From Lachnospiraceae bacterium (lineage in GTDB: Bacteria; Bacillota; Clostridia; Lachnospirales; Lachnospiraceae): a stretch of DNA of 44,058 nt. Location of the stretch: the NCBI GenBank assembly GCA_021199475.1, contig JAJQHZ010000085.1, positions 98,089 to 142,146 of the forward strand, read 5' to 3'. The notes under the pieces were generated by a model that was not told the origin of the DNA, made no database searches, and saw nothing but the letters and a program-made list of their open reading frames with translations. A program made the translations under genes and the position numbers. Shown piece by piece: positions 1 through 44,058 of this stretch. Positions within the stretch are counted from its first letter, which is position 1; each line of letters opens with the position of its first letter.

Positions 1-108
1 ACGTACCTCACAGCAAGTGCGAGATACGATCCTGAAGAGCTAAGAATTATACTACATTATACGCATTTTGCTCCAAATGTAAAGTGGTTAAATTTCACAT
101 TGCCCTGA
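1..108 (+). CDS. Possible 3' end of a gene entering from the left
   Basis: Frame 1 is open from the first base to a TGA at 106-108 and encodes 35 residues, including SARYDPEELRIILHYTHFAP. No family is recognised. The stretch is short and could be open by chance; the other two forward frames close at about 30-41. No neighbouring gene helps to identify it. Confidence 0.2.
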   Translation, partial: TYLTASARYDPEELRIILHYTHFAPNVKWLNFTLP

Positions 109-695
109 TTCGGTCTCCGTGAAGCACCGGAAAGGAATCGAAAAAATACATGGTTCGTGAAGACTGCAAAAAAATGGAGGATAAACAGGTTGCATTTTTC
201 GTAAAAAATGGAGAAAAACAAATCAAGTGTTAGAAAACACTTGCAAAGCACACTCTCATTATATATAATTTACAACAGAAAGGATATACAAAAAAGAAAG
301 GAGGGAAAACCAGGACCATTGCTGTGCTTCCCGGTCGTAAGAATGTATCGTATACCCTTTCTGTGAAAGAACTGGGCCAGAGTGCGATTCTGGCATTCTT
401 ACAGTTCCTTTGAATGTACATTTTCAGTATAATAGACTTTCCTTAAAATTGCAACAGAAAATGCAGGCATAAAAAGTATGGAAATATATCACAAGCATCT
501 CCGGACTTTTCTGTCTGTGAAATGAGGGAAAAACAACAAATAATTAAGCCCAAAATCATGAAAAAGGAGGAGAGGTCTGGCCGCTGTTTCCCTGACCTGG
601 CCGGATCAGCAGGGTCCGATGGCGTTACTTCTTAATTTTTAGAGAAGAATCGCCCAAAAATAATGACGGATTTTGCGGAAACTGATATACTATTT
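109..695. other. Intergenic stretch without a convincing gene
   Basis: No reading frame here has both a ribosome binding site and a plausible protein. The sequence is A/T-rich compared with the genes that follow. A strong GGAGGG-like purine run near 299-306 is not followed by a start codon. Two short leftward open frames (within 57-421) have no visible Shine-Dalgarno site or recognisable motif. It may be decayed DNA or a long upstream region for the GH18 gene. Confidence 0.5.
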
Positions 696-813
696 GTCAT
701 GGATTCTTTGAGGAACCCATGACAAAATAATGAGAGCCGCACAATGGAATCGCGCAAAGCGCGAGGTGCGGCCTGCGTCCTGGATTCCTTAGGGAATCCA
801 GGACAAAATAAGG
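696..813 (+). repeat. Two related palindromes flanking a GC-rich stem-loop
   Basis: Copy 1 (696-732) folds GTCATGGATTC against GAACCCATGAC with one mismatch. Copy 2 (777-813) is a perfect 12-bp stem, GTCCTGGATTCC, loop TTAG, GGAATCCAGGAC. Both are followed by ACAAAATAA. Between them 736-772 forms a double-stepped stem (GCCGCAC/GTGCGGC outside, CGCGC/GCGCG inside). The A-T pair of copy 1 is a C-G pair in copy 2, so base pairing is kept. The block ends 13 bases before the GH18 start codon and lies in its likely leader. Confidence 0.75.
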
Positions 814-826
814 GGGAAGTACAGCA

Positions 827-2554
827 ATGAATGATAAGAATAAACGATTCCGGAGGCTGGCGCGTTTGATTGCCATGGTCGGGCTTTTGTCCATTGTGGT
901 TGTCTGTGTCCGGAAATTCATGCCTGGCTCGGAGAGGATGAGCTCGGAAACTTATTTTGGCTTTGCAGAGGGAACCACTGAGCCGTCTCTGGGAGTAGAG
1001 GGTGAGACGGTGGCAGCGGTGATTATTGACGACCATATCGCGCAGGAACGTGCGCTGATCGTCAGCGGGAATGTGTATATCGACTATACCCTTGTCCAGA
1101 GCGAGCTGAATTCCCGTTTTTACTGGGATTCATCGGAGGCACTGATGCTTTTCACGACGGCGGATCAGGTTTTTGAGATCGGGGTGAATACATCGTCCTA
1201 CGCCATTGACGGCGAGAGCTTTGATGCCGGCTATGAGATTGTGAAGACCACCTCGTCCGGTATGTTTGTGGCGATGAACTTCCTGCAGCAGTATTCGAAT
1301 CTGCATTTTGAGACATACGAATCGCCGGCCCGCGTCGTTATCACATCAGGCAGCGAGACTGTGACGACGGCCGAGATCCGGAAGGATTGTGTTGTGCGCT
1401 ACCGCGGCGGGATTAAGAGTGAGATCCTGACCGATGTGGTGGCCGGTGCGCAGGTGACCGTGCTGGAGCAGCTTGAGAACTGGTCGCAGGTCGTCACCTC
1501 TGACGGATACATTGGCTACATTAAAAATAAGTATCTTTCTAATATAGAAGAAACGGTGCGTGATACATATTATCAGGCGGATTACTCAAGTATTCGTCTG
1601 GAGAACAGGGTGAATCTTGTTTTTCATCAGATCAATTATGCTGCGATGAATGAGAACCTTTCCGAGGATATTGCGGATGTTTCCGGTGTGAACGTGATTT
1701 CTCCGACCTGGTACTATCTGAGCGACAACAGCGGTTCTGTGCTGTCCTACGCAAGCGCTTCTTATGTGGAGGCAGCGCACAACGCCGGACTTCAGGTCTG
1801 GGCTCTCGTCAGCAATTTCAGCGAGGATGTCAGCACATCGACGCTCCTTGCCACCCGATCCTCGCGTCAGACGGTTCAGAATTATCTGATTGAGCAGGCG
1901 CTGGAGCTGGGCTTTGACGGCATCAATATCGACTTCGAGAGCATCGCGCAGGAATCCGGCTATGACTATGTCCAGTTTTTGCGCGAGCTGTCAGTCCTTT
2001 GCCGTAAAAATGGGATCATCCTTTCCGTGGACGTTCCGGTGCCAATGGATTACTCGACCTATTATGACAGAGAGGAGCTGGGAATCGTCTGCGACTATGT
2101 GATCATGATGGGATACGATGAGCACTATGTTGGCTCTGAAGCCGGCAGTGTGGCTTCGCTTACATTCGAGGAGACCGGCATCCAGAATATGCTGCTCGAG
2201 GTGCCGAAGGAGAAAATCATCAGCGCGATTCCGTTCTACTCCAGAGTATGGTACACCGAGACATTATCCGACGAAACCTCGACGGTCACGAGTGAGGTCG
2301 TTACCATGACGGAGGCACAGGAGCTGCTCGCCGGTCTTGGCGTGACCTCCGCTTACGATGAGAGCACCGGCCAGCAATACGCCGAATGGACGGATTCCGA
2401 GGGGCGGCTCTGTCAGATCTGGCTCGAGGATGCCTCCTCTGTCGCTGCGCGCGCGGCCCTCGTCAGTCAGTATGAACTCGGCGGCATTGCCTGCTGGCGG
2501 CTCGGCTATGAGACCAGTGACGTGTGGAGCGCGATCAGCGGGAACGTTTCCTGA
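827..2554 (+). CDS. Membrane-anchored GH18-family protein with SH3 domain
   Basis: 575 residues. A hydrophobic helix at about residues 12-28 with flanking Arg/Lys suggests a signal anchor that places the rest outside the membrane. Residues about 50-180 resemble the all-beta stalk domains of clostridial wall proteins. A bacterial SH3 domain follows at about 182-240, and a glycoside hydrolase family 18 barrel fills about 255-575. The GH18 signature DGINIDFE is at 364-371, with Asp369 and the catalytic acid Glu371, so the active site looks intact. Related SleL/YaaH-type enzymes act on peptidoglycan or chitin-like glycans; substrate is not readable here. The GGGGGAAG Shine-Dalgarno site at 813-820 supports the start. 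Confidence 0.85.
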   Translation: MNDKNKRFRRLARLIAMVGLLSIVVVCVRKFMPGSERMSSETYFGFAEGTTEPSLGVEGETVAAVIIDDHIAQERALIVSGNVYIDYTLVQSELNSRFYWDSSEALMLFTTADQVFEIGVNTSSYAIDGESFDAGYEIVKTTSSGMFVAMNFLQQYSNLHFETYESPARVVITSGSETVTTAEIRKDCVVRYRGGIKSEILTDVVAGAQVTVLEQLENWSQVVTSDGYIGYIKNKYLSNIEETVRDTYYQADYSSIRLENRVNLVFHQINYAAMNENLSEDIADVSGVNVISPTWYYLSDNSGSVLSYASASYVEAAHNAGLQVWALVSNFSEDVSTSTLLATRSSRQTVQNYLIEQALELGFDGINIDFESIAQESGYDYVQFLRELSVLCRKNGIILSVDVPVPMDYSTYYDREELGIVCDYVIMMGYDEHYVGSEAGSVASLTFEETGIQNMLLEVPKEKIISAIPFYSRVWYTETLSDETSTVTSEVVTMTEAQELLAGLGVTSAYDESTGQQYAEWTDSEGRLCQIWLEDASSVAARAALVSQYELGGIACWRLGYETSDVWSAISGNVS

Positions 2555-2608
2555 CGATGAAAAAGCAGACGAATGCGGATTGGAGGAAAGGACATGGAAG
2601 GAGATTAT

Positions 2609-2767
2609 ATGACAGATAAACAGTTTCGGACGATTTTCGAAATGTTTGACATGATATTAGATGGCTGTAAGGATCTGGATGAGGCAAAGGAGAAGGTGCA
2701 TAAGCTGATCAAAGGGCAATCATCTGAAAAAACAGTGGATCAAACGGAAAAAGAAGTAAATCGGTAG
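2609..2767 (+). CDS. Small hypothetical protein, 52 residues
   Basis: Begins MTDKQFRTIFEMFDMILDG and is rich in charged helix-forming residues. An AAGGAG site at 2598-2603 lies at ideal distance from the ATG at 2609, favouring this start over the upstream in-frame ATG at 2573. It follows the GH18 gene by 54 bases and may share its transcript. No family is recognised; the composition predicts a small cytoplasmic helical protein, perhaps a helical hairpin. Confidence 0.6.
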   Translation: MTDKQFRTIFEMFDMILDGCKDLDEAKEKVHKLIKGQSSEKTVDQTEKEVNR

Positions 2768-2788
2768 CTTGTAATGAATGAAGAAAAT

Positions 2789-2835
2789 CCGGGGGAAATG
2801 TCAGCTGATTTGAAAAAAAGCTTGCATTTCCCCGG
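2789..2835. other. Inverted repeat after the small gene
   Basis: CCGGGGGAAATG (2789-2800) can pair with CATTTCCCCGG (2825-2835) across a 24-base loop. No T-run follows on the + strand, so it is not a classical intrinsic terminator in that direction. It may protect or end the upstream transcript. It overlaps the candidate promoter of the purine operon. Confidence 0.5.
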
Positions 2836-2850
2836 AAAGAATGATAAGGT
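2822..2850 (+). promoter_or_regulatory. Candidate sigma-A promoter of the purO-purH operon
   Basis: TTGCAT (2822-2827), 17 bases, then TAAGGT (2845-2850). The -10 box is weak, but the predicted start of transcription (about 2856-2858) falls exactly at the first stem of the riboswitch, which supports the call. Confidence 0.4.
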
Positions 2851-2854
2851 GTAA

Positions 2855-2957
2855 TTGCTCATACAACTGACGGAAGTGGGTGACCACAGGGGAGTATGAG
2901 TGAAGAGGAGTCGACCGTCTGGGCAAATGAGAAGATTTTTTGCCGGGCGGTTTTTTG
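2855..2957 (+). promoter_or_regulatory. ZTP riboswitch (pfl motif) with expression-platform terminator
   Basis: Stem P1 is CTCATA (2858-2863) with TATGAG (2895-2900). Inside it lie CTGACGGAA, the small hairpin GTGG/CCAC (2876-2887) and GGGGAG (2889-2894), matching the conserved core of the pfl motif. The downstream ACCGTCTGGGCAAA (2914-2927) matches the conserved P3 strand and pairs with TTTGCCGGGCGGT (2939-2951), followed by six Ts: an intrinsic terminator. In this class the aptamer binds ZMP/ZTP and ligand binding prevents termination. It sits 45 bases before purO, and the second gene consumes ZMP, so the logic is coherent. Confidence 0.9.
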
Positions 2958-3001
2958 CTGTAAAACGGTAATTTGTTTTTGAGAGAAGGAGGAATGCGCG
3001 G

Positions 3002-3724
3002 ATGGAATTGCTTAGCCTGGAGAAGGAATTGAAATCGAACAGCTACCCGGGAAGGGGAATCGTGATTGGCCGGACGAAGGATGGTGCGAAGGCGGTCACA
3101 GCGTACTTTATCATGGGACGGAGCGGGAACAGCCGGAACCGTGTATTTGTGGAGGATGGCGAGGGAATCCGCACGCAGGCGTTTGACCCGGCGAAGCTCG
3201 AGGATCCGAGCCTGATTATTTACGCACCGGTGCGGGTGCTCGGAACGAAGACCATTGTGACGAACGGTGACCAGACGGATACGATTTACGACGGAATGGG
3301 CGCGGGGAAGCTGACCTTCGAGCAGTCGCTGCGCTGCCGTGAATTTGAGCCGGACGCGCCGAATTATACGCCGCGCATTTCCGGTGTTCTTACGGTAGAA
3401 AACGGGCAGTTTGGGTTTGAACTGTCGATTTTGAAGAGTGCGAACGGCAATCCGGAGGCATGCGACCGCTATACGTACTCGTATGAGAATGCCGTTGCCG
3501 GGGAAGGGCGGTTCATTCATACGTATATGAGTGATGGAAATCCGCTGCCGAGCTTTGAAGGCGAGCCGAAGCGCGTAGCGATTCCGGATACGATTGACGC
3601 GTGCACGGATCTGCTCTGGAGCAGCCTGAACGAGGGCAATAAGGTGTCTCTGTTTGTGCGGTATATCGATATTGCGACCGGCGCGTATGAGACGCGGATT
3701 GTGAATAAAAATCAAAATGAATAA
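3002..3724 (+). CDS. purO: IMP cyclohydrolase, PurO type
   Basis: 240 residues matching the IMP_cyclohyd (PurO) family in length and in the N-terminal pattern YPGRGIVIGRTKDG and the central MGAGKLTFEQSL. The enzyme closes FAICAR to IMP, the last step of purine synthesis, in the cytoplasm. Most bacteria carry this activity as a domain of bifunctional PurH; here it is a separate protein of the type first known from archaea, and the next gene supplies the formyltransferase half. AAGGAGG at 2986-2992 supports the ATG at 3002. Expression is expected to rise when ZMP accumulates, through the riboswitch just upstream. Confidence 0.88.
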   Translation: MELLSLEKELKSNSYPGRGIVIGRTKDGAKAVTAYFIMGRSGNSRNRVFVEDGEGIRTQAFDPAKLEDPSLIIYAPVRVLGTKTIVTNGDQTDTIYDGMGAGKLTFEQSLRCREFEPDAPNYTPRISGVLTVENGQFGFELSILKSANGNPEACDRYTYSYENAVAGEGRFIHTYMSDGNPLPSFEGEPKRVAIPDTIDACTDLLWSSLNEGNKVSLFVRYIDIATGAYETRIVNKNQNE

Positions 3725-3788
3725 AACGGAACGGTCTCAATCGCAATGGAACTCATAAAAAATAAAATCGAAGAAAGGATGAATTTCC

Positions 3789-4967
3789 ATGAAAGAACTT
3801 GCTTTGAAATATGGCTGTAACCCGAATCAGAAGCCCTCTCGCATTTATATGGCAGATGGGAGCGATCTGCCGATTCAGGTGCTCTCCGGCCGTCCCGGCT
3901 ATATTAATTTTCTGGATGCGTTTAACGGCTGGCAGCTGGTGCGCGAGCTGAAGGCGGCGACCGGGCTTCCGGCAGCGACTTCCTTCAAGCATGTATCCCC
4001 GGCGGGCGCTGCGGTCGGACTTCCGCTGACCGAGACGCTGGCAAAGATTTACTGGGTAGAGGATTATGAGAATCTGTCCCCGCTGGCGTGTGCGTATGCG
4101 CGGGCAAGAGGCGCGGATCGGATGTCGTCGTTCGGAGATTTTATCGCGCTCTCGGACGTCTGCGACCGCGACACCGCGCTGCTGATCAAGCGCGAAGTGT
4201 CCGACGGTGTGATTGCGCCGGGTTACACGCAGGAAGCACTGGATATTCTGGCACTGAAAAAGAAGGGCAATTACAACGTCATCCAGATTGATGAGAATTA
4301 TCGGCCGGACCCGATCGAGCATAAGCAGGTCTATGGTGTGACCTTTGAGCAGGGCCGTCAGGAGCTGCCGATCGACGATGCACTGCTTTCGAATATTGTG
4401 ACGAAAAATAAGGACATCCCGGCGGAAGCGCTGGCGGATATGAAGATTGCGCTGATCGTGCTGAAATATACGCAGTCGAATTCGGTCTGCTATGTCAAGG
4501 GCGGCCAGGCGATCGGCATCGGTGCGGGCCAGCAGTCGAGGGTGCACTGCACGCGGCTTGCGGGTCAGAAGGCGGACAACTGGTTCCTGCGTCAGTGCCC
4601 GAAGGTGCTGAATCTGCCCTTCTCCGACCAGATCACCCGCGCGGAGCGCGACAACGCGATCGATGTTTACATCGGCGCGGAATACATGGACGTGCTCGCG
4701 GATGGCGCCTGGGAGAAGGTGTTTACCGAGAAGCCCGAAGTCTTCACCGAAGCAGAAAAACGCGCGTGGCTTGACCAGATGCAGGGTGTCACGCTTGGCT
4801 CCGACGCGTTCTTCCCGTTCAGCGACAACATCGAGCGCGCGCACAAATCCGGCGTGAAATACATCGCTGAGCCGGGCGGCTCCGTGCGCGATCAGGACGT
4901 TATCGAGACCTGCGACAAATATGGAATGGCGATGGCCTTCACCGGGATCCGGCTGTTCCATCACTGA
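3789..4967 (+). CDS. purH: AICAR formyltransferase (stand-alone PurH C-terminal domain)
   Basis: 392 residues. It transfers a formyl group from 10-formyltetrahydrofolate to ZMP (AICAR) to give FAICAR, the substrate of the upstream PurO. Conserved AICARFT blocks are visible: KYGCNPNQKP near residues 8-17, SFKHVSPAGAA near 66, QSNSVCYVKGGQAIGIGAGQ near 230, and FFPFSDNIERAH near the end. The N-terminal MGS-like cyclohydrolase domain of bifunctional PurH is absent, so this is a natural split rather than a truncation. It lies 64 bases after purO behind an AAAGGATG site, probably in one transcript, and is followed by a strong terminator. Confidence 0.9.
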   Translation: MKELALKYGCNPNQKPSRIYMADGSDLPIQVLSGRPGYINFLDAFNGWQLVRELKAATGLPAATSFKHVSPAGAAVGLPLTETLAKIYWVEDYENLSPLACAYARARGADRMSSFGDFIALSDVCDRDTALLIKREVSDGVIAPGYTQEALDILALKKKGNYNVIQIDENYRPDPIEHKQVYGVTFEQGRQELPIDDALLSNIVTKNKDIPAEALADMKIALIVLKYTQSNSVCYVKGGQAIGIGAGQQSRVHCTRLAGQKADNWFLRQCPKVLNLPFSDQITRAERDNAIDVYIGAEYMDVLADGAWEKVFTEKPEVFTEAEKRAWLDQMQGVTLGSDAFFPFSDNIERAHKSGVKYIAEPGGSVRDQDVIETCDKYGMAMAFTGIRLFHH

Positions 4968-4997
4968 TTACATCGCATATGAGCGTAAATTTACAGA

Positions 4998-5035
4998 AAA
5001 AAGGACAGAGGGAAGCTTATTCTCTCTGTCCTTTT
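4998..5035. terminator. Intrinsic terminator after purH, possibly bidirectional
   Basis: AAAAGGACAGAGGGA (4998-5012) pairs with TCTCTCTGTCCTTTT (5021-5035) around an AGCTTA-type loop, with A and T runs on the two sides. It ends the purO-purH transcript and could also stop the convergent rbr transcript. Confidence 0.9.
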
Positions 5036-5113
5036 ACTCTTAGCTTTTTATTTTCAGCCTGTCAGGGCGAAGGCTGTGCTACGCCTGCCCGGGCGCCTGT
5101 CAGCCGAAACTCC

Positions 5114-5656
5114 TTAACCGAAATATCTCTTCAGCAGTCCCTCGAAGGCCCGGCCGTGTCTCGCCTCATCGCGCGCCATCTCGTGTACGGTGTCATGGAT
5201 CGCGTCGAGGTTCAGTGCCTTTGCGCGCTTCGCCAGGTCAAACTTGCCTGCGGTCGCGCCGTTCTCTGCGTCAACTCTCATCTCAAGGTTCTTCTTCGTG
5301 CTGTCGGTGACTACTTCGCCGAGGAGCTCTGCGAACTTCGCCGCATGCTCTGCCTCTTCGTAAGCAGCCTTCTCCCAGTATAGACCGATCTCCGGATAGC
5401 CTTCTCTGTGAGCAACTCTTGCCATAGCGAGGTACATGCCGACTTCGGAGCACTCGCCCTCGAAATTCGCGCGAAGGTCTGCCATGATGTCTTCCGGAGC
5501 GCCCTGCGCAACGCCTACTACGTGCTCTGCTGCCCAGGTGCGGTCCTCAGCCTGATCCTGGAACTTGGAGGCCGGTGCCTTGCAGATCGGACAGACGTCC
5601 GGTGCGGAATCTCCCTCGTGTACATAACCACATACGGTGCAAACATATTTAGCCAT
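5114..5656 (-). CDS. rbr: Reverse rubrerythrin (peroxide-reducing diiron protein)
   Basis: 180 residues. The rubredoxin-like iron centre is at the N terminus (Cys6, Cys9, Cys22, Cys25), and the ferritin-like four-helix domain follows, the reverse of classical rubrerythrin order. Diiron ligands are visible in EGECSE, YEEAEHA and DEARHG. Such proteins reduce hydrogen peroxide, often with NADH-dependent partners, and protect anaerobes from oxygen. The gene has its own promoter (5716-5744) with a Per-type operator over the start point, and AAGGAG at 5664-5669 sets the start. The neighbouring perR and trxB fit an oxidative stress region. Confidence 0.93.
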
Positions 5657-5696
5657 AAGTATATTCTCCTTTTCTTTTTATGTTTAAATTAATAAT

Positions 5697-5709
5697 AGTA
5701 ATTATTACT
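5697..5709 (-). promoter_or_regulatory. Per-box-like operator of rbr
   Basis: Perfect palindrome AGTAATTATTACT. The core TAATTATTA fits the Per-box core TAATNATTA. It lies 6 bases downstream of the -10 box, over the expected transcription start, so binding would block initiation. The identical 13-mer occurs at 6335-6347. Confidence 0.85.
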
Positions 5710-5715
5710 GAAATT

Positions 5716-5744
5716 AATATAGCATTGTATCTCTGTTCTGTCAA
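5716..5744 (-). promoter_or_regulatory. Sigma-A promoter of rbr
   Basis: On the minus strand, TTGACA (5739-5744), 17 bases, TATATT (5716-5721). Consensus -35, near-consensus -10 and ideal spacing. Confidence 0.88.
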
Positions 5745-5815
5745 GCACTTTTTTAAAAAATCTGTAATTTTGTTCGGATGCCTTTTCTGCGGGTTCAGAC
5801 AGAAAAATTGATGTC

Positions 5816-6208
5816 TTATTCCTTCAGACAGTTCTCGCAGATTCCATAAAAATTTGCTGTGAAGGTATCGATTCGACCGGGACAGCTTTTGACGGCGGAG
5901 CGGATGCGCGCGCCCATATCCTCGGTCTCGATATCGTAGACGCCTCCGCAGCGGGTGCAGATGAAATGCTGGTGCTCGGCGGCGTTCCCATCGTAGCGCT
6001 CCGGGCCGCTTCCGGTGCTGATCCTAGCGATCTCACCAGTGTCGGTCAGCAGGGCCAGGTTGCGGTAAACGGTCCCCAGGCTGATGTTCGGATACTCTTC
6101 ACGCAGATTTGTATAAATTGTATCTGCGGTCGGATGGTCCTTGCGACCGGCCAGAAATGTTTTGATGGCGTCGCGCTGGCGGCTGTGTTTGTGCATGGTA
6201 GTATTCAT
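5816..6208 (-). CDS. perR: PerR-like Fur-family peroxide repressor
   Basis: 130 residues from the ATG at 6208-6206, which follows a GGAGG site. The in-frame ATG at 6382 is rejected because the promoter and operator lie inside that extension. The winged-helix domain (about 1-80, HPTADTIYTNL, SLGTVYRNLALL) precedes a dimerisation/metal domain with RYD, EHQHF and the zinc pairs CTRC and CENC. The Asp in RYD, at the position that distinguishes PerR from Fur, points to an iron- or manganese-bound peroxide sensor. It probably represses itself and rbr through the two identical operators. Another Fur-family role cannot be excluded from sequence alone. Confidence 0.85.
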   Translation of the reverse strand: MNTTMHKHSRQRDAIKTFLAGRKDHPTADTIYTNLREEYPNISLGTVYRNLALLTDTGEIARISTGSGPERYDGNAAEHQHFICTRCGGVYDIETEDMGARIRSAVKSCPGRIDTFTANFYGICENCLKE

Positions 6209-6334
6209 AGGTCGGCCTCCCTGATAATTTGAATGGACGTAACTGTTCGTATCTTCACAGTTGCGAATGGACTTACTATATGTCAGGTTTCGTACTTGAC
6301 AGGACAAAAAAGTATTTGCAAACGAATCGATAAC

Positions 6335-6347
6335 AGTAATTATTACT
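6335..6347 (-). promoter_or_regulatory. Per-box-like operator of perR
   Basis: The same AGTAATTATTACT palindrome as before rbr, again 6 bases downstream of the -10 box. It points to negative autoregulation. Its distance from the divergent GNAT promoter (43 bases from the -35 box) makes an effect there less certain. Confidence 0.85.
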
Positions 6348-6353
6348 ATGTTT

Positions 6354-6382
6354 AATATATAAGAATTTTTTTCCGTTGTCAA
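6354..6382 (-). promoter_or_regulatory. Sigma-A promoter of perR
   Basis: On the minus strand, TTGACA (6377-6382), 17 bases, TATATT (6354-6359): the same boxes and spacing as the rbr promoter. It leaves a leader of roughly 130 bases before the perR start codon. Confidence 0.87.
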
Positions 6383-6389
6383 TACCTGA

Positions 6390-6418
6390 TTGCAGGAAAT
6401 CGAAAATCGCGCTATACT
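6390..6418 (+). promoter_or_regulatory. Sigma-A promoter of the GNAT-trxB pair
   Basis: TTGCAG (6390-6395), 17 bases, TATACT (6413-6418), diverging from the perR promoter. It would start transcription about 45 bases before the GNAT start codon. Confidence 0.7.
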
Positions 6419-6471
6419 GAGAACAGGAAATCCATGACCTTGCAGACTGAAAAATATAAGAAGGAGCTTTT

Positions 6472-6963
6472 ATGGAAATGATAGTCAGAGAGTGCCGGGA
6501 AAAAGATATCCCGGCCGCGGTTCGGATCTGGAATGAAGTAGTCGAGGACGGCATCGCGTTTCCGCAGGAGGAACTGTTGACGGAAGAGACGGGAAAGGAA
6601 TTTTTCCGGGCGCAGACGTACACAGCGGTTGCGGAGGAGACGGAGTCTGGGGAAATTTACGGAATGTATATTCTGCATCCGAATAACATCGGCAGATGCG
6701 GGCATATTGCGAACGCGAGCTACGCGGTGCGGTCGGACCTGCGCGGTCTGCATGTGGGGGAAAAGCTGGTGAGCGACTGTCTGGTGCAGGCGAAAGCACA
6801 CGGCTTTCGTGTGATGCAGTTCAACGCGGTGGTAGCGACGAACACGCATGCGCGCCATCTGTACGAACGTCTGGGATTTGTGCAGCTGGGCGTGATCCCG
6901 GGCGGCTTCCGGATGAAAGACGGGCACTATGAGGATATCTGCCCGTATTACCATGAACTGTGA
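6472..6963 (+). CDS. GNAT-family N-acetyltransferase
   Basis: 163 residues forming a single GNAT domain. The acetyl-CoA binding loop is RGLHVGEKL (about residues 87-95), and the C-terminal block NTHARHLYERLGF (about 122-134) is typical of the fold. It would transfer an acetyl group from acetyl-CoA to an amine; the acceptor cannot be read from the sequence. The start follows AAGGAG at 6461-6466. It precedes trxB by 28 bases, so the two are probably co-transcribed from the promoter at 6390-6418. Confidence 0.85.
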   Translation: MEMIVRECREKDIPAAVRIWNEVVEDGIAFPQEELLTEETGKEFFRAQTYTAVAEETESGEIYGMYILHPNNIGRCGHIANASYAVRSDLRGLHVGEKLVSDCLVQAKAHGFRVMQFNAVVATNTHARHLYERLGFVQLGVIPGGFRMKDGHYEDICPYYHEL

Positions 6964-6991
6964 ACGATTCATATAAGAAAGAAGGGATACC

Positions 6992-7912
6992 ATGATTTAT
7001 GACGTAATCATTGTCGGCTCCGGCCCGGCCGGATTGTCGGCCGCGATTTACGCGGTTCGCGCACAGCTGTCGGTTCTGGTGCTGGAAAAGGAATACATGA
7101 GCGGCGGGCAGATGCTGAACACGTATGAGGTAGACAATTATCCGGGACTTCCGGGGATCGGCGGCTTTGAGCTGGGCGTGAAATTCCGGGAGCATGCGGA
7201 AAAGCTGGGCGTGAAGTTTTTTAATATAGAAGTAAGACACATCGCAGAGGAAGAGGATGGCCGCGTCAAGGTGCTGCATACGAGCCGCGAGGAGTTCCGT
7301 GCGCGGACGGTGATTCTGGCGATGGGGGCGCACCACAGTACACTTGGAGTGCCCGGAGAGAAGGAATTTTCGGGCATGGGCGTCTCTTATTGCGCGACCT
7401 GCGACGGCGCTTTCTTTAAAGGACGGACGGTCGCTGTCGTGGGCGGTGGCGACGCGGCGGTTGAGGACGCACTGTTTCTGGCGCGCGGCTGCGAAAAGGT
7501 CTATGTGATTCACCGGCGGGACGAGCTCCGTGCGGCGAAGCTTTTGCAGGAGCGCCTGAAACAGTGTAAAAATGTCGAGTTTCTCTGGGATACAGAGGTG
7601 GCGGAAATCCGCGGCGACGATCAGGTGGAGTGCGTGAAGCTTCACAATAAAAAGGACGGCTCCGAACGGATACTGAGTCTCGAAGGCGTATTTATCGCGG
7701 TTGGCATGAAACCAAATACCGGAATTGTTACCAATTTGTTACATCTTGATAAAAATGGTTATATTATTGCTTCGGAAGACGGCATCACAAATAAACCGGG
7801 GATTTTTGCCGTCGGCGATATCCGGACGAAGCATTTGCGGCAGATTGTGACGGCCGTTTCGGACGGTGCAAACGTGATTTCCTCGGTAGAGGAGTATTTG
7901 AACCGGCAATAA
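6992..7912 (+). CDS. trxB: Thioredoxin reductase (NADPH, FAD)
   Basis: 306 residues, the usual length for low-molecular-weight bacterial thioredoxin reductase. The FAD-binding GSGPAG is at the N terminus (about 8-13), the redox pair Cys134-Ala-Thr-Cys137 lies in SYCATCDGAF, the NAD(P)H loop is GGGDAAVEDA (about 151-160), and a C-terminal FAD block contains GIFAVGDIR. It passes electrons from a pyridine nucleotide to thioredoxin in the cytoplasm. No thioredoxin gene is adjacent. It sits beside the perR/rbr peroxide module, and a hairpin terminator follows at 7951. Confidence 0.93.
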   Translation: MIYDVIIVGSGPAGLSAAIYAVRAQLSVLVLEKEYMSGGQMLNTYEVDNYPGLPGIGGFELGVKFREHAEKLGVKFFNIEVRHIAEEEDGRVKVLHTSREEFRARTVILAMGAHHSTLGVPGEKEFSGMGVSYCATCDGAFFKGRTVAVVGGGDAAVEDALFLARGCEKVYVIHRRDELRAAKLLQERLKQCKNVEFLWDTEVAEIRGDDQVECVKLHNKKDGSERILSLEGVFIAVGMKPNTGIVTNLLHLDKNGYIIASEDGITNKPGIFAVGDIRTKHLRQIVTAVSDGANVISSVEEYLNRQ

Positions 7913-7950
7913 GCGGGATTGCCTGTTTTAAATTATGCAAATCTTAATCA

Positions 7951-7991
7951 GGCTGGTAAGGCGGGTAAGCGCGCTTTGCCAGCCAATTTTT
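7951..7991 (+). terminator. Intrinsic terminator after trxB
   Basis: GGCTGGTAAGGCG (from 7951) pairs with CGCTTTGCCAGCC (to 7984) with minor wobble, followed by AATTTTT. Confidence 0.8.
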
Positions 7992-8042
7992 AACAAATAT
8001 TAAGAAAGGAAAATAAAAATATTAAAAAGTTGTTGAATGCAC

Positions 8043-8071
8043 TTGACAATATCCCTGTCGTTTGTTATTAT
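8043..8071 (+). promoter_or_regulatory. Sigma-A promoter of the NlpC/P60 gene
   Basis: TTGACA (8043-8048), exactly 17 bases, TATTAT (8066-8071). The predicted leader is about 60 bases and carries a GGAGG site at 8121-8125. Confidence 0.9.
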
Positions 8072-8137
8072 AAAGCCGTAATAAATGTAATAAATTCGTA
8101 ATAAGTTTTAAAAATTGTTTGGAGGCGGGGATAGATA

Positions 8138-10114
8138 ATGAAAAAGGCTGTAATGCAGTTCACGGCCTGCTGCCTGGCAGTTGGAATGACAGTTTCGAGC
8201 TTCGGGGCAGTGGCTCTGGCAGATAAGAATAGTAGCAGCATGACGTTGGCAGGCCTAAGCGAGAAAAGCACCGTCGTGACCAGCACGACGCTGGCTGGCT
8301 TAAGTGAGGCGAATACCGTAGTGGTTTCCAGGGGAGCGGAGAGCACAGCGGCGGTCGCAGCGGACACAGAGGCCGAAACGGACGAGACGGCTGCGGGGAC
8401 TTCCGAAGATACTGAAGTGATTGAAGGAACGGAGGTCTCAGAAGAGACGAATGCAGCGGACACGGAAGCGGTCGACGAGACTTCGGCTGAAGCGTCTGAT
8501 ACAGACTCGGAAAGTGACAGCTCGGCGGATGAGGAAAGCACTTCTGACACATCGGACAGCGATGACACAACCGATGCAGCCGATTCTGAAACAGATTCCG
8601 ATACTTCGGACAGTACGGCAGATGACGCAGCCGATTCCACAGAAGCATCTGAAACAGATGCGGACGATACAGACGCGACCAGTACCCTGGCTGGTGTGAG
8701 CGGAACGGAAAGCACTTCGGAAACGACAGAAGAAACGGAAGCGGAGACAGAAACCGAGACGGAACTGGTATATGACTCCAGCATGAATGGCGAGCTCGCG
8801 TTTGCGCAGTGTGAGAATTACATCAATGTCCGCGCGGACGCAAGCGCTGACAGCGAGGTAGTCGGCAAGGTTTATAACAACGGCTCCGTGACCATTCTGG
8901 GTCAGCTTGGCGATTGGTATGAGGTACAGTCAGGCAACGTGACCGGCTATGTCAACGCAGAATTCTTTGTCACCGGTGAGGAGGCAGACGAGATTGCAAG
9001 CGCGGTAGCCTACAATGTAGCTACGGTAAACGCGGAGGGCCTGTGGATCCATACAGAGGCTAGTGAAGATTCTGAGACCATCGGCATGGCGTATTCCTCT
9101 GATCAGCTGGAGGTTGTTTCCTATGAAGGCGACTGGATGAAGGTAGTTACCAGTGATGGTACATACGGCTATATCAATGCATGGTATGTAGATTACGATA
9201 CTTACTATTCAACGGCGGAGACGCTGGAGGAGGAGCAGGAAAGACTGGATCAGGAGTGGCTTGCGTATCTGGCTGAGCAGGAAGCAGAGCAGGCGGCAGC
9301 GGAAGCGGCAGCAGCGGCAGCAGCCGCGGAGGCAGAAGCGGCAGCGGCGGCTCAGACCGAAGCGACCTACACCTACGCAGAGACCGAAGCCACTTATGAC
9401 ACCTACACATCCACCACGACGACGGATGTGGACGCGGCTTATCAGGCTTACCTCGAAGCGCAGGAAGCGGCGGATGAGGCGACGCATCAGGCGGACGAGC
9501 AGCTGGTATACGATACCTACGACGCAGCGGTAGCGGCCTATCAGGATTACCTGGATGCGGTAAACGCGGCGAATGCGGCAGCGGCTGCTGAGACGGAAGC
9601 GACTTACACGGAAACCGAAGCTACCTATACTTATACAGAGACCGAAGCGGCTTATGTAGAAACCGAAGCGACCTACACGGAAACCGAGGCGACCTACACA
9701 GAGACCGAAGCAACTTATACAGAGACGGAGGCAACGACAACAAGTTCCTCTTCTTCCTCGACAGGACAGTCCATCGCGAACTACGCGGTACAGTTTGTCG
9801 GCAACCCGTATGTATACGGCGGCACGAGCCTGACAAACGGCGCGGACTGCTCCGGATTCACACAGTCGGTATTCGCGAACTTCGGAATCAGCATTCCGCG
9901 TACAGCGGCTTCACAGGCGTCCAGCGGTACATCGGTATCCCTGAGCGATATTCAGGCCGGAGATTTGCTGTTCTACTCGGACGGCAGCGGCATCAGCCAT
10001 GTAGCACTCTACATCGGCGGTGGTCAGGTGGTACATGCAAGTACCTCCAGCACCGGCATCATCATCTCCAGCTACAACTACCGCACACCGGTATGCGCGA
10101 GAAGATATTGGTAA
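8138..10114 (+). CDS. Secreted NlpC/P60 peptidoglycan hydrolase with two SH3 domains
   Basis: 658 residues. A signal peptide (about 1-30, ending VALA) is followed by two copies of TLAGLSE and a long Ser/Thr/Asp/Glu-rich region to about 215. Two bacterial SH3 domains (about 222-275 and 290-345) should bind the wall. An Ala/Glu-rich helical stretch (about 360-500) and seven-residue ETEATYT repeats (about 485-534) form a spacer. The NlpC/P60 domain is C-terminal, with catalytic Cys571 (GADCSGF), His621 (SHVALYI) and His633 (VVHAS). Such enzymes usually cut D-gamma-glutamyl-diamino acid bonds in stem peptides. The gene stands alone between its own promoter and terminator. Parts of its end recur at 12100. 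Confidence 0.92.
   Translation: MKKAVMQFTACCLAVGMTVSSFGAVALADKNSSSMTLAGLSEKSTVVTSTTLAGLSEANTVVVSRGAESTAAVAADTEAETDETAAGTSEDTEVIEGTEVSEETNAADTEAVDETSAEASDTDSESDSSADEESTSDTSDSDDTTDAADSETDSDTSDSTADDAADSTEASETDADDTDATSTLAGVSGTESTSETTEETEAETETETELVYDSSMNGELAFAQCENYINVRADASADSEVVGKVYNNGSVTILGQLGDWYEVQSGNVTGYVNAEFFVTGEEADEIASAVAYNVATVNAEGLWIHTEASEDSETIGMAYSSDQLEVVSYEGDWMKVVTSDGTYGYINAWYVDYDTYYSTAETLEEEQERLDQEWLAYLAEQEAEQAAAEAAAAAAAAEAEAAAAAQTEATYTYAETEATYDTYTSTTTTDVDAAYQAYLEAQEAADEATHQADEQLVYDTYDAAVAAYQDYLDAVNAANAAAAAETEATYTETEATYTYTETEAAYVETEATYTETEATYTETEATYTETEATTTSSSSSSTGQSIANYAVQFVGNPYVYGGTSLTNGADCSGFTQSVFANFGISIPRTAASQASSGTSVSLSDIQAGDLLFYSDGSGISHVALYIGGGQVVHASTSSTGIIISSYNYRTPVCARRYW
9590..9739 (+). 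repeat. Tandem coding repeat, ETEATYT units
   Basis: Seven copies of ETEATYT or close variants, one with two extra residues, encoded by degenerate 18-27-base units within the NlpC/P60 gene. Copy number is likely to vary between strains and would change the length of the spacer before the catalytic domain. Confidence 0.85.
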
Positions 10115-10141
10115 TAAGAAAAAAATATATGAGAAAGTTTG

Positions 10142-10171
10142 GGGCCGCGCCGAAAGGCGCGGCTCTTTTTT
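10142..10171 (+). terminator. Intrinsic terminator after the NlpC/P60 gene
   Basis: GCCGCGCC (10144-10151), loop GAAA, GGCGCGGC (10156-10163), then TCTTTTTT. A near copy lies at 12160-12188. Confidence 0.93.
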
Positions 10172-10250
10172 ATGCGCAGGGCTGCGCAAGGAATTTTTCC
10201 GGCTGAAGCCGGACGCTGTCTCCGCTCCGCTCTCCGCTGCCGCTCCGGTC

Positions 10251-10283
10251 GTTGCTAAACGTCTGCCACTGGCAGACAGCAAC
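10251..10283 (+). repeat. Palindromic intergenic repeat, unit 1
   Basis: 33 bases folding as GTTGCT/AGCAAC outside and GTCTGCC/GGCAGAC inside, with an AAAC bulge. It is preceded by CTCCGCTGCCGCTCCGGTC. Related units are at 10288 and, inverted, at 41095. Confidence 0.85.
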
Positions 10284-10287
10284 GGTC

Positions 10288-10320
10288 GTTGCTAAACGTG
10301 TGCCACTGGCACACAGCAAC
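10288..10320 (+). repeat. Palindromic intergenic repeat, unit 2
   Basis: Same 33-base design as unit 1, four bases further on. The C-G pair inside the stem of unit 1 is a G-C pair here (GTGTGCC/GGCACAC), so the structure is kept while the sequence changes. Confidence 0.85.
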
Positions 10321-10454
10321 CGCGCGGGCGAGTAGGGGACAAGTCTCCCTGCTCGATTGCATCAGGAAACAGGAGCAGGCACGAAGCAAGAATAAATTCG
10401 TTGATTGTGAATGGCTTTTGTGTTATCTTAAAGAAAAAAACGGGAGGTGGGAAG

Positions 10455-12089
10455 ATGGGGATTTACCTGAACCCGGATAACAGTGATTTTCAAAGAGCAA
10501 TGAATTCGAGAATATACGTGGATAAGAGTGAATTGATTGCATTTACAAACAGTGTATTGATGACAGAACAGGAATATATCAGCGTAAGCCGTCCGAGGCG
10601 TTTTGGAAAGTCAATGGCGGCGAATATGCTGACTGCGTATTATAGCCGCGGCTGTGATTCGGAAACGATGTTTCGTCATTTGAAGATTGCCGGAGCTGCA
10701 GACTTTAAGAAGCATTTGAACCAATACAACGTGATTCGCCTTGAAATGCAGAGCTTTTTGACGGATGCGGAGGACATGGACGATATGCTCCGGATGATTC
10801 AAAAGACGGTATTATTTGACCTTACCTCCGAATTTCCTGATGTGAAATATTTTGACGATACAAAGCTGATACGATCCTTAAAAGATGTTTTTGCGAAATA
10901 CAGGGTGCCGTTTATCTTTATCATTGACGAGTGGGACTGTATCTTCCGGACACATAAGAACGATGAGGAGGCGCAGAAAAAATATCTGGATTTTCTTCGA
11001 AACCTGCTGAAGGACCAGAGCTATGTGGCGCTTGCCTACATGACGGGAATTCTCCCAATCAAGAAGTATGGAAAGCATTCGGCTCTGAACATGTTTTACG
11101 AGTACTCGATTCTGAACGCGAAGCCGATAGAGGAATTTACCGGCTTTACCCAGGAGGAGGTAAAATCACTTTGCGGGCAGTACCATGTATCCTATGACGA
11201 GATGAAAAAGTGGTATGACGGATATACGGTTAATGGGGTTTCTGTCTATAATCCGAAATCTGTGGTGGAATCCATCATGAGAGGAGTTTTCAGTAATTAC
11301 TGGACGCAGACAGAAACCTACGAGGCTTTAAAACCGTATATTCAGATGAATCAGGACGGACTGCGGGCGAAAGTGGAGCGCCTGATAGCCGGTGAAAAGA
11401 TTCCGGTAAATACAATGAAGTATCAGAATGACATGACCACCTTTGAAAGCGCAGATGATGTGCTGACGCTGCTGATTCACCTGGGGTATCTGACGACAGA
11501 GCAGAGAGCGGAGGGAGATTGTGATGAAACTGCTTCTTCCGGTGACTGTAGTTTTCCGGTGGAGGATCTGAGTTCCGTGAATTGCTCGATTCCAAACAGC
11601 GAAGTGCGCCAGGAGTTTATTAATTGTATTGAGGATGGCGGCTGGGAGAACGTGATGGATGCAATACGCAATTCGGAAGAATTATTGCGGCTGACAATTG
11701 CCGGAGATGAAGAGAAGGTCGCACAGCGGATTGCAAAGGTTCATATGGATAATGCCTCCGTTTTGCAATATAATGACGAGACCTCTCTTTCCTGCGCGAT
11801 CTCGCTGGCATATTATTCGGCGAAAAGAAACTATACCATCGTTCGTGAAATGCCCGCAGGAAAAGGCTTTGCCGATCTGGTGTTTGTGCCGGACCGTAAC
11901 TGCAGCACTCCCGCAATGATTGTCGAGCTGAAATGGAATAAGTCTGTAACCACTGCGCTTGACCAGATACGCAGACAGAATTATACAGCCTGCCTGGAAC
12001 GGTATACCGGTGAACTATTGCTTGTGGGCGTGAATTATGATAAAAACAGCAAAGAGCATACATGCAAAATTGAGAAGATTAAGAAGTAG
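10455..12089 (+). CDS. AAA-ATPase-like protein with C-terminal PD-(D/E)XK domain
   Basis: 544 residues from the ATG at 10455, chosen because GGGAGGTGG (10442-10450) lies just before it. The N-terminal AAA-ATPase-like domain has Walker A SRPRRFGKS (Lys52) and Walker B FIIDEWD (Asp158, Glu159). The C-terminal domain has a nuclease-like core with Asp474, Glu491 and Lys493 (GFADLVF, then IVELKW). This pair of domains is common in gut Clostridia and Bacteroidetes; the biological role is not established, and defence or selfish behaviour has been suggested by context only. The gene lies between two copies of the NlpC/P60 gene end, and a shorter relative is at 29236. Confidence 0.85.
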   Translation: MGIYLNPDNSDFQRAMNSRIYVDKSELIAFTNSVLMTEQEYISVSRPRRFGKSMAANMLTAYYSRGCDSETMFRHLKIAGAADFKKHLNQYNVIRLEMQSFLTDAEDMDDMLRMIQKTVLFDLTSEFPDVKYFDDTKLIRSLKDVFAKYRVPFIFIIDEWDCIFRTHKNDEEAQKKYLDFLRNLLKDQSYVALAYMTGILPIKKYGKHSALNMFYEYSILNAKPIEEFTGFTQEEVKSLCGQYHVSYDEMKKWYDGYTVNGVSVYNPKSVVESIMRGVFSNYWTQTETYEALKPYIQMNQDGLRAKVERLIAGEKIPVNTMKYQNDMTTFESADDVLTLLIHLGYLTTEQRAEGDCDETASSGDCSFPVEDLSSVNCSIPNSEVRQEFINCIEDGGWENVMDAIRNSEELLRLTIAGDEEKVAQRIAKVHMDNASVLQYNDETSLSCAISLAYYSAKRNYTIVREMPAGKGFADLVFVPDRNCSTPAMIVELKWNKSVTTALDQIRRQNYTACLERYTGELLLVGVNYDKNSKEHTCKIEKIKK

Positions 12090-12099
12090 GTAATTCAGA

Positions 12100-12134
12100 C
12101 GCACACTGGTATGCGCGAGAAGATACTGGTCAGA
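12100..12134 (+). pseudogene. Second copy of the 3' end of the NlpC/P60 gene
   Basis: GCACACTGGTATGCGCGAGA (12101-12120) and the following AGATACTGGT match the last codons of the gene at 8138 (10083 onward) with two changes. In frame it reads the CARRYW end of that protein, but the stop codon is TCA. The match continues through the terminator, so this is a remnant of a paralogue or a duplicated flank. Confidence 0.75.
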
Positions 12135-12159
12135 AAAAAGAACCGAATAAGAGGGCTAG

Positions 12160-12188
12160 GGGCCGCGCCGAAAGACGCGGCTCTTTTT
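12160..12188 (+). terminator. Intrinsic terminator, near copy of the one at 10142
   Basis: GCCGCGCC, loop GAAA, GACGCGGC with one mismatch, then TCTTTTT. The ATGCGCAG that follows is also shared with the first copy. Confidence 0.82.
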
Positions 12189-12189
12189 A

Positions 12190-12396
12190 TGCGCAGAGCC
12201 GGAAAAGGTGTATTGCGGCTAAAGCCGCCTCCTACTCGATCGAAAAGCTCTCGAAAGCTGCAAAATCCACGAAAAAATTACGAAACTGATAAAAAAACCT
12301 TGACTTTATGTATAGAATATGCAAAAATAAACTTTAAACTTTAGAAAAAATGTATATACATATATAGGAACGTATAAGGGATTAGAGGGAATAGAA
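12190..12396. other. Leader region of the adhesin gene
   Basis: A stem-loop GCGGC, loop TAAA, GCCGC lies near 12216. A -35-like TTGACT at 12300-12305 has no -10 box at normal spacing. The palindrome ATGTATATACAT (12350-12361) lies 36 bases before the start codon and could be an operator. GAGGG at 12385-12389 is the probable Shine-Dalgarno site. The promoter itself could not be fixed. Confidence 0.45.
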
Positions 12397-13017
12397 ATGA
12401 AGGGAAGCATGAACTACGAGAAGTGGAAACGAAGACTAGCATGGCTGCTTGTGGCTGTTATGATATTTGGGAATCAGTCGTTTGGGACACTCATGGCAAT
12501 AGATGGCCAGGCGGCGGAGCTGGAAGTCAGTTCGGATGCGGAGACGGCTGCGGTTCAGGAAGAGACAGCAACCCAGACGGAGACCACGGCTCAGACGGAA
12601 ACGGCGGCCCAGACAGAGACCACGGCTCAGACGGAAACGGCGGCCCAGACAGAGACTACGGCTCAGACGGAGACGGCAGCTCAGACGGAGAGCGCAGCCC
12701 AGACAGAGACCGCGGCCCAGACGATGGATAGCGACGCAACGGCTTCGTCCGGCGCGGCGGAGGGTGACGCGGCTGCATCATCTGATACGACAGAGAGCAC
12801 GTTAGAATCTTCATCGGATATCACCGAGAGTACCGCAGTAGCCTCCGGGACATCGGAGAGCGAGACGGAGGCACCTTCCGGGAGCGCTGCGGACAATGCG
12901 GATACTACTGCGGCGGATACGGAGACGCAGCCGGAAGAGACCGATACGGATGCCGCCCCTGAGTCGGAAAATAGCGAGGCGGGGGGGGGTGGAATACGCC
13001 CTAAATACAAGGATTGA
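12397..13017 (+). CDS. Giant adhesin, N-terminal fragment (before the G9 frameshift)
   Basis: 206 residues as read. A signal peptide (about 1-40: KWKRRLAWLLVAVMIFG core) is followed by eight TETTAQ-type repeats and a Thr/Ser/Glu-rich stalk. The frame runs through nine Gs (12981-12989) and stops at 13015-13017 after a non-homologous tail. Removing one G joins it smoothly to the next fragment (SEAGGVEYALNTR). With both lesions repaired, 12397-24088 would encode about 3,896 residues: export signal, beta-helix, Cna/SpaA-type domains and a sortase signal. It is the first gene of the pilus locus. Either phase-variable, damaged or affected by a homopolymer error. Confidence 0.8.
   Translation: MKGSMNYEKWKRRLAWLLVAVMIFGNQSFGTLMAIDGQAAELEVSSDAETAAVQEETATQTETTAQTETAAQTETTAQTETAAQTETTAQTETAAQTESAAQTETAAQTMDSDATASSGAAEGDAAASSDTTESTLESSSDITESTAVASGTSESETEAPSGSAADNADTTAADTETQPEETDTDAAPESENSEAGGGGIRPKYKD
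12577..12720 (+). repeat. Eight 18-bp coding repeats (TETTAQ)
   Basis: Tandem 18-base units encoding TETTAQ/TETAAQ/TESAAQ near the N terminus of the adhesin. Alternate units are more alike, so copy number probably changed in 36-base steps. They form a flexible Thr/Gln/Glu-rich segment after the signal peptide. Confidence 0.88.
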
Positions 13018-16000
13018 ACAGGAAATTTTCATCGACGCGGATGAAGATGATATTTTTGCGGTCAAATATACCATTACAATAACGAATACGACAGCGGATG
13101 CGGACGCGGAGGCTGTGACGGTAAAGGCGGTGCTTGGGGAAAATCTGTCCTGGTACGAGAAGGACGATGACACAGAGGCACTGTATTTTATTGGGGATAT
13201 TTCGAATCTGACGGACGTTCCGCAGGGGTATGACCTGGACGAGCTGACAGAGTACGTGGAAAACCATATAGCGTCTGCAAAGAGTGCAGAGGAAGTGCTG
13301 GAGCCGTATGCTTCGGCTGTTGTTTGGGCGGATCAGACCATCGCCGCTGGGGAAGAAAAGGAGTATGTCTTCTATGCGATGGCCGCGGAAGGGATCACCA
13401 CGACAGACGAGCTGTCGGCTCTTTATTTTGTGGACGGGGAGCAGGTCGAAAACACGGCGGAAGACCAGACGATCATTGAGTGGAAGAATGAGGAGCTGCT
13501 TGCGGAGAACGAGACGGAGGCCGAGACAGAGACGGAAGGCGAAACCGAGACCGAGAATAAAGAAGAGACAGAGACCCGGGCAGAGACTGAGACGGATTCT
13601 GAGATAGAAACAGAAGTTGCTGCGATAAAAGCCGAGTCTGAAGAGGAAACCGCGATTGAGACTGAGAACCAGACAGAAGAGATAACGGAGTCTGGATTGG
13701 AATCAGAAGCAGAGACGGAGTCTGTGCCAAAGACCGAAACGGAATCAGAAGCAGAATCGGAAACCGAATTAGAAACAGAAACTGAGATTGGCACCGAGCC
13801 AGAGCTAGAAACGGAAACCTCCCTGACATATGACGGTGGAGACTATACCGTTACAGTTACATACGGATCGGACGCGCGGCTGCCGGAGGGCGTGGAACTG
13901 CTTATATCGGAGTATGCAAATGATTCGGAAACCTGGCTGGCTCGATATGCCGAGGCGGCGCAGCTTTATGCGCTGGAAACCTTCCGGCTTTTCAGCATCG
14001 GACTGTATGTGGATGGTGAGGAAACAGAACCGGCCGCTGCGGTCAGCGTCGCCATCACCCTTCCCGGCGATCCGGCTGATGCGGAGGATCCCGGAAATGA
14101 AGCTTCCGCGGAAACTGTTTCAGCCGAAGCGGAACAGACAGAAGCAAATGCGGGGAACGGGGATGCGTCAGAAATAAACACAGCAGATGCATATACATCG
14201 GAAGAAGAGTTCCTCGAAGGTTCCATTGGAGCTTCCGTTGAGAATTCCATCTGCGTCATTCACTTTGGCGAAGAATCCGGAGAGGAGTCTGCCAGTGTCC
14301 TTGAGATCGAGACGGAATATTCGGACAGTGAGCAGATCATCACGTTCTCCTCGGATAGCTTTTCTGATTATGGCATCGCTGTGATATCGGACGAGGCTGC
14401 GGCCGTCAGTGAGACAGAGGAAGAGAACGCCGAGGATACAATTTCTACAAATCTGCAGGCTCTGATCAATCTGGCCGCGACTGCGACGGCAAATGTGCAG
14501 CTGGTCAGCAGCATGGAAGATGCATCCGGGGAGGAGACAACGACGGCAATCCTGACTGTGGAGACGGAGACTAATACGGATACGGCGGTGATTACTCTGT
14601 ATGCAGATTTTACGGAGAACCTGGAGATTCCGTCCGGCACGACGGTCACGATTGATTTGAATGGGCATACGATTGCTCCGGCAGAGACGGGAAGCGGCTC
14701 CGCAATTACTGTAAATGGAACGTTGACACTGACAGATAGCAGCAGCCCTGGGACGACGAATTCGTCTGCATCCGCGGGGACATTGGCGAATTCTGGGAGC
14801 CTGTCCGGCATTCGCGGCGTCCTGGTCGCATCCGGCGGTTCCTTTACGCTGGATGGCGGCACGATCAGTGGTTTTAGCACAAGCGGCAATGGCGGCGGCG
14901 TTTTGGTGAACAGCGGCGGCTCCTTTACGATGACTGGCGGCACGATAGCGAACAACACTGCTTCCGGATATGGCGGAGGAATTTATCTGGAAGATGCCTC
15001 GAATATTGCTGCATTTACGGGCGGTACGGTCAGCGGGAATACCGCGAGTCGCGGCGGCGGAGTCGCGTTCATGACCGCGTCGGACGGCATGGCAATCGGT
15101 CCGTCCGGATCGGACGATGATTCCTCTGATCCTGCGGAAGTGGATACGGCGGATAAAGTGCTGATTACAAAAAATACGTCCACAAGCTACGGCGGCGGTA
15201 TTTACGCAGTGTCAGCGACGAAAAATGCAGTGATACAGAATACGGTCGTCTCTTATAATACCTCTGCGGCGAGCGGCGGCGGCGTCTATTTCCCGGCCGG
15301 GTCGAGCGTGAGTATTTATTACACGAATGCAGACAACAATGTCATCTATGGATCCGGATCCATGACCGGCGGCGGTATTTGTGTGGAGAGCAGCACTGGT
15401 TCCAGGAGCACACTGGTTATGGTGGGCGGTACTGCTTCTTCTAATACAGTGACCAGTACGGATGATGCGGTTTGCTATGGCGGCGGAGTCGGCATGGGAA
15501 CCTGTGCGTCGGCCACAATAACAGATGTCACCGCCGATGGGAATTCAGGTGTCTGCAAAGGCGGCGGGATTGCGGTCGGGGAATCTTTTACCAAGGGGGA
15601 ATTTACGAATCTGACCGTGACTAATAATATTGCTAATAGTTGTGCAAGCCAGGGCGGCGATGGCGGGGGACTTTGGACCGGACAAGGCAATAGTACAGCT
15701 GTGATTTCAGGCGGAATTTACGCATATAATTGTGTTTACGGATTTGGCGGCGGCGTTTACCTTTTTACAAACGGAAAAATCACCGGAAACGCAAAATTTT
15801 ATGGAAATACATCAAAGTCCGGTAAAGTTGGCAGCCAGGGCGGCGGCGTCTTCTGCAGGAATCTGACAATTGAAAATGAGACAGCGGCCGGAACGGTAGA
15901 GGTCTATGAAAATACCGAATCCAACGGCAGCGGCGGTGGTATCTGCGCATATAATACAATTACTGTCGAAGAAAGCGCTAATCTGAAAATACATGGTAAT

Positions 16001-18277
16001 GAAGCGTCCTCAAATGGCGGTGGTATTTATATTGGGAGCTCTTCGGGTACTATCAGTGCCAGCATTTGCGGTTGTGTTGATATATATGATAATTCAGGAT
16101 CGAATGGAGGCGGGATTTATATCGGTAGCAAGGTTCCCGGTGTGTCTTTATCAGATTCGGTTTCTGTCCATGATAATACTGCCACAGGCAGCGGCGGTGG
16201 GATCTATGTGTCCGGTGAGTCTGACAATTCCTATATTTTTTCTATGACCGGCGGCAGCGTTTATAATAATACTGCTGTGAACGGGGGTGGGCTTGCAGCG
16301 GGCGATTATTCAATCGTGAAAATGACCGGCGGCACTGTAACAGAAAACACAGCGAGCACCTACGGAGGAGGCGTGTGGGTATCAGGAAATTCGGCGTCAT
16401 TTGAGCTGGCAGAGGATACGGTTGCCGGGACGGTTGGACGGATTTGCGATAACATTGCCAGCCTGGGGCAGGACGTGTATGCGGCTTATACCGCGAGCTA
16501 CGCGAATACGGCACTGACACTGATCGCGGCTGCGGATATGTTTGATGACACTGATAATGTGACGGAGATCGGCTGGCTGGATGAGACGACAGAGCTTACC
16601 ACGACAGAGATGATTGCCCATAATCCTGTGAAGAGGGTTTATCCGCTGACCCTCAGCTATATATCGACGACAACTGTGGCGGTGGTGTGGAATCATTCAG
16701 ATGATACATACGATGAGTTTACCACAGTCCAGGCGGCGGTTGACGCTATATACGCAGATAAAAGTGCAGAACAGCAGGTTTATTACAGTGACACGGTCAC
16801 AAGCCCGGAGATCATACTTGTCGACAACGCGCGGGAAAGTGTGGAGGTGTCAGGCGGAACCGTCCTCACTCTGAATCTGAACGGCTACCTGCTCAAAGGG
16901 AGTCCGACGGCTATTGGCTGCTATGGGACGCTTACGATTCAGGACATGCAGTATACGACCGGAGCCGACTCGGGCAGCGAGACCTACTGCGAACACTATG
17001 ATGCTCTTGTGGAGATTAATAAAAAAGTACACGAGGACGAGACAGACGAAGATGGGAATGCCCTGATCACCGGTGCGGGCGCGGGTGAGGATTCGATCGG
17101 CACGATTACAGGCTCCGCATCGATGGCGGGCGGCGGCGTCCATGTGTATTCAGGCGGCTATGTGACGATGATAAGCGGCCAGATTGCGGACTGTGTAGCA
17201 GGCAGCGCTTCGAATACCAATTATTATGGCGGCGCGGGCGTATGTGTTGAGAGCGGCACGTTTATCCTTGGCGGGACAGCCTCGATTAACAATTGCACAA
17301 CGAAATCCTATGGCTCGGCAGTCTATATCACGGCCGCGTCCGGTGTGTTTATCCTGCAGGATGACGCAGTCATCGAGGAGAACAGCGCGTATCGCGGTAC
17401 GGTTGCTGTGATGAACGGCACGTTCCAGATGACGGGTGGCACGATTCAAAACAATACGGTAACACAGTATGGCGGCGGTGTCTATGTGACGGGCGGCACA
17501 TTCCGGATGTCTGGCGGTACTATAAGCAGCAATACTACGCAATATGGCGGGGGTGTTTTCCAGAGTTCCGGTACGGTCAGGCTGACCGGCGGTACGATTT
17601 CCGGCAATACGGTTACGAATCGCGGAGGCGGAATCTATCTGAGCTCCGGCACGATGACGCTCAGTGGCGTTACAATTTCGGAAAACGTAGCCACATCCGA
17701 CACCAGCGCGACAAATATTCTTTATGGAACCGGCGGGGGAATTTATGTCAACGGCGGTACGCTCTCAATCAGGAGAGGTACTGTCATTTTCCAAAATACA
17801 GCGAATCGCGGCGGCGGTGTTTATCAGTACAATGGCACAATTACCATGAGCGGCGGACAGATCACGCGAAACAGTGCGGAGCATGGCGGCGGACTCGCGC
17901 AGTATCCGACCTATCCGGGAACCTTCACGCTCTCCGGCGGAGTACTCTGTGACAATACATCTACCGCCGATGGCCTGGGTAATGATGTTTATTCCATGGA
18001 GGAATCGGGCTATACCTATAGTTCCAGCGGCGTGGGTTATCCATCCGCGACCCTGATGCGCGCGGCGGATATGGACTACACGGATGAGAGCTATGCCGCA
18101 GACTATAATGTGTGGAGGGATGACAACTACAGCGGAGACGATGATGACAGCGAAGGTGAGACCATCAACAGCGGACATTACGTGACCGGGACGATTGTTT
18201 CCAGCCATAGCCTGCAGCTGACGGCAGATAAGCACGGGGATACCACAGCGACAGAAGCGGAAACAACGACCTATTAA
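12896..18277 (+). CDS. Giant adhesin, central beta-helix fragment
   Basis: Open frame of 1,793 residues; meaningful protein starts after the G tract (about 12990), since the first 31 residues are out-of-frame reading of the stalk. A folded N-terminal domain (VEYALNTRIEQEIFIDADED onward) and a Glu/Thr-rich spacer are followed by two blocks of right-handed beta-helix repeats, at about 14,560-16,480 and 16,840-17,990. These have the GGGIYV/GGTISGNTA pattern of polymorphic or autotransporter-like adhesins. There is no start codon with a ribosome site and no sortase signal. The frame ends at TAA (18275-18277) and continues unbroken in the same frame after it. It would be extracellular and probably adhesive. 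Confidence 0.8.
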   Translation: MRILLRRIRRRSRKRPIRMPPLSRKIARRGGVEYALNTRIEQEIFIDADEDDIFAVKYTITITNTTADADAEAVTVKAVLGENLSWYEKDDDTEALYFIGDISNLTDVPQGYDLDELTEYVENHIASAKSAEEVLEPYASAVVWADQTIAAGEEKEYVFYAMAAEGITTTDELSALYFVDGEQVENTAEDQTIIEWKNEELLAENETEAETETEGETETENKEETETRAETETDSEIETEVAAIKAESEEETAIETENQTEEITESGLESEAETESVPKTETESEAESETELETETEIGTEPELETETSLTYDGGDYTVTVTYGSDARLPEGVELLISEYANDSETWLARYAEAAQLYALETFRLFSIGLYVDGEETEPAAAVSVAITLPGDPADAEDPGNEASAETVSAEAEQTEANAGNGDASEINTADAYTSEEEFLEGSIGASVENSICVIHFGEESGEESASVLEIETEYSDSEQIITFSSDSFSDYGIAVISDEAAAVSETEEENAEDTISTNLQALINLAATATANVQLVSSMEDASGEETTTAILTVETETNTDTAVITLYADFTENLEIPSGTTVTIDLNGHTIAPAETGSGSAITVNGTLTLTDSSSPGTTNSSASAGTLANSGSLSGIRGVLVASGGSFTLDGGTISGFSTSGNGGGVLVNSGGSFTMTGGTIANNTASGYGGGIYLEDASNIAAFTGGTVSGNTASRGGGVAFMTASDGMAIGPSGSDDDSSDPAEVDTADKVLITKNTSTSYGGGIYAVSATKNAVIQNTVVSYNTSAASGGGVYFPAGSSVSIYYTNADNNVIYGSGSMTGGGICVESSTGSRSTLVMVGGTASSNTVTSTDDAVCYGGGVGMGTCASATITDVTADGNSGVCKGGGIAVGESFTKGEFTNLTVTNNIANSCASQGGDGGGLWTGQGNSTAVISGGIYAYNCVYGFGGGVYLFTNGKITGNAKFYGNTSKSGKVGSQGGGVFCRNLTIENETAAGTVEVYENTESNGSGGGICAYNTITVEESANLKIHGNEASSNGGGIYIGSSSGTISASICGCVDIYDNSGSNGGGIYIGSKVPGVSLSDSVSVHDNTATGSGGGIYVSGESDNSYIFSMTGGSVYNNTAVNGGGLAAGDYSIVKMTGGTVTENTASTYGGGVWVSGNSASFELAEDTVAGTVGRICDNIASLGQDVYAAYTASYANTALTLIAAADMFDDTDNVTEIGWLDETTELTTTEMIAHNPVKRVYPLTLSYISTTTVAVVWNHSDDTYDEFTTVQAAVDAIYADKSAEQQVYYSDTVTSPEIILVDNARESVEVSGGTVLTLNLNGYLLKGSPTAIGCYGTLTIQDMQYTTGADSGSETYCEHYDALVEINKKVHEDETDEDGNALITGAGAGEDSIGTITGSASMAGGGVHVYSGGYVTMISGQIADCVAGSASNTNYYGGAGVCVESGTFILGGTASINNCTTKSYGSAVYITAASGVFILQDDAVIEENSAYRGTVAVMNGTFQMTGGTIQNNTVTQYGGGVYVTGGTFRMSGGTISSNTTQYGGGVFQSSGTVRLTGGTISGNTVTNRGGGIYLSSGTMTLSGVTISENVATSDTSATNILYGTGGGIYVNGGTLSIRRGTVIFQNTANRGGGVYQYNGTITMSGGQITRNSAEHGGGLAQYPTYPGTFTLSGGVLCDNTSTADGLGNDVYSMEESGYTYSSSGVGYPSATLMRAADMDYTDESYAADYNVWRDDNYSGDDDDSEGETINSGHYVTGTIVSSHSLQLTADKHGDTTATEAETTTY
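12981..12989 (+). repeat. G9 homopolymer tract at the adhesin frameshift
   Basis: Nine Gs between GAGGC and TGGAA. With nine Gs the signal-peptide frame ends at 13017; with eight (or eleven) it enters the adhesin body. Confidence 0.9.
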
Positions 18278-18304
18278 GTAAAATCCCTCGAGCTTACAAA
18301 AATT

Positions 18305-21300
18305 GTGGACGGGACATCTTACTGGGACTCGTCTGACACGGGCGCCGTGACCGCATATAAGAAGGACGCTGAAACCGATGAAACAGATACCAGTCTCACA
18401 TGGAACAGTACTTCCGCGGATAATCCGCTGGCGGCCGAATGGACGGCCGGGAATGACTCAAATGCCTCAAATGGCCTGGTGCGCACGTATGACAGGCTGT
18501 CATATAGCTTTACCGCATACCCCGAGGACAGTGCGGCAACGGAAACCGAAAGCGAGAGTGAGACCGAAGGCGGGAGCACCGGCAGCACGGAAAGCACCGG
18601 AAGTGCAGTCGCGGCATCTGACAGCGCGGATGACAGCAGCAGTGCTTCTGCTTCGAAGACAATTCGTGTCTATGTGGAAGTGACGCTTCCGCTCTCAAGC
18701 GCGGAGGCGGAGTTTTACTCGAATACGCTGGATTCTTCTGAGGTTATCGAGTCGGATGACGGAGAGTCACAGACGCTTCTGGGATATAAGGAAACGACGG
18801 CGGGAGGAGGTTCCGCAAGCTTTACGGTTACATTAAATATCAAGGCAATGCAGAATGGGGACCTGGTGGAGCCGGTTTTCCGGTCATGGGTGGAAGGAAA
18901 TGAAGAAAATGAAAAAGAACCGACAGAGTCAACGCCGACTGCTGTGACGGTATCTGCGGCCGGTATGTACAACCTGACGCTTCTGCGCAATACCGAGCTC
19001 TCCTATACGGGGTATTTTGATCTTGGCACAGGCCAGGAAACGACAAAGGACGCGTATGAGGCGGCGAAGGAAAGCGGAGATGAGTCCATTGTCTACGGCA
19101 CGATGCTCGGCTACGGCGTCACGGTCTCCATGCGGAACACCATTACATCGAAAGGCAAGAAAGGGATGGAATCGCCAGTCGGAGAGATCGAATTTGACCT
19201 TTCGATGACCGGCGCCCTGTATCTGGACGGAGTTGCGGTGACAGACACCGATGGAAGTGAAGTATATGAGGCTCCCTATATATGGGCTTACAAGGCAAAT
19301 GAAAATACGGAAAGCGGAAGCAGCCTGAACGATACGCTGCGGAACGTCAACATGAACTGGAACGATGAGGATGATGCGTCCAGCACGACACAGTATGCGT
19401 ACGACGCGGCTCCGTATAATGTCGGCGGAAATAGTACAAGCTGCTATTCCGGCGGCGCGTGGTCAGCGGCCGGCAGTCAGCCGTCTTCCACGGACACTGA
19501 GACGACGGTGCATTTTTCCGTCAGCGGCTATACGATCGACACGAGCTACAGCAATTATTACCCGAATGCTGCCTCTAGCGGGGACACCACGTATTTTACA
19601 GGCAGCTACATCAAGCCATTTTCCGCAGGCTATATACAGGTGATTTTCCCGATTGATACGAGCGTGATCGGGGATGACACCGGGTATCTGTCCATCAGCA
19701 TGAAAGGGATCGTATCGGACCTGGATATTTCCGATTCACGGGGGACAGCAAGCGGCAGTGATACGAGCGATTCGGCAGCGGATGACCTGAAATTTATGGT
19801 GGAGTGGTATGAGACAACGGAGTATGCGGAGCATTCGACCTGTGAGGTTACCTATCTGGACAATTATACGTCCACGGTGACGGGGCTTTATGTGACAAAT
19901 GGGTCCGGAGAGGTCATCATAAAGACCAATTATTTTAATAATGAGTCGAACAGCACTCTGTCCGGGGAAAATGGCAATGGCTCAACGCCAATTGATTCAA
20001 CGGTGTATATCGGCAGCGATATCAATTTTGACAGCAACGAATATACAACAACGGACGAAACTTCAATACATTATAATAAAGATTTTGACAGCGCGACGGA
20101 CAATATCATTGAATATGATTACCTGACGGCTGTGAACCTGCTGCAGAAGTTTGACGCTGAGGCGTATACGCCGTCCAGCACCTCGCTTGAAATTGTGAAT
20201 CAGACCTATACGCTTACATCTGCAACGAATAATATTACAGATGCTAGCGGAAACACGATATTCCGGATTACGACGACGGAGAGTGCGACCTTCTGGTCGA
20301 CCAGTAAGACGAGAAGCTATACGCTGACTATCCTCTACGCGGCGAAGTCGGATGGTTCAAACTGGACGTATTCTGCAGATGAGCAGGGTTACAGCTCGCC
20401 GGTGGCTGATATGGATGCGGCGACCGAGGAGGATCTGATTTATTTTACAACTCTCCAGGCTCTCTATGACTATTTCGGCGGAAAGGGCGTGTGCGTGGGC
20501 ATCCTGTATGAATTCCGCGACTGCTGCATCCGCAATGACAGGAGCATTTCCGTGACCGCGCGGATGGATGTGACGGATGATTTTGAAAAAGCAGGCCTGA
20601 CCTTCTGTATTACCAATGACGTCCTTGGCTGGACGACCTACCGTCCGGAGTATAAGTCCGCCTACGCCGCGGGGACATTGAGCGGGCAGCTTTACAGCTT
20701 TTCGTGGGCGAACGTGGACAGTGGAAATGGATATTACGGCACCGGTGATGGCACTTTTCCGAAAAGTTATTATGACGCATATACAGCATACGAGGACGCG
20801 AGCGGGGGCTATGGGTACAGAGGAAAGGCGAAAATTGAACGATATGATAATGACTACGTAAAAACAGAGTATGAAAGCGGCTGGATGGTCGGGAGTACGC
20901 ACACCGGCTGGTGGTCAGGGAATACATTGCTTCTGTACACGATGGACAGCAATATCGACATCGAGGTCGCCGACATTATCGAGGGTTCCAATGATACGCC
21001 CAAGACGGAGTATGATCTTGGGAAAGGGGAGCGGACAGCCAGCTTTGTCGTGACGCCGACGATAGCGACCTCCAGCAGTGTGAGCAACGAGCTCGTGACG
21101 AACGGAACGCAGTCGGCAGAGGTGGAGATTACGATTACCCTGCCGAAGCATCTGAATTTTGACGAGGGAAGCCTGACATTTGACTACAGTGATTCCGATT
21201 ATGAGGACGGAGGCCTGTCCTGGGAAATTACCTATACGGAAAATGAAGACGGAACGACTACCATCGTCCTTTCCACGAGCGTGACGGACATCAGCAAGAC

Positions 21301-24088
21301 GTTGCCGACCATCGAGTACACCTGCACGATTGGAAAACCGGGAGCGGCGGAAAGCGATGAAGATGAAGTGACGAATGGAGAAACACTGACTTCTACTGCG
21401 ACGATTAACACGACTTATGAAGAGAACGGACAGAGCAGTACCTATGCAAAGGAAGACTCTGTGACCATCTCCGTAGTCAGGACGACAGCGGACAACATCT
21501 GGATTGAGGCAGACGGCAGAGTGGAGCTCGGAGAAGATCTGGTCTACACGCTGCACTATTCCAACACTGCGGTTACTACATCCTCCATCTTGATTGGCGA
21601 TGTGCTTCCTTACAATGAGGATGGAAGAGGGACGTCGTTTAGCGGCGGTTATCAGGTGACGCAGATCACTCTGACGTTTGGTGATGAAACAACTTATCAA
21701 GAGTTTCTTTACAGCGGGGTGATCTCCTTTGCGGCCGGAGTGACCTACAGCACGGAATCGGCTGATCAAATTGCAATACTGAATGCTTTGGCGGACACTG
21801 ACAGCGGTAATAGAACTGTCATTTATACGAGCGACAGCTCGACAGGAGTTACGACGAAGAATGATTCGGAAAGTAGTACCTGGACGCTCACACTTGACCT
21901 GACAATTCTGGATGATGATACGCAGACGGCACTGACGCAGCTTGCAAACACAGAGACAGGAATTGCGTTTTATTTCGGCGTGCTGAATGTCTCGGGACAG
22001 TCTTCTGTGCAGATCGACTTTACGCTTTCACCGGACGTAACGGTTGAAGTGAATAGCGCTGCATATTCGACCCTGATCGGTGACGGGGATGGTTCCGTGC
22101 AGGAGGGCGGAGACGTATATCAGGACAATATGTTCTACAAGCTGTCTACCGGTAATATTGCGGTAATGAGCAATTCCGTGAAAATCACCGCGGTGGAGCG
22201 CACCCTCTCGGGCATCGCGTGGCTCGACCAGGATCACGACGGGCTCTATAATACCGTATCAGGAAGCACGGACAAGACGATGGAAGGAATTGACGTGTAC
22301 CTGTATACGACAACCGCTCCGAGTCAGTCGGATTTCTATACAGGAGCCCTTGTGACTGAGACCACGGATAGCGAAAGCGGAACGATCTGGACACAGACAG
22401 TGACGACTACGACGAGCAGCACGGATGGAGAAGGTAATACAGTGACCACAGAAACAACAGAAACAATAGAACTTGGCACGCTGACGATCACAGCCGCTGA
22501 TGGAACACCTGTTACCCTGTATCCCGCAATCGATGTCCTCGGGAATCTTGTCGCATCGCGGACAACAGGCTCAAATGGCGCGTATTCTTTTGGGCAGCTG
22601 GCGGAAGGAACCTATTATGTCATATTCCAGGATGATAGAGATAATTACACTCTGGCAGGGAGCAGCGGCAGTGCCCCACTGTCCTTCGGGCAGCTGAGCG
22701 TAACAGTAAACAAATCCTCCACGTCAGTAACCGGTGCTTACAACCGCGCATCGGCGTACTATGGCAGTAATTCCGACGCGGATGGCAGTCCTGCAAAGCT
22801 TGTGCTGGCGGACATCCCCGGCATCAGCCTGCCCGCTCTTGCAAGCATCTATGGCAGCTCCTATGAGAAAAACAATCAGAACGCTGGATTCTACTATATT
22901 GAGCTGAATCTTGAAAAAGTGTGGGAGAATATCATAGATGAAGTCAGTGCGGGGGCGACTGTGGAATTTACCGTGACCGGTACGTCACAGGGAACATATT
23001 CCTCTACGGATACCGGGACAGGAGAGACCGTAGAGACAGCTTATGAGTATGAGAACAGTTATGTTTTGTCACAGGAATCAAATACGACATCCACAGCCGA
23101 AGGAGAGGTTTCAGGAAAAGTTTCCGCAAAAGCAGAGGAGACAGAGAGCAGTATAGCGTTTGAAGTAGTAACTGTCAGTGGGACAGGAACTAAGACAGCG
23201 GCGCAGTCTGCGGGTTATGCTGCCCCGTCCCTGACGGTGTCCGAAACCACTGATTCCAACACAAATCTGAAGACAGTTACCTGGACGTTGGGAACCATCG
23301 CGCTGCAGGCAGAAGATACTTTCGGCGTGATCGATTACAGCGCAGTTGAAGCGGCTTATGCCGACAGCAACAAAAAAGAAGAACTGGTCGGCTTTGTGAC
23401 AGCAGTGGCTGCCGAGACAAAGGATTCGACGATTACCTTTACGGCGACAAACACCCAGGTTTTGTATGAGCTGGAGCTGTACAAAATCAGCATAAGCAAT
23501 AGCACTACATCGTACCTTTCCAATGCGACGTTCACGCTGTACAGCGGTCCGAATTGTACTGCAGGTACTGAGGTGACATCCATTTCGGGAAGTGCGTCCG
23601 CCGTATCCGGTGCGGATGCTTCAAGCGATGCGACAAGTGCTGATACGGAAAATGGAAAACTCTATATCGGAAAGCTCGCCGCGGGCACCTACTACCTGAA
23701 AGAGACCGTCGCGCCGTCCGGATATACGCTGAACCAGAGCGTGTGGAAGATCGTCATCTCGTATAATAAATCTACTCCAACGACACCAGTGATTACAGTG
23801 ACGCTGGTGAAAGATGCGGACGGGAATGAGATAGCGAATCCGACTAAATTCCAATCGTCCACTGTAACAACGGGCGGTACGGAGAAAGTGTATGTGACGC
23901 CTGATACCAGTACGTCTGAAGGCACCGATACGTTATACACCATATCATTCCAGATGGCAAACGAGATTATCTACGCTCTGCCGCAGACCGGCTCCATCGG
24001 CATCGCCTGGCCAACACTTGCCGGCATTGCGCTGATGCTCGCGGCCTTGGTGATGAACGAAAGAAAGAAGTGGAGGATAAATGCGTGA
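18305..24088 (+). CDS. Giant adhesin, C-terminal fragment with LPQTG anchor
   Basis: 1,927 residues from a GTG at 18305 that has no Shine-Dalgarno site; the frame is in fact open from 18278, directly after the TAA, and reads VKSLELTKIVDGTSYW, a typical junction into a Cna-like domain. It contains several large beta-rich domains, an SdrD B-like repeat (about 22,200-22,700, WLDQDHDGLYN), and a SpaA-type domain (about 23,460-23,760) whose LKETVAPSGY carries the Glu of an isopeptide fold. The sorting signal LPQTG is at 23978-23992, followed by a hydrophobic helix and a basic tail. It should be the wall-anchored end of the adhesin, but without read-through it would not be exported. Confidence 0.82.
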   Translation: MDGTSYWDSSDTGAVTAYKKDAETDETDTSLTWNSTSADNPLAAEWTAGNDSNASNGLVRTYDRLSYSFTAYPEDSAATETESESETEGGSTGSTESTGSAVAASDSADDSSSASASKTIRVYVEVTLPLSSAEAEFYSNTLDSSEVIESDDGESQTLLGYKETTAGGGSASFTVTLNIKAMQNGDLVEPVFRSWVEGNEENEKEPTESTPTAVTVSAAGMYNLTLLRNTELSYTGYFDLGTGQETTKDAYEAAKESGDESIVYGTMLGYGVTVSMRNTITSKGKKGMESPVGEIEFDLSMTGALYLDGVAVTDTDGSEVYEAPYIWAYKANENTESGSSLNDTLRNVNMNWNDEDDASSTTQYAYDAAPYNVGGNSTSCYSGGAWSAAGSQPSSTDTETTVHFSVSGYTIDTSYSNYYPNAASSGDTTYFTGSYIKPFSAGYIQVIFPIDTSVIGDDTGYLSISMKGIVSDLDISDSRGTASGSDTSDSAADDLKFMVEWYETTEYAEHSTCEVTYLDNYTSTVTGLYVTNGSGEVIIKTNYFNNESNSTLSGENGNGSTPIDSTVYIGSDINFDSNEYTTTDETSIHYNKDFDSATDNIIEYDYLTAVNLLQKFDAEAYTPSSTSLEIVNQTYTLTSATNNITDASGNTIFRITTTESATFWSTSKTRSYTLTILYAAKSDGSNWTYSADEQGYSSPVADMDAATEEDLIYFTTLQALYDYFGGKGVCVGILYEFRDCCIRNDRSISVTARMDVTDDFEKAGLTFCITNDVLGWTTYRPEYKSAYAAGTLSGQLYSFSWANVDSGNGYYGTGDGTFPKSYYDAYTAYEDASGGYGYRGKAKIERYDNDYVKTEYESGWMVGSTHTGWWSGNTLLLYTMDSNIDIEVADIIEGSNDTPKTEYDLGKGERTASFVVTPTIATSSSVSNELVTNGTQSAEVEITITLPKHLNFDEGSLTFDYSDSDYEDGGLSWEITYTENEDGTTTIVLSTSVTDISKTLPTIEYTCTIGKPGAAESDEDEVTNGETLTSTATINTTYEENGQSSTYAKEDSVTISVVRTTADNIWIEADGRVELGEDLVYTLHYSNTAVTTSSILIGDVLPYNEDGRGTSFSGGYQVTQITLTFGDETTYQEFLYSGVISFAAGVTYSTESADQIAILNALADTDSGNRTVIYTSDSSTGVTTKNDSESSTWTLTLDLTILDDDTQTALTQLANTETGIAFYFGVLNVSGQSSVQIDFTLSPDVTVEVNSAAYSTLIGDGDGSVQEGGDVYQDNMFYKLSTGNIAVMSNSVKITAVERTLSGIAWLDQDHDGLYNTVSGSTDKTMEGIDVYLYTTTAPSQSDFYTGALVTETTDSESGTIWTQTVTTTTSSTDGEGNTVTTETTETIELGTLTITAADGTPVTLYPAIDVLGNLVASRTTGSNGAYSFGQLAEGTYYVIFQDDRDNYTLAGSSGSAPLSFGQLSVTVNKSSTSVTGAYNRASAYYGSNSDADGSPAKLVLADIPGISLPALASIYGSSYEKNNQNAGFYYIELNLEKVWENIIDEVSAGATVEFTVTGTSQGTYSSTDTGTGETVETAYEYENSYVLSQESNTTSTAEGEVSGKVSAKAEETESSIAFEVVTVSGTGTKTAAQSAGYAAPSLTVSETTDSNTNLKTVTWTLGTIALQAEDTFGVIDYSAVEAAYADSNKKEELVGFVTAVAAETKDSTITFTATNTQVLYELELYKISISNSTTSYLSNATFTLYSGPNCTAGTEVTSISGSASAVSGADASSDATSADTENGKLYIGKLAAGTYYLKETVAPSGYTLNQSVWKIVISYNKSTPTTPVITVTLVKDADGNEIANPTKFQSSTVTTGGTEKVYVTPDTSTSEGTDTLYTISFQMANEIIYALPQTGSIGIAWPTLAGIALMLAALVMNERKKWRINA

Positions 24089-24360
24089 AAAGCATAAATG
24101 CGTGAAATGCGGATAAGGGAAAGAAAAATCTCTGGAAAATACATAGATGAGAAGCAGGTGTATGAAAAACAAATAAAAAAGTGAAAATGGGGGTGGATGA
24201 CGGATGAATAAAAAGCAAATACGGAAGGAACAGGCATATAAAAAACATACCGGGAAAATTCGCGACGGATAAGAAATGATGGAATCTGATAAAACAAGTA
24301 AAGCAATGGTAATGGTGGCGGATAGATAACGGCAAAATTTAGAAAAGAGAGGTAATAAGC
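24089..24360. other. Purine-rich intergenic region before the first pilin
   Basis: Mostly A/G-rich sequence with scattered GGATAA and TGCGTGAAA words and no supported gene on the + strand. Long leftward open frames here reflect the biased composition and lack ribosome sites. GAGAGGTAA near 24348-24356 supplies the pilin ribosome binding site. Confidence 0.5.
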
Positions 24361-26377
24361 ATGAAGAAACTATTGAAAAAAGCGCTTCCGCTGCTGATGG
24401 CGGCGGCATTTGCGCTCGTGGGGGGGGGTGACAGCCGGAGCGGCGTCGTCTATAACTACATCAAATACTGAGGGCAAAACAACGGTTGTGACCAATTCAA
24501 CACAGGTTACGATTTCAAATGTCCCGAGTGGCTATGATACAACAAATTCGACGGAAAACACAGATGATGATTTGACCTACGTGACCTATCAGGTGATCTA
24601 TGCCACGTATGATTCCACGACAAACGTGGTAAGCTGGCATCTGACCGATTGGGCGAAAGCGGCATTGGTTGATACATCTGACACACCTGCCAGCGGTACA
24701 TACACATCAGAAGAAGCCGCACTGGCGGCCATTTCCGCTATGACTGGTAAGACCGGATCAACAGGAACCACAAACCCAGAGCAGAATACAATCGTCAATA
24801 CGCTGGCGGCTTACATTGCTTCTACGGCGAATAGCACGAAAGCAACGGCGAATTCCTTTGAATCGGGTACCGAATGGACCGGTTGGAGTACAGCCACAGC
24901 AAGCGGTGCCAGCAGTGCGACATCTACCGCGACGCTCGAAGTGGGCTCCTATCTGGTAATTGCGTCCGCAGCGGATATGTCCTTTTTAAACATGATGGTG
25001 AGCGTAGACGTGAGCAGCACGCCCGACGGAACCGGAACAGGCGCAAGCACAGCGACTGATGGATGGGTACTCAAAGCGAAAGATGCCGTTTTGAAAGGAA
25101 ACGAGTTGACCATCACGAAGACGGTAAACGATACAGGGACAGCAAGTACCTATACAGAATCCGCGTCTGCACAGGTCGGAGATACCGTGTATTATTCCGT
25201 TCAGGTGTCCGTGCCTCATTTTGCAGTCAATGACAGTAAACACATATTTGTGGTGACCGACGTTGCAAACAATCTGGATATTGTGGAAAACAGCATAACC
25301 GTGACAGGGTATAAAACCGGCAATACGACTGGTACACAATTAACAAAAGAAACTTCCAGTGAATCCGTTACTGCAACAGCTGGATACAAAGCTTCTGTAT
25401 CAACATCCAGTGATGGAAATACCGATACTCTGACGGTTACGTTCACTGATTATTATCATAATACAAACGTGTTTTACACAACATCAAATGGCGTGACGAC
25501 TTACTATTATGATTATGTAATCATCACTTATCGGGCTACGCTTCGCTCATCGGCTATTGTGGTTTCGGAGAGCAGCAGCACCGGAAACAGCAACACAGCT
25601 ACCATGACCTATAATTACGATAACCACAGTGAAGAGAGCATTGCCGACGATGCAACGGTCTACACCTATGGACTGAACCTGACGAAGTACAATGATAAAA
25701 CAGGCAGCGATCAGACCGCACTGTCCAACGCTACCTTTAAAATCTATTATTTTAATGCTGGCAATAAAACGTACCTGAAGTTCACCGGCTCGAACGGTTC
25801 GTACGCAGTGAGTACGACGAATGATGCTTCAGAGGGAGTGACGACTTCAAGTAGTGGAACACTTTCCCTGACAGGTCTCGATGCAGATAAGACCTATTAT
25901 CTGGAAGAGACAACGGCGCCATCCGGATATACGCTGAATACGGACACCCTGGCGTTCCAGATCACGGATTATACGGATGCTACTAATTTGACATATCCGA
26001 ATGGCACGATTGATCTCTTATCGCTGGCAGAGTATTCTGGTACGGTATCGTCTGATAGTAAGATACTGGTGTACGCCTGGACAGACGCGAGTGGCGGAAC
26101 CAACACGATTGCTACAAATTCGGATAGTTCGGCAGAAGTTGACAGAACCTGGACTGCAGCGCGAAATTCAAATACGAGTGCGGATTCAAATGATACATCA
26201 TATACAGGTACATTCAGCACAACCGTAATCGATACAAAAATCGCCGCCCTTCCGGCGACGGGAAGCATCGGCATCATTGTATTTACGATCGCCGGTGTGA
26301 TCATCATGATACTGGCGCTGGTTCTGATCAATTCAGGCAAAAGCAGAGAAAAAGCAGGACAGGGAATGAAAAGATAA
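24361..26377 (+). CDS. LPATG pilin with signal peptide broken by a G9 tract
   Basis: The ATG at 24361 begins MKKLLKKALPLLMAAAFALV, a clear signal peptide, but nine Gs (24420-24428) divert the frame to a TGA at 24469-24471 after 36 residues. With eight Gs it continues as GGVTAGAASSITT into a 655-codon open frame, giving about 671 residues. The mature part has a fimbrial D2-type isopeptide domain (KTVND, then VGDTVYYSVQVSVP), a SpaA domain ending YLEETTAPSGYTLN, and the sorting signal LPATG (26249-26263) with helix and basic tail. It is a substrate for the sortases at 30508 and 31591, and is paralogous to the next gene. As given, no exported pilin would be made. Confidence 0.85.
24420..24428 (+). 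repeat. G9 homopolymer tract inside the pilin signal peptide
   Basis: Nine Gs between CTCGT and TGACAGCC. Eight Gs join the signal peptide to the pilin. The register problem is the same as at 12981-12989. Confidence 0.9.
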
Positions 26378-26666
26378 AGAAGCTTTCATTTTGGTTCTGA
26401 TGTAAATCAATCCTTCGATTTTCGGGGAAGCTGCTTTTGTCGTGTGAAGAAGAACCGCATATATCAGCGCAGGCCCGCTCATAAAAAACGACGGGTTGCA
26501 CTGACAAAAGCAGTGGAAACCGCCTTAGAGCAATCTGAAAGCGGTTACCGGAAACTAAAAAATGGCGTGTCCTTCCCGGACACCTTTGTATTCCCGATTT
26601 CTTGATCAAAGAGCGGGAATCCAAACGGTGCCGGATGGACACCGCCAAAGAAAAGGAGAGATTTAC
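26378..26666 (+). promoter_or_regulatory. Structured leader of the second pilin gene
   Basis: 289 bases with no supported gene but several inverted repeats in a row: CTGCTTTTGTC/GACAAAAGCAG (26431-26441, 26503-26513), ACCGC/GCGGT (26519-26545), GTGTCC/GGACAC (26567-26583) and ATTCCCG/CGGGAAT (26590-26620). No T-run follows any of them closely. It does not match a riboswitch class known to me. It may regulate or process the transcript between the two pilins. Confidence 0.5.
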
Positions 26667-28469
26667 ATGAAAAGAATGTGGAAAAAGATGGCAGCATTGC
26701 TCATGATGATGGCGATGGTGCTGGTTATGGGGACGGCAGCAGGAGCGGAAACGCTTTCTGTTGACAGTAATGATGGTAACAAGGTTACAAACACGACAAG
26801 CGTATCAATCACAAGTGTGCCGAATGACGCGGCAAATTTGTCTTATTCCACCTATCAGGTAATCTATGCGACCTATGACAGTACGTCAAATTCGTTTGAG
26901 TGGTATCTGACTGATTGGGCAAAGAGTGCATTGGTTGGTGATAGCGGTAAACTTTATACAACGGAATTAGCTGCACTTACGGATATTTTTGCTCTGACCG
27001 GCTCAGATGGAACCGGGCTTGAAGGCCAGTCCCAAGGAACATCCACGACAGAACAGAATACGATCGTGAATACGCTGGCGGCGTATATCGCAGATTCTAC
27101 TAATGCTGTCAGTGCCATTGGTACGATTTGGTCTACTTCCGGAACGACATCATCCGCGACACTTGCCGTCGGCGCTTATCTGGTGATTCCGTCAGCGACA
27201 AACATGTCCTTCTTAAATATGCTGGTGAGTGTGGACGTGTCCGGAACAACAGAAACATCCGCTTCTGATTGGACGCCGACATCCCACGGTGCGGTATTAA
27301 AAGGCAACAAGCTGACAATCGAAAAAACTGTGAGCGACACGGAGAACGGAACATACGGTGCATCAGCGGATACACAGATTGGGGCGACCGTATACTATCA
27401 GGTCAAAGTGAATGTCCCGAAGTTTGCTGCAAATGACAGTGAGAAAAGCTTTACTGTAGTGGACGTAGCAAACAATTTAAAGATTGATTCTACATCTGTT
27501 GTGGTGACACCGTATGATTCAAGCGATAAAGCAGGAACAGCGCTGACACTTTACAATGGAAAAACAGATTCAGACAGCAACGCTTTAACAGCAGGATATG
27601 CTTTGAATGTTTCGACATCCAACAATACGGATACGATGACTGTTACTTTTACAGGATATTATGATAATGTATTCTATAATAGCAGTGCAAAAACATATCC
27701 TTATGAGTATGTCATCATTTCGTACGAGGCAGAACTGCTTTCTTCTGCGGTGACTTATACCAGTAACGGAAATGACAATACAGCGACGTTGACCTACGAT
27801 TATGACAACCATACCTCAAATACGGCATCTTCAAAGGCAACGGTATATACGTATGCTTTGGATCTGACAAAGTATGGGGCGAATACATCAGGAACAACAC
27901 TAGCCAATGCGTCCTTTAAGATTTACTATTATGACAACAGTGGTACTGCTAAATATTTACGTTTTATAAAGAATACAGATGGTTCTTTCAGCGTGGCAGA
28001 CAGCACGGATGAAGCTGATTCTACGGTTACAAAATATGATGCAGTTACAACCACGTTAACCGGCACGCTTACCCTGACCGGCCTGGATGACGATGTGGAT
28101 TATTTCATCGTTGAGTCCGTGGCGCCGTCCGGATACTCGTTGAACACAAATATTTTGAACTTTAAAATTGCAGAATCATCGACAGCAGCAGGTACGATTG
28201 ATGCAGTTACTTCATATGAGTATGCGGCCTATACATATAGTGGATCGAATACTGCTTTGAGCTCCGATAAGACAACATGGACGGCAGCTAAGGAGACAAC
28301 AACAACCAACAGTGCGAAACTCACTCTGTCCGTCACCGATACAAAAATCGCCGCCCTCCCCGCGACCGGCAGCATCGGTATCATCGTCTTCACCATCGCG
28401 GGTGTTGCGATCATGATCCTGGCTCTGGTGCTGATTAATTCGGGGAAGAACAAAGCAAAAAAGGCTTGA
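26667..28469 (+). CDS. LPATG pilin, intact
   Basis: 600 residues from the ATG at 26667, placed after AAAAGGAGAG (26651-26660). A signal peptide (MKRMWKKMAALLMMMAMVLV, cleavage near AGA-E) leads into a domain shared with the previous pilin (SYSTYQVIYATYDST, IVNTLAAYIA), a D2-type isopeptide domain (IEKTVSDT, VYYQVKVNVPKF), a SpaA domain (IVESVAPSGYSLN) and LPATG (28356-28370). The VNVPKF Lys is His in the first pilin, which may mean this one is the polymerising backbone; that is an inference. The C-terminal signals of the two pilins are nearly identical in protein but differ at many silent sites, so they are old paralogues. Confidence 0.9.
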   Translation: MKRMWKKMAALLMMMAMVLVMGTAAGAETLSVDSNDGNKVTNTTSVSITSVPNDAANLSYSTYQVIYATYDSTSNSFEWYLTDWAKSALVGDSGKLYTTELAALTDIFALTGSDGTGLEGQSQGTSTTEQNTIVNTLAAYIADSTNAVSAIGTIWSTSGTTSSATLAVGAYLVIPSATNMSFLNMLVSVDVSGTTETSASDWTPTSHGAVLKGNKLTIEKTVSDTENGTYGASADTQIGATVYYQVKVNVPKFAANDSEKSFTVVDVANNLKIDSTSVVVTPYDSSDKAGTALTLYNGKTDSDSNALTAGYALNVSTSNNTDTMTVTFTGYYDNVFYNSSAKTYPYEYVIISYEAELLSSAVTYTSNGNDNTATLTYDYDNHTSNTASSKATVYTYALDLTKYGANTSGTTLANASFKIYYYDNSGTAKYLRFIKNTDGSFSVADSTDEADSTVTKYDAVTTTLTGTLTLTGLDDDVDYFIVESVAPSGYSLNTNILNFKIAESSTAAGTIDAVTSYEYAAYTYSGSNTALSSDKTTWTAAKETTTTNSAKLTLSVTDTKIAALPATGSIGIIVFTIAGVAIMILALVLINSGKNKAKKA

Positions 28470-28542
28470 CAGTAACTTTTCGGAGACAGTACTTCGTAAT
28501 TGCAGCGATGTAAGCCAGACAAAACAATGGGGGAGATAGTGT

Positions 28543-28695
28543 ATGAGTAAAGCGGGAATTCCGTTTGAAGCAGTAAAGGCTGACCTGATGACAGACGGTG
28601 AATTTAAAATGGAATACGAAGGGCTGCGGCCAGAGTATGAAGCAATTCAGCGGACTGTTACGGACAAAAAAGAGCGGAATCTGATTCAGACGTAG
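28543..28695 (+). pseudogene. Truncated relative of the downstream antitoxin-like regulator
   Basis: 50 residues behind GGGGGAG (28529-28535). The pattern DGEFKMEYEGLRPEYEAIQ matches DEDFRREYENIQPEMDVIR of the next gene, the N-terminal helix of HigA-type regulators, but the frame ends before any helix-turn-helix. Either a degraded duplicate or a small protein that dimerises with the full-length regulator. Confidence 0.6.
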
Positions 28696-28713
28696 TTCCC
28701 GGGGGCAGAAAGA

Positions 28714-29013
28714 ATGAGTGAATTTCAGGATTTTTTACAGGAGCAATTAAAGGATGAGGATTTTCGCAGAGAATACGAAAATATCCAGCCGGAGATGGAT
28801 GTCATCCGGGCAATTGCGGATGCACGAATTTCACAAAATCTGACACAGAAAGAACTGGCCGCCAGAACCGGAATTAATCAGGCAGATATCAGTAAACTGG
28901 AAAATGGAACCAGAAATCCTTCACTGAATTTACTCAAACGCCTGGCAGATGGGATGGGGATGGATTTGCATCTCGTTTTCACGCCTAAACATACCGCAGA
29001 GAATCAAGGATGA
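28714..29013 (+). CDS. XRE-family helix-turn-helix regulator (HigA-like)
   Basis: 99 residues. An N-terminal acidic helix (about 1-30) precedes a Cro/C1-type helix-turn-helix (about 38-90: LTQKELAARTGINQADISKL). This order is typical of HigA-like antitoxins, whose RelE/HigB toxin gene usually lies upstream. No toxin gene is visible; upstream is only the truncated relative at 28543. The gene lies in the pilus locus between pilins and sortases and may belong to a cassette with the ATPase at 29236. It could be a solitary antitoxin or a local regulator. Confidence 0.85.
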   Translation: MSEFQDFLQEQLKDEDFRREYENIQPEMDVIRAIADARISQNLTQKELAARTGINQADISKLENGTRNPSLNLLKRLADGMGMDLHLVFTPKHTAENQG

Positions 29014-29235
29014 TTCATGTCACAAACTCAAAAAATTAATAAGTTTGTGGAACGAATGCAACAAAGTTTGACTTAGATAACTACGAAGGAATCGCGATTG
29101 CAATGGAATGTGATATGCCCAAGCCGCAGGAGGGCATGAAAGTAATTCGTGCAATGGATTTTCTTCTCGGGAACAGACCGGGTGCCAGGTTCACGAAAGG
29201 CTGTTTTGCCCGACTGGAAAGGGGGCGTGAAACTT
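29014..29235 (+). other. Possible coding remnant before the second ATPase gene
   Basis: One frame, open from about 29048, reads FDLDNYEGIAIAMECDMPKP and on to about 29312, overlapping the ATPase start in another frame. It has no good ribosome site and is not recognised. The amino acid composition looks protein-like, so it may be a fragment left by insertion or deletion. Confidence 0.3.
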
Positions 29236-30414
29236 ATGGGATTCTATTTGAACGGAACAGGCGCGTACCGCCTGTTCCGGGAAGATTATTCGCTCACTTA
29301 TTATGTGGATAAATCAGGTATTTTGAAGGAGCTTGTGCCGATTCTGGAATTAAAGAACCCGGCGGAGATTGACGAGGTAAAAGGGAAGGAACCAAAGTAC
29401 GTGTGTATTACCAGACCCCGCTGCTTTGGAAAGACGGTGATTGCAAATATGATTGCTGCCTATTTCGGAAAAGGGATTGACAGCAGCGCGGAATTTGACA
29501 CGCTGCAGGTCGCGTCGTTTGACTGGTATAAAAAGCATCTGAATACGCATAATGTGATCCATATTTCGTTTCACGAGCTGCCGGAGGAACCTGTGACCTA
29601 CGCAAGCTACATGGCAAGGATAAAGAACCGTCTGCTTGGGGATTTGAGAACGGCATTTCCGGAAGCGGGGATTGAGGAAGGGGATGCCGTCTGGGATGCG
29701 CTGACGGCTGTTCATGAATATTGCGGCGGGGAGAAATTTATCTTTGTTCTGGATGAGTGGGATTCTATGTATCATCAGGAGTTTGGCACAGACGCAAATC
29801 GGGAAGCTTTTACGAGGTTCCTGAGCAATCTTCTGAAGGATAAACCGTATGTGGAGATGGCTTATATGACGGGGATTTTGCCGATTGCGAAGTTCTCCGG
29901 CGGTTCGGAACTGAATATGTTTTTCGAATATACGATGGCCTCGAAAGCGAAATACAGCGGGTACTTTGGTTTTACCGATGTGGAAGCAGATGAGCTTTAT
30001 CAGAGATACCGGAGTGTACAAAAGGAGCAGGGGCTGTCCAGAGAAGATCTGGCAGACTGGTATGGCGGATATCAGACGTATTCCGGCATACGGCTGTACA
30101 ATCCACGTTCCGTGGTCGGAGCGCTTGGTGATAATCAGACGGGCAGCTATTGGACGAGTTCGGATCCGGATGAGGAATTTTCTTATTATGTGAATGAGAA
30201 TATCGGTGAAATCAGGGATGAGATTTCGCAGATGATCGCCGGAGGCCAGGTTTGCGCGCATGTGCAGGAATCTGCGCCGACCTCTCTGGAATTAAGCACC
30301 CGGGATGAGATTTATTCCGAGATGGTGGTATACGGCTTTCTTACCTGCGCGAATGGCTGTGTATCGATTCCGAATAAGGAACTGGCGGAAACGTTCGCTG
30401 ATATGATAAAGTAA
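29236..30414 (+). CDS. AAA-ATPase-like protein lacking the nuclease domain
   Basis: 392 residues from the ATG at 29236, matched to the first ATPase start (MGFYLNGTGAYRLF versus MGIYLNPDNSDFQ). Walker A is TRPRCFGKT (Lys66) and Walker B FVLDEWD (Asp173, Glu174). Shared blocks include LLKDKPYVEMAYMTGILPI. The protein ends at the point where the 544-residue relative at 10455 enters its linker and PD-(D/E)XK domain, so that domain is missing, by truncation or as a natural short form. It interrupts the pilin-sortase order. Function unknown. Confidence 0.82.
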   Translation: MGFYLNGTGAYRLFREDYSLTYYVDKSGILKELVPILELKNPAEIDEVKGKEPKYVCITRPRCFGKTVIANMIAAYFGKGIDSSAEFDTLQVASFDWYKKHLNTHNVIHISFHELPEEPVTYASYMARIKNRLLGDLRTAFPEAGIEEGDAVWDALTAVHEYCGGEKFIFVLDEWDSMYHQEFGTDANREAFTRFLSNLLKDKPYVEMAYMTGILPIAKFSGGSELNMFFEYTMASKAKYSGYFGFTDVEADELYQRYRSVQKEQGLSREDLADWYGGYQTYSGIRLYNPRSVVGALGDNQTGSYWTSSDPDEEFSYYVNENIGEIRDEISQMIAGGQVCAHVQESAPTSLELSTRDEIYSEMVVYGFLTCANGCVSIPNKELAETFADMIK

Positions 30415-30507
30415 AAATCAGAGCCTGGATATAGGCGCAGGCTTGCGGCCTGGCCGGGCAGGATGCCAAATGGTGAAAGCCATATAGGCTGCTAAAGGTA
30501 TTTTTGG

Positions 30508-31572
30508 ATGAGAAGGATCAGACAGAGCGAAAAGACAACTGAGGGGCGAAGAAGGAATCCGGCCCTGCTTCTGCTGTTTGCGGCGGGATTTCTGCTGGTG
30601 CTGTATCCAGTGGTCGGCAACCTCTGGAATTCCTACCGGCAGCATCGGCTGGCGAATACCTATGAGACAGCCGTGGAAAGCCTGGATGAGGATCAGTATG
30701 AGGAGCTGTGGGAGGAAGCCAGGGAATACAATGCTTCCCATACGCCTTACTCGGTGCCGGACGCGTTTGCCGTGAGCGAAGTGCTTGCTGAGGAGGAGGA
30801 CGAAGAATATCTGGTGTATGAGAGTCTCCTGAATGTAGCAGGCGACGGCATTATGGGTTATGTGGAAATTCCGAAGATTGACATAAAGATTCCGATTTAC
30901 CACGGGACGGAGGATGAGGTGCTGGCAAAAGGAGCCGGTCATTTGTACGGATCCTCTCTGCCGGTCGGCGGCGAGGGGACGCATGCGGTGATTGCGGCGC
31001 ACCGGGGATTGCCTTCGGCCCCGCTTTTTACCGATCTGGATCTGCTGGAGGAGGGAGACCAGTTTTATCTTTACATTCTGGATGATATCCTCGCCTATGA
31101 GGTAGATCAGATTCTTGTGGTGGAGCCGGAGGAGACGGAGTCTCTGGTGCAGACGCCGGGCGAGGATTACGTGACACTTGTGACCTGTACGCCTTATGGG
31201 GTGAATACGCAGCGGCTGCTGGTGCGCGGACACCGGGTGGAGTATACGGCAGAGCGGTATGAGGAGGAGGCGAAAAAAAAGACCTCTTCGCTGGTGACGA
31301 ATTATGTGTTGGTGGCGCTGCTTGGTTTTCTGATCGTGGCGGTGGCGGCCGTGCTGATCCGTATGTATTACCGCAGGAAGGCGGCGGCTGCGGGGAATAG
31401 TGATAGTTTGACCGGAAAAGACGGAGACTTTGCAGGAGATCGTGATGATTCGACCGGAAAAGACGAAGACTCTGCGGGAGACAGTGCGGCTTTGACTGGA
31501 AAAGGTGAGGATTCTGCAGGAGATCGTGAGACTTTGACTGGAAAAGATGAAGATTCTGCAGAAGATAGATAG
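30508..31572 (+). CDS. Class C (pilin-polymerising) sortase with repeated C-terminal tail
   Basis: 354 residues. An N-terminal transmembrane helix (about 18-36) is followed by the sortase domain: His165 (AAHRGLP), Cys227 (TLVTCTPYG) and Arg236 (NTQR), spaced as in known SrtC enzymes. A second transmembrane helix (about 262-286) and the basic RMYYRRK identify class C. Beyond this lies an unusual acidic tail of four 14-residue repeats, predicted cytoplasmic. The enzyme should join pilins by cutting their LPXTG motifs and linking them to a pilin Lys. A second sortase follows 18 bases later. Confidence 0.93.
   Translation: MRRIRQSEKTTEGRRRNPALLLLFAAGFLLVLYPVVGNLWNSYRQHRLANTYETAVESLDEDQYEELWEEAREYNASHTPYSVPDAFAVSEVLAEEEDEEYLVYESLLNVAGDGIMGYVEIPKIDIKIPIYHGTEDEVLAKGAGHLYGSSLPVGGEGTHAVIAAHRGLPSAPLFTDLDLLEEGDQFYLYILDDILAYEVDQILVVEPEETESLVQTPGEDYVTLVTCTPYGVNTQRLLVRGHRVEYTAERYEEEAKKKTSSLVTNYVLVALLGFLIVAVAAVLIRMYYRRKAAAAGNSDSLTGKDGDFAGDRDDSTGKDEDSAGDSAALTGKGEDSAGDRETLTGKDEDSAEDR
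31402..31569 (+). repeat. Four 42-bp coding repeats in the sortase tail
   Basis: Units such as DSLTGKDGDFAGDR and ETLTGKDEDSAEDR, four in tandem, end exactly at the stop codon of the first sortase. They are absent from the second sortase. Confidence 0.88.
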
Positions 31573-31590
31573 AATGGAAGGGGCCGGATA

Positions 31591-32565
31591 ATGCGTTCAG
31601 AGAAGGGGCAGAATAAGCACCGGGAAAAAGCGCGGACAAGGAAGATTAACCTGCGCATTTTGCTGGGTGTTCCGGTTTTCCTGTTGGGGTTGGGTGTGGT
31701 GCTTTACCCGGCGGTGAGTAATCTCTGGAACCAGTACCGGCAGTCGAGGCTCACGCAGAGCTATGAACAGGCAGTCGAGGAGGCCGCAGCGGAAGATCTG
31801 TCCGCAATGTGGGAGGCGGCACGGGAGTACAACGCGAACCTGACCGGGAATCTGATCGGCGACGCGTTCGAGGGAGTTTTGGAGACGGAAGAAACGGCGG
31901 CCCTCTCCGGAGCGGAAACAGTGGCAGACGAAGAAACCGAGACGGAGGCACTTTCTGCGGCGGAGGCGGACACGCTTTATCAGTCGCTTCTGAACCTTGC
32001 GGGGGATGGTATCATGGGATATCTTTCCATCCCGAAAATCGATGTTTACCTGCCGATCTATCATGGTACGGGTGTGGAGGAGCTGCAAAAAGGAATCGGA
32101 CACCTCTACGGCACGTATCTGCCGGTCGGCGGAGAGGGTACGCATACGGTACTTGCCGGGCATCGGGGCCTGCCGTCCGCAGCGATGCTGACGGATCTGG
32201 ATTTGCTGGAGGTGGGAGATTATTTTTACCTGTATATTCTGGACGATATCCTTGCCTACCAGGTGGTCGGGATTGAGGTGGTGGAGCCGGAAGAGACGGA
32301 CAGCCTCGCGGCGCAGGCGGGGGAGGATCTTGCCACGATTGTGACCTGCACGCCGTATGGAGTGAATACCCAGCGGCTGCTGGTGCACGGGTCGCGGGTG
32401 GAGTATGTTCCGGACATGGAACAGGAGCAAGGGAAGACGCAGGCCGAACAGATTCTGAGCCTGCACGGATATGCGTGGATGGCCTACGGACTTCCGGCGA
32501 TCGGAATTCTGTTTGTATTGCTGCTGGCGCTGCTTTTACGTGCGAGGCGGCGGAGACGGCGATAA
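31591..32565 (+). CDS. Class C (pilin-polymerising) sortase
   Basis: 324 residues, paralogous to the preceding sortase. An N-terminal transmembrane helix (about 17-36) precedes a Glu/Ala-rich segment (about 90-125), then the sortase core with His191 (AGHRGLPS), Cys253 (TIVTCTPYG) and Arg262 (NTQR). A C-terminal helix (about 295-318) and a short RRRRR tail follow. GGAAGGGGCC (31575-31584) precedes the start. Two sortases in one locus usually divide labour between shaft polymerisation and attachment of tip or base subunits; which does what cannot be read here. Confidence 0.93.
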   Translation: MRSEKGQNKHREKARTRKINLRILLGVPVFLLGLGVVLYPAVSNLWNQYRQSRLTQSYEQAVEEAAAEDLSAMWEAAREYNANLTGNLIGDAFEGVLETEETAALSGAETVADEETETEALSAAEADTLYQSLLNLAGDGIMGYLSIPKIDVYLPIYHGTGVEELQKGIGHLYGTYLPVGGEGTHTVLAGHRGLPSAAMLTDLDLLEVGDYFYLYILDDILAYQVVGIEVVEPEETDSLAAQAGEDLATIVTCTPYGVNTQRLLVHGSRVEYVPDMEQEQGKTQAEQILSLHGYAWMAYGLPAIGILFVLLLALLLRARRRRRR

Positions 32566-32744
32566 ACGCCTGGTCTGAGAGTACGTGCTGGTATGGGAAT
32601 AAGCAGCTGACGCGGGAAGGCGTGTTGACACGAGTATAAGCGTGGGTTGCGTCGAGACTTTTATGGTCTGTGATTCGCGCGTTTGGCGGTGCAAGATGCA
32701 TAAGTGATTTCGTAACAGGTTCTTAGCGCGGGAGAGGAAAGGAA

Positions 32745-33629
32745 ATGGGTCGAAAAAAAGCGGGAAAAATCACACAGGAAAGAGCCGGATATGGAAAAAT
32801 CGGGTGTCTGCTGGCGTGCATATTTGCATTGCTGCTAAGCAGCGTTTTTGGTATGCGCACGACAGCGATGGAAACGGGGATCGATACGGAAGCAGCCGGT
32901 ACGCTGACCGTCAGCTATCGCTACGGGACCGACTCTGACGCGGATAAGAATCTTCCGCTTCCGGGGGCTGTTTTTCGTATCTATCGCGTTGCTGCTTATG
33001 ATGCGAACGGCGTACTTTCACTGACGCCGGAGTTTCAGGCATGCGGCGTGACGAATGAGCAGCTGAACAGCATGGAGCATGCTCAGGATTGGAACGCACG
33101 GATTGAAACGCTGGTACAGTATATAGGAACAGCAGGCACGGAAAGCGGGACGAGTGTGTATCAGAGTGCGAAGACGGACGAGAACGGTGCGGCGGTGTTT
33201 TCCAATCTGAAGACGGGTTTGTATCTTTTGACGGTAGATGATTTGACACTGGGCCAGACGAGCTACGCGGGCAGTCCTGCGCTTGTGAGTGTCCCGAGTG
33301 CCAATGAAGAAGGGACGGCCTGGGAGTATGAGGTGGCTGTAAGCGTAAAGCCGGAGGCGACGACAGAGACGGAATCCGAAAACGAGCCGGAGACCTCCGC
33401 GAAGGCGACAGAGCCTGCAAAGACGACAGAAGCTTCGACAGAACCGGAGGAATCGGCGGAGACAGCGGCGGAGGGTGCGTCCGATGAGACGGAAGCGGAA
33501 ACCACAGAATCGCCGCAGACAGGCGACGACGCCCTTTTGGGAGTCTGGCTCGCTGTTATGCTCGGAGCGTTTGGAGCGCTCATCCTTGCGGCGGCGTGGG
33601 AAATCCGGCGCGGGGGAACACGATTGTAA
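32745..33629 (+). CDS. Minor pilin with SPQTG sorting signal
   Basis: 294 residues behind GAGAGGAAAGG (32731-32741). A signal peptide (about 15-42) leads into one pilin-like beta domain with LPLPGAVFRIYRVA and GLYLLTVDDLTL blocks typical of SpaA-type prealbumin folds. A Thr/Glu-rich stalk (about 205-255) precedes SPQTG (33510-33524), a hydrophobic helix and a basic tail. It is small and carries a different sorting motif from the other pilins, so it is a candidate for the basal or anchoring subunit. It is the last gene of the pilus locus; a terminator follows. Confidence 0.88.
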   Translation: MGRKKAGKITQERAGYGKIGCLLACIFALLLSSVFGMRTTAMETGIDTEAAGTLTVSYRYGTDSDADKNLPLPGAVFRIYRVAAYDANGVLSLTPEFQACGVTNEQLNSMEHAQDWNARIETLVQYIGTAGTESGTSVYQSAKTDENGAAVFSNLKTGLYLLTVDDLTLGQTSYAGSPALVSVPSANEEGTAWEYEVAVSVKPEATTETESENEPETSAKATEPAKTTEASTEPEESAETAAEGASDETEAETTESPQTGDDALLGVWLAVMLGAFGALILAAAWEIRRGGTRL

Positions 33630-33678
33630 AAGAGAAATAGGGTAAAAGTGAAATCCCATAAAAAGGCCCCTTTCTATG

Positions 33679-33740
33679 GCAGCGGTATCGTGAGAACCTG
33701 CGCGGAATTTGTGTGGAATCACGATATCGGCTGCTTTTTT
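33679..33740 (+). terminator. Terminator at the end of the pilus locus
   Basis: GCAGCGGTATCGTGA (33679-33693) pairs with TCACGATATCGGCTGC (33719-33734) with one bulge across a 25-base loop, followed by six Ts. Confidence 0.85.
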
Positions 33741-33814
33741 AATGTCATAAATTCAAAAACCGGTTTCTTTCAGGAATTCCCGAAAGCAAAAGGTGTCGTA
33801 AAGAAATTAATTTC

Positions 33815-33856
33815 TTGACAATTAGCAGCGAAGGCAGTATGCTAAGGAATAGCATA
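33815..33856 (+). promoter_or_regulatory. Promoter with overlapping inverted repeat, for the HTH-kinase pair
   Basis: TTGACA (33815-33820), 17 bases, TATGCT (33838-33843). The -10 box is the left arm of a perfect inverted repeat, TATGCTA (33838-33844), 5 bases, TAGCATA (33850-33856), placed to act as an operator. The DNA-binding product of the first gene is the obvious candidate ligand. Confidence 0.82.
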
Positions 33857-33866
33857 AGCCGTAAGC

Positions 33867-33916
33867 TGCAGCGTACCGCCCGCGCGGCAGGCGTTTCCGG
33901 CGGGACTGCGTTTTTT
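33867..33916 (+). terminator. Terminator-like hairpin in the leader of the HTH-kinase pair
   Basis: TGCAG...CCGCC (33867-33880) can pair with GGCGG..CTGCG (to 33910), with further GC-rich pairing inside, followed by TTTTTT (33911-33916). It lies between the promoter and the first start codon, so it may attenuate transcription. Confidence 0.6.
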
Positions 33917-33930
33917 GTCGAGGTGTGAAT

Positions 33931-34611
33931 ATGCAAAGAATGGATGATTTTGAAAACAGCTGCGGAAATCATTTTTCTCTCAAATATAAGAATACTCATG
34001 GAAATTCCTCTGGGAATGCTTTCGGCAATCCCAGAGGCGCGGGGCGCAAGCCTCGTCTTTCTTCTGAACAGCTTGATCAGATTCGGAAAGCGCATACGTC
34101 TGGAAAAACAATTACTGCATTGGCAAAGGAATATGGGATTTCCCGTCAGACGCTCTCTGGTTATCTGAATGAATCACGGGAAGAGGAGAATGTGATCAAA
34201 TCAGTCTGCAAATGGGAAAAATTGAATCGCGAGTTTGTGACGGATAAGCTGGAGAAGTTTACACCGGAAAAGTATTCCATGCGCATGGATTATATGTGCG
34301 AGGAGGAGCTTTGTACGGTGATTCTGATTAATTTCCGGGATCAGGAGATTGCGATCCGGAATCATACGATGGATGTGATTCATCGGGCGTTTGGGATTAT
34401 AGAGAAACCGGATTGGGAGTATTTTGAGGAATTTCTTGAGAACCGCTGCTTTCCGAGGACCCGGTTTCAGCTTTCGCTGGTGCTTTCGGATCTTGGGCAG
34501 GATTTTTATGATCCATTATCAATTATTGAAAAGACGCAGGGGAGAATGGCGGAGGATCATCAGTGGATCCGGATCTGGCATTTCCGGCCGGACAGAAAAG
34601 AAAAAAGCTGA
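33931..34611 (+). CDS. DNA-binding partner of the HipA-like kinase
   Basis: 226 residues from the ATG at 33931 (GAGGTG at 33920-33925); a GTG at 33925 is possible. Residues about 38-80 form a resolvase-type helix-turn-helix (GRKPRLSSEQLDQIRKAHTS, then LAKEYGISRQTLSGYL). The rest (about 95-225) is a conserved-looking domain with FRDQEIAIRNHTMDVIHRAFG and CFPRTRFQLSLVLSDLGQDF, not recognised. It lies 78 bases before a HipA-like kinase, which suggests an antitoxin or accessory factor that binds the promoter inverted repeat. The pairing, not sequence identity, is the basis for this role. Confidence 0.72.
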   Translation: MQRMDDFENSCGNHFSLKYKNTHGNSSGNAFGNPRGAGRKPRLSSEQLDQIRKAHTSGKTITALAKEYGISRQTLSGYLNESREEENVIKSVCKWEKLNREFVTDKLEKFTPEKYSMRMDYMCEEELCTVILINFRDQEIAIRNHTMDVIHRAFGIIEKPDWEYFEEFLENRCFPRTRFQLSLVLSDLGQDFYDPLSIIEKTQGRMAEDHQWIRIWHFRPDRKEKS

Positions 34612-34689
34612 CGATCCGGCGGACGGTATTTCATGGGTATGAATTGCAATTATGAAATCGTCTGACCGAATGACGGGAGAAGGGAATGT

Positions 34690-35598
34690 ATGCGAACGAT
34701 CGAAATTTATACAGAGACGGTGCAGACCGGGATCGGTCATTCTTCAAAAGGCAATCAGCTGAAATGGCTTCAGGATGGCTGGTGGTATAAGGCAGATGCA
34801 TTTGGGTTTGAAAGTCTGGCGGAGACGGCTGTTTCGGCCTTGCTGGAGCACTCGACCATACAGGATTTTGTGCGGTATGAGCCGGTCATGATCCGATATC
34901 AGGATAAGGATTTCCGCGGATGCCGCAGTCGGAGTTTTCGCAGGGAGACGGAGGAACTGGTGCCTTTGGAGCGGCTGTCGCGTATTTATACCGGATTCGG
35001 ACTGGCACAGGAGCTGTCCTGTATATCCGGGTGCAGGGAGCGGATTCTTTATACAGAAAAGCTGGTGCGCAATGTGACCGGCATCCGGAATTTTGGGGAA
35101 TATCTCACGAAAATGCTGGAGATGGACGCCTTTTTCCTGAATGAGGACCGTCATACGAACAACATAGCGGTTCTTTACGATATAGAAAAAAGAACCTGGC
35201 GGCTTTGTCCGTTTTTTGATATGGGTCTTTCTCTTTTCTCGGACACAAGGGAAGCGTATCCGTTGGAGAGCGGTTTTACTCAATGCCGGGAAAAGATAAC
35301 AGCAAAGCCGTTTTCCGTTGATTTTGATGAGCAGCTGGATGCGGCGGAAGAATTGTATGGGACCTTTTTGCAGTTTGACTTTTCAAGAAGTACAATAGCA
35401 AAGCTCCTGACGGGTGATCGTTTACTGGGCGGAGAAGGAGAGCAAAACAGGTCTGACAGAGAAAAAGCAGCAATAAAGCGTTTTGAAACTTTGGGTAAGG
35501 AGTATTCCGAACGGGAATTTCAGAGGGTGGAGGAGGTTCTTCGGTATCAGGCGGGGAAGTATCAATATTTTTTTTGCGGGAGAAGCGGTCTTTTTTAA
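34690..35598 (+). CDS. HipA-like kinase (compact form)
   Basis: 302 residues behind GGGAGAAGGGA. The kinase catalytic loop is NEDRHTNN with Asp153 and Asn158, and the metal-binding Asp177 lies in FFDMGLSLFS. These are the hallmarks of HipA/HipT-type Ser/Thr kinases. The protein lacks the usual HipA N-terminal subdomain and begins directly with GIGHSSKGNQLKWLQDGWW. In known systems such kinases phosphorylate translation factors, for instance a tRNA synthetase, and are held by a DNA-binding partner; the target here is unknown. Similar proteins in Clostridia have, as I recall, sometimes been labelled 'excisionase', which the motifs do not support. Confidence 0.78.
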   Translation: MRTIEIYTETVQTGIGHSSKGNQLKWLQDGWWYKADAFGFESLAETAVSALLEHSTIQDFVRYEPVMIRYQDKDFRGCRSRSFRRETEELVPLERLSRIYTGFGLAQELSCISGCRERILYTEKLVRNVTGIRNFGEYLTKMLEMDAFFLNEDRHTNNIAVLYDIEKRTWRLCPFFDMGLSLFSDTREAYPLESGFTQCREKITAKPFSVDFDEQLDAAEELYGTFLQFDFSRSTIAKLLTGDRLLGGEGEQNRSDREKAAIKRFETLGKEYSEREFQRVEEVLRYQAGKYQYFFCGRSGLF

Positions 35599-35857
35599 TG
35601 CATTACTTTATGGTTAAGCGGATGCAGCGGTCTGACACGGACACTGGCCATTTCATGACGATTAAAATGTAAGAAAACTCTTGTTCCAATGAAGATGCCG
35701 TGATATGATACCTGATGGTTCGTATCGTAATTCATGCGCATTTTGAGCATTATGCACAAGCTTTGCGATCCGGATCACCAGGAAACGAAGGCAGGATTGA
35801 TTGCAGGATACTGCCATAGCAGGCCGGCGGAAGAAAAACGCGGCATGCTGCATGATA
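35599..35857. other. Intergenic region before the racemase gene
   Basis: No supported gene and no terminator visible after the kinase gene. It contains the promoter at 35681 and then a leader that runs into the tandem repeats at 35858. Confidence 0.5.
35681..35709 (+). promoter_or_regulatory. Candidate sigma-A promoter of the racemase gene
   Basis: TTGTTC (35681-35686), 17 bases, TATGAT (35704-35709). It would give a leader of about 230 bases containing the tandem repeats. Confidence 0.6.
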
Positions 35858-35940
35858 GAAGCGTATGCGGGAGCGAAGCGTATGCGGGAATGAAGCCATG
35901 CGGGAACGAAGCGTATGCGGGAGCGAAGCCATGCGGAGGG
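35858..35940 (+). repeat. Tandem 16-17-bp repeats in the racemase leader
   Basis: Five units of GAAGCGTATGCGGGAGC or the 16-base variant GAAGCCATGCGGGAAC. The last unit runs into GGAGGGG, the Shine-Dalgarno site of the next gene, so changes in unit number would alter the leader directly beside the start codon. Confidence 0.85.
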
Positions 35941-35947
35941 GAAAGAT

Positions 35948-36772
35948 ATGTATGATTTGGGTATTTTAGGCGGGATGGGGAGCGAAGCGACGGAGACCCT
36001 GTTCCGGATGATTTTGAGCAGCACGGAGACCGAGAAGGATCAGGATTTTCCGGAGATGGTGATCCTGAATAAGTCGAGCATTCCGGACCGCAGCGCGTAT
36101 CTGCTGGGACAGAGTGAGGAAAATCCGCTGCCGGTTCTGCAAGAGGGAGCCCGCGAGCTGAATCTGCTGCAGGTCGGCAGGATCGCGCTCCCGTGCAACA
36201 CCGCGCATGCGTTTTACGCGGATATTCAGGCGGTATCGGCCTGTCCGGTGATCAATATGCTGGAGTCCTCGCTGGAATATATCTGGCGCACCCGGCCGGG
36301 GGCGCAGGTCTGCATTCTGGGAACGCTGGGAACGGTGCGCACGAAGGTTTACGAGAGGTACAACCATTTTTCTTTGGATATTGTTTACCCGGATGACGAG
36401 GGGTGCGAGGAGGTTCATTCGGTTATTTATGATATTAAGACAGGAATCCATGAAAATATGGATGAGCTGTCCGGCCGGCTGGCGCGGGTCATGCAAAGGA
36501 CGGCAGATGTGATGGCCCAGGAAGCTTCAGGACAGAAATTCTCGGAGAAAATGGCACCTGACGCTGCTCGCACCGGAGCGGGAGCCCCGGTATTTTTGCT
36601 GGCCTGTACCGAGCTTTCCGTCCTTGGCGCGGAGCGGTTCCTGCAATTTGACGTGCTGGATGCGATGGGAATTCTGGCGCAGGTGTCTGTCGCGGCGGGA
36701 AGCAAAAAGCGGAAAGATAGCGGTATTTATGACACGCAGGTAATTGAGGAAATCGCGCAGAAGTATGTGTGA
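35948..36772 (+). CDS. Aspartate/glutamate racemase family protein
   Basis: 274 residues from the ATG at 35948 (GGAGGGG at 35936-35942). The N terminus LGILGGMGSEAT and the two catalytic-type cysteines, Cys83 in PCNTAH and Cys220 in ACTELS, match the cofactor-independent racemase family. These enzymes invert aspartate or glutamate using two cysteines as acid and base. The substrate is not certain. Length is slightly above the family norm owing to an insert around residues 190-210 (QKFSEKMAPDAARTGAG). Neighbours give no pathway. Confidence 0.87.
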   Translation: MYDLGILGGMGSEATETLFRMILSSTETEKDQDFPEMVILNKSSIPDRSAYLLGQSEENPLPVLQEGARELNLLQVGRIALPCNTAHAFYADIQAVSACPVINMLESSLEYIWRTRPGAQVCILGTLGTVRTKVYERYNHFSLDIVYPDDEGCEEVHSVIYDIKTGIHENMDELSGRLARVMQRTADVMAQEASGQKFSEKMAPDAARTGAGAPVFLLACTELSVLGAERFLQFDVLDAMGILAQVSVAAGSKKRKDSGIYDTQVIEEIAQKYV

Positions 36773-36810
36773 TACTTAAAGGAAATCGACTGCAGCTTTC
36801 AGGCATGGGA

Positions 36811-36920
36811 TAATGGGAAATCAGGGAAACGACCGAAATTCCATGACTTTGGTAATGGGAAATCAGGGAAATCAGCCGCAATTTCCGGGCTTTGGATAAC
36901 GGGAATCAGGGAATTCACGG
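36811..36920 (+). repeat. Imperfect 42-43-bp tandem repeat
   Basis: Two full units (36811-36852, 36853-36895) beginning TAATGGGAAATCAGGGAAA and ending CTTTGG, followed by a partial third. They lie between the racemase stop and the XpaC-like gene and encode nothing recognisable. Confidence 0.8.
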
Positions 36921-36950
36921 AATGGCGCAGTGACAGAGGTGCATGGAATT

Positions 36951-38423
36951 ATGACAAGGAACGACTGGTATGAGACCGGTGAGCAGATAAAGAATCTGGT
37001 GCAGGATGCGGTGGACACAGGGGATTTTTCACAGCTGGGAAGCACAATATCCGATGTGGTCAATGACGCGATGAATGGAATCCAGGATGCGCTCCGAGAC
37101 AATTTAAACGGCAGGGGCAGCCGCAGATATGGGAATCCGGACAGCGGCTCTTACGGAAGAGCAAATGGCACCACGTATAGCGGCAGCGGCTCTTACGGAA
37201 GAGCAGATGACACCACGTATAGCGGCAGCGGGTCTTCTGACGGCAGTGCGTCAGCTCAAGGCGGCCGGAGCACAGACAGCCAGGGCGGTTCGCAGCAGGC
37301 ATACCGTCCTGTGGCGGCGGGAAGGAATGTGCCGGGGGAGCTTGGCAGTAAGGTGATGAAGTATGTCGGATACGGGATGGGCGCCTTGTTTGGGGCAGTG
37401 CTGGCGCTGGAGTCCGCGGAGGCGATGGCGGTCGGCAGTCTGGCGGTTCTGCTCGGGAGCGGGATCCCGACCGGTATTTTGTTTGCGGGAAGCATGGTGG
37501 TCGGCGTGAGCGGACAAAAACGGCTGGGCCTTTCGAGACGCTTCCGGCGGTATCAGGAAGTGATCGGCGGGCGGACGTACTGTATGATTGAGGAGTTGGC
37601 ATCCGGCATTGGCGAGACCAGTAAGTTTGTAAAAAAGGATTTGAAGGATATGATCCGAAAAGGATATTTCCCGGTGGGCTATCTGGATCGGAAGGAAACA
37701 CTTCTGATCACGGATCAGTCGACTTATCAGCAGTATCTCCGGGCGGAGGAAAGCTATGCACAGCGCCAGAGTGAGCAGGCGGCAAATGGAAGTGCCGGCG
37801 GTAGCGGAGCATACGGGCAGACGGCCGGAACAGGAGACAACGCATACAGAAAGACAACCGATGCTAATGGAAATGGCGCAGATGCACATGGAAAGACGAC
37901 CGACACGGGGAGCAATAATGAAGGCGCATACGGGCAAACATCCGGTGCAGGAGAGCGGACCGGAGCTTCCGCGCAGCGTTCTCCGGAGCATCAGGCACTG
38001 ATTGACGAGGGACAGAAATACATCCGCTACATCCGGGAATGCAACGACCGGATTCCGGGCGAGGAGGTTACTGCGAAGCTGAACCGGCTGGAGCTGGTCG
38101 TGACGAGGATTTTCCGGGAGGCGGAAAAAGATCCGGATTCGGTTTCCGACCTGCGGAAGATGATGAGCTATTATCTGCCTACGACGCGGAAGCTGCTGGA
38201 TGCCTATTGCGACCTGGAGGATCAGCCTGTGGCGGGCCAGAACATTGAGTCGACAAGGCGGGAGATTGAGAGCGCGTTGGATACGATCAATACCGCGTTT
38301 GAGAAGCTGCTCGATGATTTGTATGAGGAGCAGGCCTGGGACATTTCATCGGATATTTCGGTGTTGAATTCCATGCTGGCGCAGGAGGGACTGACCGGGA
38401 AGGATTTTGACCGGGGAAAATAA
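36951..38423 (+). CDS. xpaC: XpaC-like protein (5-bromo-4-chloroindolyl phosphate hydrolysis family)
   Basis: 490 residues from the ATG at 36951, with AGAGGTG at 36935-36941; a GTG at 36930 is less likely. An N-terminal helical part (about 1-48) precedes a Gly/Ser/Tyr-rich disordered segment (about 50-120), two hydrophobic helices (about 135-180, GYGMGALFGAVLALESAEAM onward), a cytosolic-looking domain, a second disordered Gly/Asn/Thr linker (about 270-340) and a C-terminal helical domain. The family is membrane-associated and usually encoded next to TelA, as here; its molecular function is not settled. The gene starts an operon with telA and a CmpB-family gene. Confidence 0.8.
   Translation: MTRNDWYETGEQIKNLVQDAVDTGDFSQLGSTISDVVNDAMNGIQDALRDNLNGRGSRRYGNPDSGSYGRANGTTYSGSGSYGRADDTTYSGSGSSDGSASAQGGRSTDSQGGSQQAYRPVAAGRNVPGELGSKVMKYVGYGMGALFGAVLALESAEAMAVGSLAVLLGSGIPTGILFAGSMVVGVSGQKRLGLSRRFRRYQEVIGGRTYCMIEELASGIGETSKFVKKDLKDMIRKGYFPVGYLDRKETLLITDQSTYQQYLRAEESYAQRQSEQAANGSAGGSGAYGQTAGTGDNAYRKTTDANGNGADAHGKTTDTGSNNEGAYGQTSGAGERTGASAQRSPEHQALIDEGQKYIRYIRECNDRIPGEEVTAKLNRLELVVTRIFREAEKDPDSVSDLRKMMSYYLPTTRKLLDAYCDLEDQPVAGQNIESTRREIESALDTINTAFEKLLDDLYEEQAWDISSDISVLNSMLAQEGLTGKDFDRGK
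37146..37229 (+). repeat. 42-bp direct repeat in the XpaC-like gene
   Basis: Two adjacent units, each encoding GSYGRA(N/D)(G/D)TTYSGS, differ at two bases. They form the disordered N-terminal linker. Confidence 0.9.
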
Positions 38424-38455
38424 AAAAGAAGCAACAGTAAGAGGAGGAATGAGCA

Positions 38456-39619
38456 ATGGATGAGTTTAAGGAGTTTACAGAGGTGCCGACGCCGGTGCTG
38501 ACATTTGGCACGCCGGTGGAGGAGGAAAAAGCGGTACCGGAGGTAGTGGAGGCGGAGACGGCAGGGAAGCAGGCTCCGGTGGATCCGCAGCTGACGGAGG
38601 AGTCTTTGACGCCGGAAGAGCGCAAGATGGTGGATGAGTTCAGCAAGCAGATCAATCTGCATGATTCGAACGGTATCCTGCAGTATGGCGCGGGCACGCA
38701 GAAGAAGATGGCGGATTTTTCGGAGACGGCGCTGAAGAATGTGCGCACGAAGGACCTTGGGGAGGTCGGCGACATGATTTCGAACCTGGTGACGGAGCTG
38801 AAGAGCTTTGATACCGAGGACGAAAAGGGCTTTCTGGGATTTTTCAAAAAGAACGGCAACAAGGTGGCCTCGATGAAGGCGAAATACGACAAGGCGGAGG
38901 TCAATGTCGAGAAGATCTGCACGGTTCTGGAGGATCATCAGGTACAGATGATGAAGGATGTGGCGGTGCTGGATAAGATGTACGGTCTGAATCTTTCTTA
39001 TTTTAAAGAGCTGTCCATGTACATTCTGGCAGGGAAGAAGCGGCTGGAGGAGGTGCGCGCGACGGAGCTCGCGGACGCTTACGCGAAAGCACAGAGGAGC
39101 AACCTCCCGGAGGATGCGCAGGCCGCGAAGGATCTGCAGGAGCTGTGCGACCGCTTTGAGAAAAAAATCCATGATCTGGAGCTGACGCGCATGATCGCGA
39201 TCCAGACCGGACCGCAGATTCGTCTGGTGCAGTCCAGCGATACGGTGATGATTGAAAAGATTCAGTCGACGGTCGTAAATACGATTCCGCTCTGGAAGAG
39301 CCAGATGGTGATTGCGCTCGGCGTGGAGCACGCGAATCAGGCGGCGAAGGCGCAGAAGGAAGTGTCTGATATGACGAACGCACTTCTGAAAAAGAACGCA
39401 GACCAGCTGAAGATGGCGACGGTAGAGAGCGCGAAGGCTTCCGAGCGTGGGATTGTCGATCTGGAGACGCTGAAGAATACGAATGCGACGCTGATCTCAA
39501 CGCTGGATGAGGTGATCAAGATTCAGGAGGATGGCCGCCAGAAGCGCCGCGCGGCGGAGGATGAGCTGAATCGCATGGAGCAGGAACTGAAAAACAAGCT
39601 GCTGGAAGTGAGTCGATAG
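38456..39619 (+). CDS. telA: TelA/KlaA-family protein (toxic anion resistance)
   Basis: 387 residues behind GAGGAGG (38441-38447). An acidic N-terminal tail (about 1-55) precedes a long, mostly helical region, with family blocks DLGEVGDMISNLVTELKSF and IQTGPQIRLVQSSDTVMIEK (about 245-265), then a C-terminal coiled coil. The family is named for tellurite resistance, and relatives affect tolerance to antibiotics and envelope stress; the biochemical role is unknown. It follows the XpaC-like gene by 32 bases and ends one base before the next start codon, so the three genes are probably translated from one message. Confidence 0.9.
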   Translation: MDEFKEFTEVPTPVLTFGTPVEEEKAVPEVVEAETAGKQAPVDPQLTEESLTPEERKMVDEFSKQINLHDSNGILQYGAGTQKKMADFSETALKNVRTKDLGEVGDMISNLVTELKSFDTEDEKGFLGFFKKNGNKVASMKAKYDKAEVNVEKICTVLEDHQVQMMKDVAVLDKMYGLNLSYFKELSMYILAGKKRLEEVRATELADAYAKAQRSNLPEDAQAAKDLQELCDRFEKKIHDLELTRMIAIQTGPQIRLVQSSDTVMIEKIQSTVVNTIPLWKSQMVIALGVEHANQAAKAQKEVSDMTNALLKKNADQLKMATVESAKASERGIVDLETLKNTNATLISTLDEVIKIQEDGRQKRRAAEDELNRMEQELKNKLLEVSR

Positions 39620-39620
39620 C

Positions 39621-40763
39621 ATGGAGATCTATACGTTTTCCCAGTGGGTCTTGTTTTTTTACATCTACTGTTTTCTGGGATGGGTGTTTGAATGCGCGTA
39701 TGTGTCCATCTGCGAAAAGCATTGGGTGAACCGGGGCTTTCTGAAGGGACCGCTTCTTCCTATTTACGGGTGCGGAGCACTCTGCATACTGATTGTGACG
39801 ATTCCATTCCGGGATCATGTGCCGCTGATGTGTCTGGTGGGCATGGTGTCGGCAACCGTGCTGGAATATGTCACGGGTGCAGCCATGGAAAAACTGTTTC
39901 ATGTGCGCTACTGGGATTACACGGGAAGACTTTTGAGCCTGAATGGACACATCTGTCTGGCGTCTGTGCTTTGCTGGGGCGTGATGACGATTCTGGTCGT
40001 AGACGTGCTGCAGGTTTACCTTGAGAAGGTCGTTCTGGCGCTCAATGAGCAGGTGGTTACGGTCGTGGTATTTGCCGTCACACCGTTTGTGACCGGAGAT
40101 CTGGTGACGTCCTTCCGGGCGGCTCTCCATCTGCGCGATATCCTCATTCAGTGGGAGCGCATGCAGGAGGAGCTGAAGAAGCTTGGAGCGCGCAGAAAAG
40201 AGCTGGAGGCAGCGCTCAATGAGCGGCGTCGGGAGCTTGGGATATCGATTGAGGAGCGTCGCCAGGAGCTCGGTACAGCAATCGAAGAGCGCCGCCAGGA
40301 GCTTGGGACAGCGATCGAAGAGCGCCGCCAGGAGCTTGGCACATCGATTGAAGAGCGTCGCCAGGAGCTTGGGACAGCGATTGAAGAGCGCCGTCAGGAA
40401 CTTGGGACATCCATTCGTTCTGGCGGTCTGAAGGCAAATGAAAAGCTTAATGCCGGAAAATGGGAACGGACACGCAGGATGGGAGACGAAACGACAGGTG
40501 AGACTACAGACCAGATCGCGGCATTGCAGGAATTGGCTGGAAAATTAGCAGCTTTGCAGGAGCGGACCAATCGGTTGACGATGGAAAGTGATGTCATGCG
40601 CTCCCTTCATGGAAAATCCATCCGCGGCCTGTTAAAGAGAAACCCGCGTGCGATGTCCTATCGTCATAAAGCAGCCTTTGCGGACTTGAAAAAGTTTGCG
40701 GCAAAGAGAACGAACGGGGCGGGCCCGGAGAATGATTCAAAGAAGGATGAGAATGCGGAATGA
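39621..40763 (+). CDS. CmpB-type membrane protein with 11-residue repeat coiled coil
   Basis: 380 residues. The first 170 carry about five hydrophobic segments and the family signature FLGWVFECAYVSICEKHWVN with RGFLKGPLLPIYG, matching the 'putative ABC transporter permease' (CmpB) family; transport itself is unproven. From about residue 180 a long charged helix contains six copies of EERRQELGTAI (200-265), followed by a basic C-terminal tail. The start at 39621 lies just after the telA stop, with GGAAGTGA as ribosome site. The repeats should form a cytoplasmic coiled coil, perhaps linking the membrane part to XpaC/TelA-like partners (inference). Confidence 0.83.
   Translation: MEIYTFSQWVLFFYIYCFLGWVFECAYVSICEKHWVNRGFLKGPLLPIYGCGALCILIVTIPFRDHVPLMCLVGMVSATVLEYVTGAAMEKLFHVRYWDYTGRLLSLNGHICLASVLCWGVMTILVVDVLQVYLEKVVLALNEQVVTVVVFAVTPFVTGDLVTSFRAALHLRDILIQWERMQEELKKLGARRKELEAALNERRRELGISIEERRQELGTAIEERRQELGTAIEERRQELGTSIEERRQELGTAIEERRQELGTSIRSGGLKANEKLNAGKWERTRRMGDETTGETTDQIAALQELAGKLAALQERTNRLTMESDVMRSLHGKSIRGLLKRNPRAMSYRHKAAFADLKKFAAKRTNGAGPENDSKKDENAE
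40218..40415 (+). repeat. Six 33-bp coding repeats (EERRQELGTAI)
   Basis: Six in-frame units of exactly 33 bases; the first is more divergent (NERRRELGISI). The 11-residue period is that of a hendecad coiled coil. Near identity of units 2-6 suggests recent expansion. Confidence 0.93.
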
Positions 40764-40898
40764 AATAAGGAAGCCGCAATTCCGTAGACTTTAATGGGTT
40801 GGAGCTCCTTGCTCTGTGTCTGGATCTGATGCAGCAGAGCAGGGAATGAAGAGAGTCAGGCCAGTTAAATTGTGGCGGATGGAGTGGGAGAAGAATTG

Positions 40899-41102
40899 AT
40901 GCAGGAGACGGAGGAATTTATCAGCGGCTTTTGTAAAAGACAGAATCAGACACGCACGGTCCTCTGTGAATTTGAGATTGCGGAGGATGGGAGCCGGAGA
41001 CTGATGGAATCGGACTGTGATTACGGCAGGTGTGAGCACAGCCGGAGCTGCCGGCTGATGCAGGGGGCGCTGCAGGAACGCCTGTCAAGCCACAGGTGCT
41101 AA
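40899..41102 (+). CDS. Small Cys-rich protein
   Basis: 67 residues from the ATG at 40899, with GGGAGAAG upstream; the in-frame ATG at 40872 lacks a ribosome site. The pattern DCDYGRCEHSRSC (Cys spacing 4 and 5) plus two earlier cysteines could bind zinc or an iron-sulphur cluster, or be disulphide-linked. No family is named with confidence. Its last codons and stop lie in the palindromic repeat at 41095, so its natural C terminus may have been replaced. Confidence 0.6.
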   Translation: MQETEEFISGFCKRQNQTRTVLCEFEIAEDGSRRLMESDCDYGRCEHSRSCRLMQGALQERLSSHRC

Positions 41103-41127
41103 GCGCCAGTGGCGCTCGTTTAGCACC
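41095..41127 (-). repeat. Palindromic intergenic repeat, unit 3 (inverted)
   Basis: The minus strand reads GGTGCTAAACGAGCGCCACTGGCGCTTAGCACC-type sequence, the same design as the units at 10251 and 10288, and is preceded by a matching CTCCGGTC. Four base pairs of the stems differ from unit 1 with pairing kept. It contributes the stop codon of the small Cys-rich gene. Confidence 0.8.
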
Positions 41128-41210
41128 GACCGGAGCAGCAGCGGAGAATAGGACGCGTTAGCGGCATATAGCCTGCATCGCAGGCGGTCAGGATAAAGGA
41201 CATTCCATTC

Positions 41211-41624
41211 ATGACGTTTGAAGAATTTGAAAATGCCGCGTATGAGATTGCGGATACGTTTCCGGCAGATTTTTACCGGGAGCTAAATGGCGGGATTATC
41301 GTGAAGGAGCAGGAGCTGATTCACCCGGAGGCGCGCAGGGGCGACCTGTTTGTAATGGGAGAGTATCACCGAGACTACTATCTGGGCCGGTTTATCGTCA
41401 TTTATTATGGCTCTTTCCGGCGCTGTTGCGGCTCTTTTAGCGAGGAAGCCCTGCGCGAAAAGCTGCGCAAGGTGCTTCTTCACGAGTTCCGGCACCATCT
41501 GGAATCACTGGCCGGAGAGCGGGATCTGGAGATCGAGGATGCCGTCAATCTTTCCCGTTATGTGAATGCGCCTGAGGGCACGAACGGAAAGTCGCAGGAA
41601 ACAGGGGAGGAACGTACAATATGA
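41211..41624 (+). CDS. Zincin-like metallopeptidase-family protein
   Basis: 137 residues. The motif LLHEFRHHLESLAGERDLE contains HExxH (His91, Glu92, His95) and an acidic third region, as in the minimal 'possible zinc metallopeptidase' family. The N-terminal MTFEEFENAAYEIADTFP is typical of that family. Substrates are unknown. Its stop codon overlaps the start of the MNT gene (ATGA at 41621-41624), so the genes are translationally coupled. The extra C-terminal tail, SQETGEERTI, is unremarkable. Confidence 0.82.
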   Translation: MTFEEFENAAYEIADTFPADFYRELNGGIIVKEQELIHPEARRGDLFVMGEYHRDYYLGRFIVIYYGSFRRCCGSFSEEALREKLRKVLLHEFRHHLESLAGERDLEIEDAVNLSRYVNAPEGTNGKSQETGEERTI

Positions 41625-41974
41625 ATAATTTTAAAAACATGTGGGACTTTCCTGTTATGGAGGGGGTTTCGTTTTCGTACGCAAATCGTGTTCATCCGCT
41701 TATGCAAAAGAGGGTTGACACGCTTGTTCATGCTTTAAAAAAAGATCACAATATTCGGAAGGTCGTGCTATTTGGGAGTTCACTTGAGTTCCGATGTGAC
41801 AGCTACAGTGATATTGATCTTTATATCGAGAAATATGACAAAGAAAAGAAAACAGAGGAGTTTCCTGAACTGGATTGTGAAGTTGACATTATAACCAATT
41901 TGTCTCATGAATCCAGGCTGTATCAGGAAATTGACCGGACGGGCCTGCTTTTATTTGAAAGAACAGAGACGTAA
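41621..41974 (+). CDS. MNT-domain nucleotidyltransferase (MntA-like antitoxin)
   Basis: 117 residues with the minimal nucleotidyltransferase motif: GSS at 52-54, ten residues, DID (Asp64, Asp66), and the third acidic residue Asp89 in CEVDII. In characterised MNT-HEPN pairs this enzyme adds AMP groups to the HEPN toxin and silences it. The next gene is a HEPN protein, 19 bases on. The N-terminal extension of about 40 residues before the catalytic core contains a predicted helix. Base composition is more A/T-rich than the flanking operons, a sign of transfer. Confidence 0.88.
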   Translation: MNNFKNMWDFPVMEGVSFSYANRVHPLMQKRVDTLVHALKKDHNIRKVVLFGSSLEFRCDSYSDIDLYIEKYDKEKKTEEFPELDCEVDIITNLSHESRLYQEIDRTGLLLFERTET

Positions 41975-41993
41975 TGCTCCGGGGAGGTATTTC

Positions 41994-42509
41994 ATGTGCG
42001 ATATCCGTTTGTTTAAGAGCGCAAGAATGGATTATAAAACGGCCGGGATGATATGGCGGGAGTCTGCAAATGATGAAATGATTTTAAATAATTCAGCTTA
42101 CCATTTACAGCAGGCCGTAGAAAAAATTTTAAAGGGAGCTCTGGAATGTACAGGTGTAACGGTTCCTTATTCGCACAAAATCAGCAAACTGGTAGCTATG
42201 GTTACGAACAATGGGGCAAATCTTATTGTAACCGAATGGCTGGATGACCATGCTGAGATGCTGAGTGAATGGGAAACAGAGACACGTTATAATATGGATT
42301 TTCTGGTTGAAAAACGAAAACTGGATCGAGCCCTGGATGAGGTTGGCAGATTTATGGAAATAAACGGAATACGGGATACATTGCGAGAGGAACTTCAGGA
42401 TCCGGAACGAAAAACGAGGCTCTTGCAATGCCTTCCGGAAGAGAAACGAGACTGCTCGGATTTTGAACTTAATTGTTATTACATCTTATTTAAAAAGAAA
42501 ATCGGATAA
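41994..42509 (+). CDS. HEPN-domain protein (toxin-like partner of MNT)
   Basis: 171 residues from the ATG at 41994, behind GGGGAGG (41981-41987). The helical HEPN pattern is visible at about 35-72: NNSAYHLQQAVEKILKGALE, then PYSHKISKL. A clear Rx4-6H ribonuclease motif is not evident, so catalytic activity is uncertain; many HEPN members with MNT partners are of this type. An additional C-terminal part (about 130-171) with LLQCLPEEKRD is not assigned. It probably forms a two-gene toxin-antitoxin module with the preceding gene. Confidence 0.85.
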   Translation: MCDIRLFKSARMDYKTAGMIWRESANDEMILNNSAYHLQQAVEKILKGALECTGVTVPYSHKISKLVAMVTNNGANLIVTEWLDDHAEMLSEWETETRYNMDFLVEKRKLDRALDEVGRFMEINGIRDTLREELQDPERKTRLLQCLPEEKRDCSDFELNCYYILFKKKIG

Positions 42510-42546
42510 CTTAGACAGGAAGGACGTCAATTACATGAATTAATCC

Positions 42547-42575
42547 TTGACGAATATCTCAGACGGGACTAGAAT
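42547..42575 (+). promoter_or_regulatory. Sigma-A promoter of the aminotransferase gene
   Basis: TTGACG (42547-42552), 17 bases, TAGAAT (42570-42575). The -35 box is also the right arm of a short inverted repeat CGTCAA/TTGACG (42525-42552). Confidence 0.7.
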
Positions 42576-42591
42576 GAGTAAGTCAAAATTA

Positions 42592-42613
42592 TGCGCACGG
42601 ACATTTGTGCGCA
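42592..42613 (+). promoter_or_regulatory. Stem-loop in the aminotransferase leader
   Basis: TGCGCAC (42592-42598), 8 bases, GTGCGCA (42607-42613), starting about ten bases after the expected transcription start. No T-run follows. It may stabilise the 5' end or bind a regulator. Confidence 0.6.
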
Positions 42614-42673
42614 CCAGAAAGACATCGTGGGAAATGCATCAAAAAACGGTGCAGGACAGGAGAGGAGGACATT

Positions 42674-43957
42674 ATGAAACCTTATAGGGAAATGAGCCGT
42701 GAGGAGCTTCTGGCAGAGCACGCGGCTGTGGAGGCCCGGTATCAGGAGATGAAAGCAAAGGATCTGAAGCTCGATATGTCGAGAGGGAAGCCCTCGAAGG
42801 CGCAGCTGGATCTTTCGAATGGCATGATGGATGTGCTGAGCAGTACGGCGGATCTGACCTGTGAGTCGGGCGTGGACTGCAGGAACTATGGTGTGATGGA
42901 CGGAATCCCGGAGGCGCGGAAGCTGCTGGCGGATATGTCTGAGGTGCCGGAGAAGGATATCCTTATTTATGGGAATTCCAGTCTGAATGTAATGTTTGAC
43001 TGTGTGGCGCGTGCGATGTCGATGGGCGTCTGCGGGCATACGCCGTGGGGACTGCTTGAGAAGGTGAAATTCCTCTGCCCGGTTCCCGGTTATGACCGGC
43101 ATTTTGGTATTACAGAATTTTTCGGAATTGAGATGATCAACGTACCGCTTCTGCCGACCGGACCGGATATGGATATGGTAGAGAGCCTGGTGGCGAATGA
43201 TCCGCTGATCAAAGGAATCTGGTGCGTACCGAAGTATTCGAATCCGACCGGAGTTTCCTATTCGGATGAGACGGTTCTGCGCTTCGCGAATCTGAAGCCG
43301 GCCGCGAAGGACTTCCGTATTTTCTGGGACAATGCGTATTCCATCCATCATTTGTATGACGATGACCAGGACGTGATCCTGGAGCTTCTGACAGAGGCGG
43401 CAAAGGTCGGGAATGAGGATCTGGTCTATAAGTTTATTTCGACGTCGAAGGTTTCCTTCCCGGGATCGGGGATCGCGGCTTTCGCGGCGTCCGAGGCGAA
43501 TCTGGCGGATGCGCGGCGCGCGCTGTTTTATCAGACGATCGGGCATGACAAGCTGAATCAGCTGCGCCATGTGCGTTTCTTTAAAGATATGGACGGAGTT
43601 CATGAGCATATGAGAAAGCATGCGGCCATCCTGCGTCCGAAGTTTGAGGCGGTCGAGAATGGTCTGTCGCAGGAGCTGGACGGCCTGGAAATCGGTACCT
43701 GGACAAAGCCGAAGGGAGGCTATTTCATTTCCTTTGATTCGCTTGAGGGCTGCGCTAAGAAGATTGTGGCGAAAGCAAAAGAAGCAGGTGTGACGATGAC
43801 TGGCGCTGGTGCGACCTACCCTTATGGAAAGGATCCGAAGGACAGCAATATCCGTATTGCGCCGTCCTTCCCGGAGCCGGAGGAGCTGGCGCTGGCGACC
43901 GAGATTTTTGTGCTGAGCGTAAAGCTCGTCAGCCTGGAAAAATTTCTGGCGGAGTAG
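42674..43957 (+). CDS. PLP-dependent aminotransferase (aspartate aminotransferase family)
   Basis: 427 residues from the ATG at 42674 (GAGGAGG at 42662-42668). The N terminus KLDMSRGKPSKAQLDLS and the sequence KYSNPTGVSYSDETV match the class I/II subgroup related to actinobacterial AspC (Asp_aminotransf). The PLP Lys is Lys259 in ISTSKVSFPGSG, and the C-terminal substrate Arg is in DSNIRIAPSFP. It should exchange amino groups between aspartate or another amino acid and 2-oxoglutarate. It has its own promoter and is not clearly part of an operon. Confidence 0.88.
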   Translation: MKPYREMSREELLAEHAAVEARYQEMKAKDLKLDMSRGKPSKAQLDLSNGMMDVLSSTADLTCESGVDCRNYGVMDGIPEARKLLADMSEVPEKDILIYGNSSLNVMFDCVARAMSMGVCGHTPWGLLEKVKFLCPVPGYDRHFGITEFFGIEMINVPLLPTGPDMDMVESLVANDPLIKGIWCVPKYSNPTGVSYSDETVLRFANLKPAAKDFRIFWDNAYSIHHLYDDDQDVILELLTEAAKVGNEDLVYKFISTSKVSFPGSGIAAFAASEANLADARRALFYQTIGHDKLNQLRHVRFFKDMDGVHEHMRKHAAILRPKFEAVENGLSQELDGLEIGTWTKPKGGYFISFDSLEGCAKKIVAKAKEAGVTMTGAGATYPYGKDPKDSNIRIAPSFPEPEELALATEIFVLSVKLVSLEKFLAE

Positions 43958-44058
43958 GATATTGGACGGTTATTCTCCGTGATGCAGAAAATATAGGAAT
44001 CTGACAGCCTATGATCAGTCTGTGACCGGGGGGGGCCGTAAGATGTTATGAAAATACC
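43958..44058 (+). other. End of window: G8 tract and possible next start codon
   Basis: No gene is complete here. A run of eight Gs (44028-44035) lies 12 bases before an ATG at 44048 followed by AAAATA. The G-run could act as part of a ribosome site or be a third unstable tract; the downstream gene is outside the window. Confidence 0.4.

What the first reader, a model, noticed from the sequence alone, without database searches (positions are those of the whole stretch)
24361..24471. Second G9 tract, inside a pilin signal peptide, with the same register
The next surface gene carries its own G9 tract at 24420-24428, between the hydrophobic core and the cleavage site of the signal peptide. Again eight Gs restore the protein, and nine give a 36-residue dead end. 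Two independent tracts of equal length in consecutive genes of one pilus locus, both off in the same register, suggest a combinatorial switch of adhesin and pilin, or a systematic base-calling error.
Basis: partly seen in the sequence, partly recalled or inferred. Interest (0 to 1): 0.82.

Follow-up and report, generated by a model that had tools for sequence, protein, structure and literature searches.

The report
Poly-G on/off switch in pilin
A run of nine Gs inside the export signal of a hair-like surface protein gene puts the gene out of frame here, while related bacteria carry the same run at other lengths, some in frame; it looks like a random on/off switch for surface fibres, a kind of switch already known from bifidobacteria.

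Summary
The G9 tract (24420-24428) is real and lies in the signal-peptide codons of a SpaA-type LPXTG pilin. The frame from ATG 24361 ends after 36 codons; the 648-codon pilin frame beyond is intact. Three genus-mates have an orthologous first pilin, each with a G run at the same place: G9 out of frame in two, G7 in frame in one. The second pilin has none in 6 of 6 genomes. The upstream adhesin has its own run in 6 genomes (G6 to G9; 2 in frame, 4 out). The four genomes with both runs show three on/off combinations, so they are not locked together and a shared systematic error is unlikely. Unrelated surface genes have such runs too: 27 examined sites, 11 in frame, 16 out. Best reading: phase variation by replication slippage; closest published case, the Bifidobacterium breve pilus switch. 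Caveats: no reads; only between-species variation seen; of the five out-of-frame surface genes in this genome two (adhesin, a C123 protein) also have an in-frame stop farther on, so some off states here may be permanent. New member of a known kind, with two runs in one pilus locus.

The parts
24361..24471 (+). Start-frame ORF of the first pilin (pilin A): ATG, charged and hydrophobic signal-peptide part, stop after 36 codons
24420..24428 (+). G9 tract in signal-peptide codons; proposed slippage site
   Evidence: G run at the same place in G021, G008 and G011
24431..26377 (+). Downstream frame of pilin A (648 codons plus stop): SpaA domain, LPATG sorting signal
26667..28469 (+). Second pilin (pilin B), 57% identical to A, open 600 codons, no G>=6 run in its first 150 nt
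12397..13017 (+). Start-frame ORF of the large surface protein (called adhesin here by inference), 206 codons, ending just after its own G9 tract
12981..12989 (+). G9 tract of the adhesin gene
12998..18277 (+). Adhesin frame beyond the tract, ending at an in-frame TAA (18275-18277) at a place that six of six relatives read across; no Pfam family found in this part
18278..24088 (+). Rest of the adhesin frame: SpaA domain; LPQTG-like anchor at the C terminus (anchor by eye)
30508..31572 (+). Sortase 1 (PF04203 1.5e-27)
31591..32565 (+). Sortase 2 (PF04203 3.8e-23)
32745..33629 (+). Small SpaA-type protein; likely minor or base pilin (inference)

Best explanation
The tract is a simple-sequence contingency site. 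Slippage of DNA polymerase on the G run changes its length in a few cells. Only lengths of one residue class mod 3 connect the start codon to the pilin frame, so cells switch reversibly between making pilin A (exported, cross-linked by the locus sortases) and making a 36-residue dead peptide. The adhesin upstream has its own tract and can switch independently; pilin B has none and is not switched this way. Shown here: anatomy, conservation of the tract in place, length and frame differences between species, intact frames behind most out-of-frame tracts. Inferred: that length changes inside one population, that the mechanism is replication slippage, that pilus composition follows, and which subunit is tip or shaft.
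For: Orthologous pilin A tracts: own G9 out, G021 G9 out, G008 G9 out, G011 G7 in frame for 607 codons. Pilin B: no G>=6 run near the start in 6 of 6. Adhesin tract in 6 genomes, lengths 6 to 9, 2 in and 4 out. A second pilin locus on own contig C129 has G8 out of frame; similar pilins in G016 (one) and G015 (two) have G8 in frame. Another surface-protein family has a tract in its signal peptide at 11 sites, 5 in frame and 6 out. Of 12 G>=8 tracts in the own genome 5 lie in N-terminal parts of exported-protein genes, all with G on the coding strand and all out of frame. Behind the 16 out-of-frame tracts the frame runs on for 523 to 4805 codons without a further lesion seen in 13 (six of them read only to the edge of the fetched stretch). 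Of 91 tracts in seven genomes a frame of 150 or more codons begins at the tract only in the G sense in 38 and only in the antisense in 7, sign test 1.6e-06. The same arrangement was shown experimentally in B. breve (PMC9187656; abstract and sections 15, 21, 22 read).
Against: No reads and no second genome of the same species, so no within-population variation was seen. Pilin A is out of frame in 3 of 4 genomes, and all five surface-gene tracts of this genome are out of frame (chance about 0.13 if one state in three is on). Three of the 16 out-of-frame genes carry a further lesion: own adhesin (TAA), own C123 protein (TAG at L061:4649-4651) and G021 adhesin (second frame change at a G7 run), which speaks for lasting off states in some genes. 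The number of G>=8 tracts in the genome (12) equals what an order-3 model of the window expects (about 12; order 1 about 114; order 5 none). The strand bias may in part reflect the G-rich coding strand (positive GC skew over the window). MutS-family matches are present, so there is no sign of a mutator.
Confidence: 0.83

Rival explanations
1. The tract lengths in this assembly are sequencing or assembly errors and the gene is in frame in the cells.
For: G tracts are hard to sequence: PMC9187656 reports that measured lengths can differ from the database sequence (section 22). Several runs in relatives lie at contig ends, and four of 95 are 19 to 52 Gs long. The sequencing method of the own genome is unknown.
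Against: The tract itself is conserved in place. Lengths differ between separate assemblies with conserved flanks (7, 8 or 9 at offset 25 in one family, frame state following length). Two relatives match records with NODE-style assembler names, which usually means short reads (recalled).
Confidence: 0.08
2. Pilin A is a recent pseudogene: the tract is a one-way frameshift.
For: Out of frame in 3 of 4 orthologues; two other out-of-frame surface genes of this genome also have a nonsense codon.
Against: Pilin A itself has 648 codons without a stop, conserved SpaA and LPXTG features, and the same long open frame (623 and 570 codons) behind the out-of-frame tracts of G021 and G008. A tract at the same place in four genomes would be an odd site for separate decay.
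Confidence: 0.07
3. The frames are joined at expression by transcriptional slippage or ribosomal frameshifting on the G run, so some pilin is always made.
For: Long G runs are plausible slippage sites for RNA polymerase (recalled; PMC9187656 refers to such work).
Against: In-frame and out-of-frame lengths both occur in relatives, which a fixed recoding site would not need. In B. breve pilus-like structures were seen on the in-frame derivatives in contrast to the parent (section 15).
Confidence: 0.1

Closest known systems
Sortase-dependent pilus G-tract ON/OFF switch of Bifidobacterium breve UCC2003 (bbr_0113 and bbr_1889; PMC9187656, abstract and sections 15, 21, 22 read)
   Same: Intragenic G tract between the secretion signal and the LPXTG part of a pilin in a sortase pilus cluster; short start ORF, main frame out of register; tracts also in related species.
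   Different: Different phylum (two genus-mates match Lachnospiraceae and Clostridiales records). Two tracts in consecutive genes of one locus, then a second pilin without one; [quoted passage not shown] No experiment here.
Streptococcus gallolyticus Pil1 phase variation (PMC3894217; abstract and outline read)
   Same: Stochastic, repeat-length-driven expression of a Gram-positive pilus.
   Different: GCAGA repeats in a leader peptide acting through transcription attenuation, not a G run inside the pilin.
Poly-G contingency loci of Neisseria and Campylobacter (search listings only)
   Same: Homopolymeric G tracts in surface genes, several per genome.
   Different: Gram-negative hosts and other gene families.
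5' homopolymeric tracts as a means of reversible inactivation (PMC2831843; abstract and outline read)
   Same: A tract near the 5' end gives a very short product when out of frame.
   Different: That survey concerns poly(A) and poly(T) tracts.

Membership tests
Poly-G slippage phase-variable gene (contingency locus) | Homopolymeric tract long enough to slip, inside the coding frame near the 5' end | tested here: met
   G9 at offset 59 from the start codon
Poly-G slippage phase-variable gene (contingency locus) | Tract length decides whether the long frame is joined to the start | tested here: met
   27 examined sites, 11 in frame and 16 out; sequence level only; for 3 adhesin sites (G021, G011, G008) the start codon was outside the fetched stretch
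Poly-G slippage phase-variable gene (contingency locus) | Tract length differs between related genomes at the orthologous place | tested here: met
   pilin A G7 and G9; adhesin G6 to G9; a signal-peptide family G7, G8, G9
Poly-G slippage phase-variable gene (contingency locus) | Reversible length change within one clonal population with change of expression | not testable with these tools
   no reads, one genome per species
Sortase-dependent (SpaA-type) pilin | SpaA/Cna-B domain and LPXTG anchor, with a signal peptide | tested here: met
   profile matches pilins in the PDB, best 2.8e-17; signal peptide judged by eye and, in this genome, out of frame with the rest
Sortase-dependent (SpaA-type) pilin | Sortase genes in the same cluster | tested here: met
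   two PF04203 genes at 30508-32565
Sortase-dependent (SpaA-type) pilin | Polymerised into fibres | not testable with these tools
   needs microscopy or ladder immunoblot

The most novel reading that the evidence does not exclude
A genus of Lachnospiraceae runs a whole set of poly-G switches on its surface: adhesins, first pilins, large exported proteins and, it seems, glycan enzymes. The runs have arisen repeatedly inside signal-peptide codons of unrelated proteins, and in the pilus locus adhesin and first pilin switch independently while the second pilin stays on, so cells of one clone carry pili of different make-up.
Probability: 0.5. Interest if true: 0.7.

Novelty: new member of a known kind. 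Interest (0 to 1): 0.5.

Why it matters
Slippage switches are mostly known from pathogens (recalled) and, for pili of a gut commensal, from B. breve (PMC9187656). If this holds, a genus of Lachnospiraceae varies its pili and other surface proteins in the same way, so a consensus genome would call a pilin broken that part of the population makes. It also gives clear, countable sites for asking whether a host or phage selects for one state.

Tried and rejected
An own-genome pattern that required a non-T after the run missed the two window tracts and was replaced. Genome-wide excess of G tracts: not supported. A family-wide search for pilin A found none at 1e-20 in the other 396 genomes; it was an even draw from a larger group, at least one of the 396 is from the same genus, and at most three candidates per genome were scored for those listed. 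Re-initiation at TTG 24410 (ORF) was set aside because its product lacks the hydrophobic export signal. Promoter scan of 23900-28800: 10 sites against 8.3 in shuffles, uninformative. Rfam found nothing in the pilus locus.

Rows left out: in the strand count four of 95 tracts with 19 or more Gs were dropped (91 used). One search lists 79 tract rows in newly fetched loci; one search looked closely at 19 of them. Of the 19 hits, 18 were looked at: 17 were judged (10 with a run, 7 without), one (L148) begins inside the protein; the 19th (L147) is a second piece of the gene in L159. L152 lay near a contig edge and was misplaced; the same gene was read in L095. One further site (L075) came from the tract list, giving 11.

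Changed after checking: the count of examined sites is 27 (25 was a subset), an additional in-frame stop in the C123 gene was added, and the odds of the best reading went from 0.85 to 0.83 and of the pseudogene rival from 0.05 to 0.07 for that reason.

Full report
What is there. The window is a stretch of contig C37 of a 3.80 Mb, 165-contig genome. From 12397 to 33629 it carries a Gram-positive pilus locus: a very large surface protein (12397-24088; called adhesin here by inference) with a SpaA domain and an anchor-like C terminus, two tandem SpaA-type LPXTG pilins (A, start 24361; B, start 26667; 57% identical), two sortases and a small SpaA-type protein. The pilin profile matches solved pilins, best a FimA-like subunit at 2.8e-17.

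The tract. Nine Gs stand at 24420-24428, after the hydrophobic stretch of the signal peptide (by eye). From the start codon the frame closes after 36 codons; beyond the tract a different frame is open for 648 codons to the end of the pilin. The large upstream gene has the same situation at 12981-12989: 206 codons from the start, then a stop just past the tract. In both genes the two frames differ by the same one position.

Is it more than chance? The own genome has 12 G>=8 tracts. Five lie in N-terminal parts of genes for exported proteins: both window genes, a pilin on C129, a GLUG-motif protein on C123 and a transglutaminase/LRR protein on C160. One lies in a gene of a glycan-type locus on C142 that appears broken at two nearby points (by eye), and six are intergenic or unclear. 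The five surface-gene tracts have G on the coding strand and are all out of frame. The total of 12 is not an excess: models trained on the window predict about 114 (order 1), 12 (order 3) or none (order 5) for a genome of this size. So the argument rests on where the tracts are. In 91 tracts of seven genomes (own and six relatives; 95 found, four very long runs dropped), a frame of at least 150 codons opens at the tract only on the G strand in 38 cases and only on the other strand in 7 (sign test 1.6e-06; 36 against 5 of 82 when tracts near stretch edges are left out). Part of this may come from the G-rich coding strand (GC skew).

Relatives. A genus search found pilin relatives in 22 of 47 genomes. 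Four genomes, the own one included, have a pilin A, recognised by position and by a shared C-terminal tail. All four have a G run in the signal peptide: G9 out of frame (own, G021, G008), G7 in frame (G011, 607 codons). Pilin B or its counterpart has no G>=6 run near its start in 6 of 6 genomes and is open in all; single pilins of G012 and G013 have none there either. The adhesin tract is present in six genomes: G9 own, G8 G021, G8 G015, G6 G007, all out of frame; G7 G011 and G7 G008, in frame through more than 4900 codons (in G021, G011 and G008 the start codon lay outside the stretch). In a seventh, G013, the site has no G run and is in frame, but the gene breaks farther on, first at a G7 run. 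In the four genomes with both tracts the joint states (adhesin/pilin A) are off/off (own, G021), on/off (G008) and on/on (G011).

The same device in other genes. On own contig C129 a pilin with a GramPos_pilinBB domain has G8 just after the signal peptide, out of frame; similar pilins in G016 (one) and G015 (two) have G8 in frame, the distance from the start codon being different. A family of large exported proteins has a G run at about codons 9 to 11 at 11 examined sites: 5 in frame, 6 out, lengths 7, 8 and 9 at nearly the same offset. Seven other members have no run there and are in frame. With the two single own genes on C123 and C160, 27 tract-bearing sites were examined: 11 in frame, 16 out (the G015 adhesin tract position is). 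Five of the in-frame sites were read only to the edge of the stretch. These sites were chosen because they carry tracts or resemble genes that do; they are not a random sample.

Behind the tracts. In 13 of the 16 out-of-frame genes the frame beyond the tract runs on with no further lesion seen (523 to 4805 codons; six read only to a stretch edge, four or more hundred codons each). Three have a further lesion: the own adhesin (in-frame TAA at 18275-18277, a place that six of six relatives read across without a stop), the own C123 gene (in-frame TAG at L061:4649-4651, after which the same frame continues to an anchor-like end) and the G021 adhesin (a second frame change at a G7 run). Unless these are assembly errors, those genes could not be switched on by the first tract alone, and the adhesin-pilin pair would not be a working two-part switch in this strain.

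How it works. The simplest account is replication slippage at the G run, flipping pilin A on and off in a small part of the cells, with a second independent site in the adhesin gene. Shown: anatomy, conservation, length differences and frame states between species. Inferred: reversibility within a population, slippage as the cause, pilus composition as the outcome. B. breve UCC2003 offers the experimental precedent: G tracts in the first gene of two pilus clusters, a range of tract lengths in the population, pilus-like structures on in-frame derivatives in contrast to the parent, and enrichment of the productive length in mice (PMC9187656, abstract and sections 15, 21, 22). That paper also says that database tract lengths can be wrong, which applies here too.

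Alternatives. A shared base-calling error would not give lengths 6 to 9 with matching frame changes in separate assemblies, though any single length may be wrong. A dead gene would not be expected to keep 648 open codons behind a tract that has counterparts at the same place in three other genomes. Recoding at the RNA level cannot be excluded as an addition.

Print status. Open-access searches showed no paper on poly-G phase variation of pili in Lachnospiraceae among the rows listed: 20 of 73, 20 of 118, 20 of 215, 20 of 73, 10 of 10, 1 of 1, unrelated, 20 of 32, 20 of 120. Most subscription journals and all bioRxiv preprints are missing from the library, so this is weak evidence of novelty.

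Verdict. It is a new member of a known kind of system.

Noticed in passing
window 18275-18277: In-frame TAA in the adhesin gene; six of six relatives read across this place.
   Followed up: partly
L061:4649-4651 (own C123): In-frame TAG in the GLUG-motif surface gene, which is also out of frame at its G8 run.
   Followed up: partly
L063:3479-3487 (own C37:15478-15486): G9 run that starts at the end of a TTGCGG-like hexamer and is followed by TATAAT, about 240 nt upstream of the start of a very large exported protein gene; possible promoter-spacing switch.
   Followed up: no
L059:6082-6092 (own C146): G11 run about 470 nt upstream of the start of another pilin, which is followed by sortase-like genes (sortases by eye).
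   Followed up: no
L077 and L090 (G021:C47, G008:C40): G9 run about ten bases upstream of the start of a response-regulator-like gene in two genomes; possible switch of the ribosome-binding region (gene name by eye).
   Followed up: no
L098 (G015:C183): Two acyltransferase-like genes on one 3.4 kb contig, each apparently out of frame at a G run (G8, G9); glycosyltransferase-like genes in L101 and L102 have in-frame G8 runs (names by eye).
   Followed up: no
L025, reverse strand 2912-2918 (G013:C14): G7 run just before the LPATG anchor of the single pilin sits at a frame break, so the product would lack its anchor.
   Followed up: partly
L050:1125-1131 (G021): A second G run (G7) in the G021 adhesin sits at another frame change, about 550 nt after the first.
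   Followed up: no
L091, L093, L110, L145: Long G runs at contig ends, up to 52 Gs, as if assembly stopped there.
   Followed up: no
window 26627-26643: Short hairpin-like GGTG...CACC element about 24 nt upstream of the pilin B start; the same or a one-base variant stands upstream of pilins in G021, G011 and G008. No Rfam match there.
   Followed up: no
window 2853-2931: ZMP/ZTP riboswitch (58.4 bits) ahead of two genes that look like late purine synthesis genes (names by eye).
   Followed up: no
window 28714-30414: A small HTH gene and an AAA-ATPase-like gene (PF09820) lie between pilin B and the sortases; a similar-looking ORF at 10401-12089 was not searched.
   Followed up: no
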